A DNA stretch of 64,000 nt from Gallionella sp. Its GTDB lineage: Bacteria; Pseudomonadota; Gammaproteobacteria; Burkholderiales; Gallionellaceae. Below are positions 1 through 64,000 of this stretch, one piece after another. The stretch is from assembly GCA_030700315.1 (NCBI GenBank), contig JAUYJO010000033.1, positions 1-64,000 on the forward strand. Reading direction: 5' to 3'. The translations under genes were made by a program, and so were the position numbers. Below the pieces are notes generated by a model. That model had not been told where the DNA came from. It saw only the letters and a list, made by a program, of their open reading frames with translations, and made no database searches. Position 1 is the first letter of the stretch. The number at the start of each line of letters is the position of its first letter.

Positions 1-2
1 TT

Positions 3-104
3 GAAAAACATCTTGAACAGGCTCTCGCTGACTTTGAAAAGTCCCACAAGCGCACACAAGGGATTACAGGATGGCCTTGGATAATTAACGCACTATCTAA
101 CTAG
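3..104 (+). CDS. Possible C-terminal fragment of a gene running in from the left edge
   Basis: An open frame enters from the window edge and ends at TAG (102-104). It would encode 33 residues beginning EKHLEQALADFEKSH and ending INALSN. The composition is amphipathic and helix-like, and not low complexity, so it may be the tail of a real protein. No family is recognised. No ribosome-binding site or start can be judged because the upstream part is missing. It could equally be a chance frame. Confidence 0.3.
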   Translation, partial: EKHLEQALADFEKSHKRTQGITGWPWIINALSN

Positions 105-136
105 AAATGGAATAACTACTCAGGTGCTGCCGCTTT

Positions 137-275
137 TCTCCTTCCCCCTTGCAGGGGGAAGGCTGGGATGGGGGTAGAAAGGTGGGGTAAAAGACACTTT
201 GCGATGACTCCACCCTACCACCCCCATCCTAACCTTCCCCCTTCCAAGGGGAAGGGACTGGCGTTGTGGCTATTT
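137..275. repeat. Palindromic G/C-tract repeat (family A-like, long variant)
   Basis: Two inverted arms rich in CTTCCCCCTTGCAGGGGGAAGG-type sequence flank a roughly 75-base centre, so the region can fold into one large and two small hairpins. Related tracts occur near 3090-3125, 53380-53465 and 63335-63490. Together with the unremarkable sequence on either side it fills the gap before the phosphorylase. No promoter or gene is evident here. Confidence 0.6.
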
Positions 276-343
276 TCGAGCACACTGCTTCGACCTGAGT
301 AGTTACCAATAGTGAAATGTTGCTGCTTTGAAGATGAACAGAA

Positions 344-2905
344 TTACAACCAGCGCATCATGCCCATTTCAAACGGGTGCGTCAGCATCTCATGATACGG
401 ATAGGCGCGAATGCGGTATTCCAGCTTGCCGCATTTCTCCGGTTGCATTTCCAGGGCGAACACGGCTTCGCCCGTTTCGGTTGTCGTGCCAGTGGCTTCG
501 AAACGGTAGCGATAGGCGTTCTGTAATTTTTCGCGTTTGCTATGCAGCACCAGCATCATCTCCACGACCACGTCGCTGGGCAGGATGCCGTTCAGCTTGA
601 CCGCCACTTCAAAATGCATGCTTTCGCCGTAGCTGATTTCCGGCTGCGCGGTATCCTGGCGGTGCAGCGCGACCCCTGGCCAGGCTTGGCGGATACGCGC
701 CTTCCAGTCGGCGATAATCTGCGCGTTTCCGTAATGGTTATGCTGGTACAAACGATGCTGCTGGCTGGCCGGCAGGTAGCACTTGGCGAGATATTCGCTC
801 ACCATGCGCTTGGCATTGAAGCGCGGCATGATGGTGGCCATCGAGCGCTTGGACATTTTCACCCAGTCCGGCGACAAACCCATCTTGCTGTGCTCGTAAT
901 ACAGCGGAACAATCTGATCCTGCAGCAACTCGTAGAGGGTGTGAACCTCTTCGCGCGTGCGTGCTTCTTCGTTCAACGATTCCGATACCGGTTTGATCGC
1001 CCAGCCGTTCTTGCCGTCATAACCCTCGCCCCACCAGCCGTCCAGCACGGACAGGTTGATGGTGCCGTTGATGCCGGCCTTGATGCCGGATGTGCCGCTG
1101 GCTTCCAGCGGATACAGCGGATTGTTCAGCCAGACGTCCACACCGGAAACCAGTTTGCGCGCCAGAGCCAGATCGTAGCCTTCCACCATCAATATCTTGC
1201 CGACAAATTCGGGCATCTTGGAAACTTGGGTTATGCGGCGGATCAGATCCTGGCCGGGAACATCCGCCGGATGCGCCTTACCGGCAAAAACAAACACGAT
1301 GGGGCGCTCCGGGTCATTCAGGATTTCGCGCAGCCAGTCCAGGTTGCCGAACAGCATGGTCGCGCGCTTGTAAGTGGCAAAGCGGCGCGCGAAACCGATG
1401 GTGAGGACGTTGGGGTTTTCCGGATTGACGTATTTGAGCAGGCGGTCCAGGTGCGCCTCGGAGCCGTGATTGCGGAAATGCTGCGCGCTGATACGTTCGC
1501 GCACCAGGTTCAGCATTTTCGCCTTCAGCAACTGGCGCACGCTCCAGAACAAGTGATCCGGGATGCGATTGACGCCTTTCCAGAATTCCACATCGTTCAT
1601 GCGTGCGCTCCATTCCAGCCCGAGCTGGCGCTCGAATACCTCGATCCACTCGGTCGCCAGGAAAGTCGGCGCATGTACGCCGTTGGTGACGTAAGTCATC
1701 GGGTTTTCGATGTGCTCGATCTCCGGCCACATGTCGCCGCAAATGGATGCCGACACATCGCCGTGGATGCGCGATACGCCGTTATTGAACCGCGTGCAGC
1801 GGATCGCTAGCGCCGTCATGTTGAAATCGGGGCTGTCCATGGTGCGCCCGAGCGCCAGAAACTCCTCGCGGCTCAGCTTGAGTTCCTGGTAATAGTGTTC
1901 GAAGTACGCCTGCACCATGCCTTCGTTAAAGTGGTCATGCCCGGCGGGTACCGGTGTATGCGTGGTAAAAATGGTGTTGACCGCCACGTATTCGAGCGCG
2001 GTCGCAAAGTCCAACTTTTCGAGAACCATTTTCTGGCGGATTCTTTCCAGCGCCAGAAAGGCCGCGTGTCCCTCGTTGATATGCCATACCGTCGGCCTGA
2101 TCCCCAGCTCCTGCAAGGCGAGCACGCCGCCGACACCGAGCACGATCTCCTGCTCGATGCGCGTCACCTTGTCGCCGCCATACAGGCGGTGGGTGATGTC
2201 GCGGTCATGCACGTTGTTGCTTTCCAGATCGGTGTCCAGCAGGTAGAGCGTGATATGCCCGATGCGGGCCTGCCAGATTTTGATGTCGAGTTTGCGGTTG
2301 GGCAGGTTCACCGAGATATGGGTGTCTGAACCGTCGGCGCGCTTGGCCGGAACGATGGGCAGATCTTCGAAATGGGAGTCGCTGTTGGTAGCGATCTGGT
2401 TGCCCTCACCGTCTATGGTCTGGTGGAAATAACCCTGGCGGTACAGCAGGCCAACACCGACAAACGGCAGGCGCAAATCGCTGGCAGCCTTGCAATGGTC
2501 GCCCGCCAGAATGCCCAGGCCTCCCGAATAAATCGGCAGGCTTTCGTGGAAACCGAATTCGGCGCAGAAGTAGGCGACCAGGTCCTCTTTTTGCAGCAAA
2601 TCGGAGCCGGCTGGTGGATGGCGGTAATCATGGTAGGTGTCGTAGGCCGCCAGCACACGGTTGAAATTACCGATAAACACCTGGTCTTCGGAAGCGTCCA
2701 GCAGGCGCTGTTCGTCGACGCGCTTGAGGAAGGCTTTCGGGCTTTGCCCGGTGGCCTTCCACAAGCCGGGGTGCAGGCGCGCAAACAGCGCGCGGGTGGG
2801 GCGATCCCAGCTATACCAGAGATTGTTGGCGAGTTCTTCGAGGCGTGCCAGACGTGCGGGAATCTTCGGGCAGACTTGCAAAATATAGGAGGTACTTTTT
2901 TCCAT
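344..2905 (-). CDS. glgP: Alpha-glucan phosphorylase (GT35 family)
   Basis: It phosphorolyses alpha-1,4-glucans to glucose-1-phosphate in the cytoplasm. The product is 853 aa, the usual size for the bacterial 'alpha-glucan family phosphorylase' branch. The PLP-lysine motif GTSGIKAGING is present, with the Schiff-base lysine at about residue 609, followed by the LDGWWGEGYDG segment typical of this branch. An upstream extension of 30 codons exists, but the conserved N-terminus (MEKSTSYILQVCPKIP) begins at the ATG ending at 2905, so that start is preferred. It stands alone here. A debranching enzyme (glgX) that would act with it lies about 44 kb away in the same orientation. Family assignment is secure; the exact glucan substrate is not visible from sequence. 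Confidence 0.95.
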   Translation of the reverse strand: MEKSTSYILQVCPKIPARLARLEELANNLWYSWDRPTRALFARLHPGLWKATGQSPKAFLKRVDEQRLLDASEDQVFIGNFNRVLAAYDTYHDYRHPPAGSDLLQKEDLVAYFCAEFGFHESLPIYSGGLGILAGDHCKAASDLRLPFVGVGLLYRQGYFHQTIDGEGNQIATNSDSHFEDLPIVPAKRADGSDTHISVNLPNRKLDIKIWQARIGHITLYLLDTDLESNNVHDRDITHRLYGGDKVTRIEQEIVLGVGGVLALQELGIRPTVWHINEGHAAFLALERIRQKMVLEKLDFATALEYVAVNTIFTTHTPVPAGHDHFNEGMVQAYFEHYYQELKLSREEFLALGRTMDSPDFNMTALAIRCTRFNNGVSRIHGDVSASICGDMWPEIEHIENPMTYVTNGVHAPTFLATEWIEVFERQLGLEWSARMNDVEFWKGVNRIPDHLFWSVRQLLKAKMLNLVRERISAQHFRNHGSEAHLDRLLKYVNPENPNVLTIGFARRFATYKRATMLFGNLDWLREILNDPERPIVFVFAGKAHPADVPGQDLIRRITQVSKMPEFVGKILMVEGYDLALARKLVSGVDVWLNNPLYPLEASGTSGIKAGINGTINLSVLDGWWGEGYDGKNGWAIKPVSESLNEEARTREEVHTLYELLQDQIVPLYYEHSKMGLSPDWVKMSKRSMATIMPRFNAKRMVSEYLAKCYLPASQQHRLYQHNHYGNAQIIADWKARIRQAWPGVALHRQDTAQPEISYGESMHFEVAVKLNGILPSDVVVEMMLVLHSKREKLQNAYRYRFEATGTTTETGEAVFALEMQPEKCGKLEYRIRAYPYHEMLTHPFEMGMMRWL

Positions 2906-3194
2906 AGTGATCAGTCCAGTAAAAAGTTTGAATCGTATTTTGCGTGAGTACGGATTATAGCGTAATAGATCTGCTGTCTCGAATTCACCAAGCACTTTGG
3001 GTGCAATTTAACGTGTGGGTGAAAACTCCCGAGCATCGAACTTATAGCCGGAAAAACCGGCTACGATTCCCGGCAGGCACGGCGTGTTCCAAGGGGGAAG
3101 GGGCTGGCTTTGCGGCTGTTTTGTGAGCAAAGGGTTGCGCCCCGGGCCGTTACAAATTGCTGATTGGGCCTACGGTCAGACGGTCATGGCGCCC

Positions 3195-3402
3195 GGTTAA
3201 GGGATGATTACTCCGTAGCGATGGAATGGCTTAATGCTGTGGCACGATAGCAAGGGCGGATGAGCGTAGCGTTATCCGCCGTATGCTGGCTTCTCGCACA
3301 GCTTCCATTCGGCGGATAACGGCCTGTGGCCTCACCGGTGCCGGGGCATATGTTCTTTGCATCCGCCCTACGGCTCGTTTATAACCAACAATCGCTTAAC
3401 CG
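3195..3402. repeat. ~210-bp repeat element, family D, copy 1
   Basis: It starts GGTTAAGG and contains a shared leader (CGATGGA, then GGCACGATAGCA) followed by an inverted-repeat core built on GGCGGAT(A/G)A and ATCCGCC. A second copy at 33218-33400 shares the leader and the end, while the central hairpin sequence differs in order. It occupies most of the 500-base gap between glgP and the OmpA-like gene. No gene is seen in the gap. Confidence 0.6.
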
Positions 3403-3453
3403 GGTGCCATGACGGTCAGACGGTATCGTTTGCAGCAGGCTTGCCTCGGTGTT

Positions 3454-5652
3454 TCATGGATCAATCAGCGTTACCGTTGCCGCTGCCGTGCCGCCTTTGC
3501 CATCGGAGATGGTATAGCTGAAGCTCGTGCTGGCGAAGCCGCCTTGAGGGGTAAAAATCAGATAGCCATTATCGCCCAGGGAGATGGATCCGGTATTCGG
3601 CTGGTCGAATGACAAGATATTCAGCGCGTCGCCGTCTGGATCGCTGTCGTTTGCCAGCACGTTCAACAGCGAATCCCTGCTGGCCGGAACGGTATATCTG
3701 TCGTCTGCGGCTACCGGAAGGCGGTTGGGAGCCTGGACGGTCACCGTGACTTGGGCGGTGCTGTTCGCGCCCTTGTCGTCGGCAATCGTATAGGAAAAAG
3801 TATCCTGTCCGGTGAAGCCGGGCGCGGAAGTGTAGCTGACACTGTTGTTGCTTATGCTGGCGCTTCCATGAGCGGGCAGTGTGACCGAGGCGACGGTCAG
3901 CGCATCCTGATCCGGATCGCTATCGTTGGTCAGCACGTCCAGCATAGTCGTTTCGCCGCTGATGGCCGAGAAGGCATCATTCTGAGCGCCGGGCGTGCGG
4001 TTGACATATTGCTTTACGCCGTTGTTGGCAACGCTGATTTCGCGATCCTGCTGGCGGTAAACATCCACGCTCTGCTTGTGCGGCGTCGTATTGTGCAGCG
4101 CACGGGTAAGCCATGCAGGTGCCTTATCAATATATTCGCGGGTCCATTCAACCTTTTGGTCAACCTTTGGGTCAGCCTTTGCGGGCTCGGTTGATTTTGC
4201 TGTTCCAGCCTGCGCCTGGCCAGTTGTTCCCGCATGGGGCAGGCTGTTTGTTCCAGCCTGATTCGGGTCGGATGGCAGTTCCACATCTTCAAGTTTTTCG
4301 GTGAACGTTACAAATTCAAGATCAACCCGCCGATTTTTGTGACGCAACTCTTTTGTGTTCGGATAGCGGGGGCCGTTTTCTCCTTGGCCTTCTGCGACGA
4401 TGTCGTCGGCGCGCGCCACGCCGGTTTCGACCAGATAGTTCTTGATTGCGAGCGCACGGCGCTCGGATAAATTTTGGTTATGCTCTGCTTTTCCCACGTT
4501 ACAACTGTGCCCGACCAGGTGAATATTGCCGGAATGAGCCGCTTTGCGCATGGTTTCGACCACAGAGTCGAGGGCTATTTTTGATTCGGGTGTCAGCTTG
4601 TCGCTGTCAAATTCGAAAAAGGCATCAGAAAACATGGCCGCACTGGTTTTGACCATGCGTTTTTCAGTTTTTGCCGGAGTTTGGTTTTGCCCGGCAGTCA
4701 CACCGCCCGTTGTGCCACCCGTCGTGCTACCTGCCGTTCCATGAGTTGTTCCATCAGTTGTTCCCCCCGACTTGTCGGCAAGCTGTGCGGCGTTCGCCGG
4801 CACTTGGCTCAGCCGATCGGTACGTTCCGGGCGGTAACTTTTGCCTCCCAGTTCATAGCGGTACATGAAATAAAGGCGTTGATCGTTGCGATTCTGCTCC
4901 AAAGCGCCCGACTTTTGATAGGCCTCGGCGTTAACCGAAAAGCTATGAGGAGAGTTGGGGATATATTTTTCCAGCATCACCGATAGTGTGGTCTGGTGGC
5001 TGGCATCCCGCCCCCACTCGTAATCCATACCACCGCTCAGGCGGAGTAACGATTCGTTGAAATAGCGCCCCAAGCGTGCCCCCAGGCCGTAGTCGTAAGG
5101 CCGTTCGTAAAGACGCATCCGGGTGGAAGTGGTAACGTCCTGAGTATATTGGCGACCATCGGGGTCGGCGCCTGGAACCGCTACACTGCTGGTTGAAGTG
5201 GTGTCGCTGATGGTGCGCCGACCGCTGAGTGCGGCGGAAACATAGGCGCCAAAAAACAGGTTTTCACGTTCCAGCCCGCCACCCAGCGTGACTTTCTGGT
5301 CACGTTGATTATTCTGGTCCACCGCCGCAAAAAGTTTGCGGACACTCTGGCTGTCCGCATTCTCCATTCCGCCATCGGGCGTCCAATGGTAGTTCAGCTT
5401 GAGGCCGCCCGCCGATCCGCTGGCCCATCCCTCGCCAACCCACGCGGCAAGGCTGTCTTCTGCGACGACCCAGTAAGCCTCTCCCCGGAGTTTGGTTTTG
5501 GTGTCATAACCGACGGCAATGCGCCCGTTGCTGCCAACATAAACAAGATTTCCCGGCTGAGATTGCTGCTCGGGCAGTTCGGCCGCAGCGGCGAAAGGTG
5601 AAAAAACGGCCAGTCCTGCGGCGATAAGATGGAGTTTTTTGGTATTCATCAT
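3454..5652 (-). CDS. Outer-membrane OmpA-family protein with C-terminal Ig/cadherin-like repeats
   Basis: A 732-aa protein with a Sec signal peptide (about residues 1-24, ending AAAAE). Next comes a beta-rich region of about 240 residues with barrel-like alternation. A low-complexity Gly/Thr linker of TTGGTT type follows at about 300-325. An OmpA-like peptidoglycan-binding domain spans about 335-450 (FFEFDSDKLTPES; NLSERRALAIKNYL; GENGPRYPN). A second disordered linker leads to two tandem bacterial Ig/cadherin-like repeats (NDSDPDQDALTVASV and NDSDPDGDALNILSF, about 565-732). The domain order is odd: the Ig repeats follow the OmpA domain and would lie in the periplasm if the barrel is N-terminal, unless the topology differs. 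MM at the start leaves two ATGs; neither has a strong ribosome-binding site. Function is inferred as cell-envelope anchoring or adhesion. Confidence 0.8.
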   Translation of the reverse strand: MMNTKKLHLIAAGLAVFSPFAAAAELPEQQSQPGNLVYVGSNGRIAVGYDTKTKLRGEAYWVVAEDSLAAWVGEGWASGSAGGLKLNYHWTPDGGMENADSQSVRKLFAAVDQNNQRDQKVTLGGGLERENLFFGAYVSAALSGRRTISDTTSTSSVAVPGADPDGRQYTQDVTTSTRMRLYERPYDYGLGARLGRYFNESLLRLSGGMDYEWGRDASHQTTLSVMLEKYIPNSPHSFSVNAEAYQKSGALEQNRNDQRLYFMYRYELGGKSYRPERTDRLSQVPANAAQLADKSGGTTDGTTHGTAGSTTGGTTGGVTAGQNQTPAKTEKRMVKTSAAMFSDAFFEFDSDKLTPESKIALDSVVETMRKAAHSGNIHLVGHSCNVGKAEHNQNLSERRALAIKNYLVETGVARADDIVAEGQGENGPRYPNTKELRHKNRRVDLEFVTFTEKLEDVELPSDPNQAGTNSLPHAGTTGQAQAGTAKSTEPAKADPKVDQKVEWTREYIDKAPAWLTRALHNTTPHKQSVDVYRQQDREISVANNGVKQYVNRTPGAQNDAFSAISGETTMLDVLTNDSDPDQDALTVASVTLPAHGSASISNNSVSYTSAPGFTGQDTFSYTIADDKGANSTAQVTVTVQAPNRLPVAADDRYTVPASRDSLLNVLANDSDPDGDALNILSFDQPNTGSISLGDNGYLIFTPQGGFASTSFSYTISDGKGGTAAATVTLIDP

Positions 5653-5675
5653 GGGTATAAGGTATGGGCTTAATT

Positions 5676-5703
5676 GAATAGAATGCGGAAACGCATTCTA
5701 TTC
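5676..5703. promoter_or_regulatory. Perfect 12-bp hairpin with GAAA tetraloop upstream of the OmpA-like gene
   Basis: The arms GAATAGAATGCG and CGCATTCTATTC pair perfectly around a GAAA loop. The hairpin lies 23 bases upstream of the start of the OmpA-like gene, so it is in its promoter or 5' leader. There is no downstream T-run, so it is not a standard terminator. It could be an operator for a dimeric regulator or a leader structure stabilising the mRNA. Which of these is correct cannot be told from sequence. Confidence 0.45.
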
Positions 5704-5815
5704 TATCGTAAAATCAATCCGATGCGTTTTTATAGGCGTATTTAAATAACGTAATGGAATGGACGCCCACTTTCTAATACATCGAAGCGCCAAAGTAGTG
5801 GTGGCATTACTACCA

Positions 5816-5996
5816 CTAACGGGCATGGCAGCAGCCACCCCTGATGATGAAGCGTCTCGCAAGATTGCTCCACCTTTTACCCCAAACCCCCTCCAACTCC
5901 CCCTTGTCAGGGGGAGAGCCCATCTCCTCCCCTGACAAGGGGAGGCTGGGAGGGGTTTGGGGTTCCATTTTGTGTTGTTTCACGTTAACCATAGAA
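5816..5996. repeat. ~180-bp repeat element, family A, copy 1
   Basis: It runs from TAACGGGCATGGCAG to ...TTGTTTCACGTTAAC and holds a central pair of hairpins (CCCCCTTGTCAGGGGG; CCCCTGACAAGGGG). A near-full inverted copy lies at about 16498-16680. Shorter core copies are at 7921-8003 and 55491-55580. The 62-aa open frame across it is an artefact of the repeat. It abuts the decayed transposase that follows. Confidence 0.7.
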
Positions 5997-6010
5997 AGGG
6001 GCATTCAAAA

Positions 6011-6233
6011 ATGAAGATTACGACAATTGGCATTGACTTGGCAAAAAATGTTTTCCAGATACACGGCGTGGATTAGCGCGGCAAAGTGGCGGTGCGCAAG
6101 CAACTGAAGCGCGCGGAGATGGCGAAGTAGTTCACCAAGCTGGATACGTGCTTGATCGGCATGGAAGCTTGCAGCAGTGCTCATTAACTGGGCGAGGAAG
6201 CTCGAAGACTACGGGCGCGCGGTCATGGAATAG
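6011..6233 (+). pseudogene. Decayed IS110-family transposase, N-terminal part
   Basis: Translation starts MKITTIGIDLAKNVFQIHG, the N-terminal DEDD-type (RuvC-like) signature of IS110-family transposases including the first catalytic Asp. The frame is interrupted by TAG stops after HGVD (6074-6076) and after MAK, then by TAA. A one-base shift restores a recognisable ARKLEDYG segment before a further stop. The rest of the element is absent. It is a dead relic, consistent with this stretch being an accessory insertion zone. Confidence 0.85.
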
Positions 6234-6274
6234 CTCTTCTGCTCTGTGAGGACATGATGGCTCGGTTGAGTGAG

Positions 6275-6332
6275 GCACAACGTCCAAATTCAGCGGTGAG
6301 CGAAGCGAGTCCGCTGCAATGCAGTGTTAGGC
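6275..6332 (-). other. attC-like (59-base-element-like) site
   Basis: Read on the minus strand, the 58-base segment begins with GCCTAAC, which fits the R'' consensus RYYYAAC. It ends GTTGTGC, one mismatch from the R' consensus GTTRRRY. Between them are complementary arms CAGCGG/CCGCTG around a short GAGCGAAGCGAG centre. Size and layout match integron cassette recombination sites. It lies at and just beyond the 3' end of the PIN-toxin pair, where an attC belongs in a cassette. No integrase gene or second attC was seen in the window, so this would be an isolated cassette or a look-alike palindrome. Confidence 0.45.
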
Positions 6333-6496
6333 AAATTTGTTGGATTGGCGGGGGGGGCTAAAACCTGCACCCCGGCCGCCTTCAGTCTGGCCTCGCCAAG
6401 TTGTATCTCTTTGAACAGCGCGTCCAGATTGTTGCCATACTTGGCACCAATCGCGTCCTTGATGGCATGGACTTCCATCATGATTTCGTCAGTCAT
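6290..6496 (-). CDS. Small protein downstream of PIN toxin, candidate antitoxin
   Basis: A 68-aa product beginning MTDEIMMEVHAIKDAIGAKY. The start at 6496 is chosen because GGAGGAAGTAAC precedes it and it overlaps the toxin gene's stop by 8 bases, suggesting translational coupling. The predicted fold is largely helical with charged residues. The last dozen residues (NTALQRTRFAHR) are encoded by the attC-like palindrome, so the natural tail may have been replaced. From known PIN-domain loci I infer that it is the toxin's partner. No DNA-binding motif is obvious, and the toxin-first order is the reverse of classical vapBC. Confidence 0.6.
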   Translation of the reverse strand: MTDEIMMEVHAIKDAIGAKYGNNLDALFKEIQLGEARLKAAGVQVLAPPANPTNLPNTALQRTRFAHR

Positions 6497-6974
6497 CGTT
6501 ACTTCCTCCAAGAAGTTCCTCGGGGGTGCATATGATCGGAAGGAACAATCCGAGTTGCTCAAGATGCACGGCAATCTTTTCCTGAATCACTGGATTGGCA
6601 ATGTGACGGCAATTCCAGGTCACTAGAAAATCAACGTGATGCAGTGTCGAAACAGCAATATGAAGCGCATCCTCAATCGCATTGGCAGGAATGATGGCTT
6701 GCGCAATAAGCGATTCTGCCAAGCGAATCATGTCTTGCGTTACCGCTAGAACGGGTATCCCCTCAAGTGCCGCAAGCCTTTTCTGCGCAGCCACCGGATC
6801 GCCAGCACCGCACTCTTGCCAGACCGACTGAGAAATAAGAAGTTCATAGTCCGAGCGTAGTTCCCACCAAGCCAGAGTGATTTGCTGATGGGCAGCACCA
6901 ATAATGGTTTTGCTGGGGCGTGCCGTCAGATAGCTGATGACGGACGTTTCGACGTAGATTTTGCGCTTCTTCAT
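6489..6974 (-). CDS. PIN-domain (VapC-like) ribonuclease toxin
   Basis: A 161-aa protein. The N-terminal strand KIYVETSVISYL has Glu where PIN enzymes commonly have the first catalytic Asp; this is frequent in the 'ETSVISYLTARPS' subgroup. Further acidic positions lie in the VWQECG segment and in NAIEDALHIA. The C-terminal FLVTWNCRHIAN block is typical of this subgroup. It probably cleaves RNA in the cytoplasm and is restrained by the small protein encoded immediately downstream. It sits inside an accessory patch beside an IS relic and an attC-like site. Confidence 0.8.
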   Translation of the reverse strand: MKKRKIYVETSVISYLTARPSKTIIGAAHQQITLAWWELRSDYELLISQSVWQECGAGDPVAAQKRLAALEGIPVLAVTQDMIRLAESLIAQAIIPANAIEDALHIAVSTLHHVDFLVTWNCRHIANPVIQEKIAVHLEQLGLFLPIICTPEELLGGSNDD

Positions 6975-7092
6975 GATTCCTGCCTTGGTTCAGATAAACC
7001 GTGGTCTGTCTCCTATTGCCCTAAAACCGCGACCCAACCCCAGCGTCACTTTACCCGGAAAACGTAAAACCGCCACGGGCAAAAAAGCAGTC

Positions 7093-7701
7093 TCACTGTG
7101 TCGCCCTGTCATATGCGCTATCTATTCCGAGGAGCCAAATCGCTGGAGAAGTCCCATCAGGACGTTTCGCTATATTGCAGTACAAAATGGCATCAAGGAG
7201 GTCGCACGGAAAGTCTTTAACGGGCGTCGAATCATCGAACACCCACTCAAAATATCGCATCATTAGGTTATGCAATACACGGATGCTGAAGTACCAGTGA
7301 TCCTCAACCGTGACCCCCGGCAGATCCTCGTGGTAGTAATATTCGTACCACCCAACCTCATCTCCCGTGTGAACCTCGCCCACACGACGTTTTGCTGCCG
7401 CATCAGGTGTCAATTGAAAATGCTTGCTTCCGTTGACCAAGTCGCGAACGATGCCTAACGTGAAATTCATGTCGTCTGGCAGTCGCCTTCTATGTCGCTT
7501 CATCCGGCACAAAGCTTTGTGGTCATCGCTCTTAGTCCAATCCTCAAAAAGATGCCAGGCGGTCACTAAAAAATTGAACGCGTCGTAGGGGTGCCACCTT
7601 TTTTGCAAGCGAGATGATTCGTGCTTCAACTTCTCGAACATGGCCACGCTGGAGTCGATTCCGAAAACCGGACCCTCTCTGTCGGCGATCACTTTCCCCA
7701 T
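7093..7701 (-). CDS. Uncharacterised 202-aa protein
   Basis: The start is supported by AAAAAAGGAGACTTCA before the ATG. The protein is soluble, rich in His, Trp and charged residues, and appears mainly helical in its first half. A short motif IVRDLVNGSKHF (about residues 84-95) resembles the N..KH motif of some HEPN-like helical proteins. That resemblance is weak and I do not assign a function. The gene lies between the PIN toxin and the hyp genes in the same accessory patch, transcribed in the same direction, with about 118 bases to the toxin gene. Confidence 0.6.
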   Translation of the reverse strand: MGKVIADREGPVFGIDSSVAMFEKLKHESSRLQKRWHPYDAFNFLVTAWHLFEDWTKSDDHKALCRMKRHRRRLPDDMNFTLGIVRDLVNGSKHFQLTPDAAAKRRVGEVHTGDEVGWYEYYYHEDLPGVTVEDHWYFSIRVLHNLMMRYFEWVFDDSTPVKDFPCDLLDAILYCNIAKRPDGTSPAIWLLGIDSAYDRATQ

Positions 7702-8098
7702 TGAAGTCTCCTTTTTTCGTTGCCCAGGTCAAAGTACATTTGCTCGCCACCGCCGGCGATGATCGCCAAGCTAAAACAGCGGCGTATGCCGTAGCCGGGA
7801 GGTTTCAAGCTGGCGGCGAACCCAAACGGTACGCCGAACCACCCCCAACCCCATCCACCGTTCGCACTGAGCCAAGTAAGCACCGCATCTGCGAGGCAAG
7901 GGGTGAGTGGAAACATCCCAAGAGCAAACCCCCTCCAACTCCCCCTTGTCAGGGGGAGGGTCAGTGCAACTCCTCCACTGACAAGGGGCGGCTGGGATAG
8001 CCAAGTCGAATGGCTAGTTGTTCCATCAGGGGTTTGGGCGCTGCCGATGGAATTACCGCCAATTTGGAATGCAACCGTCAACAACAATGCGCTATTTT
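7702..8098. other. Intergenic region with a family A palindrome (7921-8003)
   Basis: About 400 bases without a convincing gene. The frames that cross it owe their length to the repeat. The family A core at 7921-8003 consists of two hairpins based on CCCCCTTGTCAGGGGG and a decayed partner. The remaining sequence (7725-7915) has no recognised feature. A fold just downstream of hypC may serve as its transcription end. Confidence 0.5.
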
Positions 8099-8332
8099 TT
8101 ACGGCATTTCATTCGCCTGTAAACCGATTTCGGCAAAAAGCTGGAGTGTCTTTTCCGCCTCTTCCGGGTCGAGCCGGTTGAGGGCGTAGCCGACATGCAC
8201 GATGACGTAATCGCCTACCGCCACGCCGTCCATCAGCGCGAGCGAGACTTCTTTGCGCACGCCGCCCACATCGACCAAGGCGCTGCCATCATCGAGCAGT
8301 TCAGCCACGCGGGCCGGGATTGCGAGGCACAT
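8099..8332 (-). CDS. hypC: [NiFe] hydrogenase maturation chaperone HypC
   Basis: A 77-aa protein starting MCLAIPARV. The essential Cys2 and the HypC/HupF signature are present. HypC shuttles the Fe(CN)2CO unit with HypD to the hydrogenase large-subunit precursor. The start codon follows the hypB stop directly, and GGAGAAATATAA inside the hypB end serves as its ribosome-binding site. It is the last gene of hypABC on the minus strand. HypD, HypE and HypF are not encoded in this window and must lie elsewhere. Confidence 0.95.
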   Translation of the reverse strand: MCLAIPARVAELLDDGSALVDVGGVRKEVSLALMDGVAVGDYVIVHVGYALNRLDPEEAEKTLQLFAEIGLQANEMP

Positions 8333-9172
8333 TTATATTTCTCCTGATTTGGATGGGTTCGCCGGTGTTTCCACCAGGCAGTTTTTCATGCCAGCCTCGA
8401 TCCATTCCTGCCATTTTTTTATACCTTCACCGCTCACCGCCGAGGTGAGGATGACATGGATATTCGGGTTGACCCGGCGCGCGTTTTCGATGACCAGCGG
8501 CACGTCGAAATTCAGATGGGGCAGCAGGTCAACCTTGTTGAGCAGCATCACATCGGCAGCGGCGAACATATCGGGGTATTTGAGCGGCTTGTCTTCGCCT
8601 TCGGTTACGGAGAGGATTGCCACCTTGTGCGCTTCGCCCAGGTCAAAAGCCGCCGGGCAGACCAGGTTGCCGACGTTTTCGATCAGCAGCAGGCTGTTGT
8701 CCGCCAAGCCAAGTTTCTCCAGCGCATGGCCGGTCATGTGAGCGTCGAGATGGCAGCCCTTGCCGGTATTGATCTGGATCGCCGCTACGCCGGTGGCGCG
8801 GATACGCTCGGCGTCGAGGCTGGTCTGCTGGTCGCCCTCGATCACGGCGATTTGATGCTTGCCTTTAAGTCCTTCGATGGTGCGGGTGAGCAGCGTGGTC
8901 TTGCCGGAGCCGGGGCTGGAAACCAGGTTCAGGGCGAAGATACCATGCGCGGCGAAATGGCTGCGGTTGGCTGCGGCGTACTGGTTGTTTTTGCTAAGGA
9001 TGTCCTGCTCCACCTGCACCAGGCGGTTGGCCGGGGCGTCTGTATGCGTTGAGCCTCCAGGTTTTTTATGCACGAAGCCATATCTGTGATCGTGTGAATG
9101 GTCATGGGAATGATCGTGTGTTACGCCTTCGATTTTCGTTTCACCGTGACTGCAGCCGCAAGTGACGCACAT
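8333..9172 (-). CDS. hypB: Hydrogenase nickel-incorporation GTPase HypB
   Basis: A 279-aa protein. It starts MCVTCGC, carrying the N-terminal CxxCxC high-affinity nickel motif, and continues with a short His-rich stretch ([11 protein letters not shown]). The P-loop is GSPGSGKTT (near residue 87), with the other SIMIBI-class GTPase motifs ([23 protein letters not shown]). It delivers Ni(II) together with HypA to the hydrogenase large subunits. It lies between hypA and hypC, 12 bases after hypA. The His-rich N-terminus suggests an additional nickel-storage role, as in other HypB proteins of this type. Confidence 0.97.
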
Positions 9173-9184
9173 ACCTTGTTCTCC

Positions 9185-9526
9185 TTATTCGACTTCCAGT
9201 TCCTTTACCCGCATTTCCATCCCGCCGGTTGGTTCCACCGGGTAGCCGCCACATAGTGGGCAGAGATCGTAGCGTTGCCGGATCGTAACGGTTTTTTCAC
9301 AGGAAAGACACAAACCCTGCCCCTCAGGGGTGATGATTTCCAAGCGTGCGCCATCCGCCAGAGTGCCTTTCATCACCGCGTCGAAGCAAAAGCGCATCGC
9401 CTCCGTTTCCACCCCCGCCAGTGTGCCGATTTCCAGCCATACGGTTTTCACCCTGGAAAAATGGTTGGCCTTGGCGCTGTCTTCTATCACTTTGAGCACG
9501 CCATCGGCGAGCGACATTTCATGCAC
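9185..9526 (-). CDS. hypA: Hydrogenase nickel-metallochaperone HypA
   Basis: Hands nickel to the hydrogenase precursor with HypB. The GTG at 9526 is chosen as start because it gives MHEMSLADGV, the invariant N-terminus in which His2 and Glu3 help bind nickel, and because CGGAG lies 7 bases upstream. A TTG two codons earlier would bury the nickel site. The zinc site is two CxxC pairs (CLSC and CPLC). It is the first gene of hypABC. The divergent VapBC-type pair and the hya genes follow on the other side. Confidence 0.95.
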   Translation of the reverse strand: MHEMSLADGVLKVIEDSAKANHFSRVKTVWLEIGTLAGVETEAMRFCFDAVMKGTLADGARLEIITPEGQGLCLSCEKTVTIRQRYDLCPLCGGYPVEPTGGMEMRVKELEVE

Positions 9527-9562
9527 TTGCAACTCCGTCCGTAAAGTTTTTCCAGCAGGGCG

Positions 9563-9982
9563 TCACGGGTTGGCGAATGGATTGATTATCCTGACACCAT
9601 CGACCGTTTCACCCGTATTCATGTCTTCGCTGAATAGCAGCCTGCAGCCTGCGGTCTGTGCGCTGGCGAGCACGATGGCATCGTAAAACGCGACACTGCG
9701 AATCTGGTGCAAGTCGAGCCCTGCACGGATGATGGCCGGGGTCACCTGAATAACATCAAACTGTTCGTACAAGTCCAGTTGTGCCCGAACGTATTGGGGC
9801 GGAAGTTTGAGTTTCTTAAGAGCGACGTTGCAATACTCCTGAAGCACCTGGGTGGACAGTACGCCACTCGCGTCTTCGTAAAGCTGCTTGAGAAGTGCAA
9901 GCGCGGCTTTCTGTTTCGCGGGTTCGTCGCTTGCCTCGGCGTAAACAAGAATGTTGGTGTCGATGAAGCTGCGGGTCGCCAT
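9563..9982 (-). CDS. vapC: PIN-domain toxin (VapC family)
   Basis: A 139-aa protein from the ATG at 9982. PIN motifs are FIDTNILVYA (first Asp), QVLQEY (Glu) and FYDAIVLASA followed by LFSEDMNTG (late acidic residues), so the expected catalytic acids are all present. It is a probable RNA-cleaving toxin. It starts 4 bases after the stop of the upstream antitoxin gene, the usual coupled arrangement. Its position between hypA and the divergent hya operon suggests later insertion of the pair into the hydrogenase locus. Confidence 0.85.
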   Translation of the reverse strand: MATRSFIDTNILVYAEASDEPAKQKAALALLKQLYEDASGVLSTQVLQEYCNVALKKLKLPPQYVRAQLDLYEQFDVIQVTPAIIRAGLDLHQIRSVAFYDAIVLASAQTAGCRLLFSEDMNTGETVDGVRIINPFANP

Positions 9983-9986
9983 ACGA

Positions 9987-10211
9987 TCAACGTTCGTTGG
10001 CCTCGTCGCGATTGAAGTGCCAGCCATTTAACCGGGCTTGCGACTGCAAACAGCGCGCTTCAAACTGTGCCCATTTTTGACCACGGTGAGCACTGCCTGC
10101 CAGTTGTTCAAGGTGGTCGCGTACAACTTGATTAAGGCTTTTACCCATTTTCTTGGCCGCGTCACGTGCGCGCTGAGCAACTTGCTCATCTACGGAAAGA
10201 GTGATGTTCAT
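9987..10211 (-). CDS. vapB: Antitoxin with ribbon-helix-helix-like N-terminus (VapB-type)
   Basis: A 74-aa protein from the ATG at 10211 (MNITLSVDEQ). This start is preferred over the one four codons upstream because GGAG sits 7 bases before it. The first half reads as an RHH fold (ITLSVDEQVAQRARDAAKKM); the second half (WAQFEARCLQSQARLNGWHF) would wrap the toxin. It likely represses its own promoter in the gap toward hyaA and neutralises the PIN toxin encoded just downstream. Confidence 0.8.
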   Translation of the reverse strand: MNITLSVDEQVAQRARDAAKKMGKSLNQVVRDHLEQLAGSAHRGQKWAQFEARCLQSQARLNGWHFNRDEANER

Positions 10212-10523
10212 GGCTGGCTCCATTGTAAATTATTACACATATTATGTGCGCACGTTTTACTTTTGTCAAAGGGGGAATGCGCGGCAACAGGGCAATAACG
10301 CAGGAGTAATAATATTTGCCTAATGCCACCAACTAAAATACTATTCTCCGAGCAGGCCGTGAACAGGCTAAATATTACGTTGCGCGTTTAGCGATTGTAA
10401 ATCAAATCAAAAATTTCCTGTTCCACGAAGCATCCTGTATTCGTAAGGCATCCAGGCATGAACAATCATCCGGATGACCGATGGCTGTAGTAATAACAAA
10501 AAAATTAAGGGAGTACAGCCCCA
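10212..10523. promoter_or_regulatory. Divergent intergenic region holding promoters for hya and the toxin-antitoxin pair
   Basis: AT-rich for this genome, with no gene. It must contain the promoter for hyaA (plus) and for the antitoxin (minus). I looked for a sigma-54 -24/-12 element and for a full FNR box and found neither clearly. The run AAATCAAATCAAAAATTT near 10400 is one mismatch from an IHF-type consensus. The hyaA ribosome-binding site is AAGGGAG about 12 bases before its ATG. Confidence 0.4.
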
Positions 10524-11656
10524 ATGTCCCACCGCGATACTTTTTACGATATTTTCATGCAGCGTGGCGTTTCGCGCCGCGATTTTCTGGGTTTTTGCGC
10601 CGTCACCGCGACTACGTTGGGGTTGGGTGCCAACGGGGCTGCTGCCATGGCGCAGGCGATGCAGACCAAGCCGCGCATTCCGGTGTTATGGTTGCACGGT
10701 CTCGAATGCACCTGCTGCTCGGAAAGTTTCCTGCGTTCCGGCCATCCGCTGGCGAGCGATATCGTCACCAGCATGGTTTCGCTGGACTACGATGATCTCA
10801 TCATGGCCGCCGCCGGAGACCAGGCCGAGCAAATCATCGAAGAAATCGTGCGCGATTACCGGGGGGCGTACATCCTGGCGGTGGAGGGCAACATCCCGCT
10901 GGCCAACGACGGAATGTGCTGCATCGTCGGCGGCCGCCCGTTCCGCCAGCAGTTCGACGAAGTGGCGAAACACGCCAAGGCGATCATCTCTTGGGGCACC
11001 TGCGCTTCTTCCGGCTGCGTGCAGGCGGCAAAGCCGAACCCCACCAAGGCGACGCCGATACACAAGCTGGTCAGCCATGTGCCGGTTGTCAACGTACCCG
11101 GCTGCCCGCCCATCGCCGAAGTGATGACCGGGGTGCTTTCCTACATCCTGCTTTACGACCGCCTGCCCGAGCTGGATAACCAGCTTCGCCCCAAGATGTT
11201 TTATTCCCAGCGCGTACACGACAAGTGTTACCGCCGCGCCCATTTCGACGCCGGACAGTTCGTCGAGGCGTGGGACGACGAGGGCGCGCGCCAAGGCTGG
11301 TGCCTGTACAAGATGGGCTGCCGCGGGCCGACCACTTACAACGCCTGCGCCTCGATGGGCTGGAACGAGGGCACCAGTTTCCCGATCAAGTCTGGCCACG
11401 GCTGCATCGGCTGTTCGGAAGAAGGTTATTTCGACCGAGGGCCGTTTTACGAACGCTTGCCCGACATGCAGCAATGGGGCATCGAATCCAACGCCGACAA
11501 GGTGGCGGTAGCGGGTGCCGCAGCACTGGGCGGCGTCATCGCCGTGCAGGCTGTGGCGACGCTGACCAAACGCCTGCTGACCGGCAAGCGCCTCAAGGAT
11601 GGCGGCCAGAATAGTAGACAGCAAGCTGACGGCAGCATAGCGGATGAGGATAATTC

Positions 11657-11660
<4 letters not shown>
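10524..11660 (+). CDS. hyaA: Group 1 [NiFe] uptake hydrogenase, small subunit precursor
   Basis: The electron-transferring small subunit, 378 aa. The N-terminus carries a Tat signal with SRRDFLGF (R18, R19) and a hydrophobic stretch ending near MAQAM. The proximal-cluster motif [12 protein letters not shown] contains the extra cysteines seen in oxygen-tolerant membrane-bound enzymes. Cluster ligands follow in GCPP and in the C-terminal third ([30 protein letters not shown]). A C-terminal hydrophobic anchor (about residues 325-345) holds the enzyme on the periplasmic face of the membrane. It overlaps hyaB by 4 bases. The presence of CTCC supports, but does not prove, oxygen tolerance. Confidence 0.96.
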
Positions 11661-13459
<1,799 letters not shown>

Positions 13460-13468
13460 GGAGCCGCC

Positions 13469-14167
13469 ATGCCGAAATTCATCGCCTACCAGCGCGTTTC
13501 CGAAGCCGGCCTGCTGCCGGCGGTGATGATTTACGGGCCGGGGATACGCATCTGGCACTGGCTGAGTGCGCTGAGCGTGGTGATATTGGCGGTGACCGGC
13601 TATTTTATCGGCGTGCCGCCGCCTTCCGCGATCGGCGATACCTCCACGCTGTATGTGATGGGCTGGATACGCTTTCTGCATCTGGCGTTCGGCTATATTT
13701 TCGCGCTGCTCGCCGTCATGCGTTTGTGGCTGGTGTTCGCCGAGGGCGGCATCAGCCACCAGCTTTTTCTGCCCGCCGTGTGGCGCAAGGTGTGGTTGCA
13801 GAGTTTCATCCGCCAGATTCAGTGGAACCTGCTGCTGAAAGGGCCGGTGCGCTATATCGGCCTGAACCCGCTGGCCAATATCGCCATGCTGTTCATGTTC
13901 GTCATTCCCGGCGCGATCATCATCGTCACAGGCTTTGCGATGTACGCCGAAGTGACCGGGCACGACAGTTGGCAATACGCCCTGTTCGGCTGGATCACCG
14001 TGCTGTTCGGCAATTCGCTCGATTTGCACGTTATTCACCGCATGGCCATGTGGGTGATGGTGTGGTTTGCGATGATGCATATCTACATCGCCGTGCGCGA
14101 AGATATCCTGTCGCGCCAGACGGTAATTAGCACCATGCTCTCGGGCGAAAGGCAGTTCCGCGATTGA
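13469..14167 (+). CDS. hyaC: Hydrogenase b-type cytochrome subunit
   Basis: A 232-aa integral membrane protein of the Ni/Fe-hydrogenase cytochrome b family. It takes electrons from the small subunit to the quinone pool. Four hydrophobic segments are visible, with candidate haem-ligand histidines in RIWHWLSAL, FLHLAFGY, DLHVIHRMAMW and MMHIYIAV. It begins MPKFIAYQRVSEAG with a short cytoplasmic N-terminus. The spacing of 9 bases after hyaB marks it as part of the same operon. Confidence 0.95.
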   Translation: MPKFIAYQRVSEAGLLPAVMIYGPGIRIWHWLSALSVVILAVTGYFIGVPPPSAIGDTSTLYVMGWIRFLHLAFGYIFALLAVMRLWLVFAEGGISHQLFLPAVWRKVWLQSFIRQIQWNLLLKGPVRYIGLNPLANIAMLFMFVIPGAIIIVTGFAMYAEVTGHDSWQYALFGWITVLFGNSLDLHVIHRMAMWVMVWFAMMHIYIAVREDILSRQTVISTMLSGERQFRD

Positions 14168-14197
14168 ACGGCGAGGTTAAACCTGTGTACATGAATT

Positions 14198-14221
14198 CCC
14201 TCTCCCGCTTGCGGGAGAGGG
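14198..14221. terminator. 11-bp perfect hairpin between hyaC and hyaD
   Basis: Arms CCCTCTCCCGC and GCGGGAGAGGG are separated by only TT. It lies 30 bases after hyaC and before hyaD, and no T-run follows. It may attenuate transcription or protect the upstream hyaABC message from 3' decay, giving less protease and chemoreceptor than enzyme. It also resembles the genome's G/C-tract palindromes, so it may simply be a repeat. Confidence 0.45.
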
Positions 14222-14267
14222 GAGTAAGAGCAGCGAATTGCAAAGATGTATGCACGGATCGAATTCC

Positions 14268-14780
14268 ATGAAAGTGGATCGCCTGGAGTCGGAAGCGGTA
14301 AGTGAGACTGGCACTCTGGTGCTGGGCGTGGGCAACGTGTTGTGGGCGGACGAGGGCTTCGGCCCGGCGGCGGTGGCGCGGTTACTGGCGACGGGCGAGC
14401 TTCCCGACGGCATCGAGGCGCTGGATGGCGGCACGCAGGGGCTTTATCTGCTGCCGCTGATCCAGTCGGCGCGGCGCTTGCTGGTGTTCGACGCCGTCGA
14501 TTTCGGGCGCGAACCGGGGCAGGTCGTGGTGCTGCGCGATGCGCAGATTCCGGTGTTTTTCGGGCAACGCCCGATGAGCCTGCACCAGACCGCTTTTACC
14601 GACGTGCTGGCGGCGGCGGAACTGACCGGAAAAATGCCGGAAAAAGTCACGCTGGTGGGCGTGCAACTGGCAGACATCGAAAAATGGGGCGGCGGCCTGA
14701 CAGCGGCGGTTGCCGGGGCGATGGACGAAGCCATCCGTATCGGATTGGACGAACTGGCCGTATGGGCGGCGGAAGGGTAG
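14268..14780 (+). CDS. hyaD: Hydrogenase maturation protease (HyaD/HupD type)
   Basis: An M52-family nickel-dependent endopeptidase that removes the C-terminal tail of HyaB once nickel is inserted; about 170 aa. The core begins LVLGVGNVLWADEGFGP, whose Glu is one nickel ligand. The other ligands fall in VFDAVDFG (Asp) and SLHQTAF (His). The frame extends upstream to a TTG at 14238. I take the ATG at 14268, although no good ribosome-binding site precedes it, so the start is uncertain. The following gene starts 6 bases after its stop. Confidence 0.92.
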   Translation: MKVDRLESEAVSETGTLVLGVGNVLWADEGFGPAAVARLLATGELPDGIEALDGGTQGLYLLPLIQSARRLLVFDAVDFGREPGQVVVLRDAQIPVFFGQRPMSLHQTAFTDVLAAAELTGKMPEKVTLVGVQLADIEKWGGGLTAAVAGAMDEAIRIGLDELAVWAAEG

Positions 14781-14786
14781 GGGGAA

Positions 14787-16427
14787 ATGAGCAATCGCAA
14801 CCTGACCATGCAAGACGAGGATTTGAACGCACTCGGACGTTTTGTCGTGGGCATGTTCCGCGCCGTAGACAACGTGCGCATGTTCCGCGTGGCGCATCTG
14901 ATCACCTTTTTTACCCTGCTGCTGTTGCTGGCCGGGGTGGGCGCGACGCTGCTGACGTTCAAGTCGGTGGTGGAAATCGGCAATGTCTGGCGCAGCTACG
15001 ATTCCGGCCTGGCGCGGCGCATCGACCTGCTCGGACATTTTCAGGATCACCTCGGTTACGGCGGCCTCGCGCAACGCTGGCCTGCGGCGGTGGCGGGCGA
15101 TGCGGCGGCGCGCCAGGCGGTGGCGGAGAGCATCGCCAAGGTGCGCGAAGGCATACCGGCTTTTTTGCTGGCCAATCCGGGCGAGACGGAAAAGGCGGAT
15201 CTCGCCATCCTGGAAAAAACGCTGACAGCTTATGAGCAGGCGCTTTCCGGCGGCGCAAAAACAGTCGATGACAGCGCGGCGGTGGCGGCGCTGAAGCGCA
15301 TCAAGCTCGCCTTGCAGGAACAGCGCAAGCACGGCGCGGATGCCGTCGACGATGCGATCTGGACGCTGTCCGGCACGGTCGGCGGTGTCATGTTCGTCGC
15401 CTGCCTGTTTCTCATCCTGTTCGGCCTGTTCTCCTTCTGGTTCACCCGCTTCCGCGTGGCGCAGCCGCTCAAGTCCATCAACGGCACGATGAGCGTGCTG
15501 GCGCAGGGCGACACCAATGTGGCGGTGCCGTTCACGCGCAAGCTCGACGAGATCGGGGAAATGGCGCGCTCGGTGCAGGTGTTCAAGGACAACGCCATCG
15601 TCAAGGGGAAAATGGAGGCGCAGAAACAGCAGGTCACGGAAACGGTCAACCGGATCACCCGTGAACTGGCCGGGCTGACCCACACAGTGCGCAAATTAAT
15701 GAATGAGCAGTCTGCGGCGACGGCCAGCATGTCGGCGGCGACCGAGCGGCTTTCGCTCAGCATCGACCAGGTCGCTCAGAATGCCGGCAGCGCGCTGACG
15801 CTGACGCAGGAAACCGTAGCCGCCGTCGATCAGGGTAGCGTCGCGGTGAACGAAACCATCACGGCGATGGAAGAAACTTCATCACTGGTCTGCCAGGCAG
15901 CGGAAAAAGTGCATGAACTGGGCAGCCAGAGCGAGCATATCCAGACCATTGCCAGCACCATCAAAGGCATTGCCGAACAGACCAACCTGCTGGCGTTGAA
16001 CGCCTCCATCGAGGCGGCGCGCGCCGGAGAATCCGGTCGCGGTTTCGCCGTGGTGGCGGACGAGGTGCGCAAACTGGCCGAAAAATCCACTCAATCCGCC
16101 ACCGAAATCGGCGCCATCCTGACCAGCATCAAGGAGCAAGTGGGGAATGTGTCCGCCGACATCCTGTCCGCATCGGGCAAGGCGCAAGGCAGCGTGGCGC
16201 AGTCGCGCACGGTCGAGCAGGCGCTGAAACAGATCGAGAAACGCTCCGCCCAGGTAGTTCACGCGGTGGAAGATATCGCCAACGCCGCCAAGGAGCAGAC
16301 CAGCTCGGGTTACGATATTGCCCGCAAGGTGGAAACGGTCGCCGAGTCGTCGGCGCACACCAACCAACTGATTGGCGACGTGGACAGACTGGCTAACGAT
16401 CTCAACCAGAACGTATCGAAGCTTTAA
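14787..16427 (+). CDS. Methyl-accepting chemotaxis protein inside the hydrogenase operon
   Basis: A 546-aa chemoreceptor. TM1 is at about residues 36-58, a periplasmic helical sensor region runs to about 190, and TM2 is at about 192-215. A HAMP segment follows ([20 protein letters not shown]), then a long coiled-coil signalling domain with the CheW/CheA tip [20 protein letters not shown] and [17 protein letters not shown]. It starts 6 bases after hyaD with GGGGGAA before the ATG, so it is almost certainly co-transcribed with hya genes. Context suggests taxis toward H2 or toward the redox state set by H2 oxidation; this is inference. No haem- or Fe-S-binding motif is seen in the sensor region. 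Confidence 0.93.
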
Positions 16428-16497
16428 GGAAACGTAACTACTCAGGTTGAAGTAGTATGCTTGAAAGCAGTCACAACGCCAGTCCCTTCATTTTGTA

Positions 16498-16680
16498 AGG
16501 ATGGAGTTAACGTGAAACAATACAAAATGGAACACCAAACCCCTCCCGGCCTCCCATTGTCAGGGGAGGAGGTGGGCTCTCCCCATGATAAGGGGGAGCT
16601 GGAGGGGGTTTGGGGTAAAAGGTGGAGCCATCTTGCGCGACGCTTCATCATCAGGGGTGGCTACTGCCATGCCCGTTAGG
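16498..16680. repeat. ~180-bp repeat element, family A, copy 2 (inverted relative to copy 1)
   Basis: It runs from about GGATGGAGTTAACGTGAAAC to ...CTGCCATGCCCGTTAGG and matches 5816-5996 in reverse complement over nearly its whole length. Central hairpins are CCTCCCATTGTCAGGGGAGG-like and CCCATGATAAGGGGG-like, both more decayed than in copy 1. It lies in the gap between the chemoreceptor and hupE, and so may end or weaken read-through into hupE. Nothing else is seen in 16428-16762 except the hupE ribosome-binding site. Confidence 0.7.
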
Positions 16681-16762
16681 ATGGGGGGAGGGTGGAATCC
16701 GGGTTTGAGTCATATCGTTTTGAACTGGGTAGTTGAGCGAAATTTTTAACAGGGAGAATGAC

Positions 16763-17353
16763 ATGGGTAAATTGAGTTTGAAAAGGGTGTTGCAGTTTAT
16801 TGCGGCAGGTTTATTGTTGCCATCATTTGCCTATGCTCATGTGGGTGTCGGCGAGGTCAGCGGTTTTATGCATGGCCTCACGCATCCAACCAGTGGTCTG
16901 GATCACGTCTGCGCGATGCTGGCGGTGGGATTATGGGCGGCGCAGATGGGCGGGCGTTCGGTGTGGGCAGTGCCGCTTACCTTCGTCGGCGTGATGGCGC
17001 TGGGCGGCGCATTGCCGATGCTGGGCATCGGCCTGCCGTTTGTCGAGCAGGGCATCGTGTTGTCGGTGTTGCTGCTGGGCGTATTGATCGCCGCAGCGGT
17101 GCGCCTGCCGCTTTGGCTGAGCAGCGGCATGGTCGGGCTGTTTGCGTTATGGCATGGTCACGCGCACATTGCCGAAATGCCGGAACTGGCTTCCGGGATA
17201 GGCTATGCACTGGGTTTTCTGCTGGCGACGGCGTTGCTGCACACCATCGGCATCGCGTCTGGCATGAGCATGCGATGGATAGCGCGCGAACGCGTCATTC
17301 ATGCGGCTGGTGCAGGCATCGCGTTGTGCGGGGTATATCTGGCCGTGGCGTAG
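16763..17353 (+). CDS. hupE: HupE/UreJ-family nickel transporter-like membrane protein
   Basis: A 196-aa protein with a cleavable or anchoring N-terminal hydrophobic segment ending FAYAH and about six membrane helices. The family motif HPTSGLDHVCAML (H-P-x5-D-H) and the late WHGHAHIAEMP segment match HupE/UreJ, which mediate nickel uptake near hydrogenases and ureases. Start: GGGAG precedes the ATG at 16763; an in-frame TTG 10 codons earlier is less likely. It would supply nickel for both hydrogenases in this locus. Confidence 0.93.
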   Translation: MGKLSLKRVLQFIAAGLLLPSFAYAHVGVGEVSGFMHGLTHPTSGLDHVCAMLAVGLWAAQMGGRSVWAVPLTFVGVMALGGALPMLGIGLPFVEQGIVLSVLLLGVLIAAAVRLPLWLSSGMVGLFALWHGHAHIAEMPELASGIGYALGFLLATALLHTIGIASGMSMRWIARERVIHAAGAGIALCGVYLAVA

Positions 17354-17392
17354 TTGTTGCAGGTCGGGTTTTAACCCGACATGTCTGCTGAT

Positions 17393-17461
17393 CCCGGATA
17401 ATCCATTTGAGCGTAGGTCGGGCTTCAGCCCGACGTGTCGGGTTAAAACCCGACCTACAAC
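17393..17461. repeat. Family B element, truncated copy
   Basis: It begins with the left terminal sequence CCCGGATAATCCATTTGAGC and has the hairpin core GTAGGTCGGGCTTCAGCCCGA plus its TCGGGTTAAAACCCGA arm, but the right terminus is missing. An extra reversed half-hairpin (GGTCGGGTTTTAACCCGAC) lies just upstream at 17361-17380. It is located between hupE and the second hydrogenase, close upstream of that gene's ribosome-binding site, so it can shape transcription there. Confidence 0.7.
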
Positions 17462-17498
17462 TGATTAGCCAGCTTGCCAAATAGAGGGGGAAAGAAAT

Positions 17499-18434
17499 AT
17501 GATTTCTTTGTATTGGTTGCAATGCGGCGGATGCGGCGGCGATACCATGTCGCTGCTCGGTACCGAAACGCCCGACGTGCCGACGCTGATGCAGTCGTTG
17601 GGCGTTGAGCTGTTGTGGCATCCCTCGCTGTCCAATCTTTCGCCCGCCGGGCAAGAGGCGCTGCTTGACGACCTGAAATCCGGTGGCAGGCCGCTTGACG
17701 TGCTGGTGGTCGAAGGCGCTGTGGTACACGGCCCGGACGGCACCGGCATGTTCGATGCACCCGGCGGGCGACCGCGCAAGGATTTGGTGGCGGCGCTCGC
17801 CAGGCAGGCTCAATTTGTGGTCGCGATTGGCACCTGTGCGAGCTTCGGCGGTTTTGGCGCCGACGGCGAGATCGAGGCAACCGGCCTGCAATTCACCAAG
17901 TCGCAAAAAGGTGGCCTGCTGGGGGCGGATTTTTGCTCGAAGTCGGGCCTGCCGGTGTTTAACCTGGCCGGATGCCCCTGCCACCACGATGTGCTCGGCA
18001 ACGTCCTGCAAGCGCTCGCTGCCGGTGTAAAAGTCGAACTCGACGAGCTCCAGCGTCCGGTGGACTGGTACGGGATGACGGTGCATCAAGGGTGTACCCG
18101 CAACGAATACCACGAGTACCGCGTCGAGGAGGAGGACTTCGGCCAGAAGGGCTGTTTGTTCTTTCACAAGGGCTGCCATGGCCCGCTGGTTGGCGGTACC
18201 TGCAACAAAACGCTGTGGAACCAGCGCTCGTCGAAGACGCGCGCCGGAGTGCCGTGCTTTGGCTGCACCAGCCCGGAATTCCCGACACCCTATCCGTTCT
18301 TCGAAACCCGCAACATCGTGGGCATCCCGATTGCATTGCCGATGGGCGTCAGTCGCGCCCATTACATGGTTTACAAGGGCATGGCCGCAGCCGCTGCGCC
18401 GGAGCGGTTGAAGAAACGGATTACCGAAGTCTGA
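17499..18434 (+). CDS. Cytosolic [NiFe] hydrogenase small subunit, HoxB/HupU-like (group 2)
   Basis: A 311-aa small subunit without a Tat signal or C-terminal anchor, so cytosolic. It reads like H2-sensing HupU/HoxB small subunits: LYWLQCGGCGGDTMSLL, VELLWHPSLS, NLAGCPCHHD, VHQGCTRNEYHEY and a GCHGPLVGGTCN block are family landmarks. At the proximal cluster the usual CGGC is CGGD (C12, D15), an Asp in place of a cysteine ligand as known in actinobacterial-type hydrogenases; C9 is an alternative ligand. A good ribosome-binding site (AGAGGGGGAAAG) precedes the ATG. The gene heads a set with the large subunit, a protease, a kinase and a response regulator, which points to a sensory role. A catalytic role is not excluded. 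Confidence 0.88.
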   Translation: MISLYWLQCGGCGGDTMSLLGTETPDVPTLMQSLGVELLWHPSLSNLSPAGQEALLDDLKSGGRPLDVLVVEGAVVHGPDGTGMFDAPGGRPRKDLVAALARQAQFVVAIGTCASFGGFGADGEIEATGLQFTKSQKGGLLGADFCSKSGLPVFNLAGCPCHHDVLGNVLQALAAGVKVELDELQRPVDWYGMTVHQGCTRNEYHEYRVEEEDFGQKGCLFFHKGCHGPLVGGTCNKTLWNQRSSKTRAGVPCFGCTSPEFPTPYPFFETRNIVGIPIALPMGVSRAHYMVYKGMAAAAAPERLKKRITEV

Positions 18435-18475
18435 CAGGCCAGCATCTGATACCCGCATCTGAATAGAAGGACGCC

Positions 18476-20002
18476 ATGAACTCCACCAGAAGAATTATCG
18501 ACATTCCGCTCAACCGCGTCGAAGGCGACCTGGAGGTTCGCGTCGAGCACGACGCTGGCGTGATCACCGATGCCTGGAGCGCCGGCATCCTGTATCGCGG
18601 CTTCGAAAACCTGTTGATCGGTCGCGGCGCCCTCGACGGGCTGGTGATGACGCCGCGCATTTGCGGCATCTGCTCGACCACCCATCTGATGGCCGCCGCC
18701 CGCGCGCTCGACGCGATTGCCGGCGTTACGCCGCCGGATAACGCCATCCGCCTGCGCAACATCGCGCTGATGGCGGAACATGTGCAAAGCGACGTGCGCC
18801 AGAGCGTGATGATGTTCATGGCCGATTTTGCCAACCCGGCGCATCAGAAGCACTCGCTGTTCGAGCAGGCGCAGCAACGCTACACCACGATGGGCGGCAG
18901 CTCGTTTATCGACGTCATCCGCGAAACGAAAAAAGTACTCGAAGTCGTCGCGATGATCGGCGGACAGTGGCCGCATTCTTCCTACATGGTGCCGGGCGGC
19001 ATCGCCTTCGAGCCATCGCAGGCGCATCTGCTGCAATGCCTGCAGATCGTGCGCAGCTACCGGCAATGGTATGAGCGCCGCGTTCTCGGGTGCAGCATCG
19101 AACGCTGGCTGGCGGTGGACAGCCGCGCCGCGCTGGATACCTGGCTGGACGAGAGCGATGCACAGCGCGACAGCGAGGTGGGTTTCCTGCTGCGTTTCGG
19201 GCGCGAATTCGGGCTCGATAATATCGGTCGCGGCAATGAGGCGTTCCTGTCCTGCGGTTCGCTCGATCTGCCGTCTGACACGGCGGTACACGCCCAGACA
19301 CTACACCAGACACGCCAACTGGTGTCGGCAGGCGTCGTGCGCCGTGCGGCGGCGGAAGCCTTCGACCATGAGAAAATTGCCGAGGATGTCTCGCATGCGT
19401 ACTACAAGAATGCGCTGGGCGCTCTCCATCCGTCTATAGGAGAAACGCAACCCAACGTGACAGGGCGCGAAGGCCGCGCCTATTCTTGGATTAAGGCGCC
19501 TCGCTATGACGGTTCGGCAGTCGAGACCGGCCCCTTGGCCGAAGCGGTGATTGACCGTCGCCCCCTGTTTTTGGATTTTCTCAACGGCCCGGGCGTCTCG
19601 TCGCTGACCCGGCAACTCGCTCGTCTGACGCGCCCGGCGACTCTGCTGACGGCCATGGAAACCTGGCTCGGCGAATGCATCGCCACGCACGGCGGTGCGA
19701 TTATCGCCGGAGATGGCCAAGTGCCAGATGGTCGTGGCGTCGGCCTGACCCAGGCCGCGCGCGGCGCGCTCGGCCACTGGGTGAGCATTGAAAACGGCAA
19801 GATCGCCCGCTATCAGATCATCACGCCGACAGCCTGGAACGGCTCGCCGCGCGATGCAAGCGGCGCGCGCGGCGCGTGGGAAGAAGCGCTGGTCGGCACC
19901 CCCATCGCCGATCCGGATAACCCGGTCGAAGCGGGCTACGTCGTCCGCTCCTTCGACCCCTGTCTGGTATGCGCCGTGCATACCGTGAAACGCAGTAACT
20001 AA
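18476..20002 (+). CDS. Cytosolic [NiFe] hydrogenase large subunit, HoxC/HupV-like (group 2)
   Basis: A 508-aa catalytic-type subunit. The nickel motifs are RICGIC (residues 61-66) and DPCLVCAVH (494-502). Only six residues (TVKRSN) follow His502, against about 15 in HyaB here. Sensory HupV/HoxC proteins typically end at or near this histidine and need no processing. The overall length and motif context (RVEGDLEVRVEHD; WPHSSYMVPGG; APRYDGSAVETGPLA) match group 2 enzymes. It lies 41 bases after the small-subunit gene and 1 base before the protease gene. A sensor function is inferred from the neighbours. Confidence 0.9.
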   Translation: MNSTRRIIDIPLNRVEGDLEVRVEHDAGVITDAWSAGILYRGFENLLIGRGALDGLVMTPRICGICSTTHLMAAARALDAIAGVTPPDNAIRLRNIALMAEHVQSDVRQSVMMFMADFANPAHQKHSLFEQAQQRYTTMGGSSFIDVIRETKKVLEVVAMIGGQWPHSSYMVPGGIAFEPSQAHLLQCLQIVRSYRQWYERRVLGCSIERWLAVDSRAALDTWLDESDAQRDSEVGFLLRFGREFGLDNIGRGNEAFLSCGSLDLPSDTAVHAQTLHQTRQLVSAGVVRRAAAEAFDHEKIAEDVSHAYYKNALGALHPSIGETQPNVTGREGRAYSWIKAPRYDGSAVETGPLAEAVIDRRPLFLDFLNGPGVSSLTRQLARLTRPATLLTAMETWLGECIATHGGAIIAGDGQVPDGRGVGLTQAARGALGHWVSIENGKIARYQIITPTAWNGSPRDASGARGAWEEALVGTPIADPDNPVEAGYVVRSFDPCLVCAVHTVKRSN

Positions 20003-20003
20003 A

Positions 20004-20429
20004 ATGGCCGCCCGCATCCTCTGCATCGGCAACCGCTTTATCGGCGAAGACGACTTCGGGCCGAGGGTCTACGACACGCTGGCGGGCATGGAGCGCCCGG
20101 AGGAGGTGGAGATCGTCGATGGCGGCTTGGCTGGCCTCAACCTGCTGCGCTATCTCGAAGATGGAAGGCAGGTGGTCTTCGTCGACGCGGTCAGCGGCTT
20201 CGCGCCGATGGGCGAGCTCACCGTCATCGACGGCGACCTCATCGCGCGCCAGTCTACGGGCAGCTTTGGCCACGCAGCCGGTTTGCCGTTTCTGCTGCGC
20301 GTCCTGCCCGCTGTGGTCGACAATCCGCCGCCACGGATTCGCCTCGTCGGCTGCGAAGGGGGCGCATCGGACGGCGCGGTGCTGGATGCGGCACGCCTCA
20401 GTTTGCGACTCGCGCTGGAGGCTAGATGA
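20004..20429 (+). CDS. Hydrogenase maturation protease (M52 family), second copy
   Basis: A 141-aa protein, shorter than HyaD. Its core is ILCIGNRFIGEDDFGPRVYD (Glu nickel ligand), IVDGGLAGLNLL and VFVDAVSGFAP (Asp). The third ligand is less obvious: HAAGLPFLLRVLP occupies the position of the conserved His loop. The ATG comes directly after the large-subunit TAA. Its presence suggests the six-residue tail of the neighbouring large subunit is cut, or that the protein has another maturation role. Both are inference. Confidence 0.85.
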   Translation: MAARILCIGNRFIGEDDFGPRVYDTLAGMERPEEVEIVDGGLAGLNLLRYLEDGRQVVFVDAVSGFAPMGELTVIDGDLIARQSTGSFGHAAGLPFLLRVLPAVVDNPPPRIRLVGCEGGASDGAVLDAARLSLRLALEAR

Positions 20430-20430
20430 A

Positions 20431-20542
20431 CCCAGATAATCCATTTGAGCGTAGGTCGGGCTTCAGCCCGACATGTCGGGTTAAAACCCGACCTACAACC
20501 CCTTGCTTTTGCAATGCCCCAATAGCTAATGAAATATCTGGG
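20431..20542. repeat. Family B MITE-like element, 112 bp
   Basis: The termini CCCAGATAATCC and ATATCTGGG are imperfect inverted repeats; other copies show the cleaner pair ...GATAATCCATT / AATGGATTATC... Between them lies the strong hairpin GTAGGTCGGGCTTCAGCCCG with a second GGGTTAAAACCC arm. It begins one base after the protease stop codon. Other full copies are at 45244-45354 and 51209-51320. No internal gene is present, so any movement would need an outside transposase. Confidence 0.8.
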
Positions 20543-20723
20543 ATGAACCCGCACGACATTACTCTGACCAAACGCTGCATGAAGTTTCGTAGCCCGGATG
20601 CCTGTCCTGAGCAAGGTCGAAGGGAAGCGCAGCGTAATCCGGGAGTGTCCGGCAGGGCGCAAGTTTTTGTAGGGTGGGCACGCTTCTGTGCCCACGCGGA
20701 TATCTGCATGGAGATATACATTC
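20543..20723. other. Leader of the hybrid kinase gene, with two further short palindromes
   Basis: It contains a GTAGCCCGGAT ... ATCCGGGA inverted pair (about 20590-20645) and a GGGTGGGCACGC / GTGCCCACGC hairpin (about 20674-20699). These are typical intergenic repeats of this genome. Together with the preceding family B element they separate the hydrogenase trio from the kinase by almost 300 bases, so the kinase may have its own promoter. No clear promoter is seen. Confidence 0.45.
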
Positions 20724-23261
20724 ATGGAATACCGTAAGCCGATGCCAGTCGTCTCGTTGAGCAACACCGTGCTCTATGCGGGCACAGAACGCCGCGATCC
20801 CATGCACGACAACGTGCGCAGCGCGCTTGAAGAAGAAAACCGCCTGTTGCTCGAGGAAGTTCGCGTGTCGCGGGACGCGGCGGATATCACCACCAAACTG
20901 GTGGTCGAGCAGTTCGAGAAAACCGAGGCGCTGCTGGCGCATGTCGAAAATAAAAATCTTCAATTGGAGCAGGAAATTGCCATGCGCAAGCGCATGGAGG
21001 CCGAGTTACAGAAAGCAAAGGAGACGGCAGATGAGGCCAGTCGCGCAAAAAGTGACTTCCTTGCCAACATGAGCCACGAGATCCGCACGCCGATGAACGC
21101 GATCATCGGCATGTCGCATCTGGCCTTGCAGACCGACTTGAACGCCAAGCAGCGCAACTATATCGAAAAAGTGGAGAATGCCGCCCGGAACCTGCTCGGC
21201 ATCATCAACGACATACTGGATTCCTCCAAGATCGAAGCGGGCAAAATGGAGCTCGAACAGGCCGATTTCTATCTGGAAGATGTCATGGAACACCTGGCCG
21301 ATCTTTCCGTCGTCAAGGCGCAGGACAAAGGGCTGGAGCTGCTGTTCGACGTGGGCACCGATGTGCCGACGGCGCTGGTCGGCGATTCGTTGCGGCTCGG
21401 GCAGGTGATCATCAACCTGGTGAACAACGCGATCAAGTTCACCGAAAAAGGTGAAATCACGCTGGGCGTCCACAAAATCGCCGATGAGCCGGGCGGGGTA
21501 CGTTTGCGCTTCGACATTACCGATACCGGCATCGGCCTCACCGGGGAACAGCGCGGCAGGTTGTTCAGCGCTTTCTCCCAGGCCGACGCATCGACCACCC
21601 GCAAGTACGGCGGCACCGGCCTAGGCTTGACCATCAGCAAGAGCATGGTGGGGCTGATGGGAGGCGAAATCGGTGTCGACAGCGAACCGGGCAAAGGCAG
21701 CACCTTCCACTTCACCGCCAAATTTGGCTTGCAGCCCGAGCAGCGCCATCTCATTACCACCATCGAGGAAGCGACGGGGCTGCGCGTGATGGTGGTGGAC
21801 GACAATTTAAGCGCGCGCGAAATCATGCTATCTATTCTGGTGTCGCTGAAGTTCCACGCGACGGCCGTGAGCAGCGGCCTGGAAGCGATCGACGAACTGG
21901 AGCGGGCCCAGCTGGAAGGCAAGCCTTATGGTCTGGTGCTGATGGACTGGATGATGCCGGGCATGGACGGCATCGAAACCATCCAGCGCATCCGCGCCGA
22001 TGACAGGCTGGTGGATACACAGACATTCATCATGGTAACGGCCCACAAGCGCGATGACTTGATGCAGCGCGCGCATGACACGCAAATCGAAGGCGTGTTG
22101 ATCAAACCGGTGAGCCCCTCTACGTTGGTCGACAGCATACTCAACGCCTTCGGCAAAGAGGCCGTGCAGCGCCCGCGCAAAAAAGGGCGGCAGGATGAAT
22201 GCGTCGCCGCAGAAAAAGCCATGCGCGGCGCGTATCTGCTGCTGGTGGAAGATAACGCGGTCAACCAGGAGCTGGCCTTGGAAATTCTCACGGCTGCCGG
22301 TATCCGGGTCGACGTTGCCAACAATGGCGCCGAGGCGGTGGAGAAGGTGGCGCGGGCCGATTACGACGGCGTGCTGATGGACTGCCAGATGCCGGTGATG
22401 GACGGCTTCGAGGCCACCCGCAAGATTCGCGAAGATACACGTTTTGCCCATCTCCCGATTCTCGCCATGACCGCCAACGCCATGGCGGGGGACAAAGAAA
22501 AGTGTATCGAATGCGGCATGAACGACCACATCGCCAAACCGATTGACGTCGACCAACTCTTCATCACCCTGGGATACTGGATCAGGCCGAAAGCGCCCGT
22601 CGCCCAATCAAGCGCCGAATTAAAAATTGCGAAAGCGGCGAAAGACGATGAAGTGCCCTATATCGCCGGTTTGGAAACAGACAAGGCATTGCGGCGCGTC
22701 GGCGGCAGCGTCAAGCTGTTACGCAAGCTGCTCAACCGTTTCAGCGAAAACGAGGGGGATGTCATCAAGCGCATCAAGGCGGCCATCGAGAACAACGACG
22801 CCAGCACCGCCACCCGTGAAGCGCATACGGTAAAAGGGCTGGCGGGAAATATTGGCGCCATCAAAATGGCGGAGTGCGCCGGCGTGGTCGAGGATATGTT
22901 GCGGCGGGGCGAGTCCGATGGCCTGGCGCTGGTTTTGGATGCGATGGAGCAGGAGCTGGCTACCCTGCTGGAGCGGATAGTCGCCGTGATGGGGTCGCCC
23001 CAAGCAGCGGAAGAGGCGCCGGCGACCGGCAAAAACGTGAATAGGGTGGTGCTCGCCCACGAGTTGCGGCAGCTTGCCGCCCTGCTGGCGGATGATGATT
23101 CCAAAGCTGGCAAGATAGTGGACGGCATCGCGGACAACCTCGGCGCGGCGGGCCAGGATGCTGCCGCCAAACAGCTCAAAAAACTTATCACCAAATATGA
23201 TTTTGAAGGGGCGATGGATAAGTTGAACGAAATAGCGCTGGCTTTGGGGGTTGTTCTATGA
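20724..23261 (+). CDS. Soluble hybrid histidine kinase (HisKA-HATPase-REC-REC-HPt)
   Basis: An 845-aa protein. An N-terminal coiled coil (about 30-105) leads into HisKA with SHEIRTPMN (His118), then HATPase_c ([15 protein letters not shown]). REC1 spans about 352-475 ([15 protein letters not shown]), REC2 about 500-625 ([18 protein letters not shown]) and HPt about 660-760 ([12 protein letters not shown]). There are no membrane segments and no PAS domain, so it has no evident input domain. As a soluble kinase beside a soluble HoxBC-like hydrogenase it is a candidate HoxJ/HupT equivalent, signalled through its N-terminal coiled coil. Start: ATG at 20724 with GGAG 10 bases upstream; an upstream start and ATG 20802 are alternatives. 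Confidence 0.93.
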
Positions 23262-23324
23262 GGCGTTTCGTTTTTGCGTCTGATCCGGCATCAATGAACT
23301 ATTGGCATCAATGAATTAATTTAG

Positions 23325-23483
23325 GGAGACAGAAATCACAAACGTACCGTTTGGCCATGAACCTCACGATGATGTAGGTCGGGATTCATCCCGACGGGGT
23401 TGGGTTATGCGGCGCTCTGTCGGGATGAATCTCGACCTACGAAACCCACCCACGGTTCATAAAAGGTACTTTTACAATTTCTG
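23325..23483. repeat. Family C MITE-like element, ~159 bp, copy 1
   Basis: Imperfect terminal inverted repeats (GGAGACAGAAATCACAAACG and the complement of AAAGGTACTTTTACAATTTC) flank a long inner palindrome, GTAGGTCGGGATTCATCCCG ... CGGGATGAATCTCGACCTAC. A reversed copy is at 39421-39579, where it again sits in a gene boundary. It fills the gap between the kinase and the HD-GYP regulator. Confidence 0.75.
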
Positions 23484-23501
23484 CATCACTTAGAGGAACA
23501 T

Positions 23502-24575
23502 ATGATCGAATTACAAACAAAACAAACGATTCTGGTCGTGGATGATACGCCCGAAAATATTGATCTGTTGACCGAGGTTCTCGACCCACATTACCGCACA
23601 CGGGTAGCGATCAATGGCGAGAAGGCGCTGAAAATTGCCTTTTCCAATACGCCTCCCGATCTCATTCTGCTCGATATCATGATGCCGGGCATGGACGGAT
23701 ATGAAGTATGCAAAAGTCTGAAGGAGAACCCGGGCACGCAGGGTATTCCGGTGATTTTTGTCACCGCCATGAGCGAAGTGGCGGACGAGAAGAAAGGGCT
23801 GGAAATGGGGGCGGTGGACTACATCGCCAAGCCGATCAGCCCGGCAATCGTGCTGGCGCGCGTCAAGACCCATCTTGCACTTTACGACCAGACGCGCCAT
23901 CTGGAGACCATGGTTGAGGAGCGCACCGCCGAGCTCGAAAAAGCCCGGCGGCATATTATCTGCCGCCTCGGGCGTGCTTCCGAATTTAAGGACAACGAAA
24001 CCGGCAATCATGTCATCCGCATGAGCCATTATGCCCGACTGATCGCCGAAGCCGCCGGTTTGGGCGAAGAATCCGTGAATATACTGTTTAACGCCGCGCC
24101 AATGCACGATGTCGGCAAGATCGGTATCCCCGACAACATCATGCTCAAGCCCGGCAAGCTCGACGAAACCGAATGGGTAGTGATGCGTATGCATCCGGCA
24201 ATGGGCGCGGAAATTATCGGCATCCATCCCGGCACTCTGCTCCAGACAGCGCACAGCGTCGCGTTAGCGCACCACGAAAAATGGGACGGCAGCGGTTACC
24301 CAAAAAAACTCAAGGGCGAGGAAATTCCATTTTTGGCGCGGATTGTCGCTATCGCCGATGTTTTTGACGCCCTGACATCGGATCGCCCTTACAAAAAGGC
24401 TTGGGCTATAGAAGAGGCGGTGCTTGAAATAGAAAATTGCGCCGGCACACACTTCGACCCCGATTTGATCGAACCTTTCAAGACGGCATTGCCCCAAATT
24501 CTGAAAATCATGGAACAGTATTCCGATAAGCACGGCGCAATGGATGACTTGGCTTTTATCAAAAGCGGCGGCTAA
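23502..24575 (+). CDS. Response regulator with HD-GYP c-di-GMP phosphodiesterase domain (RpfG-like)
   Basis: A 357-aa protein. REC is at about 8-125 with phospho-acceptor Asp in LILLDIMMPGMDG and Lys in AKPISP. A short helical linker leads to the HD-GYP domain at about 150-345, with the intact motifs MHDVGKIGIPD, HHEKWDGSGYP, IADVFDALTSDRPY. It hydrolyses c-di-GMP when phosphorylated. A ribosome-binding site (AGAGGAAC) precedes the ATG. It is the only response regulator next to the hybrid kinase, so it is the likely output of the H2-linked signalling genes: hydrogen may lower or raise c-di-GMP and change motility or attachment. Confidence 0.95.
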   Translation: MIELQTKQTILVVDDTPENIDLLTEVLDPHYRTRVAINGEKALKIAFSNTPPDLILLDIMMPGMDGYEVCKSLKENPGTQGIPVIFVTAMSEVADEKKGLEMGAVDYIAKPISPAIVLARVKTHLALYDQTRHLETMVEERTAELEKARRHIICRLGRASEFKDNETGNHVIRMSHYARLIAEAAGLGEESVNILFNAAPMHDVGKIGIPDNIMLKPGKLDETEWVVMRMHPAMGAEIIGIHPGTLLQTAHSVALAHHEKWDGSGYPKKLKGEEIPFLARIVAIADVFDALTSDRPYKKAWAIEEAVLEIENCAGTHFDPDLIEPFKTALPQILKIMEQYSDKHGAMDDLAFIKSGG

Positions 24576-24636
24576 ATCTGCTTTTGCCCGAGTCTGGCAG
24601 CCGTTCGGTAGAGTCTAGCGACAGGCAAAACCGGCA

Positions 24637-24804
24637 TCACGCCGGGTATTCGCCGCTTCTCATGGTTGCTGAGGGGGGAGGATCGCCGCACATATCGATG
24701 CGACTGATTTTTCCGCCCTTCACATGGGCAAATACGCAGGCGACCAGGTTTTCTTTGTTGCCTTCTGCCGTGACGACGCATTCATCAGCCAGTTCAAGTT
24801 GTGT
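24637..24804 (-). pseudogene. Remnant of a SnoaL/NTF2-like protein C-terminus
   Basis: Read on the minus strand, an open segment with no start codon (a TGA precedes it) translates to LADECVVTAEGNKENLV, then VFAHVKGGKISRIDMCGDPP before TGA. The strand pattern and the VKGGKI.RID ending are typical of the last half of SnoaL-like domains, which occur as complete genes at 39.6 and 45-46 kb. It is a decayed copy left behind the HD-GYP gene. Confidence 0.5.
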
Positions 24805-24876
24805 TCAACCGGGATAATCCTAGATTCCTCAGTTGACCAAAGACACTCAGATAATTCAAGGAATTGAGAGGATTTT

Positions 24877-24934
24877 GTGGGTGCGAATTTATTCGCACAT
24901 AACTCGTTGGATGTGCGAATAAATTCGCACCCAC
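24877..24934. repeat. Perfect 24-bp inverted repeat with 10-base loop (family F)
   Basis: The arms (24877-24900 and 24911-24934), beginning GTGGGTGCGAATTTATTCGC, are exactly complementary and themselves contain the smaller palindrome TGCGAATAAATTCGCA. It lies between convergent genes, 3' to both the HD-GYP gene (plus) and the HDOD gene (minus), so it could stop transcription from both sides, although no clean T-run is present. Confidence 0.7.
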
Positions 24935-24988
24935 ATAGGCTTCAACAGAGGAATTCAGGATAATTCATTGATGCCCTGTTTCAAGTAT

Positions 24989-25825
24989 TCAGGCCAGGAA
25001 TTGCTCGGTAATTTCTTCAAAGTATGCCTGCTCGTCATCCGCTTGAAGGCCAAGCTCCGCAAGCACTTCTTCGCGTATTTTCCACCAGAGTTGATGATCG
25101 GTGCGCGTCACGCGGTGATAGAAGTGGATCGCCAGTTGCAATGTGGCCACCAAGGTTCGTACCGCACCCAGCTCCTCGTGCGGCATTTCGTGGTGGTATA
25201 GAATGGCCTGGCAAATAAAATCTGGCAGCTTCCAGTGGTGTGCCACCAAATAGCCGATGCTGCAGTGATCAACATTGAAAAGCGCATCCTCTTCAGCCAG
25301 GTTAGGCCAGCAGGTAGTGTTGTCCAGATGCAGCTTGGTGCAGTAATCGGGAAATCGCTGCATCAATACTGGCACGCCACACTCGTGAAAAATTCCGGCC
25401 ATGTAAGCCTGATCCGGGAAGATGTTGCACACCGAAACACGGTCTGCCGCAATCAGAGCCGCAAGCTGCGCCACCTCTTGTGAACGTGTCCAGAAGATGT
25501 CTAAGGATTTTCGCGTTGTATCGGAAATGCTGGTGGAGAGTGCGATGGCTTGCACCAGATTGCAGGTTTGCTTGACGCCGATCACCATCAGCACCTGTTC
25601 GAGCGTATTAAGATGTTTGTTGCAGCCAAATACCGGCGAGCGCGCTGTTTTGAACAGCATCGCCGTGACACCGGGATCGTGCGAAATGATGCGGGCCAGA
25701 TCTTTCATGCTGAAATCGTCGGAGGTGAGTTTTGCCTGAAGTTCGAGCAACACCTTGGGTTGGGGCGGGAGCTTGATGCCTTTGGCAACCAGTTCCTTTA
25801 TGGCTTTTTCGATATCGATGTGCAT
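24989..25825 (-). CDS. HDOD-domain signalling protein
   Basis: A 278-aa protein with a single HDOD domain (about residues 15-210). It has the PPQPKVLLELQ entry, ISHDPGVTAMLFKTA, and the later HECGVPVLMQRFPDY and HHWKLPDFICQAILYHHE segments. HDOD domains resemble HD hydrolases but usually lack catalytic metal ligands and act as regulatory scaffolds in two-component and motility circuits. No output domain is fused. It is a single gene between the hydrogen-linked HD-GYP regulator (convergent) and the Wadjet operon. Its partner is unknown. Confidence 0.88.
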   Translation of the reverse strand: MHIDIEKAIKELVAKGIKLPPQPKVLLELQAKLTSDDFSMKDLARIISHDPGVTAMLFKTARSPVFGCNKHLNTLEQVLMVIGVKQTCNLVQAIALSTSISDTTRKSLDIFWTRSQEVAQLAALIAADRVSVCNIFPDQAYMAGIFHECGVPVLMQRFPDYCTKLHLDNTTCWPNLAEEDALFNVDHCSIGYLVAHHWKLPDFICQAILYHHEMPHEELGAVRTLVATLQLAIHFYHRVTRTDHQLWWKIREEVLAELGLQADDEQAYFEEITEQFLA

Positions 25826-25941
25826 GGGTAATATTTCTGATTTTAAGTTTGTCGTGAGGGTGGATTATGGCTTATCCATAAGAGGGCGCTCAAGCTTGTA
25901 AAAATTTGAGAAATGCGATACTTGCAATGAATTATTTTGGC

Positions 25942-27135
25942 TCACGGAACCCCGCACTTTGCCAGGGCGGCTTCTACCCAGGCGAAACCGATGCGCTCTT
26001 GCTCAAGGCGTAACGAGGGCGCCAGGCGGTTGCAACGCAGATCATCGTAGAGCGCCGCTTCTTCGGGATGCAAACGGATCAACTCCCGAGTTGTCGGGCT
26101 ATCTTCTCTTCCCCAGAATGCGCGGTGTTCCAGCAAGGTTTCGCGATCCATCAACAGAGATTGAGTTGCTGGAAAGTGGCTGCGTAACTGGTCGAGGATG
26201 GCAAAGCCGTGGCTGTCAATATCGCCCCAGTAGAAAATCTCTTTTTGCCGCAACCAGTCGGCTTGGGCGAGATGCTCAAAACCGTAGCCTGAGCCAAACA
26301 AAACCAGGCTGTTCGGCACGCGCGGGAAGGCGAGTAAGTTGATTTCATTCTCCGTCATGAAGACCCGTTTGACAGGCAAGACGAGTTGGGCGAATTCGCC
26401 GCATGACACAGTAAGATCGGACAGACCCTGAATAAAAAATTTCGGGTCGAGAATGCGGAAGCGGATTTGCGCGGGTTTGCGCTTGAAGGCATAGCGCATT
26501 TCAAACCCGCCGGCGCCGATGTGCTGGGCATTGACGGATTCGGGCGGGAGCACGACATCCAGCAGCTCGCCCAGCAAGCTCCGGTGGCGCTCGATGAATT
26601 TGGTATCAACTCCGGTTGCGTCTATCTGACGAAGGTAAACGCCTGAACGCGGATGGCGTGCCACCCAGTCCAGCACGGCAAGCAATCGTGGCCAGCTTTC
26701 GGCATGGCCGAGCGCGGTCAGCGGATGTTTGGTCAGCCATGCAGCAAGCGCAGGATAAGCTCCCAGGATGGTTGTGGTCAGGGCGCGAAATCGGGCCGCA
26801 TCACGCTGCTTGCCGATCAGCGCCAGGCCATCCTGTTCGCTTTCAAAAATGGCAGCCACGGGTATCCGGTTGCGTCCCAGTTGGCGGTGATTGAGCTCGC
26901 GCCACTCCAGCGCATAACCGGCACCGGTTTGCTCTCTGGATGCCGCAACCAGCGTTGCGATCCATTGTCGCGCCAATTCAAAGTGTTCCGCGAGCGCCTG
27001 CGTATTCGGCTTCTTCAGGGGAATGCGCAACGGGAATACCGGCTCTCCCGCCAGCATTGCGCTCAGGATGCGGCCATTTTCCCACTCGCGGCGCACCCGG
27101 TTGCGGATGTCGTCAGGCGTGGACCAATCACTCAT
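25942..27135 (-). CDS. jetD: Wadjet nuclease subunit JetD (DUF3322/DUF2220)
   Basis: A 397-aa protein. The N-terminal DUF3322-type arm (about 1-200) is followed by a toprim-like DUF2220 domain with the metal-binding signature YWGDIDSHGFAIL (around residue 305) and an upstream acidic patch in MTENEINLLAFP. JetD cleaves circular plasmid DNA after the SMC-like JetABC motor has extruded it into loops. It is last in the jetB-jetC-jetD run, 24 bases after jetC. Key acidic residues are present, so the nuclease looks intact. Confidence 0.93.
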   Translation of the reverse strand: MSDWSTPDDIRNRVRREWENGRILSAMLAGEPVFPLRIPLKKPNTQALAEHFELARQWIATLVAASREQTGAGYALEWRELNHRQLGRNRIPVAAIFESEQDGLALIGKQRDAARFRALTTTILGAYPALAAWLTKHPLTALGHAESWPRLLAVLDWVARHPRSGVYLRQIDATGVDTKFIERHRSLLGELLDVVLPPESVNAQHIGAGGFEMRYAFKRKPAQIRFRILDPKFFIQGLSDLTVSCGEFAQLVLPVKRVFMTENEINLLAFPRVPNSLVLFGSGYGFEHLAQADWLRQKEIFYWGDIDSHGFAILDQLRSHFPATQSLLMDRETLLEHRAFWGREDSPTTRELIRLHPEEAALYDDLRCNRLAPSLRLEQERIGFAWVEAALAKCGVP

Positions 27136-27159
27136 GGGAGGGGGCTCATGGATGGGCGC

Positions 27160-30100
27160 TCATGCCCGTCTTGCATCCCGCTCGGCGCGGTACTCGGCGA
27201 TGGTGAGATTGCGCAATTGCGACTCGCGCCCCTCTTCGTTGTGGACAAAGCCGACGCTGGACACGAAGGGTTCGATGATGTGGATTTTCTGCAAAGGCGT
27301 GACGATCAGCAGTTGCAGGTTGAGCCTCTTGAATAGCTCCAGTCCGAAACGGGCCGACTCGTCCGAGCCCCGCCCGAAAGCCTCATCTATGACCACAAAA
27401 CGGAAGCTGCGCGAGCGCGCCGCGCCCCATTCCAGACCGAATTGATAGGCCAGACTGGCCGCCAGAACGGTATAGGCAAGTTTCTCTTTTTGTCCGCCGG
27501 ATTTGCCGCCGGAGTCGGTGTAGTGTTCATGCTCGGCATCATCTTCGCGCCAGCGCTCGGAGGCCGAAAACACGAACCATTGGCGCACATCGGTGACTTT
27601 GCGCGTCCAGCGCCGGTCGAGATCCGCACTCCCTTCGCGACTGCGAAAGCGTTCGATGATGCCCTTCACTTGCAGAAATTTCGCTTCGGAATACTGGGCA
27701 TCATCCGAGCCTGTCAAAGCGCCCTCGGTACATGCGCGCAATTCCTGCTGGAAATCGCGTATCTCCCTATCCGCGCTGGTTTGCGCTTCCAGCAAAATAT
27801 AGCGGTTCGGGTTGTAATCGATCTGGGCGAGGGAGATATTGATGCGTTCGATGCGCTCGCGTATCGTCTCCCGTTCCCGCGCCAACTGCGACTGGAAATT
27901 GGCGACTTCGCGTATGGTATTTTCGTTCAGCAATTCTTTGAAGCGCGCCTCGAAACGCGGCAGATCATCGGCTTGCAGTTGCGCCAGCATGGCGCGGTAT
28001 TCATGCGCCGCCGCCACGCTGGCATCCGCGTCTTTGGTCTCCAGCGGATATTTGTTGCGGTATTCCTGCATCGCCCTGACGATTTTCTCCTGCAGGCGCT
28101 TGAGCTTGGCGTCTTCCGCATCGATTTTTGTCTGTAGCCAATCGCGCAGGTCGCGCTCGCGGTTGTCGCAAGACTCTACGGTCAGGCCATGCTCGCCCAA
28201 GGCCTCGGCACGCAACTCGCCAAGTTGTGTAAAGCGCTTTTCCCGTTGGGCCGCGTCGAATGCGGCAACGGTAGCCCGACACTCGGCAAGCAACAAATCG
28301 GCCTGTTCACGCTTCTCTTCATTCCGGGCAGATTCCTTGTTGCGCTCGCTTAAATCGTTCTCGGTTTGCTCAAGTTTGCTCTCCAGCGACTTGAGTTGGA
28401 TGCCCAGGGTTTGCAGCATATTGGATGCGGCTTCCAGCGTTTTCTTTTCGGCCTCCAGCTCGGCGATGGCAACTGCGGCAGGCTGCCAGTCCAGCTCGCT
28501 GAAGTCGGTGCATTCGCCGATCTGTGCGATCCGTTGCAGGCGTTCGGCGAGTGCGTTGCGCTCTTTCTGCGCCACGCCGATCCTGTCGGCAAGAGACTGG
28601 ATGCGTCCCTCCAAACCCACGGCCTGTTGTTCCAGAGCCGCGATTTTGCCTTCATTGCTCCAGCCCAGAACATAGCGGCTGCGGTCATCGAGGCGATGGC
28701 GATCATCCTTCTCGTGGCGATCCGCGCCCGCCTTGATTTGCCCGGCACGGGTAAGCGCCTGGCGCTCGCGGCGGAATTGTTCCAGCGTCTCGCAACACGC
28801 ATAGTCGAAACGGCGCGCCAGCTCGCTTTCCAGCCAGCCATAAAAAGGCGAATCGGGTTTGACTGCAAGTTTGCGCGCCAGCGAATCTGGATGCAGGGAA
28901 GGGCGCTCCTCAGCCTTGAATTCACGCACCCGAAAATAAACCAGCCGCCCCTGCAAATGGGTTTGCTCCACCCAGGCGGCCACCTCGGCGTAATGCCGTT
29001 CCGGAACCAATAATGAAATACCGAAGTTGTGCAGAATCCGCTCGGCAGCGCCTTCCCACGCCGCGTTTTCGGCGCGAACCTGGATCAGCTCTCCGGCAAA
29101 CGGCATGGCTTCTTCCGCCACTTTGAGCGCCGCGCAAAGCATGCGCCGGATGGCGCAAGCGCCTTCGGGAATATTGCTGCGCCGCTTCCTGAGTGAAACG
29201 AGTTCGGTTTCTATCGTATCGTGTTCCTGTTTGAGGCTGCGCAGATCCACGCCTGCTTCGGTTTGCTGGTTTTGTAGTTCTGCTTCGCGCGCCTGGCAGA
29301 CTTCGCGCAATGCGGTGAGGCGGCGATGGTTGCCGACAAAACTATCCACATCGCGCGCGGGGGCAATTTCCAGGCGTTGCGCCAGCTCCGCATAACGCTC
29401 CGCGCGTGCCACCTTCCGGGTCTTTTCCTGTTGCCTTGCATGGATGTCAGCCGCGATGCGCTGGATGCGGTCTCCGCCGTTTTCCGCGATGGCGCGCTTG
29501 AGGTCGTCGCGCTCGCCCTGTTGTATGCCACGGGCTTCGGTCAACGCGCCGATCTGGCTGGCGAGGCGTTGCTGTTCGTCCTTCAGGTTGCTTAATCTTT
29601 TTTCCAGAAGATCGGCTTTGAGCAAAGCGAAATACGGTTTGAGAGCTTCGCGGCAACTGCGCCCATCGTCGATTTGCGCCGCCAGTTCGGCAAAGCGCGT
29701 GCAATCGGCAACCAGCGGCGAGAGGCGCGCGACCTGATCCTTGGTCTTGAGTACCGCTTCATGGGCGCGGTTCAGGTCGTCGAAATGATGGATGAGCGCC
29801 GCGATACGCGACTCCACATCGAAAGATTCCAGCATGTGTTCGCGCACAAAATCGGTGAGGCTGCCCACTGATTTCATCGACACCGTCTGGTGGAACAACT
29901 CCAGCGCCTGATCGTTTTCAATACCAAAACGGCGGCGGAAAGCGGCCGCATAAGACGGAAACGTTTCAAACAAGGCCACGCCGGGCATGGCGCGCAAACG
30001 TTTTTTCAAGTCGCCGATATCCGTGCCAAATCCGGCGAAGTCAGTGGCAATGGACAGGCTCCGGTCGGCCACCAGATAGAAGCGGGCCGGCTGCCCCTGC

Positions 30101-30546
30101 ACATCTTTCGCCCAGAAAAACACCTGCGCCAGGGTGACGCTGAGCCCGAAGCCTTCATTCTGGAATACCCCGAGTATCACCGAGTAGCTGTTGTGATCGC
30201 GCAAGGCGACCGGCTTGGCGGCAACCCCCGATTCGCTGCGCTCGGATTTGTAGTGGCCCAACACATAGGAGCGCAGTGTCCGCTCCCTGGATTCCGCGCC
30301 CGCAGCCTTGTTGTAGCTGATGCGATTGGACGGCACCAACAGGGTCGTCACCGCATCCACCAGGGTCGATTTGCCCGAGCCGATGTCGCCGGTGAGCAGC
30401 ACGTTGTCGCCGCCCGGCTGCAGCATCCGCACCTTGCCGTTGAACGTGCCCCAGTTGAATACCTCCAGGCGATGCAGGCGGAAACCGCTGCGCGTTTCCT
30501 GGCCCGAGAAATCCAGCCTCCCGTTTTCAATGGTCACGGTATTCAT
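27160..30546 (-). CDS. jetC: Wadjet SMC/MukB-like ATPase JetC
   Basis: A 1128-aa SMC-like protein. The Walker A is LLTGDIGSGKSTLVDAV near residue 55. Long coiled coils (about 280-480 and 620-870) surround a central hinge-like globule. The ABC signature is SGGKSGGQKEKLAY (about 1020) and the Walker B is FVVIDEAFGRGSDESA. It is the loop-extruding motor of the Wadjet complex, working with kleisin JetA and KITE-type JetB. It overlaps jetB by 4 bases. All ATPase motifs are intact and there is no sign of decay. Confidence 0.95.
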   Translation of the reverse strand: MNTVTIENGRLDFSGQETRSGFRLHRLEVFNWGTFNGKVRMLQPGGDNVLLTGDIGSGKSTLVDAVTTLLVPSNRISYNKAAGAESRERTLRSYVLGHYKSERSESGVAAKPVALRDHNSYSVILGVFQNEGFGLSVTLAQVFFWAKDVQGQPARFYLVADRSLSIATDFAGFGTDIGDLKKRLRAMPGVALFETFPSYAAAFRRRFGIENDQALELFHQTVSMKSVGSLTDFVREHMLESFDVESRIAALIHHFDDLNRAHEAVLKTKDQVARLSPLVADCTRFAELAAQIDDGRSCREALKPYFALLKADLLEKRLSNLKDEQQRLASQIGALTEARGIQQGERDDLKRAIAENGGDRIQRIAADIHARQQEKTRKVARAERYAELAQRLEIAPARDVDSFVGNHRRLTALREVCQAREAELQNQQTEAGVDLRSLKQEHDTIETELVSLRKRRSNIPEGACAIRRMLCAALKVAEEAMPFAGELIQVRAENAAWEGAAERILHNFGISLLVPERHYAEVAAWVEQTHLQGRLVYFRVREFKAEERPSLHPDSLARKLAVKPDSPFYGWLESELARRFDYACCETLEQFRRERQALTRAGQIKAGADRHEKDDRHRLDDRSRYVLGWSNEGKIAALEQQAVGLEGRIQSLADRIGVAQKERNALAERLQRIAQIGECTDFSELDWQPAAVAIAELEAEKKTLEAASNMLQTLGIQLKSLESKLEQTENDLSERNKESARNEEKREQADLLLAECRATVAAFDAAQREKRFTQLGELRAEALGEHGLTVESCDNRERDLRDWLQTKIDAEDAKLKRLQEKIVRAMQEYRNKYPLETKDADASVAAAHEYRAMLAQLQADDLPRFEARFKELLNENTIREVANFQSQLARERETIRERIERINISLAQIDYNPNRYILLEAQTSADREIRDFQQELRACTEGALTGSDDAQYSEAKFLQVKGIIERFRSREGSADLDRRWTRKVTDVRQWFVFSASERWREDDAEHEHYTDSGGKSGGQKEKLAYTVLAASLAYQFGLEWGAARSRSFRFVVIDEAFGRGSDESARFGLELFKRLNLQLLIVTPLQKIHIIEPFVSSVGFVHNEEGRESQLRNLTIAEYRAERDARRA

Positions 30547-31142
30547 GCCTGCTCACCCGCGCCCAGCACATTGATGCGATACGTGGCCAGGCGCTGGTCG
30601 AATTCGGACAGCCACTGGGCATCGACAAAAACTTTCAGGATGCGGCGCACTTCGAACAGATGGGTCTGGCCGCGCATACGGCGCAGAAAACCCAGCTCGA
30701 TTATCTTGTTCAGATGGGTGTCGATCTGATCCACGATGCGCGCCTCGTTAACGCCAGCAGGCAGAAACACCCTGACCATATCCACCACTTCGTCGCGCGA
30801 AAGAATGAGCCGCGCGTCCTCGCCACCGGCATCAAACTCCGCCAACTTCTTGCGCAGTTGCGCAAGCAACAAACTCACCGGAAACGATAACGGGCGCTTT
30901 ACTACCAGGCGGGGCAACGCCTCGCCCTCCTCGGGCGCGGGACGGGTACGCAGCCACGCATAACCTTCCGCCTCATCCAGCAGCAGTTCCAGCCCCAGCA
31001 CCGCCAGGTAATCGCGTGCCCTGGCCTGCAAACCGAGCAAGGCTTGCCAGATATCCGTATCCGCGTCCTGATAGACGACCCCTTTCATCAAGGCGATCAA
31101 TACGCGCGAAAACGCCTGGCCTTCGACTTCGGTGTTGTGCAT
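30543..31142 (-). CDS. jetB: Wadjet KITE-type subunit JetB (DUF4194)
   Basis: A 199-aa winged-helix protein of the DUF4194/JetB (MksE-like) family. It is recognised by its small size, its position directly before the SMC gene, and the blocks YQDADTDIWQALLGLQARARDYLAVLG-type N-terminus and LNKIIELGFLRRM...FEVRRILKVFVDAQWL C-terminus. It bridges the kleisin JetA and the JetC heads. The 4-base overlap with jetC shows translational coupling. In most type I systems jetA precedes it directly; here jetA lies more than 3 kb upstream. Confidence 0.92.
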   Translation of the reverse strand: MHNTEVEGQAFSRVLIALMKGVVYQDADTDIWQALLGLQARARDYLAVLGLELLLDEAEGYAWLRTRPAPEEGEALPRLVVKRPLSFPVSLLLAQLRKKLAEFDAGGEDARLILSRDEVVDMVRVFLPAGVNEARIVDQIDTHLNKIIELGFLRRMRGQTHLFEVRRILKVFVDAQWLSEFDQRLATYRINVLGAGEQA

Positions 31143-31250
31143 TTACTTCCTCTACTTCTGGCCGATTGTTATCGTCGCTTGCCACTATTCGGATACGGCA
31201 GTTTTTCTCCTTTTCCCTTGCGGGGAGGGAGCGCGGCGAGGGGCAGCCGG

Positions 31251-32135
31251 TTATATTCTGGCATGCAGATCAGAGCGGCGCTGCATATAAAAAGCGAAGA
31301 AGCTTTCGTCCAATTGTTTCAGGCGTGCCCGATCTTCATAGACTTCGTCGCAGAGGCCGCCACGCTCGCGTATGGCCAAATTCATGACCAGACGATACGC
31401 CGCGCACCCGTCACTGGCGGGCAAGTTGTCCAGTGTCGCGGTGCCGGTTTTTTTCTCATGTGCGCACCATGCTGGAAACCATGTCGCATCAAGGTCGCCG
31501 AGATCAGCCTGAAATTCGCTCCAGTCGCGCGCCAGTTTGCTATCGCCCATTTCACCAACGAAGGCATCGAATAGTTGAGGCGCTAACCAAGCGTAGCGCA
31601 ATGCCGCTTCACTGGCTGGCTTTGTTTTTCCGCAACCGTAAAACCCCAATCCCAGCCAGCGTTGCACCGCTGGGCGCATGTCTGCACCCGATACCCGTTG
31701 GGCGGTGCGCACGGCGTCAGAAAATTGTCGCGCGCGCAAATAAAGTTCGGCTGCGAAAAGGTCAGCGTGCTCGGGGGTAATAGCAATTCTCTCGGATGCT
31801 TTGGCCAGTACGAGCCAGCACTTGCGCACCAGTTCATCACCCGTGTTTCCCATAACAGTAGCCGCAGGAATGATTTGCTCGCGGATCAACTGTTCCTCTG
31901 CGGTAATGTCTGACAGGGTGCGAGGCCAGTCCGGGTCATTGCAACTGTCGGCCCAACGGTTAACGAAATCGCACAGTAGCCGATATTTTGGCAAGCCCGC
32001 ATGGTGCGGGTCGACTGCCGCCAGATTGCGTAAGGCCAACTGCGCGGCGGTATGCTCAAAATCGGCCAGAGCGGCAATCAAGTCGTTGGCGCGCTGAACA
32101 GATGCCGAGTCGGAAAAAATATCGAGTTGTTGCAT
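31251..32135 (-). CDS. Uncharacterised 294-aa protein between jetA and jetB
   Basis: It starts MQQLDIFSDSASVQRANDL. It appears wholly helical, with a TPR-like middle (AELYLRARQFSDAVRTAQRV; QRWLGLGFYGCGKTKPASEAALRYAW). No catalytic motif or membrane segment is seen, and I do not recognise a family. It is co-directional with the jet genes and ends about 108 bases before jetB, so it may be co-transcribed with jetBCD. It could be an accessory Wadjet component or an unrelated passenger. The codon usage looks like its neighbours. Confidence 0.65.
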   Translation of the reverse strand: MQQLDIFSDSASVQRANDLIAALADFEHTAAQLALRNLAAVDPHHAGLPKYRLLCDFVNRWADSCNDPDWPRTLSDITAEEQLIREQIIPAATVMGNTGDELVRKCWLVLAKASERIAITPEHADLFAAELYLRARQFSDAVRTAQRVSGADMRPAVQRWLGLGFYGCGKTKPASEAALRYAWLAPQLFDAFVGEMGDSKLARDWSEFQADLGDLDATWFPAWCAHEKKTGTATLDNLPASDGCAAYRLVMNLAIRERGGLCDEVYEDRARLKQLDESFFAFYMQRRSDLHARI

Positions 32136-32210
32136 AGCTTGTAATTCTACAGCGTTCTTGCGAGTTTTCCGTACACCAGCCGCACTTGAATCCGTTATGT
32201 GAGGATGCCG

Positions 32211-32354
32211 TTAACCAAACCGTTTGAGTATCCGCTCGATAAACGGATTTCGCCCCGCCTTTGGAACGCGGAATGCCGCCTCCGATGTCCCGCCCAAAAA
32301 TGCCTTGGTCTGCACCAAGGTCTGCAGCTTCGCTTCTTCCATGTTGATCACCAT
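32211..32354 (-). pseudogene. Short remnant resembling an integrase/transposase N-terminus
   Basis: A 47-codon frame (start at 32354, 32363 or 32342) reads NMEEAKLQTLVQTKAFLGGT, then NPFIERILKRFG and stops. This layout, a short helix-turn-helix leader with TVQQVRAFLxGT-like and FIExxLxRF-like blocks, recalls the N-terminus of IS3/IS481-type integrases. The catalytic domain is missing. It lies exactly where the jet operon is interrupted, and so may be a scar of the insertion that separated jetA from jetB. The family call is tentative. The rest of 32136-32515 holds nothing recognisable. Confidence 0.4.
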
Positions 32355-32515
32355 GCCTCGCATAATGACCGACCCAGCAAGTCAATTTCAGACTCATTTC
32401 ATGTTGGAAATACGCAAACCCTTTAGATTCATCTCATATTGAAAGAGGCTTATCCTTGACAACTTGTCAAAATGGCGATAGCCTGATTGATCCTATCGAT
32501 GCGCGCGAGGCACTT

Positions 32516-32758
32516 ATGAAAACCATGACAGTGGGCGAACTGAAGGCGCAATTTTCGGCAGTTTTGGATCAGATTGCCGCCGGGGGAGAGCCGATTGCCA
32601 TCAGCTATGGCCGAAAGAAGGAAAAGGTCGCGGCGATTGTGCCTTACAGCCTGCTGCGGCCGGATGCAGATCGCCAGCTGGGGCTGCTGAAAGGCAAGGG
32701 GCGTTGCGTCATTCATGACGACTTCGCCATCAGCGACGACGAGTTGCTGAACGCGTGA
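32516..32758 (+). CDS. Phd/YefM-type antitoxin
   Basis: An 80-aa protein starting MKTMTVGELKAQFSAVLDQI, the characteristic Phd/YefM N-terminal DNA-binding fold, with ISYGRKKEKVAAIVPY as its third strand-helix unit. The ATG at 32516 has GAGG 7 bases upstream; a longer frame has no support. It would bind the PIN toxin encoded by the overlapping next gene and repress the operon. It is on the plus strand, opposite to the interrupted jet operon. Confidence 0.87.
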   Translation: MKTMTVGELKAQFSAVLDQIAAGGEPIAISYGRKKEKVAAIVPYSLLRPDADRQLGLLKGKGRCVIHDDFAISDDELLNA

Positions 32759-33153
32759 ATTACCTGCTCGATACCCATGCCTTTCTCTGGGCCGCTTTTG
32801 CACCGGCGAAATTGAGTGCGAAAGCCAGGCAAGCCATACGCTCGGCGGACAATTCGATCAGCGTCAGCACGATCTCGTTTGGGGAAATCGCGCTCAAATA
32901 CGGCCTGGGGAAAATCGAACTGGAAGGTTGCCTGCCGGACGAGTTGCCTGCTGTAGCGGAGGCGATGCGCATCGACATCATCAGCCCTACGGCGCAAGAA
33001 ATGGCGTCTTTCCACCAATTACCCCGGCAGGCCCATAAAGACCCTTTCGACCGGATGCTCGTCTGGCAGGCGATACGCGCATCGCAGGTGCTCATCTCCA
33101 GGGATGGCAGCCTTTCCGGGTATCGCGAACTGGGGCTTTGCTTGCTTTGGTGA
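32755..33153 (+). CDS. PIN-domain toxin (VapC family) paired with Phd-type antitoxin
   Basis: A 132-aa protein with a GTG start overlapping the antitoxin stop by 4 bases (GTGA). The PIN acids are in NYLLDTHAFLWA (Asp6), TISFGEIALKYG (Glu) and KDPFDRMLVWQA (two Asp). This is the DTHAFLWA subgroup that usually pairs with Phd-type antitoxins. It is a likely RNase toxin and an intact module. Confidence 0.88.
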   Translation: MNYLLDTHAFLWAAFAPAKLSAKARQAIRSADNSISVSTISFGEIALKYGLGKIELEGCLPDELPAVAEAMRIDIISPTAQEMASFHQLPRQAHKDPFDRMLVWQAIRASQVLISRDGSLSGYRELGLCLLW

Positions 33154-33217
33154 TTTGACGACTGGCGGGGCCTGACCGGGGCTGCCAGGAATTGTTATGT
33201 CAAAGGTGCGGGCACTT

Positions 33218-33400
33218 GGTTAAGGAATTACGGCTCTGTAACGATGGAGTGCCTTACATCTGCGGCACGATAGCATGTAGGGCGGATGAGGCCGCAGGCC
33301 GTTATTCGCCGAATGGAAGTTGTATGAGAAGCCAGCATACGGCGGATAACGCTGCGCTCATCCGCCCTACGATTCGTTTACGATCAGCAATGTGCCGGGT
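33218..33400. repeat. Family D repeat element, copy 2
   Basis: It shares with 3195-3402 the leader GGTTAAGG, CGATGGAGTG, GGCACGATAGCA and a GGGCGGATGA ... TCATCCGCCC inverted pair, with an inner CGGCGGATAACG arm. It separates the PIN toxin from the next toxin-like gene. Nothing else is recognised in 33154-33462. Confidence 0.6.
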
Positions 33401-33462
33401 TGTCGCTTGACAACCTCTGTGCGATAACCTAGCATTATTTCGACTTTAATTCGAGCATATCA

Positions 33463-33723
33463 ATGACGCATCCGAAAAAAGAAATTGCTGCCGCTATTGA
33501 ATATGCATGGAGCAAAGGTTGGCGTGTTGTTGAAGGCGGCTCTCATGCGTGGGGACAGATGTATTGTCCTTACAACGACAAGGAATGTCGGTGCGGAGAG
33601 TTTTGCAGAACGAGTGTTTGGAGTACACCCAAAAGCCCCGGTAATCACGCAAAACAACTTCGCCGGGTAGTTGATAACTGTACGGCGCATCGAAACAAGG
33701 TAACCAATAATGACGAGGAGTGA
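33463..33723 (+). CDS. Small HicA-like protein, candidate toxin
   Basis: An 86-aa protein. It opens with a helix (PKKEIAAAIEYAWSKGW), then RVVEGGSHAWGQMYCPYND, where the GGSHAWG segment recalls the catalytic GGSH of HicA RNases. It ends with a Cys-rich ECRCGEFCRTSVWSTPKSPG block and NHAKQLRRVVDNC. The HicA likeness is inferred from the short dsRBD-like layout and the glycine-histidine motif; the Cys block is not part of HicA. The partner gene starts 3 bases after its stop. Confidence 0.65.
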   Translation: MTHPKKEIAAAIEYAWSKGWRVVEGGSHAWGQMYCPYNDKECRCGEFCRTSVWSTPKSPGNHAKQLRRVVDNCTAHRNKVTNNDEE

Positions 33724-33726
33724 GCC

Positions 33727-34254
33727 ATGACAGAATTCGATTTTTTACTTAAATTCGACCTCCCAGATCCAGAAACCGATCCGGATAAATTCGTTGACGC
33801 GCTATACGAAGCGGGTTGCGATGATGCGGTTATTGGAATCGGCCAGCATGGTCGTGTTGCCTTGAATTTTACAAGAGAAGCGGCTTCTGCCTTGGAGGCG
33901 GTTGCTAAGGCTATCGCTGATGTGAAAAAAGCTATTCCTGAAGCTAGATTGGTTGAAGCAACGCCGGATTTGGTTGGGCTGACGGATATTGCGGAGATAT
34001 TGGGCTGTAGTCGTCAGAACATCAGAAAGTTGGTGATTGGAAATAAGTCTATTTTTCCGTCGCCCATTCATGATGGCAATTCAGCGATCTGGCATCTTGC
34101 TAAAGTTCTCCCGTGGTTCAAAGCAAGAGGAAGCTACAAAATCGAGGATAATTTGATCGAAGTTGCTGGTGCTAATATGCAGGTCAATATTGCGCGGCAA
34201 ATGCAAGACTTGGAACCTGCGTTTCATCGAAACATCAAGGCGCTGCTGGCTTAA
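33727..34254 (+). CDS. DNA-binding partner protein of the HicA-like gene
   Basis: A 175-aa protein. The first 80 residues form a small alpha/beta unit (DFLLKFDLPDPETDPDKFVD). Residues about 85-135 hold a winged-helix/AlpA-like DNA-binding segment (LVGLTDIAEILGCSRQNIRK...PSPIHDGNSAIWHLAKVLPW), and a helical tail follows. The layout fits an antitoxin or autorepressor with a toxin-binding N-terminal domain. It is downstream of and nearly contiguous with the HicA-like gene and ends 46 bases from the convergent jetA stop. Confidence 0.65.
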   Translation: MTEFDFLLKFDLPDPETDPDKFVDALYEAGCDDAVIGIGQHGRVALNFTREAASALEAVAKAIADVKKAIPEARLVEATPDLVGLTDIAEILGCSRQNIRKLVIGNKSIFPSPIHDGNSAIWHLAKVLPWFKARGSYKIEDNLIEVAGANMQVNIARQMQDLEPAFHRNIKALLA

Positions 34255-34300
34255 CCGTCCGGCTATTATCAGTCTTCCTTTTGGGCAACAACATGGCACT

Positions 34301-35743
34301 TCATCTATTGAAGATCACCCTGGGCAAGCTGGCGCTCCGGCTCGTGCCGCCGCCATCAATCCAACGCACCGCATCGTAGTTGGCCTCATCGAATAACGCT
34401 TTCTTGTCCTCGCTGGCCAGAGCGAGGTAGGTTACCAGTTCCGCCAAGCCATGCTCCATGGGGAACTCGGCGAGCAACTCTCCCAGGGTAATTTGTTGCC
34501 GCGTCTGCAAGGCATGGCGCACTTGTGCCGCAAGGCGCGCTTTGTCCACCACCACATGATCGAACAGCGCATCTGCCGCAACCTGAGTGTCATCGCCAAC
34601 CAGTATTTGATCGGTGAGCACGGGTTTGACCAGCACCGAAAACAGGGGGCGTTCCATGGGCAGTTCGATGCTGGGCGCGACATCATCGATTTCCATAAAT
34701 GTCGGCTCTTTGGGCAGGTAATCGCGCAAGGCCAATGCATGCGCCTCGATATGGTGGATGATCTCCATGATGCGGCGGTTTTCCAGCCACACCTGATCGT
34801 CGAGAAAACGGCGCAATTGCTGCGACAGCAAGGACACCGTGCGCTGCGTGTGTTCGCCGGCCTCAAGCCAGTCGTAATGCACCCGTTTCAGGCGCGCGTC
34901 CGGTTCAAGCGCGCGCACCGCCTGGAGTTCAAACACCGCCTTGAGCAAGGCGGATAACTCCTCCTGGCGTTGTGGCGACATCAGAAAGTCCCAGAATGCG
35001 CGGAAACTTTTGCCTTGGTCGGAGTCTGCAATCGCGTCGCGTTCGCCGAAAATCGACTCCAGCAAACCGCCCTTGGCGCCTTCCCATAAGGCGATGCGTT
35101 CGCGGGTGCTGCGATCCAGGGTGCGGAAGTTCTGCTCCACTTCACGGAAATCGGCCAGCAGTTCCCGCGCCGTGGCAGACACCTGCTGGAAGCGGTCTTT
35201 CAGCGCCGTTTCGTCGAGCAGGGCGAGTTCGCCATCACGGATGCGCGCGATCTCGGCATCGATCTCCGACTTGCGCTTTTCCAGTTCGCGGATACGCGCA
35301 TCGGGATTGGCATCACTGCCCTCTACCATTTGCCTGAGCAACTCGAACACCGTCATCAGGCGCGACTCGGTGCCCACAAAAGCGCGCTGGGTGAGGCTGT
35401 CCAGCCAGGCGATGGCTTTTTCGGTAGACGGAGTCAAGTCGAAATGCGCCTCGTCCGATCCGGGCGGATAATATTTGCGCAGCCAGCCATGCGATTCCTG
35501 CGTCCAATCGTGCAAATAGTCCGCTGCTGGCTTGGTAAATGAGATCCCCTGTGACTCACGCAGGTGGAACAGCTCGTCTTCCAGTTTTGAAACCAGCTCC
35601 GCCTGCGCCATCCCGCGCACATTGGGCAGGACAAACACACGATTTAAAAAGCTCGCCACCAGCGGTGCGTGATCGGCCAGCAGCAAGCGCCAGGCTGGGT
35701 GGCTGCGGCGCAAGGCGTCGAGAGTGGTGTAGTCAAGGCTCAC
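34301..35743 (-). CDS. jetA: Wadjet kleisin-like subunit JetA (DUF3375)
   Basis: A 480-aa DUF3375 protein with an N-terminal helical domain (LDALRRSHPAWRLL), a middle coiled coil (about 170-235; IRELEKRKSEIDAEIARIRD) and a C-terminal winged-helix region. It links JetB and the JetC ATPase heads like the kleisin MukF. The reading frame is full length and intact. It is separated from jetB by about 3.2 kb containing opposite-strand genes, so it must be transcribed from its own promoter upstream of 35743, and jetBCD from another. Confidence 0.92.
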   Translation of the reverse strand: MSLDYTTLDALRRSHPAWRLLLADHAPLVASFLNRVFVLPNVRGMAQAELVSKLEDELFHLRESQGISFTKPAADYLHDWTQESHGWLRKYYPPGSDEAHFDLTPSTEKAIAWLDSLTQRAFVGTESRLMTVFELLRQMVEGSDANPDARIRELEKRKSEIDAEIARIRDGELALLDETALKDRFQQVSATARELLADFREVEQNFRTLDRSTRERIALWEGAKGGLLESIFGERDAIADSDQGKSFRAFWDFLMSPQRQEELSALLKAVFELQAVRALEPDARLKRVHYDWLEAGEHTQRTVSLLSQQLRRFLDDQVWLENRRIMEIIHHIEAHALALRDYLPKEPTFMEIDDVAPSIELPMERPLFSVLVKPVLTDQILVGDDTQVAADALFDHVVVDKARLAAQVRHALQTRQQITLGELLAEFPMEHGLAELVTYLALASEDKKALFDEANYDAVRWIDGGGTSRSASLPRVIFNR

Positions 35744-35890
35744 GATTGATCAGGTGCCTGTATCGGTTCACACATTCAGCAGCAGGGGGATGGGGTTGAT
35801 GGATTGTGTGATTATGGCGTAAGCAATTTCATACTGCGGAAATAGCTTTGAGTGCAGTGAAAATCCCCATGCCAGGTGAGGTGCGTTGCG

Positions 35891-36706
35891 TCAACTTCCG
35901 CCCCATCCTGCTTCCTCGATCAGGTATTCGTATCCGTCGGGGCGGATGCAGATGTCCCCCATGAAAGGGTAGTTGAGGCTTACGACCACATAGATCACAC
36001 CGCCCACCACAAATGAGAGAAGGCCGGCGAGCACAATATGGCCGCGCAAGCTCTCATGCCCGAACAGCGCGGTAAACCCCACGGTGACCAGCCCACCCAA
36101 AACGACCACGGCCCACAACACCCCCGGCAAATCATTCTGTGCTATCACCCGCCGCTTTACGCGAAGCTGTGTCATGCTGTTCATGTCTTTCAGTATCTCG
36201 GCGTAGAGCGATTGCTCGTGCAAGTTCCGTGGAACAATCTGCTTTATCGCCGCCCACAGTTGGTTGGAGGCTTCATGGGTGGATAAACGCGGTTGGAATC
36301 TGGAATCCCAATTCATTGCCTTGATGGCCGGAAACTCGTCACGCACAACGGAAAGAGAGTAGACGCGAAGCGCGGCAAGCGCCTTATCGGCCCCCGTCTG
36401 ATTCGGGTAAAGATTCAGGTCGCTGTAAAGCGCGAACGCTTCCGTGGATTCCTGTTGAGTAATGGCTTCGGCGTCGCGATAATCCTCCCATACATCTATA
36501 ACGACAAAAGCAAGCATCACCCCGTAAATAACACCCAGGTTGGCAAATACGAATCCGGAAATATCGTTGTGGAGTTTCAGTACGGTGTGGCCAATCAGCC
36601 GCCGCACGACAAGAACCATGCTAACGCCGAACATTACAAAAAAACCAACTACCAGCAAAGCGGAAAGCCACTGCGGTAGAGTTAATAACCATGCGGAAAA
36701 TGGCAT
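35891..36706 (-). CDS. DUF4239 (bestrophin-like) membrane protein
   Basis: A 271-aa protein with two N-terminal membrane helices (about 10-35 and 50-72; FVFANLGVIYGVMLAFVVID), a helical cytoplasmic or periplasmic middle part, and two C-terminal helices (about 195-245). This matches DUF4239 proteins, which resemble bestrophin channels. Ion-channel function is inferred only. It is monocistronic, between jetA and the epimerase gene. The 147 bases between it and jetA hold no recognised feature. Confidence 0.8.
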   Translation of the reverse strand: MPFSAWLLTLPQWLSALLVVGFFVMFGVSMVLVVRRLIGHTVLKLHNDISGFVFANLGVIYGVMLAFVVIDVWEDYRDAEAITQQESTEAFALYSDLNLYPNQTGADKALAALRVYSLSVVRDEFPAIKAMNWDSRFQPRLSTHEASNQLWAAIKQIVPRNLHEQSLYAEILKDMNSMTQLRVKRRVIAQNDLPGVLWAVVVLGGLVTVGFTALFGHESLRGHIVLAGLLSFVVGGVIYVVVSLNYPFMGDICIRPDGYEYLIEEAGWGGS

Positions 36707-36788
36707 ACATACCCCTTGATGATTGCGTAAGTTTCTTTGGAACCCGTGTCGTGGATGTGTGCCACATGACGAAATTCCCGATGGACAG

Positions 36789-37541
36789 CTAATAATAATC
36801 GGCTGAATTATCCTGAGGATAAAAGCCTAATTTTCTTTTTGTTTCCGTTAAATCGAACACGCTTTCAAAATTATCACTGATCGCAAATGCGGTCAGAAAT
36901 TTTTCTTCCGATTCCAGGGATTTGTCGAAAGCTTGCACCAAATCCCGTTTACTGCAAAACATGGCGCGCATATAGGCGCTATCGTAAGGGACAGGCGTAT
37001 CTACCGGCACGCTCCAACCGATACGTAGCGCAACAAAGGAGATGCCCAGATTGGCGTAATGGAAGCCCAGGTTTTCGCCAAATACTTTGGATTCGGCATA
37101 GGGGCAATCGGGGGTTGCGCAGGCATTCAGGGTGGTGAGTGTCTTTTCTTCGTGCCGCAGCGCGCTCGCGATATCCTTTTGATGGTAAAAATTTGAGCTG
37201 GCGAAAACAATTTTCTGGATGCCTGCTCTCCTTGCTTCCTCGAAGACGAAGCTGGTGGCGACGAAGTTGTTGCGTATCGTATCTGCTCTAGGGGCAGATG
37301 GATTGGGGTTGCCAGCAAGATGGATGATAGCATCCAACCCGGCAAAAACACCCTTTAATTGATTGGGTTCGGCAAAATCCAGTCGAATAAAATCAATTTG
37401 TTTTGGATTTGCGGATTTGCCCGGATCCATTCGTTTCAGGTCAAACAACTTCAGGTCAAATTTGTCCCGCAAGCCATTGACCAATGTCGTCCCGATATTT
37501 CCGCCTGCTCCGGTAATGCCTACTTTAATTTTGTTTTCCAT
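36789..37541 (-). CDS. NAD-dependent epimerase/dehydratase (extended SDR)
   Basis: A 250-aa cytoplasmic oxidoreductase. The nucleotide-binding motif GITGAGGNIGTTL is at residues 8-20. An acidic strand end (LFDLKRMD) suggests NAD rather than NADP. The catalytic pair is Tyr/Lys in PYAESKVFGE, with the Ser of FASSNFYH. The length and sequence pattern recall uronate dehydrogenase-type SDRs, so an oxidised sugar substrate is possible but not shown. It is the first gene of the minus-strand block that runs down from 52 kb. Confidence 0.85.
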   Translation of the reverse strand: MENKIKVGITGAGGNIGTTLVNGLRDKFDLKLFDLKRMDPGKSANPKQIDFIRLDFAEPNQLKGVFAGLDAIIHLAGNPNPSAPRADTIRNNFVATSFVFEEARRAGIQKIVFASSNFYHQKDIASALRHEEKTLTTLNACATPDCPYAESKVFGENLGFHYANLGISFVALRIGWSVPVDTPVPYDSAYMRAMFCSKRDLVQAFDKSLESEEKFLTAFAISDNFESVFDLTETKRKLGFYPQDNSADYY

Positions 37542-37596
37542 TGGTTAGGTGCTCTTGACAAAGTAAAGCCAAAATCGGCGTCTGAAAACGACTGCG

Positions 37597-38814
37597 TCAA
37601 CCAACTTTCAGACCGTTCACGAAATACATTTCCACCAAGCCTTTCCCTTTCACCTCCAGCTTTCCGCGCGGCTCGCATTCGAAGTATTCCTTGACCAGAT
37701 CATAGGTGGCGCGGGAAATATTCACCCGCCCCGGATCGCTCGCCGATTCCATTCTGCTGGCGGTGTTGACGGTGTCGCCCCAAACATCGTAGCTGAATTT
37801 TTTCTTCCCGATCACTCCCGCCACCAGCGGGCCGGTATGCAGGCCGATACGTTCATTCCACTCCATATTTCCTGGCAGACATTGATTGAAGGCAGCATTC
37901 TTGATGGCGTCGCGCATCTCCAAGGCTGCACGGGTAGCCATGACGGCATGGTCTGGTTGCGGAAGGGTAACGCCGCCGGCGCACATATAGGCATCGCCGA
38001 TGGTCTTGATTTTCTCCAGGCCGTACTTGTCGATAATCTGGTCGAACAGGGAGAATCTGCAATCCAGTTGCTCGATCAAATCACTGGGGGACATGGTTGA
38101 AGAAATCTGGGTGAACCCGACAAAATCCGCAAACAACACCGTGGCAGATCCGACATATACCGGATCGGCTTTGCCGGTTTTTTTTAGTTGCTGCGCGACG
38201 TTCACCGGCAGGATGTTTTCCAGCAACTTTTCCGATTCGTCGTAGGCGTCGTGGAGCAATTTCTCGAAAAATTCGTTGACGGCGAGTTGGTACTCGTTGC
38301 TCTCGGCGAACAATATCTTCCAGCCCTTTTCGGAATTGATTCCCTCGATGGAATAGACTATTTCGCGCAGCACCTCGCGCATGTTGTTTTCAAACTTTAA
38401 GAAAGTTGCGGGCGACCATTCCCGCGCGTGGTAGTCATATTTGCCGTAGATTTCGAAAATCTTGTCGTGGCATCTTTGGCGGGAATACGGATTTTCCCAA
38501 TACTTGAGCCGCAATATCCTTTCCAGAAATATGATGTTGTAGGCCTCAAAGGAAAAGGTCTTGTACTTGACACCAACCTGATTGAGCTGGTTCCACTTTG
38601 CTATGAAATTAAACGGGGCGGGCGGTGCCTGCCGGATGTCGGGGAATTCTTCCAGCAGGCGGCGGATCAATTCCTCGTTGATCTGCCGGGGACTTTTTCC
38701 ATCGAACCGGATAGGGTCAATATATTGCGATGGTTTTTCCAGTTCACCTTGCAAGTGAAGGTAAAAATATCGTGCGATTTCCCTTGCGATGATTTGACGT
38801 TCCATAATCTGCAC
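37597..38814 (-). CDS. Class III adenylate/guanylate cyclase
   Basis: A 405-aa protein. The N-terminal 190 residues are helical and unrecognised. The cyclase domain spans about 210-395: TVLFADFVGFTQISS (two metal-binding Asp), KIKTIGDAYMCAGG, and DVWGDTVNTASRMES, where the Asn/Arg transition-state residues lie. All catalytic residues appear present, so it should make cAMP or cGMP; the specificity cannot be read reliably. The start may be GTG 38814 (GAGG close upstream) or ATG 38805. It has no membrane segment, so it is soluble. Confidence 0.9.
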   Translation of the reverse strand: MQIMERQIIAREIARYFYLHLQGELEKPSQYIDPIRFDGKSPRQINEELIRRLLEEFPDIRQAPPAPFNFIAKWNQLNQVGVKYKTFSFEAYNIIFLERILRLKYWENPYSRQRCHDKIFEIYGKYDYHAREWSPATFLKFENNMREVLREIVYSIEGINSEKGWKILFAESNEYQLAVNEFFEKLLHDAYDESEKLLENILPVNVAQQLKKTGKADPVYVGSATVLFADFVGFTQISSTMSPSDLIEQLDCRFSLFDQIIDKYGLEKIKTIGDAYMCAGGVTLPQPDHAVMATRAALEMRDAIKNAAFNQCLPGNMEWNERIGLHTGPLVAGVIGKKKFSYDVWGDTVNTASRMESASDPGRVNISRATYDLVKEYFECEPRGKLEVKGKGLVEMYFVNGLKVG

Positions 38815-38857
38815 GAACCCTCAAGAGTGCATATTTTTTCAGCAGCACCGGCAGAAT

Positions 38858-39289
38858 TCAGCTTTCAAGCTGCGGAGGGTTGGCTTCATCAACATATCCC
38901 TGGTTCAGCTCGAAAATATTGCCTTCAGGGTCGGCCAGCCAGCACACTTTCATGCCGGGGATAAATTGCCCCATATCTGCGGGGCCCAGGGTCGGTTTGG
39001 CATCACTTCCCAATTCCGCCAGCTTGGCATCAAGATCGTCCACGGCAAAGCAGATATGACGCCAGCCGGGAAATTCATAGCCGCTTTTTTCCGGCGGGGG
39101 CAGGGGAGATGTCTCGGTCGCCTTGAAAAGTTCGAAGGACAGATTTCCGGAGCTGATGGCGACTACCTGATCCGGGCCGGGAGCATAGACCCTGGCACGC
39201 TTGAAGCCAAAATGTTTGGTATAGAACCTTTCGATGGCGACAGGATCTTTGCACGTCAGCCCGATGTGGGAAAAGCTGGTTGTTGTCAT
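38858..39289 (-). CDS. VOC-family (glyoxalase I-like) protein
   Basis: A 143-aa protein with two beta-alpha-beta-beta-beta repeats: FSHIGLTCKDPVAIERFYTK, where His8 is a likely metal ligand, and WRHICFAVDDLDAKLAELG; it ends WLADPEGNIFELNQGYV with Glu as a metal ligand. The metal-binding set is consistent with a glyoxalase, dioxygenase or resistance-type VOC enzyme. Nearby DJ-1-type genes would fit reactive-carbonyl detoxification. It lies 43 bases from the cyclase gene in the same direction. Confidence 0.87.
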   Translation of the reverse strand: MTTTSFSHIGLTCKDPVAIERFYTKHFGFKRARVYAPGPDQVVAISSGNLSFELFKATETSPLPPPEKSGYEFPGWRHICFAVDDLDAKLAELGSDAKPTLGPADMGQFIPGMKVCWLADPEGNIFELNQGYVDEANPPQLES

Positions 39290-39420
39290 GGGTCAACTCC
39301 TCGTTTTTGCGGTTTGTTTAGCGATGCTGCCTCTAGCGGTGTTGTACTGTCACGGCAAAATGAACAGCAGTGTTTCAGAATGTTGTTGTCTTGGCCTCTG
39401 CGATATTCCCCAAGGGGGTT

Positions 39421-39579
39421 CAGAAATTGTAAAAGTACTTTTTATGAACCTGGGGCGGGTTTCGTAGGTCGGGATTCATCCCGACAGAGCGCCGCATAAC
39501 CCAACCCCGTCGGGATGAATCCCGACCTACCTCATCGTGAGGTTCATGACCAAACGGTACGTTTGTGATTTCTGTCTCC
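39421..39579. repeat. Family C MITE-like element, ~159 bp, copy 2 (inverted)
   Basis: The reverse complement of the element at 23325-23483, with the same ends (CAGAAATTGTAAAAGTACTT; GTTTGTGATTTCTGTCTCC) and the same inner GTCGGGATGAATCCCGAC palindrome; here the inner arms are better preserved. It separates the VOC gene from the SnoaL-like gene. The remaining sequence 39290-39420 shows nothing recognised. Confidence 0.75.
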
Positions 39580-39594
39580 CCAATGTTTTTGCGG

Positions 39595-40032
39595 TCAAAG
39601 CCTGGCCGAGCCCTCATGATAATTCAGCGAATTCACGATATAGGCGGCAATGACTGCTTTGCCGGTTGGGGGCGATTTTTTTACAACCCAGGTCTGGTCG
39701 GCATCCAGCTTGATTCTGGCGCTGTTGGCTGCGGGAGGGTTCCATACGCTGGCCTGCCATTCGACGACGACATGCACATCTGCGCTGTCGCCATTTATCT
39801 TGACGGTCACTTCCTTGAGGCGATGAACTTCGTCGAAAAATATGCGGATGACTCTCTGATACCACCCTTCGAAATCCGCCAAGCCATGCAGGGTCGCTTC
39901 GGGAAATTTCATTTCCACGTTTTCTTCTGCCAGCAATGGGAGAACTTCGACCATAGGCGCGTGGACATCCAGTTTTTTATACCAGAGGGCGGCCAGATCC
40001 TTGATTTCTGATTCAGTCAATTGTGATTCCAT
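39595..40032 (-). CDS. SnoaL/NTF2-like protein
   Basis: A 145-aa protein with the alpha+beta cone of the NTF2 superfamily: an N-terminal helix pair (IKDLAALWYKKLDVHAPMVE), then NVEMKFPEATLHGLADFEGWY and the strands VTVKINGDSADVHVVVEWQA and KLDADQTWVVKKS. It has no lipobox or signal. Such proteins bind or isomerise small hydrophobic molecules; no catalytic assignment can be made. It lies 64 bases from the AGE-STAS gene and is probably in the same operon. Confidence 0.8.
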   Translation of the reverse strand: MESQLTESEIKDLAALWYKKLDVHAPMVEVLPLLAEENVEMKFPEATLHGLADFEGWYQRVIRIFFDEVHRLKEVTVKINGDSADVHVVVEWQASVWNPPAANSARIKLDADQTWVVKKSPPTGKAVIAAYIVNSLNYHEGSARL

Positions 40033-40096
40033 GATTTTCTCCAGGCAAAATTGGTGTTCGAAATAATGAAGATGAAGTTCAAAGCCTGATTTTTTC

Positions 40097-42304
40097 TTAC
40101 TCGTCCAGGAAGTCCACGCTTTCGCCGAACTCGTCCTGGTTCAGCAAGGTCTTGACCGCATCGTTCGCGCCGACGATGACCACATCATCGTCGATGTTCA
40201 GTTTCTGTTTGGCAAAAATCAGCGCCCTGGCGGCACACGAGGTCATGCTCTCCAAGCCCTTGACATCGATCACCAGTTTCTCGGGGTTGGCGGCGATCAC
40301 TTTATCCAGATTGGCCCGGAAGAAAGAGATGGCTCTCGCATCCAGGTCACCTGTCAGGGTAACGGTGGCGGTCTTGTCCTTGATCGCCACGGTGGAGTTG
40401 AAGTGGTCCAACCCTTGTGTCGGCACGATGCGCACTTTGATTTTTACCGCTTCGGTTGAGGAAGGAATTTTTACCGTCAGGCCTTCGGCGTCGAAATCGG
40501 TGTAGTCCTCGCCATTGACTGTCACAGATTCGATCCTGATCGACCCCTTGGGCAAAATGTCGGGCGAAACCCGCAGAATGTTGTCCTTGAAGCCGCCCGG
40601 CTTGGGTTTGAAATGGAAATCCATGGGCTGCTTGGCGATCATCAGGTTGGTATATACCGAGGCCAGATAGCACAGCTCAAACGAATGGTAGCCGCTCATG
40701 GAATGGCTGCCCTTGTCGCGCTCCGTGCCGAGCAGGTAGGGCATGCCGTTATTGAACACGTTGAAATACACGCCGCCAGCATCATGATCGAGGAAAAAGG
40801 CGTTATAGAAGGCGGCGGATTCGCGCGCATATTTCAGATACTCCGGCGCTTTCAGCGAACCGGCCATGATCATATACGCGAGAATGCCCTGTTCCTGTTG
40901 CCACCACGCCTTGCGGTCATGGAAAGCGAAGCGGTGGGTGGCCTGCCCTTCTTTCAGTTCGCGATCCACCACGTCGTACCAGCCGCCGCGTTGTGGGTCG
41001 CCGCCATGTTTGGGCATCAGCTCGGCGATTTTTTTGGCGAAATCGACATAGCGTTGATCCGGGTTGACGTGGTATATCCGCGTCAGGTTCCAGGCGATTT
41101 TGAGGTTGTGCCCCACCACGCCACGATTCTGCTGCCAGCCCCATTGCTGGTCGAAGCTCCAGTCTTCGTGAAATTTTTCCTGCACGAAGGCGCTGTGGTC
41201 ATAATCCTGGAAGCGTTCCGTGATGGTGTTGGCGGTGTCCACCAGCATATCCAGATGGGTTTTTTCTCCGGTGGCCAGCAACAGGTTGATCAGGTAGGCC
41301 GGGGCATGATCGCCCACCGAATTCCAGTTTTTGCGCGAGCGGTTGCGCCCCAGAGATTCGCTGCGCCCGCTGAAGGTGATCGGGTCGATATGGGAGTAAT
41401 AGCCGCCCTGTTCATGATCCCGGTAATGGCGGTCGAACAGGTTGAGCGTCATGTCGATATCCTTGCGGATGCGCACATCTCCGGTGATGCGGTAAGTCTG
41501 GGTCGGGCCGGCGAGGGCATAAATCTGCTCGTAGGCGGGAATGGCGTCGTAATCGTCGCCAAATTCCGACATGAACAGTTTGCGTTCGCGCACGGTTCTC
41601 ATCTGGCCGCCGCGCATGCCGGCAATTTCCGGCATGTTCGAGCCCAGGATTTTGCGCCCGGCCTTTTTGTTCTGGCTGAATTCGACGGCGTGATACCAGT
41701 AGCAAATATTTTCCGAAGCGTCCACTGCGCGGAAGTGTTCGCGCAGATAATCCGATCCCTTTTCGGCGGCTTCCAGGCAGCGCTCGTCACCGGTCAATAA
41801 ATACGCCGAAGCAAAGCCGTAGATCAGCCGCGAAATGGTGTCGGTTTCCTGCCGGGTGCTGCCCATTTTGTGCCCGTAGAGATCGAGCATGGTGCAGTAA
41901 TTGGACCAGTCGATTTCATCATCGCCAAACTGCGCCTTGAGGTAGAAATTGGCCAGTTGCTGGATCTGTTTGATCCACCAATCCTGCTGCTCGAAGACAA
42001 ACTCGTTCTCGCCTTTTCCGACGAAAATCAGGTGTTCGGCTTCCAGCGCGCCATCGTCGTCGGGATAGAACACGCCATACGCATAAATGAATCTGCCGCG
42101 GGCGAGCATGTCGCGCATCTGCCCGGTGCAATCCACATAGGAATCGCCGAGATTATGCACCAGCTCTGCATAGGTCGAAGAAGATAGCCTGATCTTGAAA
42201 TCACGGCCATCCGAGGTCTGGATTCCAAATATATTGGAATCGAAACTGAAGTTGGTTACATACCCGGCAACGGTGTCGGAAAACTCGAAATTGGTCTGTC
42301 CCAT
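40097..42304 (-). CDS. AGE-fold (N-acylglucosamine 2-epimerase-like) protein fused to a STAS domain
   Basis: A 735-aa fusion. Residues 1-110 form a beta-rich domain of unknown type (FEFSDTVAGYVTNFSFDSN...). Residues about 120-520 form an (alpha/alpha)6 barrel like AGE-family sugar epimerases, with repeated W/H/E-rich blocks (NWNSVGDHAPAYLINLLLAT; WQQNRGVVGHNLKIAWN; AWWQQEQGILAYMI). About 530-620 is a beta linker. Residues about 630-735 are a STAS domain (VTLTGDLDARAISFFRANLD; LVIDVKGLESMTSCAARALI) with Ser/Thr where anti-sigma-factor antagonists are phosphorylated. It has no signal peptide. A sugar-binding enzyme fold tied to a partner-switching domain suggests a sugar-responsive regulator. 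This is inference. Confidence 0.85.
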   Translation of the reverse strand: MGQTNFEFSDTVAGYVTNFSFDSNIFGIQTSDGRDFKIRLSSSTYAELVHNLGDSYVDCTGQMRDMLARGRFIYAYGVFYPDDDGALEAEHLIFVGKGENEFVFEQQDWWIKQIQQLANFYLKAQFGDDEIDWSNYCTMLDLYGHKMGSTRQETDTISRLIYGFASAYLLTGDERCLEAAEKGSDYLREHFRAVDASENICYWYHAVEFSQNKKAGRKILGSNMPEIAGMRGGQMRTVRERKLFMSEFGDDYDAIPAYEQIYALAGPTQTYRITGDVRIRKDIDMTLNLFDRHYRDHEQGGYYSHIDPITFSGRSESLGRNRSRKNWNSVGDHAPAYLINLLLATGEKTHLDMLVDTANTITERFQDYDHSAFVQEKFHEDWSFDQQWGWQQNRGVVGHNLKIAWNLTRIYHVNPDQRYVDFAKKIAELMPKHGGDPQRGGWYDVVDRELKEGQATHRFAFHDRKAWWQQEQGILAYMIMAGSLKAPEYLKYARESAAFYNAFFLDHDAGGVYFNVFNNGMPYLLGTERDKGSHSMSGYHSFELCYLASVYTNLMIAKQPMDFHFKPKPGGFKDNILRVSPDILPKGSIRIESVTVNGEDYTDFDAEGLTVKIPSSTEAVKIKVRIVPTQGLDHFNSTVAIKDKTATVTLTGDLDARAISFFRANLDKVIAANPEKLVIDVKGLESMTSCAARALIFAKQKLNIDDDVVIVGANDAVKTLLNQDEFGESVDFLDE

Positions 42305-42372
42305 CTTAAATCTCCTTAAATATAGCTTGGTAATATTGGCAATATTGTCCCGACTCTAGATTGGTATAGCCC

Positions 42373-43200
42373 CTAGATTGGTATATTGGTGTACGAAAGG
42401 GAAAGGTTAAACGTGCCCGTGTCTCCTGGGGCTGTGGGGTTAAATTCGAACTTCACTATTCCGATATCGGGATATATGTATTGCACCCTGTCAGAGATAA
42501 GGCTGCCCTCCATACCCGGATCCTGATTTACGTCGATGAAACTCATCTTGGAGGCTTCAAACGTGCCGATGGGCACCGATACGTTCTCTTTTGCACTAAC
42601 CGCAGTATTCAAGACACCCTGGTGGGTGAGCGCGCCATCTACCGTCTTTTTTAGATAGGTGACTTGCCGGGTGTCGTTGATGTTGAGCGGCATCTGGTAC
42701 TGCACGTAGTTCTTCGGCGTGTCGAACCAGTATCTGTTGTAGATTGTGTTTCCGGAGTCATCTACGCCCTCTGGCAATCCGTCGCCTTGATAATTTATCG
42801 TGCCAGTCAACGGGTCCTGGATGTAATAGCGATAAACCGTACTCACCACAGTAGCAGGGGTCACCTTGCCTGCCGGGTCGATCATCTGAGCGTTGTAATA
42901 CTGTGCCTCGACAAGCGTCATTACCTTGATATTGTTGTTCAGGGGGTTGGTTAAACCCTCGTCGATTACATCAAGGCTTAAGCGGCCTCCCGTGATAACT
43001 GTCTTCGAGCCGTCGGCGTGGATATATTCCCCGACCGCGTCGTATATCATGACGTCGCCGTTTTTATAAATTACGTTATTGGCGCTTTTGCTGTAATAAA
43101 TGCGCGTGCCCGGGCTGTCCGAGCCACCGTTACATCCCACGAGGGACAGAATAATTAAAACAGCCCAAAAACCTTTAAGCGACAGAATGAACTTGTTCAT
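42373..43200 (-). CDS. Predicted outer-membrane or periplasmic lipoprotein
   Basis: A 275-aa protein with a lipoprotein signal (MNKFILSLKGFWAVL...) and lipobox LVGC, so Cys23 would be lipidated; the +2 Asn does not specify inner-membrane retention. The mature part is beta-rich, with no recognised domain. It lies between the AGE-STAS and MBL-fold genes, in step with a signal-bearing barrel protein two genes upstream, so the block has an envelope component. Confidence 0.75.
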   Translation of the reverse strand: MNKFILSLKGFWAVLIILSLVGCNGGSDSPGTRIYYSKSANNVIYKNGDVMIYDAVGEYIHADGSKTVITGGRLSLDVIDEGLTNPLNNNIKVMTLVEAQYYNAQMIDPAGKVTPATVVSTVYRYYIQDPLTGTINYQGDGLPEGVDDSGNTIYNRYWFDTPKNYVQYQMPLNINDTRQVTYLKKTVDGALTHQGVLNTAVSAKENVSVPIGTFEASKMSFIDVNQDPGMEGSLISDRVQYIYPDIGIVKFEFNPTAPGDTGTFNLSLSYTNIPI

Positions 43201-43252
43201 AATTGTTTCCTTGTTTGGATAACACTAGAAAACCGCCATTTTGTTACAGGAA

Positions 43253-44101
43253 TTACACCACCCCGTTCTTCCTTAACAGAGCGATCGTCTTGTCCATTTC
43301 GTAAGTCAGCAGGAAGAGCGTTTTATCGTTGGGCAGGAAAGACTGCATTTTCCCGACGAGCGCGTTTTTCTCATCCTCGTTCAATGAGCTCTTTCCTTTC
43401 AGCATCGACTTCAGTATGCCGATGAAAGCCTGTATGTAGGCGCGATGCCAGTAGACGATTTCTATGCCGCAGGGGTCTCCGTGGCAGGTATAGAGCGATG
43501 TCGTATGGTCGTATTGGTCAAGGAGGCGGTCAAGGTTTTTGAGCCACTCAATGGCGTGGCCGTCTCTGAAGAAGCAGTGCATGTGGTTATGGATTATGTC
43601 GCCCAGAAAGACGTGTTTGATGCCGTCGATGTCCAGCGACCACGCCGTGTCGTCGTCCGACTCGCCGGGGCCATAGTCGGTAAGCAGGAAATTTACACCG
43701 TCAAAAGTATGGGTTTCTCCGCCTTTGACCACCTTGTTGGGGAATATCCTCTTTTTGGGGAACTCGTCGCCGAATATTTGCAGGGCGATAGGCTCTTTTT
43801 CCTTGTCTTCTGACATGGCAAAATCTATCGCGCCCTGTGTGGCCAGTATCGGCACGTCCAGCCCCTTGGTGAGTTCCGCGAGGCCGGTGAAATGATCCGG
43901 GTGGCCATGCGTCACCAGGACAGCCAGCAAGGGCTTTTTAATCTTGTCGTCGATCATCGAGCGCAGCGTTCTGCTTGAAGAAACGGCGAGCGTCGCGTCG
44001 ATAGCCACCACCCCGTTTTTTGTCTCCACTAAAAATGCGTTGACGAAGAAGTTCGAAACAGTCGCTTCGTATCTATGTATTACTGGCGTGAAATTTTCCA
44101 T
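43253..44101 (-). CDS. MBL-fold metallo-hydrolase
   Basis: A 282-aa protein with the metallo-beta-lactamase core. The metal motif is LVTHGHPDHFTGLAEL (HxHxDH); later ligands are in YGPGESDDDTAWSLDID (Asp), VFLGDIIHNHMHCFF (Asp) and YTCHGDPCGIE (His). It has no signal peptide, so it is cytoplasmic. The family includes glyoxalase II-like, quorum-lactone and sulfur enzymes; the subfamily is not clear. It lies 43-52 bases from its neighbours in the same operon. Confidence 0.85.
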   Translation of the reverse strand: MENFTPVIHRYEATVSNFFVNAFLVETKNGVVAIDATLAVSSSRTLRSMIDDKIKKPLLAVLVTHGHPDHFTGLAELTKGLDVPILATQGAIDFAMSEDKEKEPIALQIFGDEFPKKRIFPNKVVKGGETHTFDGVNFLLTDYGPGESDDDTAWSLDIDGIKHVFLGDIIHNHMHCFFRDGHAIEWLKNLDRLLDQYDHTTSLYTCHGDPCGIEIVYWHRAYIQAFIGILKSMLKGKSSLNEDEKNALVGKMQSFLPNDKTLFLLTYEMDKTIALLRKNGVV

Positions 44102-44144
44102 TGTTTATCTCCTTGGTTGGTAGGTATGTTGGTATTTGGATTTT

Positions 44145-45215
44145 TTATTGAAACGTCATTTTCAGGCCGGTGGATAGCATGGTGTCCCTTTTCTTCAACC
44201 ATGCCCAGGGGATGTTGTCGTATTTGATCTGATAGGCGCCAAAGAATGAGATGTTGTCGGTAATCATTGCGTTGAGGCCTACATCGACTGTCATCAGGTT
44301 GCGGTAATGTGTGCCGTCATTGAAGAGATTGCCGGAAGCATCAAGCTGGAGCCGATCGACCTTGTTGAAGGAATGTATCCACATCAACTTTTCGTTAAAG
44401 GTTATATATTCGTTGATCTTCCAGTCGTAGGTCTGGTTGAGATACAGGGTATCGAAGTTTCTGTTCATGAAACCCAGCCAGGTCTGGATATCCGAAGCAT
44501 ATCTTTCGTTAAGGTAGCCATAGGCCAGCAGGGCGCTTAATTTATGGTCATCCAAAGTAAGCAGCCTATAGCCGAGCCCGCCATAAACAGCGTAGCGCCG
44601 GTCGACGAGCAGGGCGCTGTTCTTTTCCCAGATAAAGCCCACATCCCCATAAAAGTTCTCTGTGATGTCGTACTTGAGCGTGTCTTCGAACATCCTCTGG
44701 TCTTTTTTGTAGTGGTAGTTCATGGAGTTGATGTCCGTGTTGCTGTTGTCCAGCGTGAAGGCCAGGGAGTTGGTGTACCTTCCCTTCCGCGTATCCCATC
44801 TGGCATAGATAAGGTTGGCATGTGAGCTGGCATTCCCCGTGTAACCCATGAAGCTGTACTTGAACTCGCCACGGTTGAGCCATTCCGAGGGCCGGGGATC
44901 ATAGCTGAGTGAGCTTTTATTCCACCAGTCGCCGAGGTCGTTTTTCTTGGGGGTGGCCTCCGCTGCTGCGGGCGGAGTTTTGGCCTCGGCAGGTTTTTCC
45001 TGGGCCAGAGTTTGGGCTTGAGGTTGGGCTTGCAACTTTTTGGCGGCCTCCATTCCCTCTTTGAATATCTGCTCGTAAGCCGCAGGGTAGTGTTCCTTGA
45101 TATAGTTCAGGTCTACCGCTTTATCTTCAGCACGCGCGCCGGGCATACACAATAAAGATAGAGTCATGGCAATAATCGAGGCTGGCGCAACTCTTTTGCT
45201 TCCCTTGCTGGTCAT
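44145..45215 (-). CDS. DUF481-like outer-membrane beta-barrel protein
   Basis: A 356-aa protein. It has a signal peptide (about residues 1-29, ending PGARAE) and an Ala/Pro/Gln-rich disordered segment (about 55-90). A barrel of about 270 residues follows with regular alternating strands (GEFKYSFMGYTGNASSHANL; YGDVGFIWEKNSALLVDRRY) and ends KMTFQ. DUF481-type proteins are outer-membrane proteins of unknown function. The ATG at 45215 is chosen because GGGAGG lies 7 bases upstream; the TTG two codons earlier is less likely. Confidence 0.8.
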   Translation of the reverse strand: MTSKGSKRVAPASIIAMTLSLLCMPGARAEDKAVDLNYIKEHYPAAYEQIFKEGMEAAKKLQAQPQAQTLAQEKPAEAKTPPAAAEATPKKNDLGDWWNKSSLSYDPRPSEWLNRGEFKYSFMGYTGNASSHANLIYARWDTRKGRYTNSLAFTLDNSNTDINSMNYHYKKDQRMFEDTLKYDITENFYGDVGFIWEKNSALLVDRRYAVYGGLGYRLLTLDDHKLSALLAYGYLNERYASDIQTWLGFMNRNFDTLYLNQTYDWKINEYITFNEKLMWIHSFNKVDRLQLDASGNLFNDGTHYRNLMTVDVGLNAMITDNISFFGAYQIKYDNIPWAWLKKRDTMLSTGLKMTFQ

Positions 45216-45243
45216 TCTCAATCCTCCCAGATTGCACTTTTAA

Positions 45244-45354
45244 CCCAGATAATCCATTGGGGCGTAGGTCGGGCTTCAGCCCGACATGTCGGGTTAAAAC
45301 CCGACCTACAACCCATTGATTTTCAATGCCCCAATAGCTAATGAACTATCTGGG
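45244..45354. repeat. Family B MITE-like element, 111 bp
   Basis: Ends CCCAGATAATCCATT and AATGAACTATCTGGG, inner hairpin GTAGGTCGGGCTTCAGCCCG plus GGGTTAAAACCC. It is almost identical in length and order to the copies at 20431-20542 and 51209-51320. It lies between the SnoaL-like genes (upstream in transcription) and the barrel gene, so it may split this block into two transcripts. Confidence 0.82.
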
Positions 45355-45371
45355 TTTAAGCTGGATGCAGC

Positions 45372-45752
45372 TCAGTCCAATTTCTGCTCGGTAAATGGCT
45401 TGAACGGAACCGTGTCGTGGAAGTTCGCCATGTAGGTGATCTTGCCGTCTTTGACCCTGAAGAAATTGGCGCCTTTTGCGCTAATCGGCACGCCGGCAGC
45501 ATTGGCGGCATCGATACGCCACACGATCATCGCCCGGTCGCCATCGACCACGATCTCAAGCGGGGTGTTCTGGAATTTGGAGTAGCCCTTCTTCAGCGCC
45601 CCGACAGCGCCACGGAGAATTTCCACACCCTCGACGTGCCCGGCCAATTGTTCGTCCATCACCACTTTATCGTCGAACAGCGCGAGCCATGCGTCCCAAT
45701 CGCCCCGGTTCACGCTATCGAAATATCTGGTTACGACCTCTCTGGTGTCCAT
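45372..45752 (-). CDS. SnoaL-like protein
   Basis: A 126-aa NTF2-fold protein of the SnoaL/ketosteroid-isomerase-like type, starting VVTRYFDSVNRGDWDAWLAL, with FDDKVVMDEQLAGHVEGVEI and the closing strand KDGKITYMANFHDTVPF. It may be an enzyme or a binding protein for a small molecule; no catalytic dyad can be assigned with confidence. It is the last of three neighbouring SnoaL-like genes, 17 bases after the preceding one. Confidence 0.85.
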   Translation of the reverse strand: MDTREVVTRYFDSVNRGDWDAWLALFDDKVVMDEQLAGHVEGVEILRGAVGALKKGYSKFQNTPLEIVVDGDRAMIVWRIDAANAAGVPISAKGANFFRVKDGKITYMANFHDTVPFKPFTEQKLD

Positions 45753-45769
45753 TCCTGCCTCCTGTGGTT

Positions 45770-46168
45770 TTATACGGCGAGTTTGCCGGTTTCCATCTGC
45801 TGGTATATTTTCATCTCGCTATCAGGCGGGATGGTGAGCGCAATGTGCCTGAATATTTTTTTGTCCTTGAGGAAGAGGGCGTCGCGAGCCACGAAAATTC
45901 CCAGTTTCTCGGACTGGATCGAACAGACAAAGATGATGACATCGTCGGACTCGGAAAAATGGTGCATCTGCATGCCCAGAATTTTTCCGGCCTTGGCCGG
46001 TTCATCCACCGAGAGATACTTCTTAATGGCATCGGCTCCTTTGCACGTAAATTCGAACGTGACCATTTCAGCATCGGCGTGATACTGGTTTTTCATAAGG
46101 CCGTCGTAATCGCCGCTGGTCAGATACCCAACCTGCTCCTGTAAAAATTGCTCTCCGAATGTAGCCAT
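45770..46168 (-). CDS. SnoaL/NTF2-like protein
   Basis: A 132-aa protein with FLQEQVGYLTSGDYDGLMKNQ, then YHADAEMVTFEFTCKGADAIK and the strand pair IIFVCSIQSEKLGIFVARDALFLKD. It aligns over its length with the next gene upstream (46227-46610), sharing the GYxxxGDxxGLxKNxYHxDAxMVTF pattern, so the two are paralogues from a local duplication. Function unknown; partner or substrate is likely shared with its paralogue. Confidence 0.82.
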   Translation of the reverse strand: MATFGEQFLQEQVGYLTSGDYDGLMKNQYHADAEMVTFEFTCKGADAIKKYLSVDEPAKAGKILGMQMHHFSESDDVIIFVCSIQSEKLGIFVARDALFLKDKKIFRHIALTIPPDSEMKIYQQMETGKLAV

Positions 46169-46226
46169 CTATGCCTCCATTTATGATTGTTTACGTTTTG
46201 CATTTGCTCTTTCCGACGTTTACAGC

Positions 46227-46610
46227 TTATTCATCCTTCCACTTTGTGCACTGTTTTTCATAGTCGAAGCCGGGCAGTAATGTCAGGGACAGATGGCGGT
46301 ATATTTTGCCGTCTTTCAAGTACAGGGCATTGTCGGCGTGAACCGTGCCGCGCTTGTCGTCAGTGATGGTTGCCTTGAAAATGATCGAGTCTCCGGTCTC
46401 GCAGAAATAGTCTGTCGACAGGCCGGTGATCTTTCCCATCGAGGCCAGCGTGTTGACGTAATATTGCCTGAGTTCGTCATGCCCGCTTCTTACCCCGTCG
46501 AAAGTAACCATCACGGCATCTTCGTGGTAATGGTTTTTAAGGAGACCCTCTATGTCTCCTTTTCCCACATAGCCGAGCTGGTCGAGGTAAAACTTTTTCC
46601 CTGGTGTCAT
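46227..46610 (-). CDS. SnoaL/NTF2-like protein, paralogue of the next gene
   Basis: A 127-aa protein counted from the third of three consecutive ATGs, which is the best spaced (7 bases) from GGAG. It carries FYLDQLGYVGKGDIEGLLKN, HYHEDAVMVTFDGV and the strand DKRGTVHADNALYLKDGKI. It is clearly homologous to the 45770-46168 product. It starts about 37 bases after glgX in the same direction, so the two SnoaL-like paralogues sit at the tail of a run that begins with the ThDP enzyme. Confidence 0.82.
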   Translation of the reverse strand: MTPGKKFYLDQLGYVGKGDIEGLLKNHYHEDAVMVTFDGVRSGHDELRQYYVNTLASMGKITGLSTDYFCETGDSIIFKATITDDKRGTVHADNALYLKDGKIYRHLSLTLLPGFDYEKQCTKWKDE

Positions 46611-46647
46611 CATCATTCTCCTTTTGATTGGTGTTTCATAAATGCGA

Positions 46648-48747
<2,100 letters not shown>

Positions 48748-48756
48748 GGCGATCTC

Positions 48757-49332
48757 CTATACGGCGTTCAAACGCTGAAGAATGGCACGCGCCAGCAAAT
48801 GCGCGTGATTGCCGGTGCGCGCGGTAATCAAGTCGCCATCTTCCACCAGATCCTGGTCGACGAATTCTGCGCCATAAGCCAGCGCATCACCGTGAAGATT
48901 GTTGTGGCAAGTCAACTTGCGTCCCTTTACCAACCCTGGAACCGGCGCGGTCAACCACAGCCCGTGACAGATGATGCCCTTGATGACCTGGGGGCGCTGG
49001 AAAGCGCGTTGCAGAAAGGCGCTGGCGGGTGGAATCTTGGCTAAGTCTTCGGTATAGCGCAGACGGTCGGACACGATGCCGGAGGGCACGATCACCGCCG
49101 CCAGGTTGTCCAGTTCCGCATCGGAGATGGTTTCAAAGCTGTCGCGACACTCGAACGGCGCCTTGTATTCATGCCCGGTAAAAGTGATGTGATCCTGACC
49201 CCACAGGCGCGAAACGAAGCGCGCCTTTACGCCGCTTTCCGCGAAGCGCGAGTGGTAGTACCAGACCTCGTGTTCGTAATAGTCGCTTTCGATCAGAATG
49301 GCTACGGTTTTTTCTGGGGTTTTTTCTGGCAT
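48757..49332 (-). CDS. DJ-1/PfpI-family protein
   Basis: A 191-aa cytoplasmic protein from the ATG at 49332, which has AGGAGGAATTACGTC before it; a much longer open frame upstream lacks a start signal and runs into the next gene. It has the alpha/beta core VAILIESDYYEHEVWYYH and the nucleophile elbow GIICHGLWLTAP (Cys of CHG). The family includes proteases, chaperones and glyoxalase III-type or deglycase enzymes. The neighbours (a ThDP decarboxylase and glgX) suggest a role in carbonyl or sugar-derived stress. Confidence 0.88.
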   Translation of the reverse strand: MPEKTPEKTVAILIESDYYEHEVWYYHSRFAESGVKARFVSRLWGQDHITFTGHEYKAPFECRDSFETISDAELDNLAAVIVPSGIVSDRLRYTEDLAKIPPASAFLQRAFQRPQVIKGIICHGLWLTAPVPGLVKGRKLTCHNNLHGDALAYGAEFVDQDLVEDGDLITARTGNHAHLLARAILQRLNAV

Positions 49333-49355
49333 GACGTAATTCCTCCTGGTTATTT

Positions 49356-51059
49356 CTAGTGCCCGCAATGCACAGAGATTTGATCGGGATGAACATCGCC
49401 TTCTATAGCGACATCGAGCAGGAACGGGCCGCGATGCGCCAGTGCTGCCTCTATCGCCGGAATGATCTGCCCGGCGGTTTCGACGCGCATCGCTTTCACG
49501 CCCATGGATTCGGCCATGGCGTCGAAACGCAGGGGCGGAGAAGACAGGTCGAAGCTGATGGGGAAGGGGCGATGGGCGATTTTCTGCTCGTTCCAGAACT
49601 GCTGGATGTTGAGCTGCAGCAAACGGTAGGAGCGGTTGTTGCAGATCACGTATTTGACATCGAGATTGTGGCGCACCGCCGACCACAATGCCTGGATCAC
49701 ATACATCGCGCCGCCGTCGCCGGAAAATGCGAATACGGTTTTATCCGGGAACGCCGCCTTGAGCCCGAGTCCGCCCGCCAGCCCGGTGCCGAGCGATCCG
49801 CCACGGGTCTGGAAAAATGTGCCAACCCGATTCGGCGGGAAATAGCGCGTCAACGCCGGCGAGTTGGTCAGCGCCTCGTCGAACACCACCGTGTCGGTGG
49901 GCAGGCGTTGCGCCAATTGCGCCATGAAGCGCGCGAAGGTGAGCGGCAGGGTGTCGCCGCGCGCGTTGTCCTGCTCGATTTCGCGTTGCCGCTGCTGTGC
50001 TTTCGCCGCGCCCAGCTCCGCCATGCGTTTGGCGGAGCGTTCCCGCGTTGCCGGAGCGAGGCGCGGTTCGAGCGCTTCCGCCAGCGCAGCCAGCGTAGTT
50101 TTCGGGTCGGTTACCAACCCCAGCGTCACCTGGTGGTTTTTGGCGATAGCGTCGGGGTCGAGGTCGATGTGGATGGTTTGCGCGCCGCCAGCATAAATAT
50201 CGCCGAGCTCCGGGAAAACTTCGGGCAGCATGTAGGTGCCGACCACCAGGTTGACATCGCCGCGCCGCGTGATCGCCAGGCTTTGGCTGCCGAACATGTG
50301 GCCGGTTTGGCCCTGCCACAGCGGATGGCCGTAGGGAAGATTGAGCTCGCCGCTATCCACTCCCCACACCTCTGCGCCGAGCAGTTCCGCCACCCGCGCC
50401 AGTTCGGCCTGTGCGCCCGAATACGCGACACCGTCGCCGACATAAATCATCGGCGTGGCCGCACCGGTCAGCATGTCGGCGGCGCTGTCGATCAAGCCCT
50501 GCTGCGGCAGGGAGCGGGAAGAAGGAAAAGAACTCGGAAAAACCGCCTCGCACGCCAGTTCGTCGAGGATGTCCTGCGGCAGGCACACATAAACCGGCCC
50601 CATCGGCGGCGTGACCGCCACTTTCATCGCGCGCCGCAGAACGCGCAGCAGCGAGGAGGGGTGCTGCACCATGGTCGACCATTTGGTGACCGGCCGCGCC
50701 ATCGCCACCAGATCGGCGGCCATCTGCGCGTCCATCGCCTGGTAACGTATCCCGGAATCGCCGCCCAGCACCAGCATCGGGCTATGGCCGCGCTTCGCCT
50801 GATAAAGCGCGCCGATGGCATTGCCGAGTCCGGGTGAACTGTGTATCTGTGCCACCGCTACCCGTTGGGTCGCGCGGGCGTAGGCATCTGCCGCCAGGAT
50901 GGCGACGGATTCCTGTAGCGTCAGAATGTATCGGATAGAGGGGAAATCGCCCAGCGCATCGAGGAAGCCTTGTTCGACTGTTCCCGGATTGCCGAAAATA
51001 TGATCCACGCCATCCGCTGCGAGTTGCTCCAACACGGCGTAATGTCCACTCCGGGCCAT
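49356..51059 (-). CDS. Thiamine diphosphate-dependent enzyme (acetolactate synthase/benzoylformate decarboxylase type)
   Basis: A 567-aa protein. The N-terminal pyrimidine-binding domain contains the catalytic Glu in LTLQESVAILAADAYAR. The central domain lies at about 190-340. The C-terminal PP-binding domain has the ThDP motif SGDGGAMYVIQ...ICNN (GDG-x about 25-NN). No FAD-binding signature of acetolactate synthase is clear, and the sequence is more like 2-keto-acid decarboxylases. The substrate cannot be told. It is the first of a tight run with the DJ-1 gene (23 bases) and glgX. Confidence 0.9.
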   Translation of the reverse strand: MARSGHYAVLEQLAADGVDHIFGNPGTVEQGFLDALGDFPSIRYILTLQESVAILAADAYARATQRVAVAQIHSSPGLGNAIGALYQAKRGHSPMLVLGGDSGIRYQAMDAQMAADLVAMARPVTKWSTMVQHPSSLLRVLRRAMKVAVTPPMGPVYVCLPQDILDELACEAVFPSSFPSSRSLPQQGLIDSAADMLTGAATPMIYVGDGVAYSGAQAELARVAELLGAEVWGVDSGELNLPYGHPLWQGQTGHMFGSQSLAITRRGDVNLVVGTYMLPEVFPELGDIYAGGAQTIHIDLDPDAIAKNHQVTLGLVTDPKTTLAALAEALEPRLAPATRERSAKRMAELGAAKAQQRQREIEQDNARGDTLPLTFARFMAQLAQRLPTDTVVFDEALTNSPALTRYFPPNRVGTFFQTRGGSLGTGLAGGLGLKAAFPDKTVFAFSGDGGAMYVIQALWSAVRHNLDVKYVICNNRSYRLLQLNIQQFWNEQKIAHRPFPISFDLSSPPLRFDAMAESMGVKAMRVETAGQIIPAIEAALAHRGPFLLDVAIEGDVHPDQISVHCGH

Positions 51060-51208
51060 ATTATCTCCTTTGTTGAAAAGCTATATATTGCGTTAACAAT
51101 GAAACAACTCGAAATCCCGCAGGCTCACCTTTTCAGGGTGGGCAAACAACCCCCTTTGAAAAAGGGGGTGGAGCGAAGCGGAGGGGGATTTCTTGTTACA
51201 TCATTCAA

Positions 51209-51320
51209 CCCGGATAATCCATTAGGCCGTAGGTCGGGCTTCAGCCCGACATGTCGGGTTAAAACCCGACCTACAACCCATTGATTTTGCAATGCCTCAA
51301 GAGCTAATGGATTATCTGGG
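51209..51320. repeat. Family B MITE-like element, 112 bp
   Basis: The cleanest copy: ends CCCGGATAATCCATT and AATGGATTATCTGGG with the shared inner hairpins. It fills most of the gap between the ThDP enzyme's start and the larger DJ-1 gene, so the ThDP gene's promoter would have to lie in or next to it. A CCCCCTTTGAAAAAGGGGG palindrome lies just before it (about 51150-51170). Confidence 0.82.
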
Positions 51321-51365
51321 TTCAAGGCCAATGCAAAGCCTGTTTAGTGCTGCATCAGCGCGGTA

Positions 51366-52199
51366 TCACCAGCCCGAACGTTTCAACCCCTTGGTCAGCA
51401 CATCGACAAACCGCTCGCCGAATTCATGGGCGCATTGCAGCGACCTGGCGGTGATGAAAGGGTAGTCGACTATGACAGAAGTGCGCTTGCCGAAATTGCC
51501 GTGATATTGGCCGCTTGGCCCAACCGCGTCGGCGAGGATATATTCGAGCACATAAGGCGGCGGGCCCATGTTGAAATTGGTGCCGCAGAAACCCGTGCCA
51601 TCGTGGTAATCGTATTCGATACAGTGGCCGGTGACATGCTTGCCGGCGATAATCGCGTTGCGCTCGTTGAAGTCGCGGGCGAACACCAGCGTCGCCACGC
51701 CGTAACAAATCGCGCCGACCGGCCTGCCGGCGGCGTGGAAACCCAGCACCAGATCATGCACCCGCTGGTTGTTGACGATATCGACTATCGGGCCGCTGCC
51801 GCCGACCAGCAATATCGCGTCGTAATCCGCCACCGCCTTCTCCTGGGCAAGGCGGCGCTGCTCGTAATAAGCCTCGAACTGGCGCAGGAAGTTGTCGCTG
51901 CTGAAGTAAGGCCTTTCCGGGAACATTGCCGAAAGGTTCAGCGTTTTGTCGAGCTGGTTGGTTTTTTCGAAGGCCTTGACCAGCTCGGCATCTTCGGGAG
52001 TGGTGACGCATACGCCCAACGGCGGGTCCATATAGCTGGGGTCGGTGCTTGGCGGTAGAACTGGGGAGCGTTTCCCCTTGGGGGTGACAAAATCAAATTC
52101 ATAACCGGCTGCCACCAGTTTATTGAGCGGGCCGACCAGCTCGATACCCCAATACCCCCACTCGGACATGACAGCAAGAATGCGCTTTTTGGTTCCCAT
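51366..52199 (-). CDS. DJ-1/PfpI-family protein, Hsp31-like long form
   Basis: A 277-aa protein, longer than the first DJ-1-type protein by an insertion (about 90-125) typical of Hsp31/glyoxalase III-like members. It has ILAVMSEWGYWGIELVGPLN at the start, ILLVGGSGPIVDIV, and the nucleophile elbow GAICYGVATLVFA. Methylglyoxalase or chaperone activity is possible. It is first in the minus-strand block that continues through the ThDP gene, separated from it by a family B repeat. The ~210 bases upstream hold no recognised feature. Confidence 0.87.
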   Translation of the reverse strand: MGTKKRILAVMSEWGYWGIELVGPLNKLVAAGYEFDFVTPKGKRSPVLPPSTDPSYMDPPLGVCVTTPEDAELVKAFEKTNQLDKTLNLSAMFPERPYFSSDNFLRQFEAYYEQRRLAQEKAVADYDAILLVGGSGPIVDIVNNQRVHDLVLGFHAAGRPVGAICYGVATLVFARDFNERNAIIAGKHVTGHCIEYDYHDGTGFCGTNFNMGPPPYVLEYILADAVGPSGQYHGNFGKRTSVIVDYPFITARSLQCAHEFGERFVDVLTKGLKRSGW

Positions 52200-52411
52200 A
52201 TTTAACTCCTTATTTTTTGGTTTTCACAATAAAGCGGATGCGGAGGAAAATACTACCCCCGCCGGGTAGCGGTTGTCTATAAAAAAATAATATTTAAAAA
52301 ATACATGCAACTGTTCAGGTGCAGCGGTTTTATTACTTTATCCATAAACATCAGGTATGTCGCCGCTTTGCCAGCAGCCGGGAGGAGCAACTACCGCACC
52401 CGAATAGTTGT

Positions 52412-53338
52412 TCAGTGTTTTTCTTTCAGTAACAGCAGGTCGGCGAGAAAACGGTTTTCCAGCTCCATCTCGCGGTGCGACAAGGCGCGATCGATCGCGG
52501 CGCGCAATTCGTAATCGTGCCAGGGCTTGGCGATAAAGTAGCTGACTCCCCCGGTGTTCACGGCGGCGATCAACACCTCCACATCGGTTGTGCCGCTGAT
52601 CAGCATGCGCACCATGTTGGGCTGAACCTCCTTTAAGCGCCGCAGGAACTCGACGCCGTTCATTTCGGGCATGGCGTAGTCGCTGATCACCACATCAAAC
52701 TGCTGTTCGCGCGCCGCCTGCAAGGCGGCATCGGCATGGCCGAATGTATTGACCTCCAGCCGGTACAGGCCGAAAGCTCCCCGGGTGGTATCGGATTCGC
52801 ACAACTCGCGCTCCAGCGCACGGAGTATATGCGGGTCATCATCCACGACCATGAGACGGTAAATTTCCTTGCGCTTGAACTGGTGGCGCTGGCCGAAGCG
52901 CTCGAGATATTGACGGGCCAATTGTTGGTTTTCATAGCGGATTCCGTATTGCCGGAGCGCTTCCCAGAGCGCTTTTTTCAAGTCGTATTCGTTCCACGGC
53001 TTGATGATGAAGAAATTGATATGCGCCTCGTTGATCGCTTGCACCAGCTCCGGCATGTCGGCATGGCCGCTCAATAGGATACTCACCGCATCCGGGTGGA
53101 TTTTGCCGAACGCTTTGATAAAGTTGATGCCGTTCATTTCCGGCATGCGGATGTCGGAAATTACCACATCAAAATAGCCGTCCGGCTCCAGAGCCCGATT
53201 CAGTGCGGCGACGGGAGAGGTGAAAGTTTCGATTTCCAGACCTACATGCCCGATGTAGGGTTTGTACAGCAATTCGCGGCGCAGCGCGGCCAGAATGAAA
53301 TAGTCGTCGTCCAGCAACAGGATGCGGTAGGTGTCCAA
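52412..53338 (-). CDS. Double-receiver response regulator without output domain
   Basis: A 308-aa protein of two tandem REC domains: about 5-125 (LLLDDDYFILAALRREL; VISDIRMPEMNG; IKPWNEYDL) and about 160-285 (VVDDDPHILRALEREL; VISDYAMPEMNG; AKPWHDYEL). Both have the phospho-acceptor Asp and the conserved Lys. No output domain is fused, so it may carry phosphate between the kinases and the HD-GYP regulators encoded next to it. The PW after the Lys is shared with the receivers of those HD-GYP proteins. Confidence 0.9.
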   Translation of the reverse strand: MDTYRILLLDDDYFILAALRRELLYKPYIGHVGLEIETFTSPVAALNRALEPDGYFDVVISDIRMPEMNGINFIKAFGKIHPDAVSILLSGHADMPELVQAINEAHINFFIIKPWNEYDLKKALWEALRQYGIRYENQQLARQYLERFGQRHQFKRKEIYRLMVVDDDPHILRALERELCESDTTRGAFGLYRLEVNTFGHADAALQAAREQQFDVVISDYAMPEMNGVEFLRRLKEVQPNMVRMLISGTTDVEVLIAAVNTGGVSYFIAKPWHDYELRAAIDRALSHREMELENRFLADLLLLKEKH

Positions 53339-53374
53339 GATGTCAGCTTAACGTAAAATCGCGCAGCGATTCGT

Positions 53375-53466
53375 TCGCCCCTTCCCTCGCTTGCGGGGGA
53401 AGGTTGGGATGGGGGAAACGGGCATGGCGGGTTTCATTATCAGGGGCGGCATATTTTCCATGCCCG
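53375..53466. repeat. Palindromic G/C-tract repeat, partial family A
   Basis: It contains CCCCTTCCCTCGCTTGCGGG with its complement GGGGGAAGG and ends ATTTTCCATGCCCGTT, matching the CATGCCCGTT end of the family A elements. It separates the double-receiver gene from the degenerate HD-GYP gene. Confidence 0.55.
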
Positions 53467-53467
53467 T

Positions 53468-54787
53468 TCAGATCGAGTGAGTATAGATATGCAGTTGTTC
53501 GCCTGCTGTCCGCTCGAAATCGCGAATCTCGCGGATGCGCTCCGCGTTCAGCGTCGTGTCCTTCAGCAGCAACAACATGCCATCTCGGGTTAACACGTCG
53601 TGCGTGAGCAGCATGCCTTCGTGCAATTGGGCGCTGGTCACCAGGAATTCTGACACGACCGGCGCATAGCTGGCGGCGTGCGACACCAGCTCGCGGAATA
53701 CGTCCACCACGGTCGGGTCATAGCGCGTATCGCGCCCGCCGACGATCATGTCGAGCGCTTGCTCGGGCGATAGTTTTTCCGGGCCGATCCGCCCTTGTTG
53801 CATGGCATCGTAATCGCTCGCCACCAGCAGGATGCGCGCGCCCAGCGGCAGGTTTTCGCCGCTCAGGCCGGAAGCGTTGCCCACGCCGTTGTAGTGCTCT
53901 CGATGGTGGCGTATCAATTCGGCAACATCGAGCAGCGGATCGAGCGCCATCAGCGCCGCAGCGGCGCGCAGCGGATGCTTGTCGAATTCGGCGCGTTCGG
54001 CGTAGGACAACTCCATGTAAGGTTTTTCCAGCAGGCGATCCGGCAGGCCGATCTTGCCGATTTTATGCAGCAGCGCCGCCGTCTCGATATTTTTGGTATC
54101 GGTTTCGGGCAGGTGCATGCGCTGCGCGATATCGCGGCTCAGTTGCGCCACGCGGCGCGAATGCCCGGCCATGGTGCCTTTGCGCAGCTCCATCAGGTTG
54201 GCGAAGACCTCGATGGTGGCGAAATAATCTTTTTGCAAATGCTCGTGCGCCCGCTTCAGGGAGTCCAGCGCGACATGCAGTTCCCCGGTGCGCTGGCGTA
54301 CTTTATCCTCCAGGCTGGCATTCAGCGCCACCAACTCCTCGTTCTGGCGTCGGGTCAACGCCTCCAGCCGCTGTTTCTCGTCCAGCAGATATTTGCGTTC
54401 CAGCGCATCGCGCACCGTCAGCGCGATTTCGTTGTCGTCCCACGGCTTGGAGATATAGCGGTAGATCTCGCCGCGGTTGATCGCCGCGACGGTGGAATCG
54501 AGATCGGAATATCCGGTCAGCAGAATGCGCACCACATCCGGCCATTTTGCGCGCGCCTGCTCCAGCACCTCGGCGCCGCTCAACCCCGGCATGCGCATGT
54601 CGCAGATCATCAGATCGACGTTTTCTTTTTCCAGCAGAGCCAGCGCTTCCGCGCCGCTTCCCGCCGTCAGGATGTTGTAGCCCAGCGGTCGGAACAAGCG
54701 CTTCAATGCGGACAGGATATTGGCTTCGTCGTCGACAAACAGCAGCGTTGCCGGATTACCTGCGGGTGATGTTGTTTCCTGGTTCAT
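53468..54787 (-). CDS. Response regulator with degenerate HD-GYP domain
   Basis: A 439-aa protein. REC is at about 13-130 with FVDDEANIL, MICDMRMPGLSG and KPWDDNE. A coiled coil follows (about 135-185). The HD-GYP-like domain (about 190-375) has changed catalytic motifs: the HD pair reads LLHKIGKIGLPD (Asp to Lys) and the GYP loop reads HHREHYNGVGNASG (no GYP). It therefore likely binds rather than hydrolyses c-di-GMP. It is a paralogue of the 55676-56977 product, which keeps the motifs. It lies between the double-receiver gene and hicAB. Confidence 0.9.
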   Translation of the reverse strand: MNQETTSPAGNPATLLFVDDEANILSALKRLFRPLGYNILTAGSGAEALALLEKENVDLMICDMRMPGLSGAEVLEQARAKWPDVVRILLTGYSDLDSTVAAINRGEIYRYISKPWDDNEIALTVRDALERKYLLDEKQRLEALTRRQNEELVALNASLEDKVRQRTGELHVALDSLKRAHEHLQKDYFATIEVFANLMELRKGTMAGHSRRVAQLSRDIAQRMHLPETDTKNIETAALLHKIGKIGLPDRLLEKPYMELSYAERAEFDKHPLRAAAALMALDPLLDVAELIRHHREHYNGVGNASGLSGENLPLGARILLVASDYDAMQQGRIGPEKLSPEQALDMIVGGRDTRYDPTVVDVFRELVSHAASYAPVVSEFLVTSAQLHEGMLLTHDVLTRDGMLLLLKDTTLNAERIREIRDFERTAGEQLHIYTHSI

Positions 54788-54831
54788 GCTTCCTCCCCAG
54801 TTAAAATGAGCAACGGTATTGCGTGGTTGAT

Positions 54832-55155
54832 TCAGGCTGCCAGCTTTGCGGACACGAGGCGGTTGATGCTTATGCCTTGCTCCGCAGCCTCGGTAGCCAG
54901 GGCGCGATGCACGAGCGAAGGGACGCGAACCATGAAGCGGCCGCTGTATTGTTTTTCGGCCAGCGCTTCAGGGGCGGGTTCACCGGCAGCTTGCATGTCG
55001 GCCACAACCTCACCGGCAACACGCCGAATACCGGCCAGCGCTTTCTCGGGTGTAGGGGCAAGCCAGGACAGAGAAGGGAACTCGGCACATAAACCAACAT
55101 GCTCCCCATCTTCCTGCGACCATGTAACACGATAGGTGTAATGATTGATGTTCAT
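54832..55155 (-). CDS. hicB: HicB-family antitoxin
   Basis: A 107-aa protein. The N-terminal HicB partial RNase-H-like fold reads YTYRVTWSQEDGEHVGLCAE and FPSLSWLAPTPEKALAGIRR. The C-terminal RHH-type segment FMVRVPSLVHRALATEAAEQ ends ISINRLVSAKLAA and would bind the operon promoter. It overlaps the toxin gene by 4 bases. The order toxin then antitoxin is usual for hicAB. Confidence 0.9.
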   Translation of the reverse strand: MNINHYTYRVTWSQEDGEHVGLCAEFPSLSWLAPTPEKALAGIRRVAGEVVADMQAAGEPAPEALAEKQYSGRFMVRVPSLVHRALATEAAEQGISINRLVSAKLAA

Positions 55156-55400
55156 AGTTTGACCCCGAGTCGTTCGATTGCCAGCAACACTTGTTTTACC
55201 TGATAAGCCTTGGCCATGCCTTTGTCATTCTGAATGTTGATACGCGGATCACCCTGCCACGGCGTCCGGTATATCGAATGGCTGCCACCGTGATGCCGGG
55301 GCTTGCCGAAATATGCCTCACAGACTTTTTGCAATTCGCCGAAGCTTACATTGGCCGGTTCACGCCGCATTTGCTCGAGGATTTTTTCGGTTTTAGGCAT
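55152..55400 (-). CDS. hicA: HicA-family toxin
   Basis: An 82-aa small dsRBD-like RNase: the N-terminal helix KTEKILEQMRREP, then YFGKPRHHGGSHSIYRTPWQ with the catalytic His of GGSH, and VKQVLLAIERLG at the end. It is slightly longer than the minimal HicA. It precedes hicB with a 4-base overlap and looks intact. The pair is inserted between two HD-GYP regulator genes. Confidence 0.88.
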   Translation of the reverse strand: MPKTEKILEQMRREPANVSFGELQKVCEAYFGKPRHHGGSHSIYRTPWQGDPRINIQNDKGMAKAYQVKQVLLAIERLGVKL

Positions 55401-55490
55401 CGGTTCATGGTATCAATAATGACATTACAGGTCAATATTGAGCGGGCGTGTTCAAAAGTGGTGGACGCATTCAAGCTGCGAGTGGGAACA

Positions 55491-55580
55491 AACCCAAACC
55501 CCCTCCAGCTCCCCCTTGTCAGGGGGAGAGCCAAGCACCTCCCCTGACAAGGGGAGGCCGGGAGGGGTTTGGTTTTTTTG
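55491..55580. repeat. Family A core palindrome
   Basis: Two hairpins, CCCCCTTGTCAGGGGG and CCTCCCCTGACAAGGGGAGG, run in the same orientation and order as in 5816-5996, followed by a T-run after GGTTTGG. With that T-run it could work as a rho-independent terminator for a transcript coming from the left. The rest of 55401-55675 holds no gene. Confidence 0.65.
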
Positions 55581-55675
55581 GGGGGGATACCACCCCTTTC
55601 GAATGCACCCATCCTGAGCCTGCCTGCATTTTCTCATTTGCAGCAGCCAATTGTCCTGCGTCAACTTGCCGGACA

Positions 55676-56977
55676 TCATTGCGCGATATACAGCGTCAAC
55701 GGGTGGCCGTCCGAGGCTTCAATACGCGCCAGTTGGCCGATTTCTGCGGCGGAAAGCACGCGATCCCTGGCCAGCAGCAGATAGCCTTCGTGGTGCATCA
55801 AATCGCGCGCCAGGCGCATTCCCGGCTGCAAAGAAGCGGGCCGCAACGGCATTTCCACAAACTCGCTCGACTCGGTTTCCGCGAGAACCGCGCCGAGCGC
55901 ATCCACCACGCTCGGGTCATAACGCTTGCCGCGGTTTTCGACCAGATAATGCAGCGCATCGGTCCGGTTAAATCTGCGCGCGGTCAGCAAGCCCAGTTGC
56001 AGCGCGTCAAAATCATTGACTGCGGCCAGGATGCGCGCGCCCAGGGGGATCTCCATGCCGCTGATGCCGCCGGGATAACCATGGCCGTCAAATTGTTCGT
56101 GATGATGGCGGATCAATAGCGCGGCGCCGGCAAGTTGCTGAATGGGCATCAGCAACATTTCGCCACGCGCGGGGTGCTTCATCACCTCGTCCCGCAATGC
56201 CGGCGTCAGCGTATGAAACGGATGTTCCAAAGCCTCATCGGGAAGCCCGAGTTTGCCGATATCATGCAACAGGGCGGCAAGAAAAGTTTCCTGCACCCCG
56301 GCTTCATCCATGCCCAGTTTCTGGGCCAACTTGCGTGCCAGCTCCGCCACGCGGCGCGAATGGCCGGCGAGGGCGTCGCCACGCATTTCCATCATATTGG
56401 AAAACACATTCACGGTATTGATGAAGCTTTGCCGCAGCGTCTTGAGAGTCTGTTGCAACTGCCGGGTGCGCTCGTCCACCTTGGCTTCCAGCGTGGCGTT
56501 GAGCGACTTCAGTTGCGCATTTTGATCCTGGATGAGAGCGAGCAGGCGCGCGTTCTCGTTCATCAGATTGCGGTGGGCAGTCGCCTGCTGCACGGTGAGG
56601 ACCAGGTCTTCATCGTCCCAGGGCTTGGCGATATAGCGCCAGATTTTCCCCTTGTTGACCGCGGCGATGGTCGAAGCCACATCGGCATAACCGGTCAGCA
56701 GGATGCGCTTCACGTCCGGCCAGCGTGTAAAAGTCTGCTCCAGAAATTCCGCCCCGGTCATTTCCGGCATACGCATATCGCTGACGACCACATCGACGGA
56801 TTCGCGCTCCAGAATCGCCAAACCCGCTTTGCCGGAATCGGCGGTAAGCACCTCGAACCCGCGCTTGCGCAACAACCGGTTGAGCGCGCTCAGGATGAAA
56901 GCCTCGTCGTCTACCACCAGAATCCGTGGCAAATTTTCAGTAGTTGCCGCCGGATTTGATTCTGTCCCTACACTCAT
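55676..56977 (-). CDS. Response regulator with intact HD-GYP phosphodiesterase domain
   Basis: A 433-aa protein. REC is at about 17-135 (VVDDEAFILSALNRLL; VVSDMRMPEMTG; KPWDDED), a coiled coil at about 140-190, and HD-GYP at about 195-375 with intact ALLHDIGKLGLPD and HHHEQFDGHGYPGGISG. It probably hydrolyses c-di-GMP when phosphorylated. It overlaps the neighbouring kinase gene by 4 bases, so the two are a cognate pair. It is a paralogue of the degenerate protein at 53468-54787. Confidence 0.94.
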   Translation of the reverse strand: MSVGTESNPAATTENLPRILVVDDEAFILSALNRLLRKRGFEVLTADSGKAGLAILERESVDVVVSDMRMPEMTGAEFLEQTFTRWPDVKRILLTGYADVASTIAAVNKGKIWRYIAKPWDDEDLVLTVQQATAHRNLMNENARLLALIQDQNAQLKSLNATLEAKVDERTRQLQQTLKTLRQSFINTVNVFSNMMEMRGDALAGHSRRVAELARKLAQKLGMDEAGVQETFLAALLHDIGKLGLPDEALEHPFHTLTPALRDEVMKHPARGEMLLMPIQQLAGAALLIRHHHEQFDGHGYPGGISGMEIPLGARILAAVNDFDALQLGLLTARRFNRTDALHYLVENRGKRYDPSVVDALGAVLAETESSEFVEMPLRPASLQPGMRLARDLMHHEGYLLLARDRVLSAAEIGQLARIEASDGHPLTLYIAQ

Positions 56978-58698
56978 ACAGTCTCCTTGATGTCGGGCTG
57001 CTGTACCGGCAACCAGACCCGGAATGTCGAGCCTTTGCCCACTTCGCTGCGCACTTCGATTTTGCCGTGATGTTTTGCCACGATATTGAAAGATACCGAG
57101 AGCCCCAATCCAGTTCCCTGGCCCACCGGTTTGGTGGTGAAGAACGGTTCGAACAGGTGCGGGATATTCTCCGGCGGGATGCCCTTGCCGGTATCGCCCA
57201 CTTCGACCCAGACCCGGTCGCCTTCCTGCCCGGTGCGGATGGTGATCTTGCCGCGCACCTCGATGGCCTGCGCGGCGTTCACCAGCAGGTTCAGAAATAC
57301 CTGGTCGAGCTGCGAGGGCAGGCAGTCAATTTCCGGCAGCACGCCGTACTCCTTGACCACCTCGCACTTGTATTTCAGCTCGTTCCACACCACGTTCAGC
57401 GTGGCCTCCATGCCTTGGTTCAGATCGGCCTGCACCCATTGCTCATCAGTATCGGCGCGGGAAAAGTTTTTCAGGTCGAGGACGATTCTTTTCACCCGTT
57501 CCAGGCCCTGATGCGATTCGGCGACCAGCGCCTTGGTGTCCTCGCGGAGGTAGCCGATGTCGATTTTTTGCATGAACTGGCGCAGCTCACCCAGCAGCGG
57601 GTTATCGTTATCCAGCTTTACGGCAGTTTCGCACTTGTCCATTACGGCAAAAATGTCGGCCAGATATTTTTCCAGCGTGCCCAGGTTGGAATTCACATAG
57701 CCGACCGGGTTGTTGATCTCGTGCGCCACGCCCGCGGCCAGATTGCCGATGGCCGCCATTTTCTCGGATTGCAGCAACTGGCTCTGCGCCTGTTGCAACT
57801 GTTGGTTGGCGGTCGCCAGACTGGTATTGATGTTCGCGACATGCTCGTAATGTTCGACGGCTTGTTTCTCCATTTTCTTGCGCTCGGTGATATCGCGGAC
57901 AATGCCGATGCCTTGCCAGGCCCCGTCGATCTTGACCGCGCTGAGAGACAGTTCAACCGGAAACTCTGCGCCGTTTTTGTGCAAAGCCGCAAGCTCCCGC
58001 GTAGTTCCGACGACCGCCCCTTCGCCGCTGTGCATGAAACGGGAGAATCCCTCATGGGACGCTTCGCGATATTTGGGCGGCACAAGCAGTTGGTGCAGGT
58101 TCTTGCCCAATGCCTCATGCGCCGGATAGCCAAAAATCTTTTCTGCCGCAGCATTCCAGAATGAAATGTTCCCGGAATTATCGACCATGACGATGGCATC
58201 CTGCGCCGACTCGGTGATCCTGCGGAGCTTATTCTCGCTTTCAATCAGCGAGGCGGTGCGCTGCTGCACTTGTTCCTCCAGGATGCGGTTGTGATCGGCA
58301 AGGTAGTCGGCAAATTCCTTCAACTTGAGCAGGTTCTTCACCCGCATCTGCAATTCGGCGCGATTCACCGGTTTGGAAAGAAATTCCTCCGCTCCCGCCT
58401 CCAGCCCCTTGATGCGCGAATCACCATCCTCCAATGCCGTGACCAGGATGATGGGAATGGGGCGCGTGCGTGGATCCGCCTTGAACCGTCGCGTCACCTC
58501 TAAACCGTCGATGCCGGGCATCATGACATCGAGCAGAACAAGATCGGGCAGTTGTTCCGCCACCGAGGCAAATGCTTGTTCCCCGCTGGCCGCGGTCCGC
58601 ACCGCGTGACCGTCGAGGGCAAGCATTTTACTCAGTAGTTTGAGGCTGAACCCATCATCGTCCACCACCAGGATAGTTGCTTGTTTGGTCTGTTGCAT
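56974..58698 (-). CDS. Hybrid sensor kinase REC-PAS-HisKA-HATPase
   Basis: A 574-aa soluble protein from the ATG at 58698 (GGGGAAAAC upstream). It has N-terminal REC (about 8-125; VVDDDGFSLKLLSKML; LLDVMMPGIDG; LSKPVNR), PAS (about 155-265; DAIVMVDNSGNISFWNAAAE), and a coiled coil. HisKA has GVAHEINNPVGYVNSNL with the phospho-His, and HATPase_c has NLLVNAAQAI, DTGKGI, GTGLGLSVS. There is no TM segment. The receiver-first order suggests it acts downstream of another kinase. It overlaps the HD-GYP regulator gene by 4 bases and is its presumed kinase. Confidence 0.94.
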   Translation of the reverse strand: MQQTKQATILVVDDDGFSLKLLSKMLALDGHAVRTAASGEQAFASVAEQLPDLVLLDVMMPGIDGLEVTRRFKADPRTRPIPIILVTALEDGDSRIKGLEAGAEEFLSKPVNRAELQMRVKNLLKLKEFADYLADHNRILEEQVQQRTASLIESENKLRRITESAQDAIVMVDNSGNISFWNAAAEKIFGYPAHEALGKNLHQLLVPPKYREASHEGFSRFMHSGEGAVVGTTRELAALHKNGAEFPVELSLSAVKIDGAWQGIGIVRDITERKKMEKQAVEHYEHVANINTSLATANQQLQQAQSQLLQSEKMAAIGNLAAGVAHEINNPVGYVNSNLGTLEKYLADIFAVMDKCETAVKLDNDNPLLGELRQFMQKIDIGYLREDTKALVAESHQGLERVKRIVLDLKNFSRADTDEQWVQADLNQGMEATLNVVWNELKYKCEVVKEYGVLPEIDCLPSQLDQVFLNLLVNAAQAIEVRGKITIRTGQEGDRVWVEVGDTGKGIPPENIPHLFEPFFTTKPVGQGTGLGLSVSFNIVAKHHGKIEVRSEVGKGSTFRVWLPVQQPDIKETV

Positions 58699-58774
58699 GA
58701 TTGTTTTCCCCAATAATCAAAAAACCGCAGAAGGCACATTGTGCCGTATCCATGTTGTATGCCGAGCGCGTTTT

Positions 58775-61700
58775 TCAATAGCCGTCAAGATAACCTTCCA
58801 CGCTCGCCAGCTCCTGCTCGAACCTGGGCAACAGCGCCGCCAATGTTTCAACGTCACCCGCCTTGCCCGCCTGTTCCATTTCGGCGCACAGCTCACCCAG
58901 CGCCAGCGCGCCCACCGAGCGCGACGAGGATTTGAGTTTGTGCGCCAATGCACCGGCGGCCGCTGCCTGGCCTGCCGCACAGGCAGCGTGCAACGCCACT
59001 GCTATTTTGGCCGCGCTGAGGCGGAAGTCGTGCAGGAAGTCGCGGATGATTTCTTCATCGTTGCCCACCAGTTTCTTGAGCACGTTCACGTCCACGGGTA
59101 TAGGCGTTGAGGCGGGCAACGCATTCAAATGTGCAATTTCGTAGGGGCGCGATTTATCGCGCCCTTCTTCTGACACATGAACAGATAGGGGCGCGATGAA
59201 TCGCGCCCCTACTGAACGATCCAGAGCCGTTTCATCTACAGGTTCAACCGCAACCGGCAGCCATTTTTCCAGCATCGCTTTCAGGGTGACCAGTTGCACC
59301 GGCTTGCTCAGGTAATCGTCCATGCCGACGGCGAGGCAGTGCTCGGCTTCGCCCTTGAGCGCATTGGCGGTGAAGGCGATGATCGGCGTGCGATGCTTGC
59401 CAGTTTCACTGGCCCCGGTTTTATTGGCGGCATTTTCGGCGGCGCGGATTGCGGCGGTCAGCTCGTAGCCATCCATCTCCGGCATGTGCAGGTCGGCAAG
59501 CAAGATAGCGTAATCACCGCTCTGCCACAGCTCCAGCGCCTCGCGGCCATTGTTGGCGATGTCTGCGGTTTGTCCGAGCAGCGTGAGTTGTTGCAGGATG
59601 ACTTTCTGGTTGATGTCGTTGTCTTCGGCGACCAGGATCAGGCTGCCCCGTCGGCGCGCCTCCTCCCGTGACAACAAGGGTTTCAGGTTGGCATCGCGGT
59701 GCCTGTCTTCCAGCTCAGCATGTTTGGCCCGTCCGGCGGCAACGGCCACCGCCTTTAGCAGATTCCTACGGGTAAGCACATTGCCATCCACCAACACCAT
59801 ATCGGCGTCCCCCAAACGCGGCTCCCGGCGTTGCCCGCGCCGGATGACGACGAAATGGGTTTCTCGTTCCGGGTGGGCGCGGGCGGCGGCGCGCAGTTCA
59901 TCCAGCGGCGGGTTGGCGCCCTCAGTGTCAATGACCACGATGCACAGGCCGGGTGGACGGCTGGCGATCCATCCCTTGACAGACGCCAAGCCCGCTGCCC
60001 GCTCGACGATTGCTCCACCATGCACCAGATAGACGGCGAGATCATCGACCATTCCTCCCGTGCCGCCCACCACCAAACAGTGCAGCCCTGCAACCAGGTC
60101 GTGGTTTTGTAGGTCGGGCGGGTGCCCGGCCATATGTTCTTCGGATTTTAATCCGACTAACTCGTCATGTCGGGCTGAAGCCCGACCTACATCCGGTAGC
60201 TGCGCGAAGGGCAGGCGCACGCTGAAGACAGAGCCTTTGCCTGGCACACTCGATACCGTAATTTCACCGCCCATGATGTTTGCCAACTGGCGCGAGATGA
60301 CCAGCCCCAGCCCGGTGCCGCCATAAGTCCGGGTAGTGGAAGAGTCTGCCTGGGTGAATGGCGCAAACAAACGTGCCAAGGTTTCCTCATCCATGCCGAT
60401 ACCGTTATCGGCGATACGAAACTCCAGCAGGATTTGTTCTGCTGTGCTTTCAACCAACAGGGCGCGCACCGACACTCTTCCATGCCGACACTGCCCGCCG
60501 GAGAACTTGATGGCGTTGTTGGTCAGGTTGGTCAGTATCTGGCGCAACCGCCCGGCATCGCCCATAACCTCTGCGGGAATGGCCGGGTCGGTGAACAGCG
60601 ACAGTTCCACATTTTTATTCAAGGCCATGCGGCTCAGGTTTTCGCATGTCCCCTCCACCACGTCGGCGACAGACATGGGTATGGATTCAATATTGAGTCT
60701 GCCGGCCTCAATCTTGGAGAAATCGAGAATGTCGTTGATGACGGTAAGCAGTGAAAACGCCGCGTCGTGGATGACATTCGCCATCGCCACCTGCGGGCCG
60801 GTGAGGCTGCTCTGCTGCAACACTTCGAGCATGCCAATCACGCCGTTCATCGGTGTGCGTATCTCATGGCTCATGTTGGCGAGGAAGGACGACTTGGCCA
60901 GGTTGGCTTGCTCGGCCTCAAGTCGGGCTTTATCCAGATCAATAGTGCGCGCCGCCACTTTGTTTTCCAGCTCTGCGTTGAGCTGGAGCACCACCGCCTC
61001 TGCCTGCTTGCGCTCGGTAATATCGAGGCAATAGCCGATATAGCCGATGAATTCACCTTTGTTGTCATAGCGCGGGCATCCGTCGTCCTGTATCCAGCGG
61101 TATTCGCCGTCGTGACGGCGCAGTCGGTAGTCCATGCTGAATTTTTCGCGCCGGTCAAAAGCCGATACAAAACCATCCAGACATTGCTGCAAATCATCCG
61201 GGTGGACACCCTCTGCCCAGCCGTTACCCATTTCCTGCTCAAAGGTGCGCCCGGTGAACTCCAGCCAAACCTTGTTGAAGTAATTGCACAGCTTGTTGGT
61301 GTCAGATATCCAAATCAGTGCTTGGCCGGAGTCGGCCAGAGTGCGGTATTGCAGCTCGCGTTCTATCATTTGTAATTCGCCCAGCTTGCGCTCGGTGATG
61401 TCGCGTATGACCCCCACAGAATGCCAGCGGCCTTTCACTTTGAGCACCGAGATGGATATTTCAACGGGGAATTCGCTGCCGTCTTTGCGAATCGCCACAA
61501 TCTCCCTGGTCGACCCGACCAGCGGACCCTGTCCGGTTTTTTGAAAGTGGGCAAAGCCTCGCGCCGCGTCGGCGTGGTAGCGGGACGGGGCGAGTAGCTG
61601 GTGCATCTGTTGCCCAATCGCCTCCTCTCGGCTGTACTGGAACATACTTTGTGCAGCGGGGTTCCATTCGATAATACTGCCTTGTTCGTTGGCGATGACA

Positions 61701-61969
61701 ATTGCATCCTGAGCGGAGGCGTTGATCTGCCGAAAGCGTTCCTCGCTCTGTAATTTCTGAAAGACCATGGCATAGAGCACAGGAGAAATGATTATGATAA
61801 GCAGGATGGGATCCATTAAGTCCCAGTAGTCCTCCAGGATGTGCATAGGGCTGAGAGCACCCTTGATTACTGTCATGATCAAAAGTTCGATCACCATAAT
61901 GAGCAAACCCAAGGCGATTACCCACCTCAGGGGTGTGTTGAGCAGCATCGGTAACTTCCAGTTTTTCAT
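58775..61969 (-). CDS. Membrane-bound hybrid histidine kinase (TM-PAS-PAS-HisKA-HATPase-pseudoREC-REC-HPt)
   Basis: A 1064-aa protein. Two TM segments (about 12-34 and 48-68) enclose a short periplasmic loop. PAS1 spans about 85-190 and PAS2 with PAC about 200-320. HisKA has [10 protein letters not shown], followed by HATPase_c (about 450-590). A receiver-like domain lacking the acidic pocket (CLVVGGTGG) lies at about 625-745. An intact REC (VAEDNDINQ; LADLHMPEMDG; SKPVQL) is at about 765-895, and HPt (ALAHKLKSSS) at about 955-1064. Palindromic repeats encode two linkers in frame (residues 594-620 and 920-943). It is transcribed toward the REC-PAS kinase. The ATG at 61969 is preferred over an upstream GTG. 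Confidence 0.93.
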   Translation of the reverse strand: MKNWKLPMLLNTPLRWVIALGLLIMVIELLIMTVIKGALSPMHILEDYWDLMDPILLIIIISPVLYAMVFQKLQSEERFRQINASAQDAIVIANEQGSIIEWNPAAQSMFQYSREEAIGQQMHQLLAPSRYHADAARGFAHFQKTGQGPLVGSTREIVAIRKDGSEFPVEISISVLKVKGRWHSVGVIRDITERKLGELQMIERELQYRTLADSGQALIWISDTNKLCNYFNKVWLEFTGRTFEQEMGNGWAEGVHPDDLQQCLDGFVSAFDRREKFSMDYRLRRHDGEYRWIQDDGCPRYDNKGEFIGYIGYCLDITERKQAEAVVLQLNAELENKVAARTIDLDKARLEAEQANLAKSSFLANMSHEIRTPMNGVIGMLEVLQQSSLTGPQVAMANVIHDAAFSLLTVINDILDFSKIEAGRLNIESIPMSVADVVEGTCENLSRMALNKNVELSLFTDPAIPAEVMGDAGRLRQILTNLTNNAIKFSGGQCRHGRVSVRALLVESTAEQILLEFRIADNGIGMDEETLARLFAPFTQADSSTTRTYGGTGLGLVISRQLANIMGGEITVSSVPGKGSVFSVRLPFAQLPDVGRASARHDELVGLKSEEHMAGHPPDLQNHDLVAGLHCLVVGGTGGMVDDLAVYLVHGGAIVERAAGLASVKGWIASRPPGLCIVVIDTEGANPPLDELRAAARAHPERETHFVVIRRGQRREPRLGDADMVLVDGNVLTRRNLLKAVAVAAGRAKHAELEDRHRDANLKPLLSREEARRRGSLILVAEDNDINQKVILQQLTLLGQTADIANNGREALELWQSGDYAILLADLHMPEMDGYELTAAIRAAENAANKTGASETGKHRTPIIAFTANALKGEAEHCLAVGMDDYLSKPVQLVTLKAMLEKWLPVAVEPVDETALDRSVGARFIAPLSVHVSEEGRDKSRPYEIAHLNALPASTPIPVDVNVLKKLVGNDEEIIRDFLHDFRLSAAKIAVALHAACAAGQAAAAGALAHKLKSSSRSVGALALGELCAEMEQAGKAGDVETLAALLPRFEQELASVEGYLDGY
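59141..59212. repeat. 72-bp palindromic repeat in frame within a kinase gene (family E, copy 1)
   Basis: Inverted arms GTAGGGGCGCGATTTATCGC and GCGCGATGAATCGCGCCCCT are separated by about 20 bases. It is exactly 24 codons long and encodes the linker between REC and HPt. An almost identical copy lies at the same place in the neighbouring paralogue (62429-62500). Confidence 0.8.
60109..60190. repeat. 82-bp family B-related palindrome in frame within a kinase gene
   Basis: It starts GTAGGTCGGGCGGGTGCCCG and ends GTCGGGCTGAAGCCCGACCT AC, with an inner GGATTTTAATCC arm. It encodes residues about 594-620, directly after the HATPase domain, and keeps the frame open. The paralogous kinase has a different palindromic insert at the equivalent place. 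Confidence 0.75.
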
Positions 61970-62062
61970 ATTGGGTTCACACAATTATCGAACAGACAGT
62001 TTTCTACCCGCTCATTTTTGAGCCTGACAATGAGCCAGAACAACGGAATCGGAATGCGCATT

Positions 62063-64000
62063 TCAATATCCATCAAGAAAACCTTCAACGCTCGCCAGCT
62101 CCTGCTCGAACCTGGGCAATAGCGCCGCCAGTGTTTCAGTATCGCCAGCCTTGCCCGCCTTCTCCATTCCGGCGCACAACTCGCCCAGCGCCAGCGCACC
62201 CACCGAGCGGGCCGAGGATTTTAGCTTGTGCGCCAATGCACCGGCCACCGCTGCCTGGCCTGCCGCACAGGCAGCGTGCAACGCCACTGCTATTTTGGCC
62301 GCGCAGAGGCGGAAGTAGAGCAGGCAGTCGCGGATGATTTCCTCGTCGTCGCCCACCAGTTTCTTGAGCACGTTCACGTCCACGGGTATAGGCGTTGAGG
62401 CGGGCAACGCATTCAAATGTGCAATTTCGTAGGGGCGCGATTTATCGCGCCCTTCTTCTGACACATGAACAGATAAGGGCGCGATGAATCGCGCCCCTAC
62501 TGAACGATCCAGAGCCGTTTCATCTACAGCTTCAACCGCAACCGGCATCCATTTTTCCAGCATGGCTTTCAGATCCACGAGTTGTATCGGCTTGCTCAGA
62601 TAATCGTCCATGCCGATCGCACGGCAGTGATCGGCCTCGCCCTTGAGGGCGTTGGCGGTCAGGGCCAGGATCGGGATGTGCCGTACACCCTGTTCTGCGG
62701 CGCGGATAGCAGTGGTCAGTTCATAGCCGTCCATCTCCGGCATGTGCAGGTCGGTGAGCAGGATGGCGTAATCGCCGCTCAGCCAGCGTTCCAGTGCGAT
62801 GCGGCCGTTGTCGGCGATATCTGCTACAAACCCGAGCAACGCGAGCTGGCGCAGGATCACCTTCTGGTTGGTCTCATTGTCCTCGGCGACGAGGATCAGC
62901 CGCCCCTGGCGCAGGGCATCGTCGCGCGACGGCGGACTGAATTCAGCCTCGCTCTTGCCTGGCTGCGGCGTTTCCTGTTCCATGCAGGCCCGCCCGGCGG
63001 CGATGGCCACCGCCTTCAGCAGAGTTCCACGGGTGAGCACATTGCCATCCAACAACACCAGATCGGCGTTCTCCACACGCGGTTTCCGGTGATACCCGCG
63101 CTCAATAACGACAAAACGCGGCTCATGTTCAGGGTGAGCACGGGCTAAAGAGCGCAGTTCGTCAGGCGAGGGCTGCTCGCTGTCGGCATCGATGACCCAC
63201 ACCCACATGCCCGGCGGCAGTGTGCCGACCAGTTTTCGGGCGGCAGCCAGATTCGGTGCCCGCTCGACCACCGCCCCATCGTGCGCGAGATAGGCGGACA
63301 AATCCCCGGCAAGACTCTCCGTGTCTTCTGCTTGCCCCCATCCCAACCTTCCCCCGCAAGCGGGTGAAGGAGCCGACACGCCGCCGCCCACTACGAGACA
63401 GGACAGCCCTGCGACAACACTCCCCCGTGAAATGGGGAAAGGTGCGGCTCCCTCCTCCGCTTGCGGGGGAGGGCTGGGGAGGGGGCGGTTTATCTCGAAC
63501 GGTAAACGCACGGTAAATGTGGAACCTTTGCCCGGTTCGCTTTTTACTGTGATCTTGCCGCCCATCATTTCCACCAGATGGTGGGCGATAGACAGCCCCA
63601 GCCCGGTACCGCCAAAACGCCGGGTGGTGGAGATATCGGCCTGGGTAAAGGGGGTGAACAGCCCCGACACTATCTCTTCATTCATACCGATGCCGTTGTC
63701 GGTAATGCGAAACTCCAGTGTCACCTGTTCCAATGCGAGATGTGAACTATTTTCGACCAACACGGCGCGCACCGATACCTTGCCCTGCTGCTTGCCGGAA
63801 AACTTGATGGCGTTGTTGACGAGATTGACCAGCACCTGGCGCAGGCGCAGCGTATCGCCCAGGACTTCCGAGGGGATCGCCGGATCGGTGAACAGCGTGA
63901 GCTCCACCCCTTTCTTGCCGGCCATGTTATCCAGCATACCGCAGACATTTTCCACCACGTCGGCCACCCGCGTGGGCGCATGTTCGATCTCCAGCTTGCC
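62063..64000 (-). CDS. Hybrid histidine kinase, C-terminal part, continuing past the window (HATPase-pseudoREC-REC-HPt)
   Basis: An open frame of 645 codons with no stop to the window edge; the start lies beyond 64000. The visible part begins GKLEIEHAPTRVADVVENVC, just after HisKA. HATPase_c follows (DNGIGMNEEI; GGTGLGLSIAHHLVEMMGG), then a Pro/Gly-rich linker made by palindromic repeats, a receiver-like domain without the acidic pocket, an intact REC (VAEDNETNQ; LTDLHMPEMDGYE; SKPIQL) and HPt (ALAHKLKSSA). It is a tandem paralogue of the preceding kinase, with near-identical sequence over the last ~480 bases, which indicates recent duplication or gene conversion. Confidence 0.93.
   Translation of the reverse strand, partial: GKLEIEHAPTRVADVVENVCGMLDNMAGKKGVELTLFTDPAIPSEVLGDTLRLRQVLVNLVNNAIKFSGKQQGKVSVRAVLVENSSHLALEQVTLEFRITDNGIGMNEEIVSGLFTPFTQADISTTRRFGGTGLGLSIAHHLVEMMGGKITVKSEPGKGSTFTVRLPFEINRPLPSPPPQAEEGAAPFPISRGSVVAGLSCLVVGGGVSAPSPACGGRLGWGQAEDTESLAGDLSAYLAHDGAVVERAPNLAAARKLVGTLPPGMWVWVIDADSEQPSPDELRSLARAHPEHEPRFVVIERGYHRKPRVENADLVLLDGNVLTRGTLLKAVAIAAGRACMEQETPQPGKSEAEFSPPSRDDALRQGRLILVAEDNETNQKVILRQLALLGFVADIADNGRIALERWLSGDYAILLTDLHMPEMDGYELTTAIRAAEQGVRHIPILALTANALKGEADHCRAIGMDDYLSKPIQLVDLKAMLEKWMPVAVEAVDETALDRSVGARFIAPLSVHVSEEGRDKSRPYEIAHLNALPASTPIPVDVNVLKKLVGDDEEIIRDCLLYFRLCAAKIAVALHAACAAGQAAVAGALAHKLKSSARSVGALALGELCAGMEKAGKAGDTETLAALLPRFEQELASVEGFLDGY
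62429..62500. repeat. 72-bp palindromic repeat in frame within a kinase gene (family E, copy 2)
   Basis: The same length, position (REC-HPt linker) and almost the same sequence as 59141-59212. It encodes the identical linker residues SVGARFIAPLSVHVSEEGRD. It was probably carried along when the 3' ends of the two kinase genes were duplicated or converted. Confidence 0.8.
63335..63490. repeat. Two G/C-tract palindromes in frame within a kinase gene
   Basis: The first, around 63337-63375, contains CTTCCCCCGCAAGCGGGTGAAGG. The second, around 63422-63484, contains CTCCTCCGCTTGCGGGGGAG. Both belong to the family seen at 137-275 and 53375-53466. They encode Pro/Gly/Ala-rich stretches (RPLPSPPPQAEEGAAPF; SAPSPACGGRLGWGQAED) on either side of a receiver-like strand, with no stop in the gene's frame. 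Confidence 0.7.

What the first reader, a model, noticed from the sequence alone, without database searches (positions are those of the whole stretch)
36789..52199. Unusual minus-strand block joining glycogen breakdown, carbonyl-stress-type enzymes, SnoaL proteins and envelope parts
Seen: about 15 co-directional genes with short gaps: Hsp31-like DJ-1, ThDP enzyme, DJ-1, GlgX, three SnoaL-like proteins, barrel, MBL hydrolase, lipoprotein, AGE-STAS, SnoaL-like, VOC, nucleotide cyclase, epimerase. Inference: a coordinated response to reactive carbonyls or sugar-derived metabolites, or a small-molecule pathway. No described system with this gene set comes to mind.
Basis: partly seen in the sequence, partly recalled or inferred. 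Interest (0 to 1): 0.65.

Follow-up and report, generated by a model that had tools for sequence, protein, structure and literature searches.

The report
Mobile glycogen-and-stress gene cluster, rewired
A block of sugar-breakdown and stress-type enzymes that has spread between very different bacteria looks like a rebuilt relative of the cyanobacterial icfG carbon-control cluster, with part of its signalling switch fused onto one of the enzymes, which suggests what that switch may normally control.

Summary
The 15-gene minus-strand block is real and is not strain-specific. Its AGE protein recurs in 49 other loci under 12 phylum labels, six of them on plasmids. Of all 50 loci, 48 carry GlgX (always on AGE's strand), 42 AGE+GlgX+DJ-1, and 21 the whole core with ThDP and Hsp31-like. 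None of 149 relatives has AGE, and each flank matches genus-mates, so the block was probably acquired.

The loci fall into two architectures. The 21 'split' loci resemble icfG (free STAS proteins, RsbW-type kinase in 20). The 29 'fused' loci, window included, have STAS joined to AGE and no such kinase or SpoIIE-type phosphatase detected nearby. The fused STAS resembles the second STAS (29 of 29); its phospho-acceptor position is lost in 20 of 29 but kept in all 37 free STAS counted.

I read this as a hard-wired partner switch: STAS acts on the AGE/GlgX sugar step rather than only on a sigma factor. AGE also carries an invariant Lys where two solved relatives have Glu. A carbonyl-stress role is plausible but untested. 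Four of the 15 genes look local. New variant of a known kind.

The parts
51366..52199 (-). Hsp31-like DJ-1/ThiJ protein (frequent partner); Cys165 and Glu20 conserved, with Tyr166 after the Cys
   Evidence: Pfam ThiJ_like 1.3e-22; in 25 of 50 loci, best hits all on AGE's strand; conserved residues
49356..51059 (-). ThDP enzyme of the benzoylformate-decarboxylase / acetolactate-synthase superfamily
   Evidence: Pfam; best PDB hits benzoylformate decarboxylases; below the cut-off of all 25 NCBIfam models shown of 54; in 26 of 50 loci; pairwise identities track Hsp31, rho 0.80
48757..49332 (-). DJ-1/PfpI protein with Cys-His motif; start corrected from 49686
   Evidence: Pfam 1.7e-16 on the longer ORF; start; DJ-1 in 43 of 50 loci, but only 23-32% identical in a number of them, Paenibacillus, Nitrospirota and several cyanobacteria among them
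46648..48747 (-). GlgX glycogen debranching enzyme, the only CBM48 and only alpha-amylase (GH13) match found in the assembly
   Evidence: NCBIfam TIGR02100 710.3 bits, cut-off 640.9; D347, E384, D462 conserved (catalytic roles recalled)
46227..46616 (-). NTF2/SnoaL-like protein 1
   Evidence: SnoaL_2 26.3 bits, cut-off 27; relatives in some loci
45770..46168 (-). NTF2/SnoaL-like protein 2 (no Pfam match; resembles protein 1 by eye)
45372..45752 (-). NTF2/SnoaL-like protein 3
   Evidence: SnoaL_2 3.1e-20; hits in L015, L017, L034, L036, L042, L045, L050, L052
44145..45221 (-). DUF481 outer-membrane barrel (probably local)
   Evidence: Pfam 6.6e-15; no hit in the other loci
43253..44101 (-). metallo-beta-lactamase-fold hydrolase
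   Evidence: Pfam 1.4e-13; hits in L004, L015, L029, L050 at 29-42% identity
42373..43200 (-). lipoprotein, DUF3108-like (probably local)
   Evidence: Pfam 2.2e-6; no hit outside the window's own DNA; lipobox read from the sequence
40097..42304 (-). AGE-STAS fusion: OB-fold (about 1-100), AGE (alpha/alpha)6 barrel (about 100-556), beta region, STAS (about 635-733)
   Evidence: model pLDDT 82.6, pTM 0.86; AGE superfamily Z up to 34.2; OB-fold Z up to 9.6; Pfam STAS 2.4e-11
39595..40032 (-). NTF2/SnoaL-like protein 4, the most widely shared of the four
   Evidence: weak SnoaL_2 match E 0.0038; hits in 15 fetched loci other than the window's own
38858..39289 (-). VOC metalloenzyme-like protein
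   Evidence: Pfam Glyoxalase 4.1e-11; VOC in 18 of 50 loci, best hits all on AGE's strand
37597..38814 (-). class III nucleotide cyclase (probably local)
   Evidence: Pfam 2.7e-55; no hit outside the window's own DNA
36789..37541 (-). SDR epimerase/dehydratase-like protein (probably local)
   Evidence: Pfam Epimerase 7.1e-18; one hit elsewhere, L030, opposite strand
35891..36706 (-). bestrophin-like membrane channel, possibly the 3' end of the island
   Evidence: Pfam 2.9e-51; relatives in the AGE loci L007 (52%) and L013 (30%), and L033 on the other strand; not found in the three genus-mate stretches that hold the flank gene

Best explanation
The block is a probably horizontally acquired cassette related to the cyanobacterial icfG carbon-regulation cluster. 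SHOWN: AGE and GlgX, usually with DJ-1, form a co-directional core, often with Hsp31-like, ThDP, VOC and NTF2/SnoaL proteins; icfG-like loci carry free STAS proteins and an RsbW-type kinase, often with a SpoIIE-type phosphatase; in the window's class a STAS most like the second one is fused to AGE, no such kinase or phosphatase was detected nearby, and the phospho-acceptor is often lost. INFERRED: in the icfG type, the unphosphorylated second STAS binds the AGE-like enzyme (and perhaps GlgX) and sets the rate of alpha-glucan use; in the window the fusion makes this link permanent. INFERRED: GlgX debranches glycogen made by the host's GlgA and consumed by its phosphorylases; the AGE-like enzyme converts or senses the freed sugar; DJ-1, Hsp31-like, VOC and ThDP proteins handle reactive aldehydes and dicarbonyls that arise; the NTF2 proteins do small isomerisation or dehydration steps.
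For: 43 genome loci and 20 plasmid records, 17 covering at least 80%, match the AGE protein; gene order read for 6 of those 20 plasmids, five phyla. 50 loci: 29 fused, 21 split. Kinase in 20 of 21 split (the miss, L027, is cut by the contig end) and 0 of 29 fused; SpoIIE in 15 split and 0 fused. With at least 9 kb on both sides: kinase in 17 of 17 split and 0 of 15 fused. No fused locus has a free STAS. Fused STAS scores higher with the STAS2 than the STAS1 profile in 29 of 29; acceptor Ser in 37 of 37 assigned free STAS, but Ser 8 and Thr 1 of 29 fused. icfG gene list and biochemistry: passages. AGE absent from 149 relatives (the one other listed match, G143, covers only the STAS region); at E <= 1e-50 in 3 of 397 other genomes of the phylum, 42-50% identical. 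Flanks match genus-mates. Host has one GlgA-type match and three phosphorylase ORFs.
Against: The window's own STAS keeps the acceptor Ser (MTSCAAR), and its genome has a single-domain HATPase_c_2 match and five SpoIIE matches elsewhere, so phospho-control in trans is possible. Two fused loci (L047, L048) have a cNMP-binding histidine kinase near AGE. Fused versus split needs 1-2 changes on the tree, and only 58% of bootstrap trees put each on one side of a single branch. Identities of AGE correlate poorly with those of GlgX, DJ-1, ThDP, Hsp31 and VOC (rho 0.24 to 0.0), so genes are exchanged between cassettes. 17 of 50 loci have none of Hsp31, ThDP, VOC, NTF2 or GMC. The window has the widest AGE-GlgX gap of all, 4.3 kb, against under 1 kb in 46 of 48. 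No genus-mate with both flanks joined was seen. I found no expression or biochemical data for this genome. Fusion suggests interaction but does not prove it.
Confidence: 0.55

Rival explanations
1. The block makes a small molecule from sugar: the ThDP enzyme joins 2-keto acids or aldehydes, NTF2/SnoaL proteins cyclise or dehydrate, GMC or VOC enzymes oxidise, and GlgX/AGE supply the sugar.
For: Up to eight NTF2 hits per locus, with GMC oxidoreductase in 11 and EthD proteins in 7 of 50 loci; ThDP fold of carboligases/decarboxylases.
Against: Accessory enzymes vary widely between loci and are missing from 17 of 50, whereas a biosynthetic route should be kept whole.
Confidence: 0.2
2. Carbonyl/solvent-stress detoxification is the main job, and GlgX/AGE only supply reducing power or remove glycated glucans.
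For: DJ-1 in 43 of 50 and Hsp31-like in 25 of 50 loci; conserved Cys and Glu; slr1853/slr1854 listed in an ethanol-response table and slr1854 induced by butanol (passages).
Against: Hsp31-like has Tyr where glyoxalase III proteins have His (the latter recalled); the icfG operon is known for glucose and inorganic-carbon phenotypes and is salt-repressed.
Confidence: 0.15
3. The AGE domain is a sugar sensor rather than an enzyme, and STAS passes its state to a partner kept elsewhere. (This can hold together with the best explanation.)
For: Lys402 (25 of 25 aligned) lies at the Glu of the GHxxE motif of two solved AGE-family enzymes, and Gln391 at Asp254 of glucose 2-epimerase; Glu251 of YihS is 4.4 A from substrate C2 (passage); OB-fold and STAS are added.
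Against: The histidine of that motif is kept and the protein is highly conserved, which also fits an enzyme with altered chemistry.
Confidence: 0.25
4. Unrelated genes gathered by chance in an island next to a defence locus.
For: DUF481, lipoprotein, cyclase and SDR genes are essentially not shared; a Wadjet-type locus adjoins.
Against: The core recurs, same-strand, under 12 phylum labels.
Confidence: 0.05

Closest known systems
icfG gene cluster (slr1852-slr1862), Synechocystis sp. PCC 6803
   Same: AGE protein (Slr1855), GlgX-type enzyme (Slr1857) and STAS antagonists (Slr1856, Slr1859) in one operon (passages); Slr1854 is called general stress protein 18 (passage), which I recall as a DJ-1/PfpI type.
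   Different: Window has one STAS, fused to AGE; no RsbW-type kinase (Slr1861) or SpoIIE-type phosphatase (IcfG) detected in the block; adds Hsp31-like, ThDP, VOC and NTF2 genes.
AGE superfamily sugar 2-epimerases/isomerases (8h1k glucose 2-epimerase, 5x32 D-mannose isomerase, YihS)
   Same: (alpha/alpha)6 barrel, Z 27.6-34.2 for the superfamily rows; motif histidine kept.
   Different: Glu of GHxxE is Lys402, Asp254 equivalent is Gln391 (25 of 25); extra OB-fold and STAS domains.
SpoIIAA/RsbV anti-sigma factor antagonists
   Same: STAS domain; the A1 profile matches SpoIIAA at E 1.3e-4.
   Different: Fused to an enzyme-like protein; acceptor Ser/Thr absent in 20 of 29 fused proteins.
Benzoylformate decarboxylase family (ThDP)
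   Same: Best solved relatives, near full-length alignment.
   Different: Below the cut-off of all 25 NCBIfam models shown; substrate unknown.

Membership tests
icfG-type gene cluster | AGE protein and GlgX close together on one strand | tested here: met
   same strand in 48 of 48 loci with GlgX; in the window six genes and 4.3 kb lie between them, the widest gap of the set
icfG-type gene cluster | DJ-1/PfpI-type gene in the operon | tested here: met
   43 of 50 loci; that Slr1854 is of this type is recalled
icfG-type gene cluster | two separate STAS antagonist proteins | tested here: not met
   only one STAS, fused to AGE
icfG-type gene cluster | RsbW-type HATPase kinase in the operon | tested here: not met
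   0 hits in the 23 kb of window searched; one single-domain match elsewhere in the genome
icfG-type gene cluster | SpoIIE-type phosphatase (IcfG) in the operon | tested here: not met
   0 hits in the same stretch; five matches elsewhere in the genome
icfG-type gene cluster | glucose / inorganic-carbon growth phenotype | not testable with these tools
   needs mutants
AGE superfamily epimerase/isomerase | (alpha/alpha)6 barrel | tested here: met
AGE superfamily epimerase/isomerase | active-site acid of the GHxxE motif | tested here: not met
   Lys402 in 25 of 25; position of this Glu from a passage of PMC6333288
AGE superfamily epimerase/isomerase | motif histidine (GH) | tested here: met
   His399 in 25 of 25
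GlgX debranching enzyme | NCBIfam TIGR02100 above cut-off, catalytic Asp/Glu/Asp | tested here: met
   710.3 bits against 640.9; D347, E384, D462 (catalytic roles recalled)
Anti-sigma factor antagonist (phospho-regulated STAS) | conserved phospho-acceptor Ser | tested here: inconclusive
   Ser present in the window protein (MTSCAAR) but no Ser/Thr in 20 of 29 fused relatives
Benzoylformate decarboxylase | NCBIfam equivalog score | tested here: not met
   283.6 bits against cut-off 493

The most novel reading that the evidence does not exclude
In icfG-type systems the partner switch controls a sugar enzyme directly: STAS2 (Slr1859-like) docks on AGE (Slr1855-like), itself a lysine-bearing AGE relative with new chemistry or a sensing role. 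The fused proteins found here, under eight phylum labels in all, are natural 'always-docked' versions freed from kinase and phosphatase.
Probability: 0.35. Interest if true: 0.75.

Novelty: new variant of a known kind. Interest (0 to 1): 0.5.

Why it matters
The icfG operon has been studied since 1994, yet a 2025 paper still lists the target sigma factors of its STAS proteins Slr1856 and Slr1859 as unknown (passages). The fusion, the missing kinase and phosphatase, and the eroded acceptor site point to a concrete, testable candidate target: the AGE-like enzyme next door. If true, it would add a metabolic enzyme to the outputs of bacterial partner switches, and show that a carbon-handling module moves between phyla.

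Tried and rejected
Phage origin: no match among 50,697 phage records and one 70-residue fragment in IMG/VR; dropped. Mirror-tree test of the cassette as one inherited unit: AGE against the others gave rho 0.24 to 0.0; only ThDP-Hsp31 reached 0.80, so 'moves as one frozen block' was dropped. The automatic FUSED column is wrong, because my AGE profile contained STAS; architecture was reassigned by tail length. Three of the 29 fused proteins (L026, L044, L046) miss the STAS profile at 1e-5 and were placed by tail length; they score 21.7-42.1 bits with the STAS2 profile. Left out of the count of 37 free STAS: fragments over 200 aa and five not placeable as STAS1 or STAS2 (one in L027, two each in L030, L031), which also show Ser there by eye. 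A wider, iterated kinase/phosphatase search gave kinase hits in 20 and SpoIIE hits in 20 split loci (the latter may include receiver domains), and two weak hits in fused loci: a cNMP-binding histidine kinase in L048 (a like one is in L047) and a response regulator in L047. Promoter scan: 13 found against 11.8 expected, not used; terminator-like sites 34 against 19.6, not interpreted. Base composition of the island is not uniform (0.50-0.60), so it was not used as transfer evidence. An empty site was not shown: the two flanks were seen in different genus-mates. Papers joining the gene set: searches found none; Shi 1999 is not held and is known to me here only through other papers. Phylum labels come from record titles; some MAGs may be mis-binned (L009 is labelled Bifidobacterium breve). 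The window's own organism has no name here.


Full report
OBSERVATION. The 15 minus-strand genes are present at the stated coordinates. Gaps are 9-68 bp except 306, 150 and 305 bp. The DJ-1 gene most likely starts at 49332. Pfam supports the named families, but only one of the four SnoaL-like proteins passes a cut-off; the others are sub-threshold, weak or unmatched.

IT IS WIDESPREAD, NOT LOCAL. A pattern scan with the AGE-STAS protein gave 43 loci in species genomes; tblastn gave 20 plasmid records, 17 covering at least 80% of it. I read annotation for 6 of those 20 plasmids, from five phyla (Nostoc, Gloeothece, Gemmobacter, Deinococcus, Streptomyces, Runella). With the window this makes 50 loci; the 49 others bear 12 phylum labels, three rows unlabelled. 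Families were scored with profiles built from these loci. GlgX is in 48 of 50; the misses, L005 and L027, are cut by contig ends on GlgX's side. DJ-1 is in 43, ThDP 26, Hsp31-like 25, NTF2 19, VOC 18 and GMC 11. AGE, GlgX and DJ-1 occur together in 42, and all five core families in 21 (10 fused, 11 split). The best hit per locus of GlgX, DJ-1, ThDP, Hsp31-like and VOC is always on AGE's strand, against 107 of 197 for other ORFs at least 5 kb away. GMC is on it in 9 of 11. In a number of loci the DJ-1 protein is only 23-32% identical to the window's, so it may be another member of the family. DUF481, lipoprotein, cyclase and SDR are unique or nearly so to the window.

IT WAS PROBABLY ACQUIRED. 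AGE is missing from the 149 relatives searched; the one other listed match, in G143, covers only the STAS part. At E <= 1e-50 it is in 3 of 397 other genomes of the phylum, at 42-50% identity, two of the three matches covering only about 360 residues. Window genes 52412-61984 match genus-mate G020, and 25942-35743 match G021 and G039. The two flanks were seen in different genomes, so an empty site is not shown, but both flanks look native. The AGE tree groups the window with three betaproteobacterial MAGs, then Nitrospinota and Nitrospirota rows.

THE KNOWN RELATIVE. Passages of PMC12329169 and PMC8670252 describe the Synechocystis icfG operon slr1852-slr1862: Slr1855 AGE, Slr1856 and Slr1859 antagonists, Slr1857 isoamylase/GlgX, IcfG phosphatase and Slr1861 kinase. 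Slr1861 phosphorylates Slr1856 and Slr1859; IcfG dephosphorylates Slr1856 but not Slr1859; mutants have glucose and carbon phenotypes; target sigma factors of Slr1856 and Slr1859 are called unknown, while Slr1861 itself is an anti-SigC factor. So a sigma-factor output exists in Synechocystis, and my reading adds an enzyme target rather than replacing it. Slr1853 is called carboxymuconolactone decarboxylase (passage) and Slr1854 general stress protein 18 (passage). Cyanobacterial loci here have DJ-1, AGE, STAS, GlgX and kinase in this order (L024, L028, L037). Synechocystis sequence itself was not available.

TWO ARCHITECTURES. 21 loci are split (AGE, STAS1, GlgX, STAS2, kinase, often SpoIIE) and 29 fused (GlgX, then AGE-STAS). 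The kinase is in 20 of 21 split and 0 of 29 fused; SpoIIE in 15 split and 0 fused. With at least 9 kb on both sides the kinase is in 17 of 17 and SpoIIE in 13 of 17 split loci, against 0 of 15 fused. No fused locus has a free STAS. A wider, iterated search gave two weak hits in fused loci; L047 and L048 have a cNMP-binding histidine kinase near AGE. The fused STAS scores higher against STAS2 than STAS1 in 29 of 29. At the acceptor position, free STAS have Ser in 18 of 18 (STAS1) and 19 of 19 (STAS2); fused have Ser 8, Thr 1, and Pro, Asp, Ala, Glu, Lys or Arg in 20. The window keeps Ser.

STRUCTURE. The AGE-STAS model has pLDDT 82.6 and pTM 0.86. The barrel matches AGE-superfamily enzymes: Foldseek best glucose 2-epimerase, E 4.7e-14; Z 34.2, rmsd 2.7, 376 aligned, D-mannose isomerase. 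The N-terminal domain alone (pLDDT 88.2) matches OB-folds, Z 9.6 at best. The profile alignment puts Lys402 at the Glu of GHxxE in two solved enzymes and Gln391 at Asp254 of glucose 2-epimerase; both are invariant in the 25 proteins aligned, of 50 loci. A passage of PMC6333288 places this Glu (YihS Glu251) 4.4 A from substrate C2, and also reports disagreement on which residues are the catalysts. So the fold is AGE; standard epimerase chemistry is doubtful.

HOST. The assembly has a single CBM48 and a single alpha-amylase-family match, both the island GlgX, one GlgA-type match and three phosphorylase ORFs. So the host may make and use alpha-glucan and have gained its only GH13 debranching enzyme with the island. 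The assembly is about 95% complete with 5% contamination, and GH57-type branching enzymes were not searched.

MECHANISM. I favour a hard-wired partner switch on an alpha-glucan step, with DJ-1/Hsp31/VOC/ThDP proteins cleaning or using reactive by-products. The first part is inferred from fusion, gene absence and acceptor loss; the second from family membership only. Metabolite, target and stress are unknown.

VERDICT. A new variant of a known kind: a widespread core related to icfG, with local genes added in this genome.

Noticed in passing
25942-35743: A Wadjet-type defence locus (JetD, JetC, JetB, JetA) adjoins the island. JetA and JetB, contiguous in genus-mates L089 and L090, are here separated by about 3.1 kb carrying a PDC-M06B candidate defence protein (33727-34254) and a PIN-domain protein.
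   Followed up: partly
52412-61984: Native signalling cluster of response regulators, HD-domain response regulators and PAS/hybrid histidine kinases upstream of the island; conserved in genus-mates.
   Followed up: partly
344-2995: A phosphorylase-family ORF at the start of the window, one of three in the assembly.
   Followed up: no
L047:20501-23637, L048:17472-20553: Next to the fused AGE-STAS of two cyanobacterial plasmids lie a flavoprotein oxidoreductase (with a receiver domain in the one scanned, L047) and a cNMP-binding histidine kinase; the window has a nucleotide cyclase instead, so cyclic nucleotides may recur as input.
   Followed up: partly
L016:12279-13325, L007:10033-10893, L047:9042-9851: Different membrane channels sit in or beside the cassette: a pentameric ligand-gated-channel-like protein, a bestrophin and an aquaporin, hinting at an osmotic or ionic role.
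   Followed up: no
L037:5672-7153, L007:2971-4209, L011:6475-7527: Ankyrin-repeat proteins recur in the cassettes; in L037 one carries a SnoaL_2 domain at its N-terminus.
   Followed up: no
L030, L031, L038, L039, L040: A diverged ThDP (550 aa) plus Hsp31-like pair, only about 23-34% identical to the window pair, is also linked to AGE/GlgX.
   Followed up: no
L004:11475-13865, L029:13600-15504: The two nearest relatives with long flanks end in different secreted or outer-membrane genes (a weak Alginate_exp match; GDSL lipase and OmpW), so envelope cargo varies at the same end.
   Followed up: partly
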